From assembly GCA_021828805.1 (NCBI GenBank), contig JAJZCZ010000011.1, forward strand, positions 1 through 37,040: a stretch of 37,040 nt of DNA. The letters run 5' to 3'. A program made the translations under genes and the position numbers. The notes beneath the pieces are model-generated. The model made no database searches. It had not been told where the DNA came from and saw only the letters and a list, made by a program, of their open reading frames with translations. This stretch comes from Nitrospirota bacterium (GTDB taxonomy: Bacteria; Nitrospirota; Leptospirillia; Leptospirillales; Leptospirillaceae). Within the stretch, counting starts at the first letter, position 1; every line of letters starts with the position of its first letter. This document shows, in pieces, positions 1-37,040 of the stretch.

Positions 1-56
1 AAAAAATAATATCAAATAATATATTTTATTTTATTAATAATGATTTATATGTATGT

Positions 57-84
57 TTGACAGACACCAAAATAGTGTTAAAAT
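57..84 (+). promoter_or_regulatory. sigma-70-type promoter of the RHH-led operon
   Basis: TTGACA at 57-62, a 16-bp spacer and TAAAAT at 79-84. The predicted transcription start is about 90-91, on the ATG of the first gene, so the first cistron may be translated from a leaderless mRNA. The flanking 1-56 is very AT-rich with no other recognisable element. Confidence 0.7.
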
Positions 85-90
85 GACATC

Positions 91-276
91 ATGAAACGGA
101 TGACGCTGCGCATGAATGAAGCGCTATACCAGATCATCAAGGACCGGGCTACCCGGGAGCACCGTTCGATCCACGCGGAGATCCTCGTCGTTCTCGAGAC
201 CTTCTTCGGGAAGGACTCTCCCCGGAGGTCCCGAACGCCCAACGGGGAGGAAGACCTCCCCACCCGGAGCCACTAA
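91..276 (+). CDS. Arc/MetJ-type ribbon-helix-helix protein
   Basis: A 61-residue protein. Its N-terminus (MTLRMNEALYQIIKDRA, about residues 4-20) fits the beta-strand plus first helix of Arc-family ribbon-helix-helix DNA-binding proteins, and HRSIHAEILVVLETFF (about 24-39) fits the second helix. The last 20 residues are charged and look disordered. Such proteins are dimeric repressors or antitoxins and often autoregulate. No toxin-like ORF follows directly; the next genes encode a coiled-coil protein, a membrane protein and a VWA-like protein, so it is more likely the local regulator of this unit. The ATG at 91 coincides with the predicted transcript start; ATGs at 100 and 112 are alternatives. 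There is no Shine-Dalgarno sequence. The fold assignment is fairly safe, the function is inferred. Confidence 0.72.
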   Translation: MKRMTLRMNEALYQIIKDRATREHRSIHAEILVVLETFFGKDSPRRSRTPNGEEDLPTRSH

Positions 277-348
277 CGGGGGACGTCCAGGCCGGCGGCC
301 CGGACGAGAGCCACTCATCACTCAATTCATCAGGGAAAGGACCCGACC

Positions 349-690
349 ATGTTAGGTGATAAAGACATCAACAAGATTATTAATGCCGTCAAGGAATACA
401 ACGACCTTCTGGAGAAATCCTCCGTTGTCATGGACCGTCTCGCCGAGACAAAGAAGCAGTGGGACATTCTTCTGACCGACCGGGATGCTCTTCGGGCGGA
501 GTCCGAGCGCATGAATCGCTTCATCGCACAGTTCAAAGAGGATTACCAGAATTTTCATGCCCGGGAATCGCAATGGGTGAACTCGGTGGCCGACCTCCAC
601 ACCAAGCTCCAGTTCATGGTCGACGAACTCAATACCATCGTGAGCCACCACCGCCGGAACTCGGTCGAGGGGAGTGGTGTCATCAACTAG
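349..690 (+). CDS. Coiled-coil protein of unknown function
   Basis: A 113-residue soluble protein with no signal peptide or membrane segment. It is almost wholly helical and charged, with heptad-like spacing over about residues 8-100 (NAVKEYNDLLEKSSVVMDRL, then RDALRAESERMNRF). I recognise no family. GGGAAAGGA lies about 8 bp before the ATG. It is the second gene of the RHH-led unit, 72 bp after the first gene and 48 bp before a membrane protein that itself has coiled-coil flanks. A structural or adaptor role with that membrane protein is a guess from adjacency. Confidence 0.75.
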   Translation: MLGDKDINKIINAVKEYNDLLEKSSVVMDRLAETKKQWDILLTDRDALRAESERMNRFIAQFKEDYQNFHARESQWVNSVADLHTKLQFMVDELNTIVSHHRRNSVEGSGVIN

Positions 691-738
691 CCGTCCCACA
701 TTCGGGAAGGACCCTTCCCGCTATAAAGGAGAGATAAG

Positions 739-1830
739 ATGAAGCATAAAATCCAGTCGCGGGCGGACTTTCCCGACGATGACACAATCCGGAAGGCGGG
801 GCATGAGGATGGACTGGCCGGCCTCCCGTCCGGAAGCAGCTACGACGCCGGTCCTTTTGAGCGTTCCATTATTGCGGCGGGCGAGTCCAAGATCAGCGAG
901 ATCTATGCCCAGACAGCGTCGGAGCTCTCGACTCTTGAAGGTAAGACCAGCAATCTGGCCAACGCCTACGAGTCCAACCAGTATCGTCTCAAGGACGTCC
1001 TGATCCGTTACCGTAACCGGAAGGATGCGGTGGGGCGCGACGTGGTGATTCCGGTTCCCTACACGGTGCACTGGATCGTCGTCCTGCTTCTGGCGATCGG
1101 CGAGTTCCCCCTGAACGTGGTTGTGTTCCGGATGTTCGGCGAGCCTGAGCTGATGACGTACGTCATGAGCATGACGCTTTCGCTTACCCTGCCGATCATC
1201 GGTGTCTTCCTGGGGCTTCAGATCCGTACCCTTGTGCCCCCCAAGATTGCCACCGGGATCATGATTGCCCTGGCGCCCTCCACCGTTCTTGGGGCCCTGA
1301 CGGCCCTTTCCTTTATCCGTAACATGTATGTGACGCTCCATGCCGAACACAAGCTGGGAGCTGGCGCCGGCAACATGGTCTACGCCATGTTCGCCATCAA
1401 CCTCCTGATTTTCATGGGAGCCTACATGGTCTCCTTCTTTGCCCATGACCAGGACGCCGAGCTCGATGCCCTCCATGTGGCAACGGTTCGTCTCGACAAG
1501 AAGCGGAGCAAACTCCGGGAGCGTCTCTCGGTGGCCATTTCCCGGACCAATGCGGTCATCCGTGCCGGTCGCGGAGAGGCAGAGCGGGTCCTCTCGGAGG
1601 TCACCTCGAAGATCTCCCTCTATCGCCAGGCCAATATGGCCTCCCGGGGTGGAACCGTCGCACCGGCTTCTTTTTCGAGGAACCCCGAATCGGCGACACT
1701 CAAGCGCTGGTGGCCGGACTTCAAGCTGCCTGATGCCGCAGAGTCTGTGACCGACCAGAAGTCGGGGGACGGGCCGGACCGGCTTGAGTCTCGTGGACGG
1801 ATCACCTATTCTTCTACAGGGCGGGTTTAG
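739..1830 (+). CDS. Four-helix membrane protein with coiled-coil flanks
   Basis: A 363-residue protein. Four hydrophobic segments lie at about residues 108-131, 139-162, 169-193 and 212-234. They are preceded by a soluble helical N-terminal region (about 40-100) and followed by a basic coiled coil (about 238-300, rich in Arg/Lys/Glu) and a disordered tail. An even number of helices places both soluble regions on the same face, probably the cytoplasm. AAAGGAGAG sits just before the ATG. No catalytic motif or known family was recognised. Its position between a small coiled-coil protein and a secreted VWA-like protein suggests a trans-envelope assembly, which is inference. Confidence 0.78.
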   Translation: MKHKIQSRADFPDDDTIRKAGHEDGLAGLPSGSSYDAGPFERSIIAAGESKISEIYAQTASELSTLEGKTSNLANAYESNQYRLKDVLIRYRNRKDAVGRDVVIPVPYTVHWIVVLLLAIGEFPLNVVVFRMFGEPELMTYVMSMTLSLTLPIIGVFLGLQIRTLVPPKIATGIMIALAPSTVLGALTALSFIRNMYVTLHAEHKLGAGAGNMVYAMFAINLLIFMGAYMVSFFAHDQDAELDALHVATVRLDKKRSKLRERLSVAISRTNAVIRAGRGEAERVLSEVTSKISLYRQANMASRGGTVAPASFSRNPESATLKRWWPDFKLPDAAESVTDQKSGDGPDRLESRGRITYSSTGRV

Positions 1831-1981
1831 GTCTCATGGCCGGGGAGGGGACGTGCTGCCCGTCCCCGGGGCAGCATTGATCTATGAAGGATTTGCGATC
1901 AATCACCGATAGCAGAGAAAGGAGAGGCGGGAGAGGGCGCTATCCGCCCCGGGAAGATTCCGGGGACTCCCGCAGCGCAAG

Positions 1982-2866
1982 ATGAGTTCGATGAGATGGG
2001 GAGGGAAGGTATTGCTGGGTCTGGGCCTGGGGGTGTGTGTGGCTCTGGGCACCCCGGTTCTTCCGGCCCTTTCGGGGGGGGTATGGGGAGCTTCAGAAGT
2101 CGCCTGGGGTGACGAGGCACCGTCCCCGGGATTCGATATTCTGGTTTTTGTCGATGAGACAGGAAGCACCGACCGGCAGTTTGACGTCTACCGCCGGGCC
2201 TTGCTCGACCGGATTGTCCCGGGCCTTCGGGCGGGAGACCGGCTGCGGGTTCTTCCCATCACCGACGATAACTCCCTGATCTCCAACTTTATGGCCGAGG
2301 GCTCCCTGGCTCCTCAGCCGCCTTTCGACAGTCTCTCCGACAATGAGATCGACTACAAGACCAAAGTGAAGGCCCTCAACGCGAAGAACGAAGAGGTACG
2401 GCAGCAGCTTCTCGATACCCTGAAGAAGAAGCTGGCCAAGCCGGGGCGGTCTAAATATACCGATCTGTTCGGGGCATCCCGGATGACCTCTCAGCTCTTT
2501 TCTGCCGACCGGCGGCGACCGGTGGTGGTCTTTCTCTCCGATATGGAGGAGGACCGGGGGCGGTTCCGCTATAAGAACATGACCTTCGGGAAGAAGGATC
2601 TCGACCGGGTGGGCAAGGCCTACGGCTTCCCCGATCTCAAGAATGTCTGCGTCTATGTTGTCGGAACCCGGTCGCCATCGATCGAGAGAACCCGTTCCAT
2701 GGTCAAGTTTTGGGATCAGTACTTTGAGAAGGCCAAGGCGGATATTTCTCCGGACCATATGGTGTCGATGCTGGTCAACTGGCCCCCGCCCGACGGGTGC
2801 GGATCTCCCCGGGTCAAGTGGAAGAAGGGGTCGAGCTGGCTGGACCGGATCAAGAAAGAGTTCTAG
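1982..2866 (+). CDS. Secreted von Willebrand factor A-like protein
   Basis: A 294-residue protein with a hydrophobic export signal (about residues 8-40) ending near VWGA or AWG. The mature part starts with a Rossmann-like strand, FDILVFVDETGST. D58, T60 and S62 form a MIDAS variant (DxTxS instead of DxSxS); T160 (YTDLFGA) and D187 (VVVFLSDM) fit the remaining metal ligands. VWA domains bind ligands through a divalent metal, so this is likely a periplasmic or surface binding protein. No LPxTG motif or C-terminal anchor is visible. The ATG at 1982 has only a weak ribosome site; no upstream in-frame start is apparent. It is the last gene before a strong terminator. The 151-bp gap before it (1831-1981) contains GC-rich inverted repeats, for example CCCCGG/CCGGGG at 1947-1965. 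Confidence 0.75.
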   Translation: MSSMRWGGKVLLGLGLGVCVALGTPVLPALSGGVWGASEVAWGDEAPSPGFDILVFVDETGSTDRQFDVYRRALLDRIVPGLRAGDRLRVLPITDDNSLISNFMAEGSLAPQPPFDSLSDNEIDYKTKVKALNAKNEEVRQQLLDTLKKKLAKPGRSKYTDLFGASRMTSQLFSADRRRPVVVFLSDMEEDRGRFRYKNMTFGKKDLDRVGKAYGFPDLKNVCVYVVGTRSPSIERTRSMVKFWDQYFEKAKADISPDHMVSMLVNWPPPDGCGSPRVKWKKGSSWLDRIKKEF

Positions 2867-2894
2867 CTCTCACCGCACGGCAAGGCATCATCAA

Positions 2895-2930
2895 GGCCCG
2901 TTGGTCCCTCAGGACTGGCGGGCCTTTTTT
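2895..2930 (+). terminator. Rho-independent terminator of the RHH/VWA unit
   Basis: GGCCCG (2895-2900) pairs with CGGGCC (2919-2924) and is followed by six T. It overlaps the 3' end of the convergent phosphoglucomutase gene. Confidence 0.85.
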
Positions 2931-4576
2931 GCGACCTCTTCCATGAAGGAAGAGGCTGACTCCAGGATCTGGTCGAGGTGGCCGGGGCTCTTCTGGCTTT
3001 CGGCGTAGACCTTGACGATCTCCTCCGTCCCCGAGGGGCGGACGGCAAACCAGCCGGACTTTGTTTCGACCTTGAGGCCTCCGATGGGGGCTCCGTTGCC
3101 CGGCGCCGAGGAGAGGATCCGGGTCACCGGGTCCCCCCCGATCCGGTCAAGGGCGAGGGCGCCGGGGTCCACCGCTCCCACGGCCGCTTTTTGGGCCCGG
3201 TTCGCCGGGGCATCGACTCTTTTGTAGAAGAAGGGGCCGTAGCGTTTTTCAAGAGCCTTGTAGGCCACCCCGGGCTCGACTCCCGTCACCGCAGTCATCT
3301 CGGCGGCGCACAGGGCGGGAACGATGCCGTCCTTGTCGGTGGTCCAGACCGTGCCATCTTGTCTCAGGAAAGAGGCCCCCGCGCTCTCCTCTCCCCCGAA
3401 TCCCAGCGAGCCCTCAAGCAACCCTTCCACGAACCATTTGAAGCCGACCGGAACCTCCACCAGCTTTCGCCCAAGGCCTTCGGCCACGCGGTCGATCATC
3501 CGGCTTGAAACCAGGGTCTTGCCCACCCGGGCGGCCGCGGGCCATCCCGGCCGGTGGGAAAAGAGGTAGGAGATCAGAACGGAGAGGTAGTGATTGGGAT
3601 TCATGAGCCCCGCCGAAGGCGAGACAATCCCGTGGCGGTCGCTGTCAGGGTCGCAGGCGGCCGCAATGTCAAAGCGGGAGGCCATTTCCAAAAGGCCGGC
3701 CATGGCGTAAGGGGACGAGGGGTCCATCCGGACCTTGCCGTCATGGTCCACCGGCATGAAGGCGAAGGCCGGGTCGAGCGTCTCTCGCACGACAGTCAGG
3801 TTCAGCCTGTAGGTTTCAGCGATGCGGGCCCAGTAGTGAACGGATGCTCCGCCGAGCGGGTCGATGCCGATCCGGATCCTGGAGGCGGCGATCTTTTCAA
3901 AATCGATCATGTTGCGGAGATCCGCCACGTAGGCTGCGAGAAAGTCCCGTCGCGTGACGCAGGGGGCGGCGAGCGCCTTTTCAAAGGGGAGTGTGCGGAC
4001 CCCTGTGAGATTCTCGGCGATGAGCCGGTTGGCCAGGGTCTCGATGGCCCGGGTCAGGGCCGGGTCGGCCGGGCCGCCGGAGGGGGGGTTGTATTTGAAG
4101 CCGCCGTCTCCGGGAGGGTTGTGGGAGGGGGTGACGACAATCCCGTCGGCCTGCCGGGCCGCCGGCGAGCCTCCCGGGGGCCGGTTGTGGGTCAGGATGG
4201 CATGGCTGATCACCGGGGTGGGCACCGGTTCGTCCTCTTGGGAGATGACGGTGGTGACGCCGTGGGCGGCCAGGACAGACAGGGCCGAGACGAAGGCCGG
4301 ACGGGAGAGGGCATGGGTATCGCATCCCACGAAGAGGGGACCGTCGACTCCGTGCTCCTTGCGAAGGCGGCAGATGGCTTCGGTGACGGCCAGAATATGC
4401 GCTTCGTTAAAAGAGGCGGTGAGGGAGGATCCCCGGTGGCCGGAGGTTCCAAAGGAGACCCGTTGCGCCGGATCTTCCGGGTCAGGCCTGAGGGCTGTAT
4501 AGTCGCCAAGGAGCCGGCCGATGTTGACCGTCATCTCCGGGGGGAGGGGATGGCCTGCGAGGGGGCTAACCGGCAT
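2909..4576 (-). CDS. pgm: Phosphoglucomutase, alpha-D-glucose-specific
   Basis: Interconverts glucose-1-phosphate and glucose-6-phosphate, feeding glycogen and sugar-nucleotide synthesis in the cytoplasm. At 555 residues it matches the E. coli Pgm length. Visible motifs: the N-terminal [11 protein letters not shown], the phosphoserine loop [11 protein letters not shown] (Ser about 151), the metal loop DPDSDRHG (about 309-316), GFKWF, the substrate motif [10 protein letters not shown], and the phosphate-binding RPSGTE near the C-terminus. An upstream in-frame extension exists, but [15 protein letters not shown] aligns with the known family N-terminus and AGGAGA precedes this ATG. It overlaps the upstream HAD gene by 11 bp, so it is probably translationally coupled and last in a four-gene reverse operon. 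Confidence 0.95.
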
Positions 4577-5264
4577 GGGGGTCTCCTGTTCTGAGAGGGT
4601 GGGGAAGTACCTGTTCGAGATCCATCCCGAGGAGGTCCGCGATATGGGCCACGGAGAGGTCGGCCGGAGGATAGGCGGCGAGAATCGCCGGGTCGGAGGC
4701 ATAGTGGCCCTGGCGGGGGAAGACGGTCGTCACCCGTCCTTTCCAGACGGCCTTCATGGCGGAGAGGATCTTGAGCTTGTCGTCGATGACGATGTAGTGG
4801 TTTGCCGGGTAGTGGGCCTCGATATCCGCGGTCATCTCCTCTTTGTGGATGTAGATGAGGACGTGGCCGCCGGCCGCCTCCCACAGCCCCGACCGGGTGA
4901 TTTTGCGGGGCTGGAAGACCGCGTCGCCGTCGGAGAGGATCACCACCTTCCCGAAGCGGCCCAGATAGGCGACGACCTCGAGAGCCTTCGGGTGGAGAAG
5001 GTTGCCGAAGGGGTAGTCGACCATCCAGGAGCTCATGCGAAGGATGCGGGGATCGTGGAGGTCTTCCTCCCGGTAGAGCTGGAGGGCTCCCAGATAGTCG
5101 GCGTAGCCGATCTTCGCCCAGCGGTCGGTGAAGATTTCCCAGTAACGGGTGCGGGCCGCCTCTCCATGCTCTTCTTCGAGATGGGCGATCAGAGCCTGTT
5201 GGAGGGTATCGTTATCGAAGAGGGTATTGTCGACGTCGAGCAGGAAAACCCGTTCATCGGTCAC
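4566..5264 (-). CDS. HAD-superfamily hydrolase
   Basis: A 232-residue soluble protein with the HAD motifs: motif [11 protein letters not shown] (about residues 10-19, nucleophile D and general acid D), motif II ILSDGD (about 109-114) and motif IV VIDDK (about 159-163). A helical cap lies between motifs I and II. These enzymes are Mg-dependent phosphatases for small phosphorylated metabolites; the substrate cannot be read from the sequence. Its stop overlaps the start of pgm, so a role in sugar-phosphate metabolism is possible but inferred. Confidence 0.85.
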
Positions 5265-5285
5265 GGCAGGCTCCTCCCAGAGATG

Positions 5286-5762
5286 TCAGGCCGGTCTCAG
5301 GTGAAAATCATCAAACTCAAATCCGGGCGCCACCGTACAGGTGGCCAGGCTGAACTCTCCGGTCGAGCGTGCCCGCTGCCAGCCGCCGGCGGGAACAATT
5401 CCGAGGGCAGGGCGGGGGAGGGTGCCGGGATCTCCAAGAAGAACAGAGTGCGCTCCGGAGGCCTCCTCCTCGATATCGAGCCACAGAGGGGCCCCTCCGG
5501 CGTGGTGCCAGATCTCGGTCGAGGTGACCCGGTGCCAGGAGGTGGGCCGGGGGCCGGCTACGAGAAAGTAGATGAGCGTGACCGCCGAGCGGCGGAGGTC
5601 GCCGGAGGATCCGGGAGCGGCCGTTCGAAGGACGGTGGCCCCGTCCCGGAAGATCTCCCGGTAGTACCCTCCTTCCGGGTGGGGAAGAAGGCCAAGCGTT
5701 GTCACGACCTTCCGGGCCGTCGCCGAAAGGGTCCCGGATGGGGTGAGGTCTTCAGCGGTCAA
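5286..5762 (-). CDS. DUF985/cupin_5 family protein
   Basis: A 158-residue cupin-fold protein. It has the family hallmark LLPHPEGGYYREIFRD (about residues 25-40), the strand SAVTLIYFLVAG, the metal-site-like SWHRVTSTEIWHHAGG and the ending VAPGFEFDDFHL. This family (COG3542, sugar-epimerase-like fold) has no firmly assigned function. The start overlaps the 3' end of the upstream oxidoreductase by 11 bp, and the next gene begins 21 bp after its stop, so it is an internal operon gene. Confidence 0.85.
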   Translation of the reverse strand: MTAEDLTPSGTLSATARKVVTTLGLLPHPEGGYYREIFRDGATVLRTAAPGSSGDLRRSAVTLIYFLVAGPRPTSWHRVTSTEIWHHAGGAPLWLDIEEEASGAHSVLLGDPGTLPRPALGIVPAGGWQRARSTGEFSLATCTVAPGFEFDDFHLRPA

Positions 5763-6750
5763 AAGAAATCACCAGTTTGCCGACAAAGTCTCCGGCCTCC
5801 ATTGTCCGGAAGGCCTGGGGGACCTCTCCAAAGGGGAAGATCCGGCTGATATGCGGGTGAAGGGCGTTTTCCCCGATGGCGACATTCATCGCCTCGAAAT
5901 GGTCGCGGCTTCCCACGTAGATCCCGGAGAGACGGATCTGGCGGGCCAGAAGAGCGAAGACGGGAAAGCGAACCTCGCCTCCCGAGAGGACCCCGATAAC
6001 AGCCACATGGCCCTGGTGACGGGTTATGGAAAGAGAGCGGGGCAGGGTCTGAGCCCCTCCGACCTCCACGACGTGATCCACGCCCCGGCCGCCGGTCAAT
6101 TCGAGAACCTCTTCTTCCCACTGGGGATGCAGTGTGGTGTCGATGGCGTGGTCGGCCCCGAGGGAACGGACCCGCTCGATCTTCTCCAGGGAGCGGGAGA
6201 GAAGGATGACCCGGGCTCCTGCCATCTTGGCAAACTGCAGGGCAAAGAGGCTCACGCCGCCGGTTCCGATGATGAGGACGGTTTCTCCCGGTGTCAGGCG
6301 GGAGCTCACAAAGAGGGCATTCCATGCGGTCACGGCCGCGCAGGGCAGGGTGGCGCCTTCCTCGAAGCTCAGGGAGTCGGGAAGTCTGACAACCCCCGTT
6401 TCGGGGAGAACCACCGTCTGGGCCAGCATGCCATCCATATCCCCGCCCAGGGCCCGGGCATGAATGGGCGGAGGCCCTCCGGTCCAGGCCTGGTTGAAGA
6501 TCCCTGCCACCCGGTCTCCCACGAGGATCCGGGTCACTCCCTCTCCGGTCGCCACCACCTGACCCGCGCCGTCAGAGAGGGGGATCACCGGAAGGCGCAT
6601 ATTGCCGTATTTCCCATTCTTGATCATGATGTCGCGATAGTTCAGGGAGGCCGCGGCCATACGGAGGACCACCTCGCCGGGTCCGGGGCGGGGATCCGGA
6701 CGGGATTTTCGGACCAGAGTGCCAGGGGCGGTGATTTCGTAGCAATCCAT
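5752..6750 (-). CDS. Zinc-independent MDR alcohol dehydrogenase/quinone reductase-like protein
   Basis: A 332-residue protein of the medium-chain dehydrogenase/reductase fold. The N-terminal GroES-like domain includes SLNYRDIMIKNGKYG, with Asn where zinc enzymes have the catalytic Cys, as in quinone oxidoreductases. GDRVAGIF follows, and the nucleotide site is ETVLIIGTGGVSLFALQFAK (about residues 165-184). NAD(P)H-dependent reduction of a quinone or enone is likely; the substrate is unknown. A much longer open frame exists upstream, but AAGGAGG lies 8 bp before the ATG at 6750, which also begins the conserved domain. It is the first gene of the reverse four-gene operon. I found no convincing promoter in the 300-bp divergent gap. 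Confidence 0.88.
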   Translation of the reverse strand: MDCYEITAPGTLVRKSRPDPRPGPGEVVLRMAAASLNYRDIMIKNGKYGNMRLPVIPLSDGAGQVVATGEGVTRILVGDRVAGIFNQAWTGGPPPIHARALGGDMDGMLAQTVVLPETGVVRLPDSLSFEEGATLPCAAVTAWNALFVSSRLTPGETVLIIGTGGVSLFALQFAKMAGARVILLSRSLEKIERVRSLGADHAIDTTLHPQWEEEVLELTGGRGVDHVVEVGGAQTLPRSLSITRHQGHVAVIGVLSGGEVRFPVFALLARQIRLSGIYVGSRDHFEAMNVAIGENALHPHISRIFPFGEVPQAFRTMEAGDFVGKLVISFDR

Positions 6751-6893
6751 AGGGAAGGCCTCCTTGGAGGAATGAGGGGGAGAGTCCTTATTTCTGAGGA
6801 GTCGTTTCCTGAAGCCTATCGAAAGGCGCCATGGGATGCAACCTCCCCCTTGAACCCCTTGGTCGGGGTGCGCATACGTCCCGATAGTTGTGC

Positions 6894-6942
6894 TAGAATG
6901 TGATAAAAATGATCGGTTTGCGGGGATAAAAACCTTATCCCC
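6894..6942 (+). promoter_or_regulatory. Extended -10 element and leader hairpin before the NAD/riboflavin/purine operon
   Basis: TGC-TAGAAT (-10 at 6894-6899, with TG extension at 6891-6892) lacks a clear -35. About 16 bp downstream of the predicted start, GGGGATAA (6922-6929) and TTATCCCC (6935-6942) form a perfect 8-bp stem with a 5-nt loop. The hairpin has no T-run, so it is more likely an mRNA-stability or binding element than a terminator. Confidence 0.4.
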
Positions 6943-7051
6943 ACAGGCGCGCGGGGGGATCTTCCGGGGGGAATCGGGAGATCCTGTTTGTGTTGGCTGT
7001 CCGCGCTCTGAACGTGGCGGACAAAAGACTAAAGAAAGGGTTGGCGCGGTC

Positions 7052-7672
7052 TTGCAAGCAAAACAACCGGACAGTCCTGTTGCCGGGGGGAGGAGCGGGA
7101 TCGGAAGGGCCTTTGTTGTCATGTTGCTTGGAGGGCTCTTGTGGGGAGGTTTTCCCGGGGGGGCATGGGCCTTCCATCAGGAGGACAAGCTTGGCATCTC
7201 CCTCTTCGACAGCCGCGAGGAGGCTCCCGAGATCAGCGCCCCGGACCTTTCCGGCCGGACCCGGACCCTGTCGTCTTTTCACGGCAAGGTGGTCCTTTTA
7301 AACTTTTGGGCGACATGGTGCGATGCCTGCCGTGACGAGATTCCGGCCCTGATCTCCCTGTCAAAGAGCCTGAAGGGGGAGCGTTTCGCCGTGGTAAGCG
7401 TGGCCATGGATCACCGGATCGCCCATATCCCTCCCTTTGCCAGGAAGTTCGGAATCATCTACCCGGTTCTCGAAGGTCGCCAGGGAAAGGTCGATTCCCG
7501 GTATTTCGGATGGGGGCTTCCACAAACCTACATCATCCGGGCCGATGGAACACTGCTTGGGAGGGTTATGGGACCCCGGGCATGGAGCAGTCCTGAGTTT
7601 GTGGGGTATTTCCGGAAGATGGCCGGAGAGGGGACAAAAACAGTCGGGAAGGACGGGAGGAGGAATCCGTGA
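7052..7672 (+). CDS. TlpA/ResA-like thioredoxin-fold protein, exported
   Basis: The chosen TTG start gives 206 residues with a signal sequence (basic GRSGIGR, then a hydrophobic stretch to GGAWA at about residue 41). The thioredoxin fold carries VVLLNFWATWCDACRDEIP, an active site WCDAC instead of the usual WCxPC, and the cis-Pro region GLPQTYIIRADG. It is probably a periplasmic thiol-disulfide oxidoreductase, for example in cytochrome c maturation. An ATG at 6890 would give 260 residues, but it lies at the putative promoter -10, lacks a ribosome site and would bury the signal peptide; AAAGGG lies 11 bp before the TTG. Its stop overlaps nadE by 4 bp. Confidence 0.78.
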   Translation: MQAKQPDSPVAGGRSGIGRAFVVMLLGGLLWGGFPGGAWAFHQEDKLGISLFDSREEAPEISAPDLSGRTRTLSSFHGKVVLLNFWATWCDACRDEIPALISLSKSLKGERFAVVSVAMDHRIAHIPPFARKFGIIYPVLEGRQGKVDSRYFGWGLPQTYIIRADGTLLGRVMGPRAWSSPEFVGYFRKMAGEGTKTVGKDGRRNP

Positions 7673-9450
7673 GGAGTCTGAAGGTCGGGCTGTTCCAGAT
7701 GAATGCCGTGGTTGGTGATCTTGAGGGCAATGCCGCGATGATCCGGCACCATCTTGAGAGCCCGGTGGCCCGCTCTCTGGATATTGCCGCATTTCCGGAG
7801 CTTGCCATTACCGGCTATCCTCCCGAGGATCTTCTCCTCAAGCCGACCTTTCTGGAAAAGAATCGCCAGGTTCTCTCGACGCTGCTTGATGTGGCGCCGG
7901 ATGTTCTTGTCATTGTGGGCTTTGTGGAGCAGGCCGACGACATCTACAACGCGGCTGCCATCCTTTACCAGGGACGGGTGGTGGGGATCCAGCGCAAGCA
8001 GTATCTCCCCAACTATGGGGTCTTTGACGAAAACCGCTATTTCCAGTCGGGGAGCTCCAACACCATCGTCCGCTACAAGAACACGACGATCGGGGTGAAT
8101 ATCTGCGAGGACATCTGGTATCCCAAGGGACCTCTTTACCACCAGGCCCTCGACGGGGATGCCGAGGTGATCGTGAACCTGTCGGCCTCTCCCTTTCATG
8201 CCGGAAAGCGTGAGGTTCGGGAGTCGATGCTTATGACCCGGGCGGCCGACAACGGGACCTACATCGTCTACACCAATCTCGTGGGGGGACAGGACGAGCT
8301 GGTCTTTGACGGCCAGAGTCTCGTGATCAGCCCCGAAGGGGAGATTGAGTGCCGGGGAAAAGCCTTCGCCGAAGATGTTGTTGTCACGGAAATCGATGTG
8401 GACCGCGTGTTCGGCGTTCGACTCCATGATCCCCGCCGCCGCAAGGAGAAGCTCTCCCGGGTCTACGGAGCCGACTGGGGATCTTTTCCCATGACGCGGA
8501 TCGATCTCGACGCCCTGAAGGGCACCCCGACCGTCGCCTCCCAGACGCCCCACCCTCTTCTTCGGGGCCCGCTCAATACCCCTCTCTCCAGCGTGGAGGA
8601 GGTCTATGAGGCTCTGGTCATGGGTGTGCGGGACTATGTAACCAAAAACCGGCTGCGCGATGTCCTCGTCGGGATCTCCGGCGGGGTGGATTCAGCATTG
8701 GTGGCGACCCTCGCCTGCGATGCCCTGGGCCCTTCCCGGGTCCACGGGGTCTTCATGCCGTCCGTTTACACGAGCGCCGAGAGCCGGGAGGATGCCACGG
8801 CCCTGTCCGTGGCCCTGGGATTTCCCCTGGAGACGATCCCGATCAAGGAGCTGTGCGACAGCTTCACCTCGGCACTGGCCCCCTCTTTTGGCGATCGGCA
8901 CACGGATCGCCCGGAGGAGGATACCACCGATGAGAACCTGCAACCCCGCATCCGGGGGATGCTCCTCATGGCCCTCTCCAACAAGTTCGGCCACCTTGTC
9001 CTCACCACGGGCAACAAGTCCGAGATGGGCGTGGGATATATGACTCTCTATGGAGACATGGCCGGCGGATTTGCCGTACTGAAAGATGTTCCCAAGACGG
9101 AGGTCTATGCCCTCTGCCGCCTGCGGAATGACCGGGGGCCCGGAGCCATTCCGGCCCGGATCCTGGAAAAGGCGCCCACGGCCGAGCTTCGTCCCGACCA
9201 GCGCGATACAGACAGCCTGCCTCCCTACGAGATTCTCGACCCGATCATGGCCGCCTATGTGGAGGAGGATCTGGGATATGATGAGATCGTGGGGCGCGGC
9301 TTTGATCCGGCCGATGTGGCCCGGGTCATCCGGCTCGTCGACCGGAGCGAGTACAAACGCCGCCAGTCCCCTCCGGGAGTCAAGATTTCCCTGCGGGCCT
9401 TTGGCAAGGACTGGCGCCTTCCCATGACAAACCGGTTCAAGGGCGTCTAG
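7669..9450 (+). CDS. nadE: Glutamine-dependent NAD+ synthetase
   Basis: Amidates nicotinate adenine dinucleotide to NAD+ using ATP and glutamine. At 593 residues it has two domains. The N-terminal nitrilase-type glutaminase carries Glu44 (FPELAITGYPPED), Lys110 (RKQYLPNYGVFDE) and Cys146 (NICEDIW). The C-terminal synthetase carries the ATP-pyrophosphatase loop SGGVDS (337-342) and TTGNKSEMGVGY. All catalytic residues of the glutamine-dependent form are present. The GTG start overlaps the previous stop by 4 bp (GTGA) and is preceded by GGAGGAGG. It is part of a long cofactor/nucleotide operon. Confidence 0.95.
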   Translation: MRSLKVGLFQMNAVVGDLEGNAAMIRHHLESPVARSLDIAAFPELAITGYPPEDLLLKPTFLEKNRQVLSTLLDVAPDVLVIVGFVEQADDIYNAAAILYQGRVVGIQRKQYLPNYGVFDENRYFQSGSSNTIVRYKNTTIGVNICEDIWYPKGPLYHQALDGDAEVIVNLSASPFHAGKREVRESMLMTRAADNGTYIVYTNLVGGQDELVFDGQSLVISPEGEIECRGKAFAEDVVVTEIDVDRVFGVRLHDPRRRKEKLSRVYGADWGSFPMTRIDLDALKGTPTVASQTPHPLLRGPLNTPLSSVEEVYEALVMGVRDYVTKNRLRDVLVGISGGVDSALVATLACDALGPSRVHGVFMPSVYTSAESREDATALSVALGFPLETIPIKELCDSFTSALAPSFGDRHTDRPEEDTTDENLQPRIRGMLLMALSNKFGHLVLTTGNKSEMGVGYMTLYGDMAGGFAVLKDVPKTEVYALCRLRNDRGPGAIPARILEKAPTAELRPDQRDTDSLPPYEILDPIMAAYVEEDLGYDEIVGRGFDPADVARVIRLVDRSEYKRRQSPPGVKISLRAFGKDWRLPMTNRFKGV

Positions 9451-9483
9451 CCCTCCTCCGGAAAAAACAGGAGTTCCACGCGC

Positions 9484-10686
9484 GTGTCGACTATTTCGAT
9501 TGAAGAGGCCATCGAGCGGATAAGAAGTGGCAAGATGATCATTCTGTCCGACGACGAGGATCGTGAAAACGAGGGAGACTTTGTCATTGCCGCCCAGTTC
9601 GCAACTCCCGAGGCGATCAATTTCATGGCCAAGTTCGGACGGGGTCTGATCTGCATCACCCTGACCCAGGAGAAGGCGGAGTCGCTTCATCTCGACCCCA
9701 TGACCTCGGTGAATGAGGCCTCCTTCGGGACGGACTTCACGATTTCGGTCGATGCCCGGGAGGGAATCTCCACAGGTATCTCTGCCTTCGACCGGGCTCA
9801 TACCATCCAGCTCATGGTGCGTCCGGAGGCCTCTCCCTCCGACCTGGTCCGTCCCGGCCATATATTTCCGATTCGGGCCAAGCCAGGCGGTGTGCTCAAG
9901 CGGGCCGGACAGACCGAAGGGTCGGTGGATCTGTCCCGGCTCGCCGGCCTGATCCCGATGGGGGTGATCTGTGAAATCCTGAACGAAGATGGTACAATGG
10001 CGCGATTTCCTGATCTTTTGGATGTCTCGCGCGAGCATGATATCCCCATCGCCACGGTCCGGGACCTGATTGCCTACAGAAAGCGCGAAGAAAAGCTCGT
10101 CACCGAAGTGGCCTCGGCGGATCTTCCCACCGAATACGGTCATTTTCGGGCTGTTGTTTTCGAGGATGTCGTGGGCACAGGACCGCATATCGCCCTGGTC
10201 AAGGGCGAGATCGACCCCACCACCCCCACGCTGGTCCGGGTCCATTCAAGCTGCGTCACCGGCGACATCTTCCACTCTCTGCGCTGCGATTGCGGAACCC
10301 AGCTCTCCGAAGCCCTTCGCATGATTGAGCGGGAGGGACGGGGCGTCCTCCTCTACATGAACCAGGAAGGCCGGGGAATCGGTCTGGCCAACAAGATCAA
10401 GGCCTACCGCCTTCAGGAGCAGGGTTACGATACCGTGGAGGCCAACCTGAAGCTTGGCTTCAAGGAGGATCTCCGGGACTATGGTCTGGGCGCCCAGATC
10501 CTTTGCCAGCTCGGCGCCGCGAAGCTTCTTCTCATGACCAACAATCCCCGCAAGGTTGTGGGGCTTGAAGGGTATGGACTCGAGATCGTCTCCCGGGTCC
10601 CGATTGAGATCCCGGCCCGGGAGAGTAACAAGCACTACCTCCGGACGAAGCGGGACAAGCTTGGCCATATCCTTAACCATCTATAG
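9484..10686 (+). CDS. ribBA: Bifunctional DHBP synthase/GTP cyclohydrolase II
   Basis: Starts both branches of riboflavin synthesis. Residues 1-200 are RibB, making 3,4-dihydroxy-2-butanone 4-phosphate from ribulose 5-phosphate (acidic loop [12 protein letters not shown], about 22-33). Residues 205-400 are RibA, with zinc ligands C257, C268 and C270 ([16 protein letters not shown]) and GRGIGLANK. Both domains look intact, and 400 residues is normal for the fusion. The GTG start has AGGAG about 9 bp upstream. ribH follows after 21 bp; ribD and ribE are not in the window. Confidence 0.95.
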
Positions 10687-10707
10687 AAGACAAGGACGGA
10701 ATCAGCC

Positions 10708-11205
10708 TTGAAAACCCAAGAGATCACCGGGGCCGCTCCCCGGACGGGGGGGTATCGTTTCCTGGTTGTCGTGAGCCAGTACAACAGTGTGGTGACCGAC
10801 CGGCTCCTTGCCGGGGCCATGGATACCTTTCGCTCCTACGGGGAAGAGATCGCCACCGTTGCGGTGGTGAAGGTCCCGGGAGCCCTGGAGCTCCCCTTTG
10901 TCGCCTCCCGGGCCGTCGAGTCCGGCGGGTATGACGGGGTGCTCGCCCTGGGCTGCGTGATCCGGGGCGAGACAGGGCATTACGATGCGGTCGTGGACGG
11001 GGTGACCCAGGGGCTCACCGCGATCAACAGCCGGGGAGTCGTTCCCGTGATTTTTGGCATTCTGACCACGGACACGCTCCTCCAGGCACTCGACCGGGTG
11101 GGGGGCAAGGTCGGCCACAAGGGAGTGGAAGGGGCGGCCACGCTCTATCAGATGGCCCGTCTTGCGGGAGCCCTCCCGGTCTCCTCGGGAGGAGCCTCTT
11201 CGTGA
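10708..11205 (+). CDS. ribH: 6,7-dimethyl-8-ribityllumazine synthase
   Basis: Condenses DHBP with the ribitylaminouracil intermediate, the penultimate riboflavin step. It has 165 residues and forms an icosahedral or pentameric shell in the family. Motifs: FLVVVSQYNSVVTDRLL, VKVPGALELPFVA, LGCVIRGETGHYDAV (His for proton transfer) and PVIFGILTTDT. The TTG start at 10708 is supported by AAGGACGGA about 8 bp upstream. Its end overlaps nusB by 4 bp. Confidence 0.94.
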   Translation: MKTQEITGAAPRTGGYRFLVVVSQYNSVVTDRLLAGAMDTFRSYGEEIATVAVVKVPGALELPFVASRAVESGGYDGVLALGCVIRGETGHYDAVVDGVTQGLTAINSRGVVPVIFGILTTDTLLQALDRVGGKVGHKGVEGAATLYQMARLAGALPVSSGGASS

Positions 11206-11732
11206 CCTCCGGCCGGGAGACCCTGTCTGCCCCACGGAGACGGGCGCTGTCCGCCACCCGGGGAAAGGTTCTTCAGCGGCTCTTTGCCGAAGAGTTCGAA
11301 TCCCGCTCCACAACCGACCCCCTGGTCAAGGACCTTGTCGGCTGGGAAGGCGACGATCCGATGGCCAACGCCTATGCTGACCGTCTCTATGCCGAGATTC
11401 TCTTTCGAAAACCGGAGATCGATGCCGTCATTGAGGAGCTTGCGCAGGGCTGGAGCCTCTCCCGCATGACGCGGGTCGACCGGAATATTCTTCGCATCGG
11501 AATCTGCGAGATTCTCTTCGATCCCGGGATGCCCTTCCGGGTCTCGGTCCACGAAGCTCTCGACCTGGTCCACCGGTTTTCCGATCCGGAGGCGGTCTCG
11601 TTTGTCAACGGGATTCTTCACGAGGCGGGCGTTCGTCATGCCCCGGAGAAGGGGCCATACGATCCCGCGCCGCCCCGGAAAAAAGGAGCGGCGTCCTCCC
11701 GGGCTGCTTCCAAGAAAAAGGCAAATCCGTGA
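11202..11732 (+). CDS. nusB: Transcription antitermination factor NusB
   Basis: Binds boxA RNA with NusE (S10) in rRNA antitermination complexes. The all-helical core is recognisable from ATRGKVLQRLFAEEF through WSLSRMTRVDRNILRIGICEILFDP and SVHEALDLVHRFSDPEAVSFVNGILHE. At 176 residues it is longer than usual because of a basic Lys/Arg/Ala-rich tail (about residues 148-176). The ribH-nusB order is common in bacteria. The GTG start overlaps the ribH stop, and its own stop overlaps the next gene by 4 bp. Confidence 0.92.
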   Translation: MTSGRETLSAPRRRALSATRGKVLQRLFAEEFESRSTTDPLVKDLVGWEGDDPMANAYADRLYAEILFRKPEIDAVIEELAQGWSLSRMTRVDRNILRIGICEILFDPGMPFRVSVHEALDLVHRFSDPEAVSFVNGILHEAGVRHAPEKGPYDPAPPRKKGAASSRAASKKKANP

Positions 11733-12259
11733 ACCGGACTCACCGCTCTCCCTCTTCCGGCCATGGCCCCGACTTCGGTATTTCCGGGCTTGTGCTTCTC
11801 TGGGATGAGCCGGTCTTTGCGGAATCCCGACCGTTAAGGATCTTTTCCCAGAAGGTCGGGGCTCCCCTCTCGCCGGTACTCCTGTGGACAGACTTCTGGT
11901 ATTCGGGCCTTGTGACCCGGACGCTGGCCCCCTTCTGGCGGAAGGAGAAAAAAACCATCCCTCCCTCCTTTCTTTTTGTTCCGGCCGACGGGCCCTTTCC
12001 CTCAGGATTTGTCATCCTTCCCTTTGAAGAGGGGCGATCCCTGGAATGGGCGGCGCGTCTTTTTGATACCGTGGCGGGGTTGGGGATGGCCCCGGCGGTC
12101 CTCGACAGCCAGTCTCTCACCGAAGAGCTGAAGGTTCCTGTGCCCGAAGTCTCCCGTAATCTTCTCGACCGCCATGATATCCGGCTCTATGTCTCCGACC
12201 CTGCCAGGAATCCGGCCTCGATGGAGTCGTTGCCATCCCGTATGGAGTCCGCCTCGTGA
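11729..12259 (+). CDS. Uncharacterised protein between nusB and purB
   Basis: A 176-residue protein of no family I recognise. It has no signal peptide. FGISGLVLLWDEPVF, SPVLLWTDFWYSGLVTRTLAPFW and GFVILPFEEGRSLEWAARLFD suggest a mixed alpha/beta domain. Its GTG start overlaps nusB by 4 bp and its end overlaps purB by 4 bp, so it is certainly translated within the operon if the neighbours are. The FWRKEKK segment and aromatic content resemble a DUF4416-like fold (a small family found next to such genes in other deep-branching bacteria), but I cannot confirm this. Confidence 0.7.
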   Translation: MNRTHRSPSSGHGPDFGISGLVLLWDEPVFAESRPLRIFSQKVGAPLSPVLLWTDFWYSGLVTRTLAPFWRKEKKTIPPSFLFVPADGPFPSGFVILPFEEGRSLEWAARLFDTVAGLGMAPAVLDSQSLTEELKVPVPEVSRNLLDRHDIRLYVSDPARNPASMESLPSRMESAS

Positions 12260-13608
12260 TCGACCGTTATTGCCGTGCCCCCATGAAGGGTCTCTTCGAG
12301 ACAGAGCACCGTCTTAAAACCTGGCTGACCGTGGAGCGGGCCGTTGTAACGACTCTGGCCCGTCATGGAAAGGTCGACCCCGAAGGTGCCCGGGTGGTCG
12401 CTGAGAGCCCCGTCCGGATCGATATTCCCCGGATGGATGCGATCGAGGCCGAGACCCGGCATGATGTGATTGCCTTCCTGACGATGATCTCGGAGCAGCT
12501 CCCGGAAAAAGGGCGGGCCGTCCTTCACTTCGGGATGACCTCGACCGACCTTGTGGATACTGCCCAGAACCTTCTTGTTCGGGATGCCCTCCACATCGTG
12601 GCCGACGAGCTCAAGCGCTTTATCGGGATCCTCCGGGAGAAGGCTCTCCTCCACCGCTCAACCCTGATGGTTGGCCGCTCCCACGGGATCCACGGGGAGC
12701 CGATTGTCTTCGGCCTCAAGTTCCTTTCCTGGTATGCCGAGTTCTCCCGCCACGCCGGGCGCCTTATCCGGGCCCGGGACACCATGTCGGTGGGCAAGCT
12801 GTCGGGGGCGATGGGGACAGCCGTCAACATCGATCCGGCCCTTGAAGAGGAGATCCTGGCAAGTCTGGGGCTTGCGACAGAACCCGTCGCGACCCAGGTC
12901 GTCTCCCGGGACCGCCATGCCGAGCTCTTTTCCGTGCTGGCCGGGATCGGCTCCTCCCTCGAGCGGGTGGCGGTGGAAATCCGCCACCTTCAGCGCACCG
13001 AGGTGGGCGAGGCCGAAGAGCCCTTCCGGGCCGGGCAGAAGGGGTCATCGGCTATGCCTCACAAGAGAAATCCCGTTGGCTCTGAAAATATCACAGGGCT
13101 GGCAAGGCTTCTTCGTTCTTATGCCGGTGCGGCCCTTGAAAATGTGGCTCTCTGGCACGAACGGGATATCAGCCACTCCTCGGTGGAGCGCGTGATCCTC
13201 CCCGACGCCTTCTGTCTCACCGATTACATGCTCGACCGGATGGGAACGATCCTTCGGGATCTCGTCGTCTATCCGGAGAAGATGAAACGCAATCTCGAGG
13301 CCTCCGGAGGGCTGGTCTTCTCACAGAGCGTTCTGCTCGAGCTCGTGGATTCAGGCCTTCCCCGGGAGGAGGCCTACCGGATTGTCCAGGATGCCGCCAT
13401 GTTGACCTTCCGGGAGGGAGGTCTCTTCCGGGATCGTCTGCTGGCCCATCCGGACTTTCCCAAGGGGGAAGCCTGGTCTGTTCGTCTCGGCCGGGCCTTT
13501 GATCCCCTCCGATTTACCCACAATGTGTCAGGGATCTACCGGCGGGTTCTGGGGGAGGATGTCCTTCCCGGAGAGACTTCTGTCGGGGCTCCCCGAGGAG
13601 AGCGATAG
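12256..13608 (+). CDS. purB: Adenylosuccinate lyase
   Basis: Cleaves SAICAR to AICAR and adenylosuccinate to AMP, both with release of fumarate. At 450 residues it carries the fumarase/aspartase superfamily signature GSSAMPHKRNP (263-273; catalytic Ser in the flexible loop), catalytic His in GRSHGIHGEP (about 143), and the substrate loop HFGMTSTDLVDTAQN (91-105). The GTG start overlaps the previous gene by 4 bp. purC follows only 3 bp after the stop. Confidence 0.96.
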   Translation: MIDRYCRAPMKGLFETEHRLKTWLTVERAVVTTLARHGKVDPEGARVVAESPVRIDIPRMDAIEAETRHDVIAFLTMISEQLPEKGRAVLHFGMTSTDLVDTAQNLLVRDALHIVADELKRFIGILREKALLHRSTLMVGRSHGIHGEPIVFGLKFLSWYAEFSRHAGRLIRARDTMSVGKLSGAMGTAVNIDPALEEEILASLGLATEPVATQVVSRDRHAELFSVLAGIGSSLERVAVEIRHLQRTEVGEAEEPFRAGQKGSSAMPHKRNPVGSENITGLARLLRSYAGAALENVALWHERDISHSSVERVILPDAFCLTDYMLDRMGTILRDLVVYPEKMKRNLEASGGLVFSQSVLLELVDSGLPREEAYRIVQDAAMLTFREGGLFRDRLLAHPDFPKGEAWSVRLGRAFDPLRFTHNVSGIYRRVLGEDVLPGETSVGAPRGER

Positions 13609-13611
13609 ACC

Positions 13612-14340
13612 GTGGTCCAGCCACCTGATGCCAAGCTTTATGAAGGCAAGGCAAAAATCCTTTACGCCACAATCGACCCCCGTATTCTTGTCCAGGAGTT
13701 CAAGGACGACCTCACCGCCTTCAATGCTCAGAAGAAGGGAACCTTTTTCGGAAAAGGGGCGCTCAACTGCCAGATCTCGGCGGTTCTTTTCGAGCTTCTC
13801 GCCGCCCGGGGTGTGCCCGTGCACTTTCGCTCCCTGGAGACGCCCCGGCGTATGATCATCGACCGCCTCGAGATGGTTCCCCTCGAAGTCGTCGTGAGAA
13901 ATCGCGTGGCCGGCTCCCTGGCCAAGAGGCTCGGGATCCCGGAAGGAGAGGAACTCGCCTTCCCGGTGGTCGAGTGGTACTACAAGCGCGACGATCTCGG
14001 AGACCCCATGGTCAACCGTGACCATATCCGGGTTCTCAAGCTCGCCTCCGACGCCGTTCTCGACAAGATTCGTGCGATTGCCATCAAGACCAACGAGATT
14101 CTTCTTCCCTTCTACCGGGAGAGAGGGATCCTGCTCGTGGACATGAAGCTTGAGTTTGGCTGGAATCCGGCGGGAGAGCTTGTCCTGGGTGATGAGATCG
14201 ATGGCGATACGAGCCGTCTGTGGGATGCCGAAACCAGAGAGAAGCTCGACAAGGACCTCTTCAGAATGGATCTGGGATCGGTCAAGGAAGGATACGAAAA
14301 GATTTACGAAAAGGTGGTCGGACATGCCAACGAATCGTGA
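13612..14340 (+). CDS. purC: SAICAR synthase
   Basis: ATP-dependent ligation of aspartate to CAIR, producing the substrate of the upstream purB enzyme. A 242-residue single-domain form with KLYEGKAKILYATIDP (ATP loop), the substrate segment LEVVVRNRVAGSLAKR, and ILVDMKLEFGW followed by LVLGDEIDGDTSRLWD (metal/ATP region). The GTG start lies 3 bp after purB. The 3' end overlaps purS by 17 bp. Confidence 0.95.
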   Translation: MVQPPDAKLYEGKAKILYATIDPRILVQEFKDDLTAFNAQKKGTFFGKGALNCQISAVLFELLAARGVPVHFRSLETPRRMIIDRLEMVPLEVVVRNRVAGSLAKRLGIPEGEELAFPVVEWYYKRDDLGDPMVNRDHIRVLKLASDAVLDKIRAIAIKTNEILLPFYRERGILLVDMKLEFGWNPAGELVLGDEIDGDTSRLWDAETREKLDKDLFRMDLGSVKEGYEKIYEKVVGHANES

Positions 14341-14593
14341 AACCTCCCTCGTGCGCGTGACAGTCCTCATCCGGATCCGCGACGGCGTTCTCGACCCCCA
14401 GGGGGAGGCGGTCAAGCAGGCTCTGGCAGATATGGGACACTCCACGGTGGAGGATGTTCGGATCGGCAAGATTGTCGAGCTTGTTCTGCCTTCTGGCCCC
14501 GGCCTTCCCGAGCTTGCCAGGGAATGGTGCGAGCGTCTTTTGGCCAACCCGGTTGTCGAGCGCTATGAAATTGCCTCCATCGACCCTCTCTGA
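14324..14593 (+). CDS. purS: Phosphoribosylformylglycinamidine synthase subunit PurS
   Basis: The small dimeric subunit that joins PurQ and PurL in FGAM synthetase. An 89-residue protein with a ferredoxin-like pattern: VRVTVLIRIRDGVLDPQGEAV, then a helix (QALADMGH), then VEDVRIGKIVELVL and a terminal helix. The reading frame stays open further upstream inside purC, but the ATG at 14324 gives the normal family length and has AAGGTGG before it. In many bacteria purQ and purL follow; here they do not. Confidence 0.92.
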   Translation: MPTNRETSLVRVTVLIRIRDGVLDPQGEAVKQALADMGHSTVEDVRIGKIVELVLPSGPGLPELAREWCERLLANPVVERYEIASIDPL

Positions 14594-14603
14594 TTGTGAG
14601 ACG

Positions 14604-14640
14604 GTCTCTCCGGGGATACAGAGACTAGGTCCTTCGGGAC
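14604..14640 (+). promoter_or_regulatory. Two intercistronic hairpins between purS and the heme protein
   Basis: GTCTCT (14604-14609) pairs with AGAGAC (14620-14625). Directly after it, GTCC-TTCG-GGAC (14629-14640) forms a UUCG tetraloop stem. No T-run follows, so they may stabilise or process the mRNA rather than terminate it. Confidence 0.45.
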
Positions 14641-14653
14641 AGAAGGGGCGACT

Positions 14654-16063
14654 GTGAACTCATCTCCAGGTTTTTTCCGGCTCTGGATCGGGCGCCTCTT
14701 CTGGGGGGCAATCATCACGATTCCTCTGGCCATCTTCGTTTTTGTCCTGCTGATGGTCGACGCTGAGCGCCGTGGTCTCGACCACTCCCGGACTGTTCTT
14801 GCAGCGGCCGAAAGCATGCTCTCCTCCGCCATGATTTCAGGCCATCCCGAGAGTGTTCCCACGGACATCACCCGACTGGGGACCGCTACGGGAACGACCA
14901 TCGTTCTCCTGAGAAATGACGGGGCCTCCGCCTACTCCGACCAGAAGGCTCTCGACCATATCAAGTCCTACACCGCCGTTCCGGACTCCTGGCGGAATAC
15001 CCTTCACTCCCCCGATGTTTTTCCCTGGCCGTCAACCACCGTTCCCGAACGGCTTGCCCATGAGGTCGACCGGATCTTTGCCGAAAAGGATGGGCACCTG
15101 GTGGCTGACCTGCATGGACGGGCCAATCCTATCGATCTCCACGGGGGGTATGCTGTCTGGACGCAGGCCATTCACAACCACACGGCCTGTGCCCGCTGCC
15201 ATGGGTTTGACAGTGAGGTTCTGGGCCACTGGGTTGTCATCTCAAGAGTTGTCCCCGCCACTCCCCATGCCGGCCGCATCCTGTGGGGATTCTGGCCACT
15301 TCCACTTATGAACCAGACGATTATCTTCGGGGGCACGGCGGGGCTTGTGATTGTCTCCCTGCTGTTTGTCTCGGGTCTTGAGAGCTTTCTGCTCAAGCGC
15401 AGCCTGCGCCCGAAATCGCCAAAGAAAAAGGCCTCCTCCGGCAAGACACCCGCGAAAGGTGAGGCCGGCTCTGAGGGGAAGGATACAACCGGCGGGGAGG
15501 CGGCAGGCCACACAGACCCCGGACTCACTGTGAGCTATGAGGGATGGCAGGAGCTCCATTCCCGCCTTGAGACTCTCGACCACTCCATCGTGGTATTGGC
15601 TGAGGAGATCCCCCGGCCAGGAGTCGTGGCGACGGGAGGCAAGGAGGAGACCGCTGTGGTTGAGGTTCAGGCCACGCTCTCCGAGATGCTCTCCGACTGG
15701 AGTGACCGTTTCGAAATGAGCCTTCAGGAAATCGAAGCCCATCCTCTGGCAAAGACTGATCCGACCCTTGGACGCTTCATCGAGAAAGCCCAGTCCTTCC
15801 GCTCTCAGGCTGTCTCCTTTGTGGATCTGGCCCAGGAGGAAAAGACTCCTGAGAGCTTTGGTGTTCTCAAGGCGCCCTTCTTCGAAGTGCTGAGTGAGGA
15901 GCAGCAGGATTGGACCGACCGTCTCCGCGCCGTTTTAGGACATCTCCACGCCGAAGTCCGGGCAATGGAGGGGGTGACGAAGACGGGTATGAAGCGCACT
16001 GAGCCTCCCCGTGAGGAGTCGGAGAAGACAAAGGCAAAGGCCCCGGAGAAGTCCTCAAAGTAA
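14654..16063 (+). CDS. Membrane protein with periplasmic c-type heme motif
   Basis: A 469-residue protein with the layout of a bacterial transmembrane sensor: TM1 at about 16-35, an external domain of about 185 residues, TM2 at about 221-242, then a 225-residue cytoplasmic part with a Lys/Pro-rich linker and two long helical stretches. The external domain has one CxxCH heme c motif (C179-A-R-C182-H183, in HTACARCHG). No HAMP, kinase, cyclase, EAL or chemotaxis-receptor signature is visible in the cytoplasmic part. The external domain may be of the DUF3365/Tll0287 heme-PAS type; this is inference from layout. The GTG start is preceded by AGAAGGGG. A redox, NO or O2 sensing role is plausible but unproven. 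Confidence 0.75.
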   Translation: MNSSPGFFRLWIGRLFWGAIITIPLAIFVFVLLMVDAERRGLDHSRTVLAAAESMLSSAMISGHPESVPTDITRLGTATGTTIVLLRNDGASAYSDQKALDHIKSYTAVPDSWRNTLHSPDVFPWPSTTVPERLAHEVDRIFAEKDGHLVADLHGRANPIDLHGGYAVWTQAIHNHTACARCHGFDSEVLGHWVVISRVVPATPHAGRILWGFWPLPLMNQTIIFGGTAGLVIVSLLFVSGLESFLLKRSLRPKSPKKKASSGKTPAKGEAGSEGKDTTGGEAAGHTDPGLTVSYEGWQELHSRLETLDHSIVVLAEEIPRPGVVATGGKEETAVVEVQATLSEMLSDWSDRFEMSLQEIEAHPLAKTDPTLGRFIEKAQSFRSQAVSFVDLAQEEKTPESFGVLKAPFFEVLSEEQQDWTDRLRAVLGHLHAEVRAMEGVTKTGMKRTEPPREESEKTKAKAPEKSSK

Positions 16064-16120
16064 GGATTGCAACGGGAAAATAAAACCCGGGGGGAGATCT
16101 CTTCTCCCGGAGAATGACGA

Positions 16121-16148
16121 GGGAACCGGATGACCGGTTCCCTTTTTT
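16121..16148 (+). terminator. Rho-independent terminator
   Basis: GGGAACCGG (16121-16129), loop ATGA, CCGGTTCCC (16134-16142), then six T. It ends the long NAD/riboflavin/purine/heme-protein transcription unit. Confidence 0.93.
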
Positions 16149-16166
16149 CTGTGCTGAGGAGGGTCT

Positions 16167-17057
16167 GTGGATCCGATATCCGGACCTGTCGTCCTGTTTC
16201 ATTGCGGTACGGGGTCGGAGCTGACCCCCGGGGTCAGGATGTTCTTGGGGGAGATTCTTCCGGAGATTTCCGGCCGGATCCGCGGCAGGGAGGGCGCGCT
16301 CGATCTTGCTGTGTGGTGTGTGAGCCGGCTCGAAGAGTCCGGACTCTTCAATGCAGGGAGAGGGGCGATCCCCCAGGCGGACGGAGTTGTTCGCCGCGAT
16401 GCCGGTGCCATGGTCGGGGATTCGATGAAAGCTCTGGGGATCAGCCAGGTGAGGGGGATCCCCCTGATGTCGCGCCTGGTGGCCTCTCTTCACGGGAAAA
16501 GCGCTCATGTGCACCTGTCCGGAGTCATGGTTGAGCCATGGGCCCGTCAAAATGGCTGGCCGGAGGCTGGTTTCCAGGAAGAGGGTCACCCCGATCCCCT
16601 GTCCTTCTGGAGTGAGGCAGGGGAGAGTGGAAGCGGAACGGTGGGGTGCGTTGTGCGGGATGGAGACGGCCATCTGGCAGCGGTTACCTCCACTGGCGGT
16701 ATTGGCCGGATGTGGCCCGGCCGGATCGGGGACAGCCCCATCGTCGGAGGAGGGTTCTATGCCGACGACACGCTCGGGGCAATTTCGATGACGGGGGTCG
16801 GGGAGGCGATTCTGACCTCCGGTGGCGGGGTGGCCCTTCTGGTTTCCATGGCCCATGCAGCTACGGAAGGGCCCGCTTCCGATTGTGCCCGGGCATGGCT
16901 GGAGAGGGTTCAAAAACGGTTCGGGGCGACGGCCGGATGTGTGGGGATTTCCCGGGGTCAGCCGTTTTTTGCCCATACCTCTTCGCTGATGGTCCGGGGG
17001 TATGTGGGAGGGGACCGGTTCTTTGTGGCCGATCGCGCCGATCGTGATCCTTTTTGA
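16167..17057 (+). CDS. Isoaspartyl peptidase/L-asparaginase family (Ntn hydrolase)
   Basis: A 296-residue plant-type asparaginase (peptidase family T2). These enzymes self-cleave before a Thr that becomes the N-terminal nucleophile and hydrolyse isoaspartyl dipeptides or asparagine. The nucleophile is probably Thr158 in GSGTVGCVVRDGDG. Supporting motifs are LFNAGRGAI (about 61-68), AVTSTGGIGRMWPGRIGDSP and IVGGGFYAD. The GTG start has GAGGAGGG just upstream and lies 18 bp after the terminator T-run. The substrate is not certain, because some members are glycosylasparaginases or act on other amides. Confidence 0.87.
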   Translation: MDPISGPVVLFHCGTGSELTPGVRMFLGEILPEISGRIRGREGALDLAVWCVSRLEESGLFNAGRGAIPQADGVVRRDAGAMVGDSMKALGISQVRGIPLMSRLVASLHGKSAHVHLSGVMVEPWARQNGWPEAGFQEEGHPDPLSFWSEAGESGSGTVGCVVRDGDGHLAAVTSTGGIGRMWPGRIGDSPIVGGGFYADDTLGAISMTGVGEAILTSGGGVALLVSMAHAATEGPASDCARAWLERVQKRFGATAGCVGISRGQPFFAHTSSLMVRGYVGGDRFFVADRADRDPF

Positions 17058-17084
17058 GGGGTAACGGGAAGAGTATGAATTTCG

Positions 17085-17114
17085 TTGTGTTGGAGAAAAG
17101 TCCGGCCGTATAAT
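17085..17114 (+). promoter_or_regulatory. Promoter of the zinc-ribbon gene
   Basis: A perfect -10, TATAAT, at 17109-17114, with a weak -35 TTGTGT at 17085-17090 (18-bp spacer). It is 71 bp before the GTG at 17185. Confidence 0.6.
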
Positions 17115-17184
17115 AAAAGGAACCAGGCCGGACGGCCGTCCGAAACCTTGAACGGATCGCCCCAGATATGACAGGAGACTTCCC

Positions 17185-17358
17185 GTGCCACATCCCTACT
17201 TCGATTACGACCCTTCCGAGGATATTGAAATCCCCTATGCGAAACTGAAGACCGACGGACCCGAATGTCCCTTCTGCGGGGAACCGACCATGCTCGTCGA
17301 CGGAGACTTTGTCTGTATCGACTGCAATGGAGGATGGTACGGGCCGGAGATCGGCTGA
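17185..17358 (+). CDS. Small zinc-ribbon protein
   Basis: A 57-residue protein starting at GTG (AGGAG about 8 bp upstream). It has an acidic N-terminus (HPYFDYDPSEDIEIPYAKLK) and one four-cysteine zinc knuckle pair, CPFC at about 28-31 and CIDC at about 44-47, ending GGWYGPEIG. Such single zinc ribbons bind nucleic acid or proteins; no specific family was recognised. It has its own promoter with a perfect -10. Confidence 0.72.
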   Translation: MPHPYFDYDPSEDIEIPYAKLKTDGPECPFCGEPTMLVDGDFVCIDCNGGWYGPEIG

Positions 17359-17375
17359 TCCAGCTCCGTTTGACC

Positions 17376-17405
17376 TTGACTTAACCCCGCCGCCAAACGT
17401 ACCAT
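17376..17405 (+). promoter_or_regulatory. Candidate promoter of tRNA-Arg
   Basis: TTGACT at 17376-17381, an 18-bp spacer and TACCAT at 17400-17405, about 80 bp before the mature tRNA. Confidence 0.4.
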
Positions 17406-17483
17406 TCAGGATCGTAAGACTCTAAGGATTCTTCCAAAGGGACGTTCCTTCCCGATCCCTCCGACTTTTTCCCTTCCTTACTT

Positions 17484-17560
17484 GCCCCCGTAGCTCAGGT
17501 GGACAGAGCAGAGGTTTCCTAAACCTTTGGCCGGGTGTTCAAATCACCCCGGGGGCACCA
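17484..17560 (+). tRNA. tRNA-Arg(CCU)
   Basis: A complete cloverleaf. Acceptor stem GCCCCCG/CGGGGGC; D stem GCTC/GAGC; anticodon stem GAGGT/ACCTT with loop TTCCTAA (anticodon CCT, reads AGG); T arm GGGTG-TTCAAAT-CACCC; discriminator A and an encoded CCA at 17558-17560. Confidence 0.96.
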
Positions 17561-17789
17561 CTTCTTCATATTAAAAACTCCGAAACAGTCAACGAAAATT
17601 TCAGGTGCTCCCTGTCGCTATAATCTCTCCCATCAGGAGTCTCCTTCTGAATTGTTGTGTTTGGGCAACCATCAGGAGAAGGCGTTTTCTTCTTTCGCTC
17701 CTGTGTTGAGTTCCTGTAATGCTGGGGGGGCCATATACTGCTGTAAGTTCTCAATTGGCTTGACGTTGAAAAAGGCCACGGTCTCCCCC

Positions 17790-17821
17790 GAGAATGGGTG
17801 TTGTGCACACAGCCTATTCTC
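17790..17821. repeat. Imperfect 32-bp palindrome upstream of the transposase remnant
   Basis: GAGAAT at the left end pairs with ATTCTC at the right, centred on TGTGCACA. It lies 15 bp before the transposase stump and may be part of the insertion-sequence left end. The rest of 17561-17835 is AT-richer and carries no gene I can support. Confidence 0.4.
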
Positions 17822-17835
17822 AACAGAGAGGATCA

Positions 17836-18030
17836 GTGGCCGACAGTAACGCTCCCCTGAATCCGGACCTTTTGCCAAAATTTCTGTCCGGTGATGGAGA
17901 AAGAATGAAAAAGCTGGTCGATTCGGTGTTGAACCAGGTTCTGGAAGCCCAGATGGCCGATCATTTGGGGGCGGATTATCATGAACGATTGAGCGATCGG
18001 ACGGGTTACCGAAACGGATATCGGGAATGA
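17836..18030 (+). pseudogene. IS256-family transposase, N-terminal fragment
   Basis: A 64-residue stump from the GTG at 17836. The text LVDSVLNQVLEAQMADHLGA followed by ERLSDRTGYRNGYRE is the conserved N-terminal block of IS256/Mutator-type transposases, which are normally about 400 residues. The frame ends at TGA (18028-18030) right where the family continues with its Pro/Arg-rich block, and the DDE catalytic region is absent. No right terminal repeat was found before icd. It is a dead remnant between tRNA-Arg and the icd regulatory region. Confidence 0.82.
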
Positions 18031-18080
18031 CAGCATGCGACGCGAGCATGGTTCCCCTTGACATTTTTTGACCTCTTTTT

Positions 18081-18097
18081 ATGTGCGAATTTACACT
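18081..18097 (+). promoter_or_regulatory. Candidate enhancer site for the NtrC-type regulator (icd copy)
   Basis: ATGTGCGAATTTACACT, an imperfect GTG-N8-CAC dyad. The same motif, 15 of 17 bases, stands upstream of dabB in the same orientation relative to the gene. Its centre lies about 125 bp upstream of the -24 GG of the icd sigma-54 promoter, a normal distance for an enhancer-binding protein. Confidence 0.6.
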
Positions 18098-18212
18098 AAA
18101 TACCTTCATTAAGTGCTAATACGCTCTATTTATGCGTGCACTATCGCTCTCTATGGATTTCTAATTTTTTTAAATTTATTTATCCAAGAAGATTTGGATG
18201 ATGTGTTTTTTT

Positions 18213-18228
18213 TGGCACTTCTCTTGCT
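18213..18228 (+). promoter_or_regulatory. Sigma-54 (-24/-12) promoter of icd
   Basis: TGGCACTTCTCTTGCT fits the consensus TGGCAYRNNNNTTGCW at every fixed position except R (here T), with the required 10 bp between GG and GC. The transcription start would be about 18239, giving a leader of about 72 nt that contains a hairpin (CCGACC/GGTCGG around 18243-18268). Confidence 0.78.
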
Positions 18229-18310
18229 TAGCAGAGGATGCCCGACCCTTCAATGAAGAAAGGTCGGAAACACACCGGACTCAACGTCTGACGAATGGAG
18301 GTTTCAAACG

Positions 18311-19321
18311 ATGGGAAAACATGTCATCACGATGCTTCCCGGCGAGGGAACAGGGCCGGAAATTTGCGAAGCAGTCCGGAAGGTCATCGACCACAGCGGC
18401 GTGGAGATTGCCTGGGAGTACGAGGATATCGGTCTCGACTGCCTGGAAAAGCATGGAACTCTTCTTCCTGAGAAGACCATCAAGTCGATTGCAAAGAACA
18501 AGATTGCCATCAAGGGCCCCACGACCACCCCGATCGGGACTGGCCACAAAAGCGCGAACGTGACGCTTCGGAAACTCTTTGATCTCTACGCCAATGTTCG
18601 TCCGGCCAAGCTTATCCCCGTCCTCAAGCGTCCCTGGGACCAGATTGATATCCTGACTTTCCGGGAAAACACCGAGGATTCTTACGCAGCCATCGAACAC
18701 ATGGTCTCCGACGAGGTGGCTCAGTGCCTCAAGGTGATCACCTGGCCGGGATCTGTCCGGATCGCCGAGTTTGCCTTCAAGTGGGCCAAGGCCAACGGAC
18801 GCAAGAAGATTCAGTGCGTCCACAAGGCGAACATCATGAAGATGACCGACGGTATCTTCCTGGACGCCTTCCGCGAGGTGGCAAAAAAATATCCTGAGAT
18901 CGAAGCTGGTGACATCATCGTCGACAACTGCTGCATGCAGCTCGTGAGAAATCCCGCACAGTTCGATTGCCTCGTGCTCCCGAACCTCTATGGGGATATC
19001 CTCTCCGACCTCTGCGCCGGACTCGTCGGCGGACTGGGATTTGCTCCCGGCGCCAACATCGGTGACAACTGTTCCATCTTCGAGGCGGTTCACGGATCGG
19101 CTCCAAAATACGCCGGAATGAAGAAGGTCAACCCCTCTGCTGTCCTCCTGTCTGGAGTGATGATGCTTCGCTGGATCGGTGAAGAAGCCGCCGCGAGCAA
19201 GATCGAGAAGGGAATGAACAAGGTTCTGGCCGAAGCCAAGACCCTGACCTACGATGCCGGTGGTACTGCGTCGACCGACCAGTATGCCGAGGCCATCATG
19301 CGTGCTATGGACACCATCTAA
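18311..19321 (+). CDS. icd: Isocitrate dehydrogenase, catalytic subunit
   Basis: Interconverts isocitrate with 2-oxoglutarate and CO2; in reductive-TCA autotrophs the reaction runs toward CO2 fixation. A 336-residue protein of the isocitrate/isopropylmalate dehydrogenase fold: GPTTTPIGTGHKSANVTLRK (substrate Ser/Asn/Arg), FRENTEDSYAAIEH (catalytic Tyr125), catalytic Lys172 (HKANIMKM), metal Asp205, Asp229 and Asp233, and the cofactor loop FEAVHGSAPKYAG. Lys266-Tyr267 match the E. coli residues that select NADP. Thr121 stands where E. coli ICDH has its regulatory Ser113. It most resembles Thermus-type ICDH but lacks that enzyme's C-terminal domain, which appears to be the next gene. GGAGG precedes the ATG. 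Sigma-54 promoter upstream. Confidence 0.92.
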   Translation: MGKHVITMLPGEGTGPEICEAVRKVIDHSGVEIAWEYEDIGLDCLEKHGTLLPEKTIKSIAKNKIAIKGPTTTPIGTGHKSANVTLRKLFDLYANVRPAKLIPVLKRPWDQIDILTFRENTEDSYAAIEHMVSDEVAQCLKVITWPGSVRIAEFAFKWAKANGRKKIQCVHKANIMKMTDGIFLDAFREVAKKYPEIEAGDIIVDNCCMQLVRNPAQFDCLVLPNLYGDILSDLCAGLVGGLGFAPGANIGDNCSIFEAVHGSAPKYAGMKKVNPSAVLLSGVMMLRWIGEEAAASKIEKGMNKVLAEAKTLTYDAGGTASTDQYAEAIMRAMDTI

Positions 19322-19348
19322 GACCCCTACGAACGAAGGAGCTCTGTC

Positions 19349-19696
19349 ATGTTGACAAAAGCAACGACCGGTCGCGCAAAGCGGCCTTCAAAGCCCATTA
19401 CCCTCGTGGGTGTTGATGTTTATATCATCACTGAAAATGGTATTCCCCAGTTTGACGACTACGGCGCCTTCAAGATCGAGTTCATCTCTAACCGTGGCAC
19501 CAAGGTGTGGCCGGGTTATGTGAGCGAAGATCTCATGCTGGTCAACTGGTATCGTTGCCGCTTCATGGCGACCAAGACAGTGACCGATGCGGATGTGGAT
19601 ACCTTCCTGGCTGCCCTGACAAAGAAGTGGAAGTGGTCTGCAGCCCAGAAGCTCTGGAACTACGGAGACGAAGCAGGATTCAGCAAGGCCTACTAG
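19349..19696 (+). CDS. Stand-alone C-terminal domain of Thermus-type isocitrate dehydrogenase
   Basis: A 115-residue soluble protein, 27 bp after icd, with AAGGAG before its ATG. VGVDVYIITENGIPQ, FKIEFISNRGTKVWP, WYRCRFMATK and EAGFSKAY line up, in order and spacing, with the C-terminal domain that I recall of Thermus thermophilus ICDH (VGVDVFVETN, KMISNRGTQVYP, HYRCRF, EPGFTKA). There the domain is fused to the enzyme and makes inter-subunit contacts. Here it is a separate gene with its own ribosome site, not a frameshift product. It is probably a second subunit of the dehydrogenase. The homology is from memory and untested. Confidence 0.72.
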   Translation: MLTKATTGRAKRPSKPITLVGVDVYIITENGIPQFDDYGAFKIEFISNRGTKVWPGYVSEDLMLVNWYRCRFMATKTVTDADVDTFLAALTKKWKWSAAQKLWNYGDEAGFSKAY

Positions 19697-19726
19697 GACG
19701 CTGTTCACTCTGGCAGCTCTGTAAAA

Positions 19727-19757
19727 GGGAGGGGAGAAATCCCCTCTCTTTTTTTTT
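19727..19757 (+). terminator. Rho-independent terminator of the icd unit
   Basis: GAGGGGA (19729-19735), loop GAAA, TCCCCTC (19740-19746), extended by flanking pairs and followed by nine T. A second inverted repeat, CTTTTGG/CCAAAAG at 19760-19778, follows in the convergent gap. Confidence 0.92.
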
Positions 19758-19797
19758 GCCTTTTGGGGAGGCCAAAAGCGTCAGCCTGGGAGGCGGT

Positions 19798-21222
19798 TCA
19801 GGGCTCTTCGTCTGCCCCGCCCTTCTCTTCTTCCTCCTGGTCGGCTTTCAGGCGGCGGTCAAGAGCCCAGCGGCTGATGCCAAGTGCCTGGGCGGCCCGG
19901 GTCTTGTTTCCTCCCGAGCGGGCGAGAATATCGGCAATCAGTCGGCGCTCGATGCCATCGAGCGTGTCCGCTCCGATCCGGAATGGGAGGAGAAGACTGC
20001 TGGGATCGCTGTCTTCTGTCGGGGCCACGGGAAGAGGCTCAAAGCCGGAAGCGCGGAGGTCTGTCGGAAAGTGGCCCGGCTCGAGTTGGGTTCCGGAGCA
20101 GAAGAGGACGGCCCTCTCCACCAGGTTTGAGAGCTCCCGGATATTTCCGGGAAAGGAGTAGCTCTTTAAAAGCTTTTGGGCGGACGGAGAGATGCGAAGG
20201 ATCTTCTTTCGGAAGGTCTGTGCTGACAGGTGAAGGAAGCGCTCGGCCAGGGGAACAATATCGCCCACCCGGTCCCGAAGGGGGGGGATGGCGAGGGTCA
20301 CGACATTCAGGCGGTAGAAAAGATCCTCCCGAAACCGCCCTTCCTTGACTGCAACACGGAGATCGCGGTGGGTGGCCGCCATGAACCTGACATTGATGGG
20401 GAAGGGGGCGCCTCCACCGACGCGCCGGATGGTGCGTTCCTCGATGACCCGGAGAAGTTTGGCCTGAAGGGGCAGGGGAAGGTCACCAATCTCGTCGAGA
20501 AGGACCGTTCCTCCTTCGGCCAGCTCCACGAGGCCGATACGCCGTCCGGTGGCCCCGGTAAAGGAGCCCTTTTCAAAGCCGAAGAGCTCGCTTTCAAAGA
20601 GCTCGGAGGGGATGGCGGGGCAGTCCACTTCGATGAAGGGGCGGTCTCCGGAGGGGCCATTGTAATGGAGAACCTTGGCGACATATTCCTTTCCGGTTCC
20701 GGTCTCCCCCTGAAGAAGGACCGTCACCCGGTCATTTTCGACAAGTCCCGCTACCTGATCCCGCAAGGTCGCTCCTGCCGGGCTATCTGCAATCATGCGG
20801 TCGAGAGAGTAGCGACCGGACTGCCGGCTTGTCCAGTAGCGGGCCTCCCGGGAGAGCGCGAGAAAGCGGACAGCATTCGAGACGGAAAGAAAAAGCTCAT
20901 CCATGTCGATATTTTTCGAGACGAAGTCGAAGGCCCCGAGGCGCATCGCCTCCACCGCGTCCTTGACGGTCCCCCGGGCGGTGAGGAGGATGACGGGGAT
21001 ATCGAGGTCGGAGGAGCGGATTTCTCGAAGGAGATCAAGCCCCGACATTCCCGGCATGACGATATCCAGGAGAAGAATGTCGGGAGGGGCTGTCCGGAGA
21101 GCCTTCAGACCCTCTTCTGCGGAGGTGGCGGTCTCGACGGTGTAGCCCCGCTCGGAGAGGCGAAGGGCGAAGGCCTCCCGGATCAGAGGTTCGTCTTCCA
21201 CCAAAAGAATGTGTGAACTCAT
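19798..21222 (-). CDS. NtrC-family sigma-54-dependent response regulator
   Basis: A 474-residue activator with three domains. The receiver (1-120) has acidic pocket D10/E11 and phosphoacceptor D53 (LLLDIVMPG). The AAA+ domain (about 140-375) has Walker A GETGTGKE (172-179), the sigma-54 loop GSFTGA (219-224; canonical GAFTGA with Ala to Ser) and Walker [12 protein letters not shown] (about 237-246). A Fis-type helix-turn-helix ([22 protein letters not shown]) lies near the C-terminus. It binds enhancers and opens sigma-54 holoenzyme complexes with ATP. Its ATG overlaps the histidine-kinase stop by 4 bp. Both sigma-54 promoters in this window are its likely targets, including that of its own operon. 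Confidence 0.95.
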
Positions 21223-23279
21223 GGAGTCTCCTGTTCCTGTCTCAGGGGAAGCCAGACTGTGGCTTTCACCCCTCCTTCCCCGGGGCTGTCGATCAGCATG
21301 TGTCCCCGATGGCGGTCGACGATGTCACGGCAGATCGTGAGTCCCAGCCCCACACCCTTGGCCTTGCCGTGGGTGAAGAAGGGCTCATTGATACGTTTGA
21401 GAAAGGCCGGAGGAATCCCGGGCCCGGTGTCTGTGAGCGAGACGCACACCCCTTCTCCTGCGGGCCGGTTTTCCCGGGCGAGATGGATGGTGAGGGATCC
21501 TCCTCCAGCGGACATGGCGTCGAGGGCATTCATGGCAAGATTGAGAAAGACCTGCTGCAAAGGACCCCGGGCCCCTTCCACGGAAGGAAGGGCGCTCTCC
21601 TGGGTGATCCGGACGGAGACCTGTCGCTTCTTGAAGGTTTCGGAGAGGAGGGACTGTGTGTCCTGGATGAGTTCATCGAGGGAGATCTCGGAGAAGCTGA
21701 AGCTTCTTGGCTTGAGTTGGGAAAGATGAGACTCAAGAAGCTCATCGATTCTTCTGGCCTCCCGGGTGATGAGCGTGGCCTGGCGGCGAAGGGTCTCCGG
21801 AAGATCCCGGCTTTGCCCCATGTGGTCGGCAAGGCTTCCGATCCCGATCAGGGGGTTCCGGATTTCGTGGAGCAGGCCTCCGGCAAGCTGGCCCACCAGG
21901 CGGATCTGCTCGGTCTGCCGGAGGGCCTCGAGAAGACGCTCACGCTCCGAGAGATCGGTCAGGATGGCGAGAAAATACCGGATGGTACCGTCGGGATCCA
22001 TCACGGGGCTGATATTTTCCCAGACGAGACATTCTGTCTTGTCCCGCCGCCGGTTGATGAATCGTCCGGTAAAGGGTTTGCCGGCGAGAAGGTTTTGCCA
22101 GAGGGTGTCATAGAACTCCGGGGGCTGGCGGCCGGATGAAAGAATTCTCGGGGTGCGTCCGATCGCCTCCTGCCGGCTGATTCCCGACATCCGTTCCATC
22201 GCGGGGTTCCATTCGAGGATCATTCCCCGGGTATCGGTGAGGATCACCCCGTCCTGGAGCTGGGCAAAGAGTCTTTTATAAAGAGAGAGCTGTGTTTCCT
22301 CCCTTTTCCAGCGTTCAAGCAGGGTCGCGAAGGTATTGGCGACCGTCTCAAGAAAGGCGATCTCGGTCGGATCAAAGTGCCGGACGCTGACGGTATGCGC
22401 GCTCATCGCTCCCAGAACCTGGTTCTGGAACATCATGGGGACACTCACCCCCGAGCGGACGTTGTGTTCGGAGAGGAGCTTGGAAGGGGAAAAGCGCTTT
22501 TCGGTGAGAAGGTCCTCCACGATGACTGCCGTCTTCTGTCGGATTGCAAATCCCGCCTGAGAGTGGATTCCTCCTTCCTGGACATAGCTTCCGACAAGTC
22601 CGGATCGCCAGCCGACTCCGGCCATCAGGTGGAGCAGGGGATCGGAGTCTCCCGGAATCAGGATCTTGCAGAACTCCACGTCAAGGGCATGGGCGGTTTC
22701 GCGGGCGGCTACATCAGCGATTTCGGTGATCTCCGCCCCTTTGACGGCGAGGTGGGCGATTCGGCCGAGGACTTCCTGATAACGTCCAAAGGCCAGAGTT
22801 TCCCGTGCCAGAACCTCAAGATCGGTCATGTCCTGAACATGGATGAGGGCCTGATCCTTACCCCCCTCCATGGAGGGGAGCCGGATGGTCTGGCAGTCGA
22901 CAATACGCGGCTCCCCCTTGGGGGTTCGGGCGGCAATCTTGCGACGGAGACCGGTGTTACCGGCTAAGACCTCCCGGGCCTGGTCCTTCAGGAGAGACTC
23001 GAGGGAGCGAGAACCTGTCGAGGAATTGACCGAAAGCCCTTTAAGAATTCTTTCGCACCCGGGAGAGGCAAAGTGAACCGATCCCTTGTGGTCAATCAGG
23101 CAGAACCCTCCCTCTCCCTCCTCTTCCGGATCCCGAGAGAGGATCCGTTCGAGGGGAATCGTAAAGGAGAGTGTCCCGAGCGTATCTTTTCTGGGTGCTT
23201 TCACATCAGACCTCATTTTTTCCTGCTGAGAGGGGGGGAGGAAGGTAAGAGCCCCTCCTCCCTTTCGGATACGGCTCAT
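21219..23279 (-). CDS. Soluble PAS-GAF-PAS sensor histidine kinase
   Basis: A 686-residue kinase with no membrane segment, so the stimulus is cytoplasmic. Order: PAS-like domain (about 55-150), GAF (about 190-325), PAS (about 335-450, with GVILTDTRGMILEWNPAMERMSG), HisKA with phospho-His about 471 (GGLLHEIRNPL), and HATPase_c with N box NLAMNALDAM, G1 DTGPGIP and G2 KGVGLGL. The chosen ATG overlaps the dabA stop by 4 bp (ATGA), mirroring the other junctions in the operon; a later ATG at 23216 with a weak AGG is possible, and an earlier one at 23330 lies inside dabA. It probably phosphorylates the adjacent NtrC-type regulator. The ligand is unknown; an inorganic-carbon-related signal is inferred from the operon. 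Confidence 0.9.
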   Translation of the reverse strand: MSRIRKGGGALTFLPPSQQEKMRSDVKAPRKDTLGTLSFTIPLERILSRDPEEEGEGGFCLIDHKGSVHFASPGCERILKGLSVNSSTGSRSLESLLKDQAREVLAGNTGLRRKIAARTPKGEPRIVDCQTIRLPSMEGGKDQALIHVQDMTDLEVLARETLAFGRYQEVLGRIAHLAVKGAEITEIADVAARETAHALDVEFCKILIPGDSDPLLHLMAGVGWRSGLVGSYVQEGGIHSQAGFAIRQKTAVIVEDLLTEKRFSPSKLLSEHNVRSGVSVPMMFQNQVLGAMSAHTVSVRHFDPTEIAFLETVANTFATLLERWKREETQLSLYKRLFAQLQDGVILTDTRGMILEWNPAMERMSGISRQEAIGRTPRILSSGRQPPEFYDTLWQNLLAGKPFTGRFINRRRDKTECLVWENISPVMDPDGTIRYFLAILTDLSERERLLEALRQTEQIRLVGQLAGGLLHEIRNPLIGIGSLADHMGQSRDLPETLRRQATLITREARRIDELLESHLSQLKPRSFSFSEISLDELIQDTQSLLSETFKKRQVSVRITQESALPSVEGARGPLQQVFLNLAMNALDAMSAGGGSLTIHLARENRPAGEGVCVSLTDTGPGIPPAFLKRINEPFFTHGKAKGVGLGLTICRDIVDRHRGHMLIDSPGEGGVKATVWLPLRQEQETP

Positions 23280-25717
23280 TGTAACGGCTCGGGAAGAGAT
23301 CCTGGAACCAGACGATAAAGAAGGATCCATCCCCCCTTCACAAGATTGGTGAGGAGCGTGTGGCGCCCAACGATCCGGGTGATGGCATCGGCGGGTGCGG
23401 CCACAAGAACATGGAGACGCAGGGGCTCATGAATGAACTTCTCCCCGTCGTGGAGGGACTGGAGCGCCAGTCCCGTCCGAAGGTCTCCTCCGTTCCCTTC
23501 AAGGACTCCCACCGCCCCTCCGACCACATTATGCAGGACTTTGTTTCCGCTGCCGAAGTGGGCGTTATCAACCACTGATCCGTAGTATTGCATGTTAATC
23601 CAGTGTCCCACCACCAGGGGGCCGGTCAGGATCAGCTCAAGGGAGGCAAAGTCGGGATCGGTTTGCCAGTCATAGTCATGGAGAAAGGCCCGTCCTTGAA
23701 GATCGATTCCCCGGGTAAGGCTGCGGGGAGCGACGATGAAAGAGGCATTTCCGGCCAGGGCCCATTCCGGGCGTACCTCCGACCAGCTTTTCGCCTTCTC
23801 TGAAAAAAGATCAAGAAGTCCCGTGCTGCTCTCTTTTCCTGCGCCCATGTTAAAGCGGAGGATACGCTCCTGTCTCGCCACCTCTCCAGCCTTTTTCAGG
23901 TCCCGTTCGAGGCGGGAGAGATCTTCCCGGTGGCTCGCAGGAAGGCGGTCGGTTTCGAAGAAGGTGACGCGGTCGGTGACGGTATCGTGAAGCGCCGGGA
24001 CGAAATACGTTGTCTTGGGGATGGTGATTCCCAGGCCAACGAGGCTTTCCCGGGTCATCTGGTCGTTTAACAGGGCTGCCGCAATGCGGGCGCTGGCTTC
24101 ACCGCTCTGTCCCGCGCAGGCTCCGCAGTCGAGGGCGCTGGCCTGGGGGTTGTTGACGGTGGTCGATCCGTGCCCGACAAGAAGAACAATACGGGGAAAG
24201 CGGTCGGTGATTCCCATATTTTTTAACACCGACAGGGCAACACGGGGGCGATCCTCCTGGGGGAGGCCCTTTCCCTCCTCGAAAAAGTCGAGATCCGGAG
24301 CCAGAAGGGAGCTTTCTTCCCGCTGAAGTCCGCGATGCCGGGGCGGGCCATTTTCTATTCCGAGCCCCAGGGCGCCGGCCAGCAGCTTTCCGGCTGAAAG
24401 AATACCGGCGGCCTCCACAAAGGAGAAGGTGGAAGATGCCGAGCTTTTGAAGATCTTCCAGGTCTTGTCGAGTCCAAGACGAACCTCACGCTTTCTCTCC
24501 ATGTCAACGGGAGAGGTCGTCGCGTGGGAGTGTGGACGCTCCTCAATATCATAGGCCGGAGAGAACAGGACGGGAAGGTGGGCGAACGACCCGTTTGTTC
24601 CAATGGAGCTCACCGCGGCCGGGATGCCGAAAAATCCCGCGAACCCTCCGGTGTCGACATCGGGAGCCACGGATTCCAGGGCGCGACGGAAGACCTCGGA
24701 CCGGACATCGATGCAGAAGATTGCCCGGGCCCGGGCGGTGGTTTCCGAAGAGTGAGTCGCGGCCTTGGAGAGACGTGAGAAGAGGGGCGCCCGGTATCCA
24801 GCCTCAAAGGCGTACTGGAGCACGCGATCAATTTCCTGTTCCCGGTCAAACTTCTCCTCTCTCGCCTTGCGATTTTTGAGATAGCTCTCAACTTGCTCCT
24901 CCCGGAGCTCCTTGAGGGCTTCTCCGGCGAAGGAGGTATAGAGAATGTATTCCCAGGCCATGCGGATGGCGAGAATATCCTCCATCGAATTGTCATTTTC
25001 TCCCCGGAGCTCCGCCTGCCAGAGGCGATATCGAGACCATGCGGCCCATCCCCCGACGGACAGGAGAGCGGCGTGGAGCCGGTCCTCCTCAAGATCCGGG
25101 GGAAGAGGAATCACGTCGACCGCTTTCTGGATCATTGCGGCAGGATTGTCTGGAAGACCGGCGATGATGTCCTTTGCCTTTCGTATCCCCAGAAAGAGCG
25201 GACCCCGGTCGATGAGGGTCTGGGCGTGCCAGGCACTATAGAGCGGAAGGGACTTCCACGGGTTTTTCCAGAGGGCCTGCCCCATATCGAACCAGGAGGC
25301 CAGAACCGGTGTGATGCGATCGATGACGAGGGTCTCCCAGGGAGCCCCGTCGAGCCGGCTCCGAATCGGAGGAATCAGAAGGGGGGCGGGAGGAATCTGG
25401 AGAGCTGGGTGTTCGAGCTCCCAGAGAACGTCGCTGGCCTTCAGAGAGCTTTTCAGATCGGCAATGGCGCTCTCGATGTGAGACCGGGTGATGCGGCCGG
25501 AGCGGATCTGGTCCTGGAAGTAGTCGCGTGACATGGAAAGCCCGGATCCAAGAATCCGCCGCAGCCTCCGGTCAACCTCCTCCATGCGTTCATCCACCAT
25601 CCCGAAATAAGGGCTGACGGCGACAAAGTGCTTGAGAGGCCAGAGCGGGGCGATCCGTTGGCAGGAGCGCTTGACAAGCTCGGAGAGAGACGGCTGGAGG
25701 AGTGAGGTCGTCGTCAT
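23276..25717 (-). CDS. dabA: DabA, beta-carbonic-anhydrase-like subunit of the DAB inorganic carbon transporter
   Basis: An 813-residue DUF2309/UPF0753 protein. With DabB it forms a membrane-associated complex that converts CO2 to bicarbonate vectorially, raising cytoplasmic inorganic carbon. Zinc and catalytic residues expected for DabA are present: C335 and D337 (FCIDVRSE), H516 (VGHGSTTVNN) and C531 (SALDCGACAG); the known Halothiobacillus set is Cys, Asp, His, Cys with near-identical spacing. The N-terminal block APLWPLKHFVAVSPYFGM is typical. A longer open frame extends upstream, but this ATG starts the conserved domain and overlaps the dabB stop by 4 bp (ATGA). Confidence 0.93.
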   Translation of the reverse strand: MTTTSLLQPSLSELVKRSCQRIAPLWPLKHFVAVSPYFGMVDERMEEVDRRLRRILGSGLSMSRDYFQDQIRSGRITRSHIESAIADLKSSLKASDVLWELEHPALQIPPAPLLIPPIRSRLDGAPWETLVIDRITPVLASWFDMGQALWKNPWKSLPLYSAWHAQTLIDRGPLFLGIRKAKDIIAGLPDNPAAMIQKAVDVIPLPPDLEEDRLHAALLSVGGWAAWSRYRLWQAELRGENDNSMEDILAIRMAWEYILYTSFAGEALKELREEQVESYLKNRKAREEKFDREQEIDRVLQYAFEAGYRAPLFSRLSKAATHSSETTARARAIFCIDVRSEVFRRALESVAPDVDTGGFAGFFGIPAAVSSIGTNGSFAHLPVLFSPAYDIEERPHSHATTSPVDMERKREVRLGLDKTWKIFKSSASSTFSFVEAAGILSAGKLLAGALGLGIENGPPRHRGLQREESSLLAPDLDFFEEGKGLPQEDRPRVALSVLKNMGITDRFPRIVLLVGHGSTTVNNPQASALDCGACAGQSGEASARIAAALLNDQMTRESLVGLGITIPKTTYFVPALHDTVTDRVTFFETDRLPASHREDLSRLERDLKKAGEVARQERILRFNMGAGKESSTGLLDLFSEKAKSWSEVRPEWALAGNASFIVAPRSLTRGIDLQGRAFLHDYDWQTDPDFASLELILTGPLVVGHWINMQYYGSVVDNAHFGSGNKVLHNVVGGAVGVLEGNGGDLRTGLALQSLHDGEKFIHEPLRLHVLVAAPADAITRIVGRHTLLTNLVKGGWILLYRLVPGSLPEPLQ

Positions 25718-27411
25718 GGCATCGCCTTTCTCGTTGGAGGGACCGGGGGTGTGACCAGAGGTCCACGGAGGGCCTGGTGGCTTTCCGGGGATTCTGGCAA
25801 GGCGGCACGATGGCCTGCAAAGAGTCGGTTCAACAGGAGGTCGAGATAGAGACCCGAGCCCGCATGAACATAGAGGCGCCTTAAGAACGAGGTCGAGGAG
25901 GAACGGGGGACGCTTTCCTCGATCCAGAGAAGTCCGAGAAAGCACAGACCACTGAAGACAAGCAGCGCCGTCTGTACCGGAGTTTCCGGAAGGGGGACGG
26001 AGGGAAGGTCCTGTCCGAGAAAATGCTCAAAAAGACGGTGCAGTGCGGCCGTGGCCAGGGCCACGGCAAGGACAAGACCTGCTGTGGGAAAGAGAAGGGG
26101 AAGCCCCTTGCGTCCTTCGGCCGAGAGTCCTGTCAGGAGAAGACGGGCCAGGGCCACTGACAGGATCATTCCCAAGAGGAAAAGGGCTGGCTGGTGGAGA
26201 ATGTCGATGCCGATCACCTTTGAGGCGGTCAGTGTCAGGAGAATTCCTGTTCCCAGCGCCAGAAACATGCGGCCAGGAGCGCCACCAAGACGGGGAGCCA
26301 GAGTGATTTCCGGACCCCGGTAGGGCTCCACCACGCTTCCCGATGCAAGAAAGGCATGGGCCTTATAGAGAGAGTGTGCGATGATATGCATGACGGCAAC
26401 GCCGGTCATCCCCAGTCCACACTCAAGCAGCATGAAGCCGATCTGCGCGCTGGTGGACCAGGCAAGGGATCCTTTGATGTCGCTTGAGATCATCATGGCC
26501 AGTGCTGAGACAATAATCGTGGTCAGGGCATTGAGGATGATCATGTCCCGGAAGACGGTGGCTCCGGAGAGGAGGGGCCAGCTCCGGAGAAAGAGGATGG
26601 TGCCGGAATAGATAAGCCCGGCATGCATGAGGGCCGAGACCGGAGTCGGGGCCTCCATGACCTGGATCAGCCATCCCTGCAAAGGGAACTGGGCGCTCTT
26701 TAAAATAACCGCCACACAGAGAAGTCCCGCGGCCAGGATAAGAGAGGGATCCGCTATGCTTGTCCCGTGGGACATGGCCTGCCGGAGTCCCGAAAAGGTG
26801 TCGACATGGAGTGTCCGCGCCAGAATGGCGAAGGCTCCGAAGAGGGCGACATCGGCCACCCGGTGGAGGAAGAACTTCTTCCGGGCGGCGAGCCGTGCCT
26901 TGGCCCGGTCCGGATAAAAGACAAGGAGACGGTGGAGGGTTAACCCCTTGGCCACCCAGGAGATCAGAAAAGCCCAAAAGTTGTCGACCACCACCATGGT
27001 GAAAAAGAATCCAAGGGTAAACCCGAGATCTCCCATGAAGCGGATTTCCCGTGCGTCACCGTCCATGTAGCGGGCCGAAAAACGCGCCACAACAAAGCCC
27101 ACGAAGGCCACGAGAACGGCCATCAGAAGGCTGAGGGAATTCAGTCCGACAAGGATCGAGAAAGAGCCCAGCCCCAAGGGAAGCGGGAGAGAGAACCAGG
27201 AGAGGGAGTCTGTCATTCCTGCCTGGTCGGCAACAAGCGCGAGGAAGGCTGCGAGAAGGGCAAACCCTGCCGCAAAAACAGTGCTTCTTTTGATAAAAAG
27301 ACGATACTTTCTGTCCTGAAAGAAAAGGGACAATAGACCCGTGGCAAGAAGTGGCCAAGGCAGGATCAGAAGAAGCAGGGATGCAGAGATATGGAGAGGA
27401 TGAGAAATCAT
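25714..27411 (-). CDS. dabB: DabB, NuoL/MrpA-like membrane subunit of the DAB transporter
   Basis: A 565-residue protein with about 13-15 predicted membrane helices and the proton-conducting antiporter core: VDNFWAFLISWVAKGLTLHR, FFLHRVADVALFGAFAIL, VILKSAQFPLQGWLIQVMEA and TPVSALMHAGLIYSG (Lys, Glu and His of the proton path). In DAB systems this subunit supplies proton motive force coupling to the DabA carbonic-anhydrase-like subunit. Next to dabA and without other nuo genes, it is DabB rather than complex I. AAAGGAG lies 6 bp before the ATG. It is first in the dabB-dabA-kinase-regulator operon, about 60 nt downstream of a predicted sigma-54 transcription start. Confidence 0.93.
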   Translation of the reverse strand: MISHPLHISASLLLLILPWPLLATGLLSLFFQDRKYRLFIKRSTVFAAGFALLAAFLALVADQAGMTDSLSWFSLPLPLGLGSFSILVGLNSLSLLMAVLVAFVGFVVARFSARYMDGDAREIRFMGDLGFTLGFFFTMVVVDNFWAFLISWVAKGLTLHRLLVFYPDRAKARLAARKKFFLHRVADVALFGAFAILARTLHVDTFSGLRQAMSHGTSIADPSLILAAGLLCVAVILKSAQFPLQGWLIQVMEAPTPVSALMHAGLIYSGTILFLRSWPLLSGATVFRDMIILNALTTIIVSALAMMISSDIKGSLAWSTSAQIGFMLLECGLGMTGVAVMHIIAHSLYKAHAFLASGSVVEPYRGPEITLAPRLGGAPGRMFLALGTGILLTLTASKVIGIDILHQPALFLLGMILSVALARLLLTGLSAEGRKGLPLLFPTAGLVLAVALATAALHRLFEHFLGQDLPSVPLPETPVQTALLVFSGLCFLGLLWIEESVPRSSSTSFLRRLYVHAGSGLYLDLLLNRLFAGHRAALPESPESHQALRGPLVTPPVPPTRKAMP

Positions 27412-27479
27412 TCGGGGCTCCTTTTGCTAGGTCGCTCCTGGCGAAAAAGTCCGGGAGAGACTGTTTGGGCCCCTTCTAT

Positions 27480-27495
27480 AGCAACTGGGATGCCA
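27480..27495 (-). promoter_or_regulatory. Sigma-54 (-24/-12) promoter of dabBA-kinase-regulator
   Basis: On the minus strand TGGCATCCCAGTTGCT matches TGGCAYRNNNNTTGCW except for R (here C), with exact -24/-12 spacing. The predicted start is about 27470, 59 nt before the dabB ATG. The last gene of the operon encodes the cognate type of activator. Confidence 0.8.
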
Positions 27496-27581
27496 GTTTG
27501 TTAAATTGCTGTGCAGTAAAAATTTAGATGTTTTTCTGTTCGATTTTTCTGGGAACAGGCAGCGTGAGTGTGCGTGTAAAA

Positions 27582-27598
27582 AGTGTATTTTCGCACAT
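27582..27598 (-). promoter_or_regulatory. Candidate enhancer site for the NtrC-type regulator (dab copy)
   Basis: On the minus strand ATGTGCGAAAATACACT, 15 of 17 bases identical to the site before icd. Its centre lies about 96 bp upstream of the -24 GG of the dabB sigma-54 promoter. It also forms one arm of a wider inverted repeat, TGTGCG (27569-27574) and CGCACA (27592-27597). The rest of 27499-27700 is AT-rich. Confidence 0.6.
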
Positions 27599-27775
27599 AT
27601 CGTGCAGTATTGACGAGAACCTTGTCCACATTAAATTTTTTGAGGATAAAGATGAAAAATGAAGTAAATATGATTCTTTCGAATATGATAACGCCAAGAA
27701 GTAAAGAGACATACGAATGCTTGAGAGTTTTTCCCCTTGAAACAAAGCGGGGAGTCAGCCATGGGGAGGGACGAT

Positions 27776-28264
27776 ATGCGTGAGTGGAATATTGTCGCAC
27801 TCGACCCTTCCGAGATTGCTTCATTTTTGGAGGGACAGGCCAGGGCATTTATGTCCCACGACAAGCTCTTTGAAGTATCCGTCTGGACCCAGGAAAGCGT
27901 CGAGGAGTGCCAGGCAGAGATGGCCCATGCCCGGATCCTTGTTGCCAAAGGCCCCGACGGAAAGGTATGGGGAGGTATCAGGGGAAGAAATGTGGAAGGC
28001 GTCTGGGTGATCCGGAAGCTTTATGTTGTACCGGAGGCGAGGAAGAAGGGACTGGCCAAGGCCCTCATGGAAAGTATTGAGGCTCTCGCGCCCTCTTCAT
28101 GTCATAAGATTTCCGTGTGCACCATGTTAATCTTGGGAGAGAATGTCCGTCTCTTCCTTGGGTTGGGATACTCTCCCGACTTTCTGATGCCAGACCATCA
28201 CAACCATCTTAATTTGATCTGTTTTCGCAAGACGCCGCCTCAGTACGAACCCACGAGAAGGTGA
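27776..28264 (+). CDS. GNAT-family N-acetyltransferase
   Basis: A 162-residue protein of the Gcn5-related fold, transferring acetyl from acetyl-CoA to an unknown amine. Strand 4 and motif A are clear: VWVIRKLYVVPEARKKGLAK followed by ALMESIE; the pyrophosphate loop is R-K-K-G-L-A. Motif B-like ENVRLFLGLGYSPDF follows. The ATG at 27776 has GGAGGG about 6 bp upstream; an in-frame ATG at 27761 and TTG at 27737 are alternatives. It is transcribed divergently from dabB and shares that intergenic region, but I cannot say whether it belongs to the same regulon. Confidence 0.85.
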   Translation: MREWNIVALDPSEIASFLEGQARAFMSHDKLFEVSVWTQESVEECQAEMAHARILVAKGPDGKVWGGIRGRNVEGVWVIRKLYVVPEARKKGLAKALMESIEALAPSSCHKISVCTMLILGENVRLFLGLGYSPDFLMPDHHNHLNLICFRKTPPQYEPTRR

Positions 28265-28335
28265 GCTCTCCTTGATTCAAATGAGGGCGCTTTGTCGGCG
28301 AGAGCCTTTTTTGAAAGGTCTTTCTCAATTATCGC

Positions 28336-28364
28336 TTGACCTGTCAGGGAAATTTTCGTATCTT
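28336..28364 (+). promoter_or_regulatory. Promoter of tRNA-Gly
   Basis: TTGACC at 28336-28341, a 17-bp spacer and TATCTT at 28359-28364, 25 bp before the mature tRNA. Confidence 0.7.
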
Positions 28365-28388
28365 ATCTAAGCCTCAATCACACCGATC

Positions 28389-28463
28389 GCGGGAATAGCT
28401 CAGCGGTAGAGCATCGCCTTGCCAAGGCGAGGGTCGCGGGTTCGAATCCCGTTTCCCGCTCCA
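28389..28463 (+). tRNA. tRNA-Gly(GCC)
   Basis: Acceptor GCGGGAA/TTCCCGC, D stem GCTC/GAGC, anticodon loop TTGCCAA (anticodon GCC), T arm with TTCGAAT, discriminator T and an encoded CCA at 28461-28463. Confidence 0.97.
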
Positions 28464-28788
28464 GTAATCACAACCACTTAGATGATCCCATCACTGTGCT
28501 AGAAAAAGCTTTTGTGCTAATTTTGTGCTAAAACTCGATTTGTCTCGACGGAATTGGCGTTTTGGCTTTTGTCGATCCGCCGGATAGCGTCCATACTTGC
28601 TCTCAGTGTTTCGAGGTTTTTGTCCGCTCATTTCTTGTTTTAAAATTTGTTTTGATCGACGTTATCGCTGTTTCCGGTTGAAGTTGCCTCTCATTACTCG
28701 GCCCCTTTATGCTTATGTGAAAACGCAGCAGTGTCTTCGTTAACTATCCTGCGCCTCCTGATGGGTTAACCGTCTCCTTCTGTTCATC
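28464..28788. other. Intergenic region with GTGCTA repeats downstream of tRNA-Gly
   Basis: There is no gene I can support. Within about 50 bp of the tRNA 3' end the hexamer GTGCTA occurs three times (around 28495-28530, twice as TTGTGCTAA). On the minus strand a 46-codon frame (starting MSGQKPRNTESKYGRYPADR) crosses them and ends LAQ. It has no family I recognise. The position next to a tRNA fits an old integration scar. Confidence 0.35.
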
Positions 28789-29850
28789 TCAGCTTGGAAA
28801 ATCATAAAGAAAAACCTTGACCCCTGGCACTCCTCCCATATTTTGAAGGGGGAGGTAGAGGCGATGGGTCCCAGGATCGGCAAAAATGGTGTGGGCATTT
28901 TTCCAGAGGAAGTCGGTTGAGAGGGGAGTCAGGAGTTTTCCAGACTGTTTGTAAACAGAGACCTCGCCCGACTCCGCTGCAACATAGAGCATCTTCCGAG
29001 TGGGATCAAAGGAGAGAACGTCAGGTTTTTTTCCCGTGGGATATCGGGCGAGAGTCCGTCCGGAGGAAAGATCCACCACCAGAAGCCGGGCGTCCTTTTC
29101 GCAGGCGATATAAGCGACGCGGTCAGAGGAGTTGACCCAGAGCCCATGGGGGTGTCGACAAGGGAGACGATACTTACGGTCCACTTGCAGAGAGAAAGGA
29201 TCAATACGCACAAGAAGATTTCTTGTTTGAACCGTTGAATAAATCCGGTGTTCCATGGAATCGATCCGGGTATTGCCAACCTCCCCATGGAGGGGAATCC
29301 TCTCCAGCATTTTGTTGTTGGTGGTGTCGAAAACGCTGACATCTTTTCCCCATTCGTTTGAGACAAAGAGTCGTCCGGTTTTTGGCTCAAAATCGAGGCC
29401 ATCGGGATGGATACCTGTCTCAAAAGTCCCGACTACCCGAAGACTTTTCGTATCAAGAACCATCAGCTGACCGTTTTTCCTCTTTGACAAGGAAGAAACG
29501 GTCGCATAGACACGATTAAGCCGGGGAACATAAAGAACTCCATGAACATGGGGAAACCCTGGCAAGTCGGCGATTACACGATTTGTTTTTGTGTTAAAGA
29601 CGACGAGATGGCTGTCTCCAAGATGGGCGATATAAAGTCGTCCCGATACCGGATCAAAGCTCTGGTAGTCGAATCGGGTCGTATGTCCTGGAAGGGGGAC
29701 TGAGGCGACCAGTGTCCAGCCCTTTTGTGGGGGAGGTGGGGTAACGGCCTCCTGGGCCGCCCACACAGACGTTGTCTTTATTCCGGGAAGGAGTGCTACA
29801 AAAACAAAAAATGCAATCAGCATTGACCATGCAACATTCAACGGCTTCAA
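28789..29850 (-). CDS. Secreted YncE-like beta-propeller protein
   Basis: A 353-residue protein with a signal peptide (hydrophobic about 8-30, cleavage near VWA-AQ) and a repeating strand pattern typical of seven-bladed propellers: FDPVSGRLYIAHLGDSHLVV, FEPKTGRLFVSNEWGKDVSV, RVAYIACEKDARLLVVDL and FDPTRKMLYVAAESGEVSVY. These YncE/40-residue-repeat proteins sit in the periplasm; ligands are mostly unknown. No heme motif or catalytic site is visible. The start is TTG, with TGGAGCG about 8 bp upstream. It is apparently monocistronic, and no clear promoter was found. Confidence 0.85.
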   Translation of the reverse strand: MKPLNVAWSMLIAFFVFVALLPGIKTTSVWAAQEAVTPPPPQKGWTLVASVPLPGHTTRFDYQSFDPVSGRLYIAHLGDSHLVVFNTKTNRVIADLPGFPHVHGVLYVPRLNRVYATVSSLSKRKNGQLMVLDTKSLRVVGTFETGIHPDGLDFEPKTGRLFVSNEWGKDVSVFDTTNNKMLERIPLHGEVGNTRIDSMEHRIYSTVQTRNLLVRIDPFSLQVDRKYRLPCRHPHGLWVNSSDRVAYIACEKDARLLVVDLSSGRTLARYPTGKKPDVLSFDPTRKMLYVAAESGEVSVYKQSGKLLTPLSTDFLWKNAHTIFADPGTHRLYLPLQNMGGVPGVKVFLYDFPS

Positions 29851-30417
29851 GAAAGACGCTCCATCTTTAGAGGATTCCTGCCAGGCTTCTTTTTTCCTGC
29901 TATTTCTATCGGTCGGGGGACCCGCCTCGCCCGATCGCGTTTTCTTCCATACCCCAAAATCTTTGTGATATAACGCGCTGTCCTTGGATACAGATGACTA
30001 TTCGCTTGCCTATTATTCTGACATTTTGTCGTTCTGGGAAGTAAGAGGGATTATAGCGGGAGGGGTTTTCAGGATCCTCAAGGATCACTCGTGCATGCGT
30101 GCCGCTTTCTTGCACATGGCCGATGAATCTGGCCGTGCCAGCAGAACTCTAGAAGCATGTAAAGGGGGGCTGCTGTTACGCCTTTGCGAAACTGACCCAG
30201 GACCCGACGACGAAGTTACGCGACCTTGAGCGGTTACGTTACATTGAAGACGGCCGGTACATGATTGCTGTTTCGGATTTTATGGGGGCTCTCGATTTTT
30301 TGCACCCGCGACAATCGAGTGCCTTTTTATTTTGATATTTGTTGTAATAATGAAGATAGCAGCTCTTCGGAGTCGAGGGGTCTCTTCTCTCTTTTTTGCT
30401 CATATGGAGTCAATGCG
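29851..30417. other. Long intergenic region with a possible degraded reading frame
   Basis: There is no intact gene I can support. From about 30178 to 30333 one forward frame reads AFAKLTQDPTTKLRDLERLR then YIEDGRYMIAVSDFMGALDF before a stop. The LRDLERLRYIEDGRY segment looks like the end of a winged helix, but there is no start codon with a ribosome site and no match to a full domain. The distal part, 30330-30410, is AT-rich and probably holds the promoter of the arsC-like gene. Confidence 0.35.
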
Positions 30418-30897
30418 ATGACGATTCTCTTTCTTTGTACGGGCAATTCCTGCCGCTCAATTCTGGCGGAGGCGACCTTCAACCATTTGGCCCCGGCCCC
30501 GCTTCGGGCCATGAGTGCCGGAAGCCACCCCACGGGATCTGTCCATCCCCGCTCTCTGGCTCTGTTAAAACGGGAAGGCATCTCTGTGGAGGGGCTTGGC
30601 AGTAAATCCTGGACGGAGCTCCCGCAGGTGCCGGATGTGGTGATTACGGTCTGCTCAAGTGCCGCAGGCGAGACCTGTCCGTCCTATCTTGCTCCGGCCC
30701 TTCGGGCCCACTGGGGTGTTGAAGATCCGGCGAAGGCCACGGGAAGCGATGAGGATGTTGAGAGAGCCTTCCTTCTTGCCTACCGCCTCTTGCGCCGTCG
30801 TATTGAGGCATTTCTTGCCCTGCCGCTTGATCAGCTTAAAAAGGATTCCGGGGGATTAAAGCGTGAGCTCGACCGGATCGGAGAAATCTTGCTCTAA
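30418..30897 (+). CDS. arsC: Arsenate reductase-like low-molecular-weight phosphatase
   Basis: A 159-residue protein of the LMW-PTP fold. The P-loop CTGNSCRS (about 7-14) supplies the nucleophilic Cys and Arg, VEDPAKATG supplies the general-acid Asp, and a second Cys pair lies in VITVCSSAAGETCPSYL, spaced as in thioredoxin-coupled arsenate reductases (C-x7-C). These features favour arsenate reduction over plain tyrosine phosphatase activity. No arsR, arsB or acr3 lies beside it. A longer in-frame ORF starts at 30265, but the ATG at 30418 (GGAG about 9 bp upstream) begins the domain. Confidence 0.85.
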   Translation: MTILFLCTGNSCRSILAEATFNHLAPAPLRAMSAGSHPTGSVHPRSLALLKREGISVEGLGSKSWTELPQVPDVVITVCSSAAGETCPSYLAPALRAHWGVEDPAKATGSDEDVERAFLLAYRLLRRRIEAFLALPLDQLKKDSGGLKRELDRIGEILL

Positions 30898-30922
30898 CAC
30901 CTCTTAAGAAAGGCTCTGCCGT

Positions 30923-30979
30923 GCTCCTTGCGCCCCGCTTCACTCCCGGTGCCCGCTCCCCGAGCGCACTCTAAGGAGC
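30923..30979. repeat. GC-rich inverted repeat downstream of the arsC-like gene
   Basis: GCTCCTTGCGC (30923-30933) faces GCGCACTCTAAGGAGC (30964-30979), giving a stem with an internal bulge and a 30-nt loop. No T-run follows. The rest of 30898-31171 shows no gene. Confidence 0.4.
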
Positions 30980-31171
30980 CCGGGAGAAGAGCTCCATGCA
31001 GACTGGTAGAGAGATTTTGAGGTCCTTGATCGTGGAATTCTGAGGATGTCATAGAAAACACATGTCAAAGCGGAGGGGGAAGAAGGCGAGGCAATCAAGA
31101 AGAATCGCTAAGGACAGAGCGAGGAGATGTTTTCTGTGTGGCGCTAAGTGATGCCGGTGGAGGGCGGAACC

Positions 31172-32512
31172 TTACTTGCCTGCATCCTTGCTGTCGAGAA
31201 TCTTAACCCCTCGAGTGGAGAGTCCGGGGATGAGAACCACCACTGAGGATGTTCCGGAGTTCGCGATGGTCGAGGTAAGGTCGCCGGAGGAGTCCGTTCC
31301 CCCATTGCCCTCTTCAAAGGAGAAGTCCGAGGGGGGAGAGGCCGGGGCCAATCCTGTTGACAGACCGTTTTCGTCACCGGATCCCGTGGCCTGTTCGTTG
31401 GCGATGATGATGTCGATGATCGGTGCCTGAGTCGTTCCCCTGGTGATGGTGGTGATCAGCCCAGGGGTGGGGTTGGGAACCGGGGAAAATGTTGTGGTAG
31501 TCAGCGTTCCTGATCCGTCATCGGAGGTGGTGGTCACGATCGATGTCGTGGTGGTGTCGCTCTCCCCTGAGGTGGAGGGCCCGGGAGTGGGTGATCCGGT
31601 TCCCGGGGAGGATCCGGAGGTCGACAAGGGCGGCGGAGTCCCGGTCTCCCCTGTGGAGCCGGAGAGGGGGGGAGGGGGCGAGGAGCCTAAGTCCGTTTGG
31701 CCGGGTGTCCCGGTGTTGTTTTCCGTCCCCGGTCCCGAAGAGGAAATGGGGTTGGGAGGTGTTTCCTGACCGTCCCGGTTAAAGTTTGCATGGGGATTGG
31801 TGTTTGAGGAATCCGCGTTGGTTACGGAAAGAGAAACGTCTGTTCCCTGGTTTGACTCCGTTCCCGTGGGAGATCCCGAAGAAGACGACGGGGAAGGATC
31901 CTTGGAGTCGGAGGGGGGAGAGGACACGGGATTCTTATCCGAATGGTTTGCGGGCTGGCCAGAATTGTCCGTGTGATCTCCCTGGGCGGGGTGGTTCTGG
32001 GAAACGGTTATCCCCCCAGACTTATTTTTAGAGCCCGGGTCGCTTTTTGAGGATCCCGCGGAAGACGATGAGGATTTCTTTGAATGTTCCGATTCATTCG
32101 ATCCGGTATCGCTTGTCTGCTGCCCCTCTTGCTCTTTACCTGTCTGTCCCTGGGAGGGATGGTCGGTGTTGTCCCGGGTTCCATCATCCTTCTGACCTGT
32201 GTGTTCTCCGTTTTTAGGGAGGGAGGAGAAAGAGTTTTTCGAGTTCTTTATTCCCGTGTAGGAGGCCCAGAGGTTCTTTCCGGAAGGGCCGCCTGTCTGG
32301 GGGGCTCCCGGAGAGTGTAAATGGGGTCCAGGAGACGGAGGAGCCGGTGTATGGGGGAGCTTCCCGGAAGAGCCATTTCCCTGCGGGTGGGGATGTCCCC
32401 AGGCGCCTTTGGGGGTAAGTCCCAGAGAGAGAAGACCGGAAAGAAGAAGTGTCGTGATCCCCGGGAGAAGTTCCTTGACTCTCTTTTTCGCCCCCGTTCG
32501 ACTCTTCTTCAC
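31172..32512 (-). CDS. Secreted low-complexity Ser/Thr/Pro/Gly-rich protein
   Basis: A 446-residue protein from a GTG start (AGGAGAG about 9 bp upstream). It has a basic N-terminus (KKSRTGAKKRVKE), a hydrophobic signal segment (about 14-36) and cleavage near GAWG. The remainder is almost entirely Ser, Thr, Pro, Gly, Asn and Asp, with runs such as SKKSSSSSAGSSKSDPGSKN and TTTTSIVTTT. Only the C-terminal about 90 residues look foldable (APIIDIIIANEQ, TSSVVVLIPGLSTRGVKILD). I recognise no family. It may be a cell-surface or matrix protein. It lies downstream of a TpsB-like outer-membrane protein on the same strand but has its own promoter. Confidence 0.75.
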   Translation of the reverse strand: MKKSRTGAKKRVKELLPGITTLLLSGLLSLGLTPKGAWGHPHPQGNGSSGKLPHTPAPPSPGPHLHSPGAPQTGGPSGKNLWASYTGIKNSKNSFSSLPKNGEHTGQKDDGTRDNTDHPSQGQTGKEQEGQQTSDTGSNESEHSKKSSSSSAGSSKSDPGSKNKSGGITVSQNHPAQGDHTDNSGQPANHSDKNPVSSPPSDSKDPSPSSSSGSPTGTESNQGTDVSLSVTNADSSNTNPHANFNRDGQETPPNPISSSGPGTENNTGTPGQTDLGSSPPPPLSGSTGETGTPPPLSTSGSSPGTGSPTPGPSTSGESDTTTTSIVTTTSDDGSGTLTTTTFSPVPNPTPGLITTITRGTTQAPIIDIIIANEQATGSGDENGLSTGLAPASPPSDFSFEEGNGGTDSSGDLTSTIANSGTSSVVVLIPGLSTRGVKILDSKDAGK

Positions 32513-32584
32513 GCTCTTGTCTCTCCTGACTCATTGGCGTTGAGTGGTCTGTCCGTATAAATCCCGAACAGCTAATCTATGACC

Positions 32585-32613
32585 ATTATTTATGGATTAA
32601 TGTCTGTTGTCAA
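32585..32613 (-). promoter_or_regulatory. Promoter with overlapping operator-like palindrome, for the secreted low-complexity protein
   Basis: On the minus strand: TTGACA (32613-32608), a 17-bp spacer and AATAAT (32590-32585). The -35 lies inside the perfect palindrome CTGTTG-T-CAACAG (32604-32616), which could be a repressor site. The predicted leader is about 65 nt. Confidence 0.65.
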
Positions 32614-32616
32614 CAG

Positions 32617-32640
32617 TAGAATGTTTTTAAAAACATTCTA
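32617..32640. repeat. Perfect 24-bp palindrome nested in a longer inverted repeat
   Basis: Each half is TAGAATGTTTTT read on its own strand. Outside it, GGATTAAT (32594-32601) and ATTAATCC (32643-32650) form a further inverted repeat. It lies between the TpsB-like gene and the low-complexity gene. It could terminate the former (weak U-run) or be a protein-binding site. Confidence 0.7.
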
Positions 32641-32673
32641 AGATTAATCCAATCCGGAATATTTTTATATTTT

Positions 32674-34938
32674 TTAATACTTAAGGGCAATTGAGAGCCA
32701 TCCCTGAACGGGAATTTCTCCCTGGGAAATGTTTCCCCCTGACATTGCCGGAAGGGACGGGCCCAGAGCGGCCAGAGGAAGCCCCCCCACCGGAACAGCC
32801 ACATCAAGCTTGATGTAAAAATGAGCCGCATTCAGGAATGCTTCGACGCCGGGGCCCATGGCCCCATAAGATCCAGCCGGTCCCCAGACTTCTCCTGCAT
32901 CGTAAAAGAGGGAGTTGGAGAGCTCTCCCCATCTTGTCGGATCGGTTCGTGAAAAACTTAACGTGGCGCTGTCGAGGTTGTTGCCGAAGAGGGAGGCGGT
33001 GGGAAGGGCCCGGACATTTCCCATGCCCCCCAGGGTGGCCTGCAGCATGGGGTCAAGAAGCCCTCCGGCCCCTTGCTGGTCCACTGTGTTCACAAGGAGA
33101 GCATATTTTTTTGAAAGGCGCACCTTCATCGACCCGGAAAGGTCTGTATAGTCCCGGAAGCCGGTTGTGGTGTTAAGAAAACCCGTTGCCGGACTGGACC
33201 CAATCCCCTGAAAGAGGTCATAGACGGTTGTTGAGAGATCGATACTGAAGGCCACTGTAGAGCGGTTGAGAAAGCCGTTGATGTCCAATGTGGCGCCGGG
33301 GATCTGGCGAAGATTCTGGGAGGCCGGAGAGTAGGTATCCTGGAAGGCCTTCCAGAAGATCATCTCTTTGACCATAAGGGTTCTGTCCGGGAGTTCCGTA
33401 ATGGCCTGCTGGTTCCAGAAATCTCCCCCATAGCTGTCTCCCGCAATCCCCAGTGCGGCCTGTTGCGCGGCATTGGGGCCCTGTCCCCAGGGGGCATACC
33501 CCCGCCCGATGACATAGTTCATGGCAACCAGGTCGGTTCCGACTCTCCGGGTCAGTGACAGCGGTGCCGAGTAGGAGAGGGTGCCTGAGTTTAATCCCCC
33601 GAAGCTAGTGGAGGCATTCAGGCTCAGAAGCCCGCCGGCGGTTCCGGCATTGTTGATAACACCGGTGAAGGTGGGAACCACCGCACCGGTGGGAGCGTAT
33701 CCATAATTGTCGACCTCAATCTGGGACCCCGAGAGGAGGGGAGCCGGGGAGATATGAAGGAGAAGATTTTCAAACTCAGGACCCGCGACCGGCGGGGCGA
33801 TCTCCTGGGAGCGGGGGACGACGGGATCATTCTCAAAGGTTTGCGGGGAGGGCTGGGCGTTGAGGATGGATCCGGAGTCTTCTGTGGAGGTCTCATGGAG
33901 GTTGAGCTTCCGGGGGAGGGGCTCCGACTCCCCGATCCGGGCGCTGTCAACGAGGGCATTACGGATATTACGAAGAAGCTTGACCGGGACCAGAACGTGG
34001 TAGGTGTTCTGGGAGGCGATCGTGACTGTCATGGGCCGCCAGAAAATATTCTCCGAGTGGCGGGCCACATGAAGGGCGATGGCCTGGGCGAAGGGATTTT
34101 TCATGTCGAAGACGAGGTTGGCGACGTAGAGCAGGATGCTTCGCCTGATGAGCCGCATCCAGTGGGGGCTTTCGGTGTGGATCACGAAACGGATTCCCCG
34201 GGCGTAGCCATGGGCGGCGTCGAAATGTACGCTTTTGGGATGGATGACGGAGGAGAAGATCGCATCTGCCCGCTTGAACCCGGGGATCTGGCTGACCTGG
34301 TAGAGTTCCGCTGCAAGGGAGGCGGAATCCATGAGTCTGTTGTCCGGAAGGGGAATGAATCTCTTGAGAAGATGACGTTGTGCGGGAGACCCCCCTTTGT
34401 AGGCGATGGCCCCTACCCGATAGTCGAGGTGCCCGTTCCTGACCGCTGCAAGAAGACGCTCTTCGATCCGGTTCAGCATGTGGCGGGAGACCCGGATTTT
34501 ATAAAGGGCGGGAGACTGCCGGATAACTTTAAGGTGCATCTCGTCATTTCCAAGAAAGCGGATGGTCGTATCAAGAATAGCGAACTCTTCCATCGTCGGA
34601 TGCGGGTAAATCTTCTTGGCGACAATGGCGGCCACATTTCGACGGAATGTCTCGCGCCAGTTCCTTTTCGTGACCTTTACGGAAAAAATTTTTCCGTGAG
34701 AAAACCGAAGAAATGTGGGCAGGGAGCGCGGGGTCTTCGGGGAAGGCGAGGGAATTATTGGCTGACAGGTTGAGGGAGAGAGTCCTTTGACATTCGGCGG
34801 GCAGGGCAGGGTCTGATCCACCGGGTCCGCGTATGCCGAAGGGGAAAAAAGCAAAAGAAACGAAAGAAAAAAGCCAAGGGTGAGCGGCAGTCCTGGAAAA
34901 AAGGGGGACGGAGAGTACGCTGCCGGGTCTTTCCTCAT
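32674..34938 (-). CDS. TpsB/ShlB-FhaC-like outer-membrane protein
   Basis: A 754-residue protein with a signal peptide (hydrophobic about 18-35, cleavage near YADP). A soluble region resembles POTRA domains (LYQVSQIPGFKRADAIFSSV, about 212-231). The barrel-start motif VDNYGYAPTG (409-418) is followed by alternating strands such as SLNASTSFGGLNSGTLSYSA and GTDLVAMNYVIGR, to the end WLSIALKY. This is the layout of two-partner-secretion transporters. Unusually, about 170 residues separate the POTRA-like segment from the barrel motif. The ATG overlaps the stop of a 34-codon ORF by 4 bp. Its substrate could be the downstream secreted protein, but that lacks a recognisable TPS domain. Confidence 0.72.
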   Translation of the reverse strand: MRKDPAAYSPSPFFPGLPLTLGFFLSFLLLFSPSAYADPVDQTLPCPPNVKGLSPSTCQPIIPSPSPKTPRSLPTFLRFSHGKIFSVKVTKRNWRETFRRNVAAIVAKKIYPHPTMEEFAILDTTIRFLGNDEMHLKVIRQSPALYKIRVSRHMLNRIEERLLAAVRNGHLDYRVGAIAYKGGSPAQRHLLKRFIPLPDNRLMDSASLAAELYQVSQIPGFKRADAIFSSVIHPKSVHFDAAHGYARGIRFVIHTESPHWMRLIRRSILLYVANLVFDMKNPFAQAIALHVARHSENIFWRPMTVTIASQNTYHVLVPVKLLRNIRNALVDSARIGESEPLPRKLNLHETSTEDSGSILNAQPSPQTFENDPVVPRSQEIAPPVAGPEFENLLLHISPAPLLSGSQIEVDNYGYAPTGAVVPTFTGVINNAGTAGGLLSLNASTSFGGLNSGTLSYSAPLSLTRRVGTDLVAMNYVIGRGYAPWGQGPNAAQQAALGIAGDSYGGDFWNQQAITELPDRTLMVKEMIFWKAFQDTYSPASQNLRQIPGATLDINGFLNRSTVAFSIDLSTTVYDLFQGIGSSPATGFLNTTTGFRDYTDLSGSMKVRLSKKYALLVNTVDQQGAGGLLDPMLQATLGGMGNVRALPTASLFGNNLDSATLSFSRTDPTRWGELSNSLFYDAGEVWGPAGSYGAMGPGVEAFLNAAHFYIKLDVAVPVGGLPLAALGPSLPAMSGGNISQGEIPVQGWLSIALKY

Positions 34939-35039
34939 GAGCTCCGAAGCCTGAATCTGTGCAGGAGTCTGTCGTTAGGGGGGAAGGGGTGGCGAAGGCG
35001 GCACGGCGGCGTTTCTCTCCCAGGAAGCGGGGGAGTCAT
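34935..35039 (-). CDS. 34-residue coupled ORF upstream of the TpsB-like gene
   Basis: Starts ATGACTCCC, inside the stop of the preceding 21-codon ORF (ATGA overlap), and ends in an ATGA overlap with the TpsB-like start. The peptide (MTPPLPGRETPPCRLRHPFP followed by an Arg-rich end) has no known family. AAAGGA lies about 11 bp before its ATG. It probably serves to couple translation; whether the peptide itself matters is unknown. Confidence 0.4.
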   Translation of the reverse strand: MTPPLPGRETPPCRLRHPFPPNDRLLHRFRLRSS

Positions 35040-35101
35040 GTGCGAGGGATTCCTTTCACAGGCATTGGCGGAAAAAGAAGAGAGAAAAGCGTGTGACGCA
35101 T
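35036..35101 (-). CDS. 21-residue leader ORF
   Basis: AAGGAG stands 5 bp before the ATG at 35101, the best ribosome site in this leader. The peptide MRHTLFSLLFPPMPVKGIPR-T has a short hydrophobic stretch. Its stop overlaps the start of the next mini-ORF (ATGA). It is probably a leader peptide feeding ribosomes into the TpsB-like gene. Confidence 0.45.
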   Translation of the reverse strand: MRHTLFSLLFPPMPVKGIPRT

Positions 35102-35171
35102 CGGTGCTCCTTGGGGGGTGGAATCCGGCTTGAAGTAGTGGACAAGACAATAAAAAATAAGAATTTCCTTA

Positions 35172-35200
35172 ATTTTATCCTGCCTTAGGTCAAGACTCAA
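35172..35200 (-). promoter_or_regulatory. Promoter of the leader ORFs and TpsB-like gene
   Basis: On the minus strand: TTGAGT (35200-35195), a 17-bp spacer and TAAAAT (35177-35172). The predicted start lies about 65 nt before the leader ORF. Confidence 0.6.
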
Positions 35201-35675
35201 CCGGAAAAATTGAGAGTAAGAAAAAAATGGTAGAAAATGCATCTTGAGTGTGAAAGCGTCGGTATATTTTTAATGTAAGAAGATTAAAATCATTATTTTT
35301 ATTAATTTTTTTATAGGTAAAACTTCAGAGAATAAGGATAGGGCGTCATCCGGTCTAAAATATTACCATGTGAAGGAGGAACCCGGACCTCATGACTCGC
35401 TGATAAGTGGAGTTTTTGAGGTTTTTTACGGAGATTTCAAAGAAATCTTCTTTTGTTTTCAAACAATATAAATTATTGTGTGCAAAGAAAATTATTTTTA
35501 TTGTTACTGTTCTTGGACCTTTACGGGGGAGAAAATTTCAAAAGACTTGAGAGGAGAGACTATCTTTTTTTATTTTCTTGTTTTATCCTGTCTCCGAAAG
35601 ACGGGTTGAACTTTTAACACATCTCTCCCACAGGTTGCAGCAAGACTCACTCACCTTTCTTCAAGGAGATCGTTC
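35201..35675. other. AT-rich divergent intergenic region upstream of HU
   Basis: No gene is supported. It is strongly AT-rich (long T and A runs around 35280-35320 and 35440-35510), and several weak -10-like hexamers precede HU (for example TATTTT near 35571), none with a good -35. AAGGAG near 35664 is the HU ribosome site. Confidence 0.4.
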
Positions 35676-35972
35676 ATGAACAAAACGGAGCTCATCGAAA
35701 AGGTCGCAAAGTCTTCCAAGCTTTCCAAGAAGGATGTTCACGCGGTTGTTGACGGATTCCTCAAGTCTATCGAAGCTTCAATGAAGAAGGGCGAAAAGGT
35801 CACGATCGTTGGATTCGGAACCTTCGGAACCGTCTCCCGCAAAGCCCGGACTGGCCGCAATCCGAAGACTGGCAAAGAGATCAAGATTGCCGCCAAGACC
35901 GCTCCGAAGTTCTCCCCTGGAAAGGCTCTTCGTGAGTCCGTGAACTCCAAGGCGGCTCCCAAGAAGAAGTAG
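35676..35972 (+). CDS. hup: HU-family nucleoid DNA-binding protein
   Basis: A 98-residue histone-like protein that bends and compacts DNA as a dimer. It has the classic N-terminal helices (MNKTELIEKVAKSSKLSKKD), the core KVTIVGFGTFGTVSRKARTG and the DNA-binding arm RNPKTGKEIKI with the intercalating Pro. The C-terminus carries a short lysine tail (AAPKKK). AAGGAG precedes the ATG. It is monocistronic, followed by a terminator. Confidence 0.96.
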   Translation: MNKTELIEKVAKSSKLSKKDVHAVVDGFLKSIEASMKKGEKVTIVGFGTFGTVSRKARTGRNPKTGKEIKIAAKTAPKFSPGKALRESVNSKAAPKKK

Positions 35973-36012
35973 TTTTAGTCGGCGCCTTCCTTCACAGGAA
36001 AATGGTTCCCTC

Positions 36013-36040
36013 GGGCGAAGCTGTAAGGCTTCGCCCTTTT
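36013..36040 (+). terminator. Rho-independent terminator of hup
   Basis: GGGCGAAGC (36013-36021), loop TGTAAG, GCTTCGCCC (36028-36036), then TTTT. Confidence 0.9.
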
Positions 36041-36134
36041 ACTTTCTTCCTCGCATTGCCTTCACATCGCCCTCTCTTTTCTCTATTGCTTCTCCGTCCT
36101 TGTTTTCAGCTTCTCTTTCCTCAATTTTTCCCTC

Positions 36135-37040
36135 TCATTCTTTTCCGGGTGACTCAGGCGCTCTTCCCGGGCTTGCCAAGTCTTGCCTTTCCTTCTCCTT
36201 GCTTTCTTCTTCCTCGTGTTCCACAAGCTCTTGAGCGCTCCGTGCTTGAGGGAGGAGGCGGGAAAGCACCACGTAGGAGCCCACAGTGATCAGGATGGAC
36301 GGAATAGTCAGTCCTGTCCGGGCAACCAGTGCCGGCCAGAAATGAGAGGCTAAATAGTAGAAGAGAGAGCCGCAGACCAGGGAGATCCATCCGGCAAGAT
36401 TGGCCTTTCGTGGCTGCCAGTAAGGGGTGGTCTCCGGTAGGGGAGGCGTTTCTGGCGTTTTACCTCGGGACATCAGATAGGCCTCGGCTAAGACAAGGCT
36501 CCACAAGGGAATGAAGAGACCGCCGATCGCTGTCAGAAAGTCCGTGAAAAAACCGATGAAGCTTCCGAAGAAGAGGGGGATAAAGGCGGTGAAGATCTGA
36601 AGGGCTGAGACGATGGCCAGGGCTTTGAAGGGCTCAGGGGCCTTTTTTTTTGAGATCAGGGAGAGAAGCCCCATGCCGGCGCCGTAGAGGTTGCTGGCGC
36701 TTACGCTGACGCAGGAGAGGAAGATGACGGAGAGGGCAACCCAGGAAAGTCCCATGCGTTCCATGAGACGGGAGGGATCGCTGTCGTCGGCTGTCAGGTG
36801 TCCGGTGGCCAGCCCAAGTCCGACCACGGCCATGGCTCCCACCATGACAAACCAGGCCTGACCGGCCCAGAGCCCCAGCCATGAGCCGAAGAAGGCTCCT
36901 TTTTCTGTTTTTGAGAATCGGCCAAAGTCTCCCACCTGGAGCCAGGTCCAGACATTAATAAAGGAGATGTCAAAGAGACGGAGGGGGGAGAAGGGGGCGG
37001 AGGAAGGAGGGGGAGGAGAAAGCAGGGGGGTGATCCCAGA
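36135..37040 (-). CDS. NCS1-type (purine/cytosine-like) permease, C-terminal part
   Basis: The frame stays open to the right edge of the window, so the N-terminus is missing; 301 residues are visible. WTWLQVGDFGRFSKTEKGAF followed by FGSWLGLWAGQAWFVMVGAM resembles the mid-protein signature of NCS1 transporters (D-x-x-R-F). About seven further hydrophobic segments follow (for example LSWVALSVIFLSCVSVSASN, ALQIFTAFIPLFFGSFIGFF, ILITVGSYVVLSRLL), then an acidic cytoplasmic tail of about 35 residues. The substrate (nucleobase, allantoin, thiamine-like) cannot be set. GTG at 36935 is internal, not the start. Confidence 0.75.
   Translation of the reverse strand, partial: SGITPLLSPPPPSSAPFSPLRLFDISFINVWTWLQVGDFGRFSKTEKGAFFGSWLGLWAGQAWFVMVGAMAVVGLGLATGHLTADDSDPSRLMERMGLSWVALSVIFLSCVSVSASNLYGAGMGLLSLISKKKAPEPFKALAIVSALQIFTAFIPLFFGSFIGFFTDFLTAIGGLFIPLWSLVLAEAYLMSRGKTPETPPLPETTPYWQPRKANLAGWISLVCGSLFYYLASHFWPALVARTGLTIPSILITVGSYVVLSRLLPQARSAQELVEHEEEESKEKERQDLASPGRAPESPGKE

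Follow-up and report, generated by a model that had tools for sequence, protein, structure and literature searches.

A predicted c-heme Cache-type membrane sensor with a tethered four-helix bundle, encoded behind purS in the Leptospirillaceae

The DNA considered here is a stretch of 37,040 nucleotides from a Nitrospirota bacterium of the Leptospirillaceae (contig JAJZCZ010000011.1), referred to as the window. It contains the gene of a 469-residue protein, present as a single copy in its genome, whose features are collected in Table 1. The GTG start is served by a strong ribosome-binding site (agaagggg-cgact-GTG), and the purine-rich run upstream of the start is retained in same-genus relatives. 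The surrounding genes follow a conserved order, namely NAD synthase, ribBA, ribH, nusB, a gene for a 176-residue protein, purB, purC, purS, the sensor gene and an asparaginase-type gene. This order was derived from 12 + 5 neighbourhood stretches, some of them from one and the same genome; the blocks are partial at contig ends, a larger gap precedes purB in one genome (G015), and the reverse-strand query reading frames of the comparison are shadows of ribH, purC/purS and the asparaginase gene. In every relative checked, the sensor gene sits directly downstream of purS. In the window, 60 nt devoid of promoter-like or terminator-like sites separate the purS stop from the GTG. In L013, L014 and L017, three relatives belonging to other genera, the sensor gene begins within purS, with 4 nt shared at its stop codon, and the gap measures 0-3 nt in L016 and L018. 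The strong hairpin located downstream of the gene is the best of five terminator-like sites in the scanned region, where 3.1 would be expected by chance. The signal-free gap, the overlaps with purS and this hairpin support the proposal, made in an initial annotation of the locus, that the gene is co-transcribed behind nucleotide and cofactor genes; the coupling to purS alone implies no role in purine synthesis.

The protein has been found, whole or as fragments at contig ends, in 19 of the 21 family genomes searched, the two genomes without it (G008 and G019) being 71% and 80% complete. Outside the family, the search of 40 further genomes of the phylum returned one weak match, a histidine kinase that combines HAMP with a heme-Cache sensor, and no relatives were found among plasmids and viral contigs. 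Synteny and tight coupling to purS suggest a maintained core gene. The host family is probably made up of iron-oxidising acidophiles (the Leptospirillum family).

Other features of the window can be mentioned here. The 176-residue protein encoded between nusB and purB (11729-12259, + strand) has no Pfam match and its position is kept across the family. A tRNA gene detected with Rfam (17484-17557, +) is followed by a reading frame resembling isocitrate/isopropylmalate dehydrogenases (18311-19321, +) and by a 115-residue reading frame (19349-19696, +) resembling, on visual inspection, a C-terminal extension; the dehydrogenase is possibly split. An NtrC-type response regulator and a PAS/GAF histidine kinase form a pair 3.7 kb downstream (19798-23330, - strand), outside the conserved synteny block.

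Table 1. Features of the sensor gene and its product, in positions of the window.
Feature	Coordinates	Strand	Basis
Shine-Dalgarno-like purine run upstream of the GTG start	14641..14648	+	sequence (agaagggg-cgact-GTG); relatives
Sensor gene, 469 aa, GTG start	14654..16063	+	ORF call
TM helix 1, about residues 15-36	14696..14761	+	hydropathy maximum 2.6
Periplasmic sCache_heme / Mcp40H-20-like sensor domain, residues 37-200	14762..15253	+	hhalign to Nitrospirota heme-Cache sensors
Met60 codon, predicted distal heme ligand	14831..14833	+	invariance; alignment to GSU0935 Met60
Putative CARCH c-heme attachment motif, residues 179-183 (C179, C182, H183)	15188..15202	+	sequence; invariance
Conserved pre-TM2 segment, [LV]WG[FI][WM]P[LF]xxxNQ-type motif	15254..15316	+	50% identity even in distant members
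TM helix 2, residues 222-246	15317..15391	+	hydropathy; charged flank
Hydrophilic linker, probably disordered, residues 247-289	15392..15520	+	identity, length, composition
Cytoplasmic four-helix-bundle domain without known family (~155 residues; 290-445)	15521..15988	+	AF2; conservation
Intrinsic terminator-like hairpin downstream of the sensor gene	16119..16144	+	11-pair stem + T-run

The protein had been described as an external domain with a single CARCH motif held between two membrane helices, and this topology is borne out by the reading frame, hydropathy (membrane segments at about 14-36 and 221-246) and charged flanks. The 16 residues that follow the second helix comprise seven lysines or arginines and no aspartate or glutamate; the K/R-rich flanks assign the N-terminus and the 223 C-terminal residues to the cytoplasm, and the CARCH domain to the outside of the membrane. 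C179 and C182 of the motif are the only cysteines of the protein. Together with M60 and H183 they are kept without exception in the 18 family members aligned, even at the 26-33% identity found with members of other genera. The motif is framed by residues of the form N-x3-C-x2-CHG-x-D-x3-LG, and the conserved segment before TM2 occupies the place where canonical relatives pass from the last strand into this helix. The full-length AF2 model, looked at for a Cache fold with a heme helix between strands 3 and 4, is too weak for this purpose (pLDDT 51.8).

From the perspective of homology, a profile of the family sensor domains was compared by hhalign with a profile of heme-Cache sensors from Nitrospirota. 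The two profiles align with a probability of 98.5% (E 1.8e-15), and still with 93.7% (E 1.9e-7) when TM1 and the heme segment are left out; in the controls, the highest probability among 100 column shuffles was 2.1%, and that of the reversed profile was 0.2%. The Nitrospirota profile matches in turn the PDB entries 3B42 (E 8.7e-21) and 3B47 (E 2.7e-18). M60 of the window protein aligns with the invariant Met of the Nitrospirota profile, and the latter with position 26 of the 3B42 chain, which corresponds to Met60 of GSU0935 on the numbering that puts the heme-motif cysteine C140 at chain position 106. In GSU0935 this residue is the distal heme ligand (PMC8396549). Profile comparison thus argues strongly for the external domain being a divergent homologue of the sCache_heme / Mcp40H-20 c-heme Cache sensors. 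The window protein has no match at the curated Pfam cut-offs of PF11845 or PF21563, and two relatives match PF21563 under its cut-off, at E 0.026 or weaker; for this reason the domain is termed a divergent homologue and not a member of these curated families. The kinship with heme-PAS and DUF3365 (Tll0287) domains put forward in the initial annotation therefore holds at the superfamily level, where profile homology supports it, and does not extend to the cut-offs of PF11845 and PF21563.

A covalently bound heme is predicted at the CARCH motif. Heme attachment is not demonstrable from sequence, and the motif might have another use, such as binding a metal or forming a redox-active disulfide, or the product might be a structural membrane protein. 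Such readings appear highly improbable, given that c-heme domains with relatives of solved structure have the same motif, flanks and Met ligand, and that the cytochrome c maturation protein ResB is encoded in the genome.

Among the known systems, the Geobacter chemoreceptors GSU0935 and GSU0582 (PDB 3B42 and 3B47; PF21563, Mcp40H-20_sensor) have in common with the window protein an extracytoplasmic c-heme domain between two TM helices, a CXXCH near the end of the domain and the conserved distal Met (Met60). Apart from its place under the PF21563 cut-off, the window protein differs from them in an insertion of ~60 residues ahead of the heme segment, in the WG[FI][WM]P segment before TM2, and in the absence of both HAMP and MCP domains. 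The sCache_heme family (DUF3365/Tll0287, PF11845), in which a 2026 preprint groups the Mcp40H-20-type domains, likewise shows a Cache-type domain with an inserted CXXCH segment (PMC12889525). Unlike Tll0287, a stand-alone single domain with Cys/His axial ligation in which Cys is the distal ligand, the window protein has no cysteine outside CXXCH and possesses two TM helices and a cytoplasmic domain. Moreover, while sCache_heme proteins have been reported as stand-alone or HAMP-only forms or with HK, MCP or GGDEF/EAL outputs (PMC12889525), the window protein carries a tethered four-helix bundle. A paralogue in the same genome (L059; G000:C25:12000-20000, ORF on the - strand), a heme-Cache-HAMP-MCP chemoreceptor lying under the PF21563 cut-off, has a homologous heme sensor with the invariant Met, the CXXCH and a comparable insertion, but its output is the canonical one, made up of HAMP (E 4.7e-9) and MCPsignal (E 5.2e-48). 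In a tree of sensor domains, whose long branches make the deeper placement unsure, the domains of the family group in a single clade that excludes the sensor of its heme-Cache-HAMP-MCP, so that the sensor gene is seemingly no recent copy of the chemoreceptor gene.

The cytoplasmic part is composed of a linker and a C-terminal domain. Across the family the linker is 27-51 residues long and consists of 82-93% polar or small residues; being polar and variable in both sequence and length, it is likely disordered. Its identity in close, mid and far relatives is 48, 23 and 11%, compared with 82, 61 and 26% for the C-terminal domain, and the first of these pairs (82% against 48%) indicates, at the level of sequence, that the C-terminal domain is under constraint. 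The invariant residues of the domain include R304, P320, G323, W349, D351, E354, W420, H432, E434 and R436, and the AF2 model, built from six input sequences, is a four-helix bundle (pLDDT 75.7, pTM 0.70).

Searches with the whole protein in Pfam, NCBIfam and PDB sequences gave no significant match. By Pfam and NCBIfam, HAMP, kinase, cyclase, MCP and GGDEF/EAL domains are absent from the window protein, and none is convincing in 18 relatives; the same Pfam library detects HAMP and MCPsignal in the paralogue and HAMP in a HAMP-only protein (L048). No convincing homologue of the C-terminal domain was found outside the family among 246 genomes of the phylum, and Foldseek searches of the bundle against PDB and BFVD returned no significant match, only non-specific helical bundles with E of at least 0.05. 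These results agree with the original description of a cytoplasmic part, ~223 residues long in the present analysis, without recognisable output; a known enzyme domain, which would have contradicted that description, was looked for and none was found. In its geometry the bundle is similar to generic ones, FAT domains among them, at TM-scores of about 0.53-0.66 and E >0.2, and this similarity counts as no more than a lead. Some candidates were discarded: two faint matches of the C-terminal domain in another family (E about 0.004) span 38-43 residues and lie in unrelated short helical reading frames; weak Pfam matches to ZapB, SARAH and others resemble coiled-coil noise; LAEEIPRPG and LHAEVR, picked by eye as histidine-kinase or HPt motifs, have the wrong spacing and no profile support.

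Alternatively, the C-terminal domain could be the degenerate form of an MCP domain, of HAMP or of the dimerisation domain of a histidine kinase, and could associate with a chemoreceptor array or kinase already in place. Its helical nature might suggest this, as might the complete heme MCP, with its related sensor, encoded in the same genome. This is quite improbable. In fact, hhalign to MCP cytoplasmic parts gives 0.1-0.9% (0.1% for the C-terminal domain, 0.4% for TM2, linker and C-terminal domain together), values that led us to discard a degenerate output of MCP or HAMP type; furthermore, none of the 18 members has a convincing Pfam match, and the sensor belongs to its own clade, apart from the MCP sensors of the family.

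The explanation that we consider the probable one, by a modest measure, is that of a periplasmic redox or NO heme sensor signalling through protein contacts of the tethered bundle, with a non-enzymatic output. The heme would be attached to Cys179 and Cys182, with His183 as axial ligand and Met60 as the other in the reduced state. In GSU0935 and GSU0582 oxidation is thought to free the distal Met, which CO or NO can replace (PMC8396549), and the presence of H183 and M60 makes heme chemistry of this type likely in the window protein. In line with the proposal for the Geobacter receptors, Met60 would then be displaced upon oxidation or by a ligand, NO for instance, and the N-terminal helix that mediates dimerisation would be rearranged; the change in dimerisation or clustering would show the cytoplasmic bundle to a partner protein or hide it. 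In the known relatives the signal passes via a helix into HAMP, whereas the window protein has a Pro/Trp-rich segment before TM2 and a flexible linker after it. These two elements make a rod-like transmission to the bundle unlikely, which in turn favours control through dimerisation or clustering and a bundle that acts as a module for binding proteins. We infer the signal, the dimerisation and the protein-contact output; signalling by protein contacts would be the most economical reading of a tethered bundle modelled with four helices and no enzymatic character. On the other hand, the linker and the non-canonical segment before TM2 break the known helix path, and transmembrane signalling is not assured; no partner protein came to light, and the neighbouring genes serve purine and riboflavin biosynthesis rather than signalling.

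The Geobacter domains have midpoint potentials of -156 and -251 mV (PMC8396549). Unless the window protein has a much higher potential, its heme would stay oxidised at all times in the periplasm of an iron-oxidising host. If the host does oxidise iron at low pH, redox sensing would need a potential far above that of the Geobacter domains. The likelier options are then a high-potential His/Met heme, or NO or some other ligand as the signal. For the membrane-bound and signalling members of sCache_heme, NO sensing has been proposed, and redox roles for the stand-alone ones (PMC12889525).

The main rival reading sees in the protein a membrane-anchored c-type cytochrome on a heme-Cache fold, engaged in electron transfer or in the handling or scavenging of NO or peroxide, whose bundle merely anchors or assembles it without any signalling. 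It fits with stand-alone sCache_heme proteins being common and redox-protein-like (PMC12889525), with the window protein having neither an output domain nor helical coupling, and with the respiration of the likely host lineage via c-type cytochromes (PMC5772234). However, the predicted distal ligand corresponds to the Met of the sensor subgroup and not to the Cys of Tll0287, two TM helices with a conserved cytoplasmic domain form a receptor architecture, and the synteny block holds no linked cytochrome or oxidase gene. We rate the cytochrome as unlikely, though to be kept in mind.

The family status of c-heme Cache sensors is recent, and the signalling members reported to date all terminate in HAMP or in a known output module. 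What is known here is the type of heme-Cache sensor; what is new is the lineage-specific tethered bundle in place of the usual output. Returning to the protein-contact sensor, it may tentatively be extended to a new class of periplasmic heme receptors, in which the heme state would control clustering and the tethered bundle would act as a lineage-specific adaptor recruiting or releasing a cytoplasmic partner, possibly linked to purines through the purS operon; this extension is doubtful at present. A tethered helical bundle that has replaced the usual output in a conserved protein of this family would offer another route by which a periplasmic redox or NO signal crosses the membrane. The C-terminal domain represents a defined bait for the search of partners.

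Related sensors occur in the phylum on HAMP-MCP, HAMP-HisKA and HAMP-only proteins. Matches to the L059-type heme MCP are present in nearly all genomes of the family, in which heme-based taxis probably takes place. Three Nitrospirota proteins (L048, L050 and L057) combine a heme-Cache domain and two TM helices with HAMP alone as output, an architecture that resembles the P. azotoformans protein of PMC12889525.

Follow-up and report, generated by a model that had tools for sequence, protein, structure and literature searches.

Sigma-54-dependent two-component systems such as NtrB/NtrC, AtoS/AtoC and ZraS/ZraR combine a partner kinase with a regulator made up of receiver, AAA+ and Fis-type HTH domains, and work through palindromic upstream sites and -24/-12 promoters. 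The locus described here resembles them in all of these respects and differs in its palindrome and in its predicted targets, namely a DAB inorganic-carbon pump and isocitrate dehydrogenase (ICDH). Genes for CO2 fixation and CO2 concentration are under LysR-type control (CbbR). The present locus is similar in placing carbon-fixation genes under a linked regulator, whereas the predicted control runs through sigma-54 and a kinase-regulator pair and reaches an enzyme of the reductive TCA cycle, not the Calvin cycle. CbbR is also treated in excerpts of PMC2607301.

What is apparently the same dabB-dabA operon has been described as 'och' in Leptospirillum sp. CF-1, with the gene order of the related locus L085 (dabB-dabA-hypothetical-DHAD, read by eye). 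It was presented as a set of oxidative/chromate stress genes: chromate induced it 2.8-23.5 fold, its DUF2309 gene raised the chromate/H2O2 tolerance of E. coli, and, in the sections consulted, DUF2309 is not named DabA. Nowhere does the paper use the words sigma or isocitrate (PMC9080137). Sigma-54-dependent regulators near nxr in Nitrospira, of the same phylum, likewise lie beside their presumed targets, and according to the excerpts these concern nitrite oxidation, in contrast to carbon acquisition here (PMC6606698). In the NaCl transcriptome of L. ferriphilum, two sigma-54 regulators were down-regulated, neither of which is tied to the present one in the section consulted (PMC9053815 section 20). 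Among the matches listed from openly licensed papers, we found neither a description of the DAB-ICDH target pairing nor a regulator of DAB pumps in reductive-TCA autotrophs, and expression data against CO2 were not found. The mechanism itself is canonical.

Gene content of the dab-icd locus

The window, that is, the whole stretch of 37,040 nt of Leptospirillaceae DNA that was analysed, carries the genes and predicted sites collected in Table 1. DabA and the NuoL-like DabB together form a predicted DAB inorganic-carbon pump; the dabA gene shares ATGA with dabB at one end and 55 bp with the kinase gene at the other. The icd product is assigned by homology to the isocitrate dehydrogenase family; its best solved relative is 2d1c (residues 18-353), of which the icdC product matches residues 389-492, and icdC adjoins icd in relatives too.

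Table 1. Genes and predicted regulatory sites of the dab-icd locus, in positions of the window.
Feature	Position	Strand	Sequence or domains
17-bp motif, icd copy	18081-18097	+	ATGTGCGAATTTACACT
Enhancer site 1 of icd	18083..18096	+	GTGCGAATTTACAC, core of the 17-bp motif
Enhancer site 2 of icd	18113..18126	+	GTGCTAATACGCTC
Enhancer site 3 of icd	18136..18149	+	GTGCACTATCGCTC
Sigma-54 -24/-12 element of icd	18213..18228	+	TGGCACTTCTCTTGCT, one mismatch, at R position
icd, isocitrate dehydrogenase catalytic part, 336 aa	18311..19321	+	Iso_dh, PF00180
icdC, separate ORF, C-terminal domain of bacterial ICDH, 115 aa	19349..19696	+	PF18324
NtrC-type response regulator / sigma-54 activator	19798..21222	-	Response_reg, Sigma54_activat, AAA_lid_14, HTH_8
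Histidine kinase (HK)	21219..23330	-	N-terminal PAS-like part, GAF, PAS, HisKA, HATPase_c
dabA	23276..25717	-	PF10070, 1.3e-246; ATG at 25717
dabB, NuoL-like subunit	25714..27411	-	Proton_antipo, PF00361/PF00662
-24/-12 element of dabB-dabA-HK-regulator	27480..27495	-	TGGCATCCCAGTTGCT, one mismatch, at R position
17-bp motif, dab copy	27582-27598	-	ATGTGCGAAAATACACT
Enhancer site of dab operon	27583..27596	-	GTGCGAAAATACAC

The regulator carries PF00072, PF00158, PF25601 and PF02954, corresponding to receiver, AAA+ sigma-54 activation and Fis-type HTH domains. Its GAFTGA loop reads GSFTGA, a one-residue variant; of the 38 orthologues compared, at least 85% have the Ser, and all have the remaining five letters. 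The comparison also showed conservation of the kinase His-box and of the receiver Asp. Among the matches listed (25 of 117), the regulator falls below the cut-off of every NCBIfam model, the best being AtoC with 435.8 of 714 bits.

No membrane domain was present among the Pfam matches of the PAS-GAF-PAS histidine kinase, which is apparently cytoplasmic. In the structure model, kinase residues 66-170 have a pLDDT of about 83-90 and a PAS-like order of strands and helices. Because the GAF core has a pLDDT below 50, and because the 50 best PDB matches of the PAS-GAF model (mostly PAS-GAF photoreceptors, plus DosP) lie at rmsd 8-21, these data point to no particular ligand.

Predicted promoters and upstream palindromes

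The first-pass annotation had placed one -24/-12 element before icd and one before dabB, and both were verified in position, strand and number of mismatches. They are the sole matches in the window at up to one mismatch (0.38 expected; two matches reached in 5 of 100 shuffles), and RpoN is encoded in the same assembly (PF04552, 1.3e-59), which is 78% complete. These two elements are predicted sigma-54 promoters with the fixed GG/GC spacing, and they are kept before orthologues of both genes.

The shared upstream motif of 17 bp was likewise present at both places, with 15 of 17 bases identical, and it has no other match in the window even at three mismatches (0.07 expected; two matches in 1 of 100 shuffles). 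The spacings of 125 and 96 bp to the -24 given for it are roughly right when counted from the motif centre (124 and 95 bp); from the motif end to the -24 they are 115 and 86 bp. As a conserved unit, the 17-bp motif was replaced by a 14-bp palindrome, GTGCGA-N2-TCGCAC, which is visible in relatives and whose right arm is worn in both window copies; the non-palindromic motif was thus dropped. Three palindrome sites, not one, were found upstream of icd.

A weight matrix derived from dabB promoters of other genomes gave icd sites 1, 2 and 3 scores of 17.9, 10.4 and 12.8 bits; they lie 130, 100 and 77 bp upstream of the -24 start, respectively, and sites 2 and 3 have counterparts at -101 and -78 in L034/L035. 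The dab site (13.9 bits) lies 101 bp upstream of the -24 start, where sites of relatives range from -76 to -110. Four of the five window sites above 10 bits are those in the icd and dabB promoters, and the fifth (13819-13832) falls within an ORF.

Conservation within Leptospirillaceae

The -24/-12 element precedes icd in 15 of 17 testable family loci (-91 to -101 relative to the ATG), and of the 17 dabB-like loci scanned 14 have it (-82 to -131 relative to the start); conservation counts, here and below, are not independent, since the genomes are kin and many are incomplete MAGs. A search of 21 whole genomes with the combined enhancer and -24/-12 pattern gave 10 matches, all upstream of dabB, and none in the reversed control. 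With a pattern tuned to icd, nine whole-genome matches were obtained, six at icd (five promoters) and three at dabB, again with none in the controls. A matrix trained solely on dabB sites of other genomes picked up sites in 11 of the 15 icd promoters of the family (p<=0.01); in the other four (L041-L044) the score was not significant at this level (p 0.05-0.67). Under one plain rule, 9 of 17 family icd loci pass. Half-sites are discernible by eye in the L041-L044 promoters. Both elements are conserved upstream of icd and dabB orthologues, although 4 of 15 loci have weak icd sites. Lack of such conservation had been named in the first-pass annotation as grounds for refutation, and the comparison did not refute the claim.

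Of 16 family loci, 8 show the full order, dabB-dabA-HK-regulator facing icdC-icd; the rest are cut or partial. Among all the genomes compared, here and in the second family described below, the icd genes of G014 and G158 lack the enhancer and -24/-12 combination, and no regulator was detected in these genomes at 1e-100 / 1e-125; in G020, whose icd lies on another contig than the regulator, the combination is also absent from icd.

Searched for alone, the palindrome occurred at 28 places in the genomes and its control at 27, with 9 of the 28 in dabB or icd promoters; a global palindrome regulon was rejected accordingly. The 2-oxoglutarate/pyruvate carboxylase subunit PF02436 was found in none of the 21 family genomes and in 7 of 14 control genomes. 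A Hydrogenobacter-style route, in which bicarbonate passes straight into 2-oxoglutarate carboxylase and ICDH, was ruled out on this basis.

A second family and the wider phylum

The regulator also occurs, at 58-61% identity, in 24 genomes of a second family, which is probably Nitrospira-like, and in 21 of them dabA is no more than 13 kb away. All 15 second-family icd promoters beat shuffles for the combination of enhancer and -24/-12 element (p<=0.04 each), and this icd was absent at 1e-130 from nine second-family genomes that have the regulator. In this family, the targets with the best support are carbon-handling genes, namely dabB, dabA, those for SulP-family transporters, and icd.

Among 20 dab loci sampled outside the window's family, the regulator was present in four (L181, L183, L185 and L186) and absent from 16. 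Across 60 phylum loci, 23 enhancer/-24-12 pairs were detected, compared with four in reversed sequence. For ten pairs, the downstream gene is dabB, dabA or a SulP gene confirmed by Pfam (L183, L191 twice, L221, L223, L233, L237, L239, L248 and L255). The remaining 13 have no confirmed carbon gene downstream, and three of them have no 80-aa ORF within 450 bp (L189, L191 5554 + and L242). The other ten precede ORFs not confirmed as, or not, carbon genes, as in L229; lower-scoring pairs were also seen before a 265-aa PAPS-reductase-like ORF and a 790-aa unknown ORF.

Proposed switch and alternative explanations

Pairing of the two sigma-54 targets, dabB and icd, is conserved. Judged from sequence comparison, the kinase-regulator pair encoded with dab is probably the sigma-54 switch for both the DAB pump and icd-icdC. 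Control of both units by this regulator, claimed from the window alone, thus gains support, the regulator being the best candidate because it is linked to the targets and co-occurs with them. The kinase would be triggered, most likely by inorganic-carbon shortage, and would phosphorylate the NtrC-type regulator, which could then bind the palindromes about 76-152 bp upstream of the -24/-12 promoters. Together with RNA polymerase-sigma54, the regulator would start transcription of dabB-dabA-HK-regulator, yielding a CO2-hydrating bicarbonate pump, and of icd-icdC, whose isocitrate dehydrogenase would serve the reductive TCA cycle, presumably in the carboxylating direction. The regulator would also raise its own operon; we infer this positive autoregulation solely from the overlapping genes in the window. 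The RT-PCR of CF-1 counts against the switch, and against autoregulation in particular, since sua5, which sits between dab and the kinase gene in relatives such as L085, was reported not to be transcribed together with dab (PMC9080137 section 8).

The regulon may be real and yet answer to redox/oxidative stress, or to 2-oxoglutarate/nitrogen status, with the pump and ICDH serving redox or C/N balance. This is a serious contender, if probably not the right one, and it overlaps the switch proposed above, differing solely in the signal. GAF and PAS domains, such as those of the kinase, are common redox/ligand sensors, and a Cys in the kinase GAF domain is invariant across the 38 orthologues. The same-looking operon is the chromate-induced 'och' (PMC9080137, in part), an effect which could be indirect, and the carbon genes that head the second-family targets argue against a redox signal. 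The published data agree with an inducible system, though they leave room for a redox signal.

Alternatively, icd may be co-regulated for oxidative supply of 2-oxoglutarate, not CO2 fixation, the link to the pump reflecting anaplerotic demand for bicarbonate. ICDH uses CO2, whereas bicarbonate is what DAB is assumed to supply (PMC10880623 Table 1, as excerpted), and the lack of PF02436 in the family fits such a role, as does a suggestion in the excerpts of PMC2607301; that suggestion was drawn from E. coli-like icd genes, and the window's icd is nearest to the NAD/Thermus-type ICDH, not the E. coli type. The oxidative role is unlikely.

It is more doubtful still that the sigma-54 promoters are right and the palindrome is bound by another NtrC-type activator or a CRP-family protein. 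At first look, each family genome holds 15-38 NtrC-type activator candidates, a second activator type (45-49% identical) accompanies similar sites at SulP genes in genomes of other families, and the palindrome resembles CRP-type sites. Against this, the regulator is linked to both targets and co-occurs with the icd promoter in two families, enhancers about 76-152 bp upstream of the -24 are typical for sigma-54 activators, and outside these promoters the genomes have no surplus of the palindrome, whereas a global CRP regulon would show one. That chance or shared ancestry, devoid of regulatory meaning, made the two promoters alike is scarcely credible: the 5 in 100 shuffles of the 37-kb window would permit it, but orthologues keep similar positions, the whole-genome pattern controls gave nothing, and the second family repeats the pattern.

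More broadly, one dedicated kinase and sigma-54 activator might form a Nitrospirota-wide inorganic-carbon regulon, reading inorganic-carbon (or 2-oxoglutarate) status and jointly setting DAB, the second-family SulP transporters and reductive-TCA ICDH, a tentative proposal on which we would stop a little short of relying. If true, it would, to our knowledge, give the reductive TCA cycle its first assigned regulator and be the first instance of a CO2-concentrating pump under sigma-54 control. Little is known about how reductive-TCA autotrophs match carbon supply to fixation, and the dab-encoded switch, once borne out, would couple the uptake of carbon with a cycle that fixes CO2. It would do so in Leptospirillum-like bacteria, a lineage with cultured iron oxidisers, and in some of their relatives, presumably nitrite oxidisers among them. 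The analysis provides a candidate regulator, exact predicted binding sites and target genes, and offers another reading of an operon so far described as chromate-stress genes. The switch might also explain the report that, of all genes, the one for ICDH was most strongly induced in planktonic L. ferrooxidans (PMC2996932 section 14).

Promoter architecture of the dab and icd units

In the window, dabB, dabA, a histidine kinase gene and the gene of an NtrC-type sigma-54 activator (hereafter the regulator) lie on the minus strand and overlap at their ends, and icd-icdC is placed opposite on the plus strand. Domain searches of the window proteins agreed with the domain assignments of the first-pass annotation; Pfam assigns GAF, PAS, HisKA and HATPase_c domains to the kinase, whose N-terminus is predicted to adopt a PAS-like fold. 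The isocitrate dehydrogenase (ICDH) is split: icd corresponds to residues 18–353 of 2d1c, a Thermus-type ICDH, and the next ORF to residues 389–492 of the same chain, and both ORFs stand side by side in relatives from two families. The assembly of the window contains one RpoN match.

The two -24/-12 elements annotated before icd and dabB were located as described and are the sole window matches at that stringency. The same holds for both copies of a 17-bp motif proposed as the upstream site, but the conserved element is the palindrome GTGCGA-N2-TCGCAC. The single site noted before icd is present, but a weight matrix from dabB sites of other genomes raised the number to three, at −130, −100 and −77 from the −24. 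Two -24/-12 matches arose in 5 of 100 window shuffles and two motif matches in 1 of 100. Since the window-only evidence was moderate, the comparison with relatives had to decide.

Coordinates of features in the window and in related loci
Sequence	Position	Strand	Feature
Window	13819-13832		13.8-bit palindrome within ORF 13612-14340; probably chance
Window	17842-18027		Truncated Mutator/IS256-type transposase fragment (PF00872, profile positions 20-66), immediately upstream of the icd promoter region
Window	18213-18228	+	-24/-12 element before icd
Window	18311-19696	+	icd-icdC (split ICDH)
Window	19798-21222	-	Regulator
Window	27480-27495	-	-24/-12 element before dabB
Window	27737-28264		GNAT acetyltransferase gene, divergent from dabB; common intergenic stretch contains the dab enhancer
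L212 (G000:C113, window's assembly)	540-6726		Second, longer DabA and NuoL-like partner
L085 (window's family)	4252-8022		300-aa protein, dihydroxy-acid dehydratase-like and Sua5-like ORFs between dabA and kinase (names by eye; some relatives)
L185 (second family)	12515-12748		icdC-like stretch; genome with regulator, without icd
L231 (second family)	downstream of 9070		Genome with regulator, without icd
L191 (another phylum family)	16348-18069		SulP-family gene (Pfam-confirmed), similar palindromes and -24/-12
L248 (another phylum family)	2353-4152		SulP-family gene (Pfam-confirmed), similar palindromes and -24/-12

Conservation within the family

Across the 21 genomes of the window's family, the -24/-12 element and the palindrome are kept before most icd and dabB orthologues. 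Eighteen icd loci were found, 17 of them testable (L050 is cut at its 5′ end); the -24/-12 element stands at −91 to −101 in 15 and is missing in 2, those of genomes G014 and G020. G014 gave no regulator match at 1e-100, yet two DabA genes are present, and in G020 the regulator and dab lie together on a different contig from icd. After setting aside three truncated loci (L020, L023, L028) and the unscanned L029–L032 (33–35% identical), 17 of 24 DabB-like loci were scanned: 14 carry the -24/-12 element, and the three in which it was not found are all distant copies (32–40% identity). The promoter scan found no -24/-12 in L024 of genome G004, a relative of the second, longer DabA locus.

Family promoter sequences place the palindrome about 76–110 bp ahead of the dabB −24, and icd promoters in the window's genus hold up to three copies. 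When a matrix trained on dabB sites of other genomes was scored on icd promoters (200 shuffles each), 11 of 15 family promoters reached p ≤ 0.01 and four (L041–L044) were not significant (p 0.05–0.67). A simple rule that required 7 or 8 matching letters in GTGC-N6-GCAC ahead of a -24/-12 recovered 13/17 scanned dabB loci and 9/17 icd loci in the family, and failed for L045 (G020) and L047 (G014).

Among 16 fetched family loci with the regulator, icd is present in 14, and the full set of dabB, dabA, kinase, regulator, icdC and icd in 8 (L080, L083, L084, L085, L091–L094; the L080 kinase was counted from an orthologue alignment); the other eight are partial or interrupted by contig ends.

Occurrence beyond the family

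DabA occurs in 82 of 198 genomes drawn from the phylum, and the regulator, at 58–61% identity, in 24 genomes of a second family, inferred to be Nitrospira-like, where it lies within 13 kb of dabA in 21. Fifteen genomes of this family encode an icd 81–86% identical; all have the regulator, within about 16 kb in 11, and a -24/-12-like element about 79–86 bp ahead of icd, itself preceded by a GTGC-N6-GCAC-like site at 127–130 bp (11/15) or 148–152 bp (4/15). Against 300 shuffles per promoter, the combined enhancer and -24/-12 score reached p ≤ 0.007 in 14 of them; in G144 it was 0.04. Training used sites from dab and SulP promoters and none from icd; these sites had in turn been picked out with the matrix of the first family. 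L224, L237 and L240 carry SulP, then an ORF that resembles a stress protein (by eye), then icd. The icdC-like stretch retained in L185 suggests that icd was lost in second-family genomes having the regulator but no icd. The only icd found in a third family (genome G158) is without the enhancer/-24-12 element, and no regulator was detected there at 1e-125.

The 60 phylum loci fetched (1.05 Mb) yielded 23 enhancer/-24-12 pairs, compared with 4 when the sequence was reversed; 10 of these 23 pairs lie upstream of dabB, dabA or a SulP gene confirmed by Pfam. Lower-scoring pairs also precede other ORFs, which may leave room for further targets. Enhancer/-24-12 pairs lie in L250 and L260, and the genomes of the L191 and L248 SulP loci encode a second activator type, 45–49% identical to the regulator.

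Specificity of the promoter pattern

Searching the 21 whole family genomes for GTGC-N7-CAC followed 41–101 bp on by GGCAY-N6-TGCT returned 10 matches, all upstream of dabB, and none with the reversed pattern. An icd-tuned pattern gave nine matches: three at dabB and six at icd, the latter spread over five promoters. Its control gave none. The palindrome alone, with one mismatch allowed, occurs at 28 places versus 27 control places, an absence of excess that rejects a global palindrome regulon; dabB and icd promoters account for nine of the 28, as well as for three of the four perfect matches. As the patterned matches are confined to dabB and icd and the palindrome alone is no commoner than in the control, the regulon looks small and dedicated.

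Proposed regulation and relation to published work

A receiver-AAA+-HTH regulator, upstream palindromes, -24/-12 elements and RpoN form a textbook sigma-54 layout that would work in the canonical way; in the window regulator and most of 38 orthologues, the sequence of the GAFTGA loop is GSFTGA. Most economically, the dab-encoded kinase-regulator pair would activate its own operon and icd. Carbon shortage is the favoured signal, since the targets with the best support act in the handling or fixation of inorganic carbon. DAB supplies bicarbonate while ICDH consumes CO2 (PMC10880623, Table 1), and a search of the family genomes for a 2-oxoglutarate carboxylase yielded no candidate. The connection of dab with icd would therefore reflect a joint response to low CO2 instead of direct passage of substrate from pump to enzyme. 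Both element pairs of the first-pass annotation were confirmed. Its regulon stands as a supported prediction, after revision of the motif, the number of sites and how certain the signal is.

Among the openly licensed papers listed, most of them judged by title, no description of a dab/icd regulon was found, and the portions consulted of PMC2607301, PMC5772234, PMC9053815, PMC13144422, PMC12542776 and PMC12342949 mention none; both the combination of targets and its occurrence in two families appear to be new. In planktonic L. ferrooxidans no gene was induced more strongly than NAD-ICDH (over 20-fold), in a section that does not mention dab (PMC2996932), and low expression of stand-alone nuoM/nuoL copies was reported in N. 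moscoviensis (PMC6606698). In Leptospirillum CF-1, the co-transcribed 'och' operon (NuoL, DUF2309, hypothetical, DHAD), which has the same gene order as L085, is chromate-induced 2.8–23.5 fold (PMC9080137). Since Sua5, the next CF-1 gene, is not co-transcribed with it (PMC9080137), the kinase-regulator pair may be transcribed apart from dab where the arrangement differs from that of the window.
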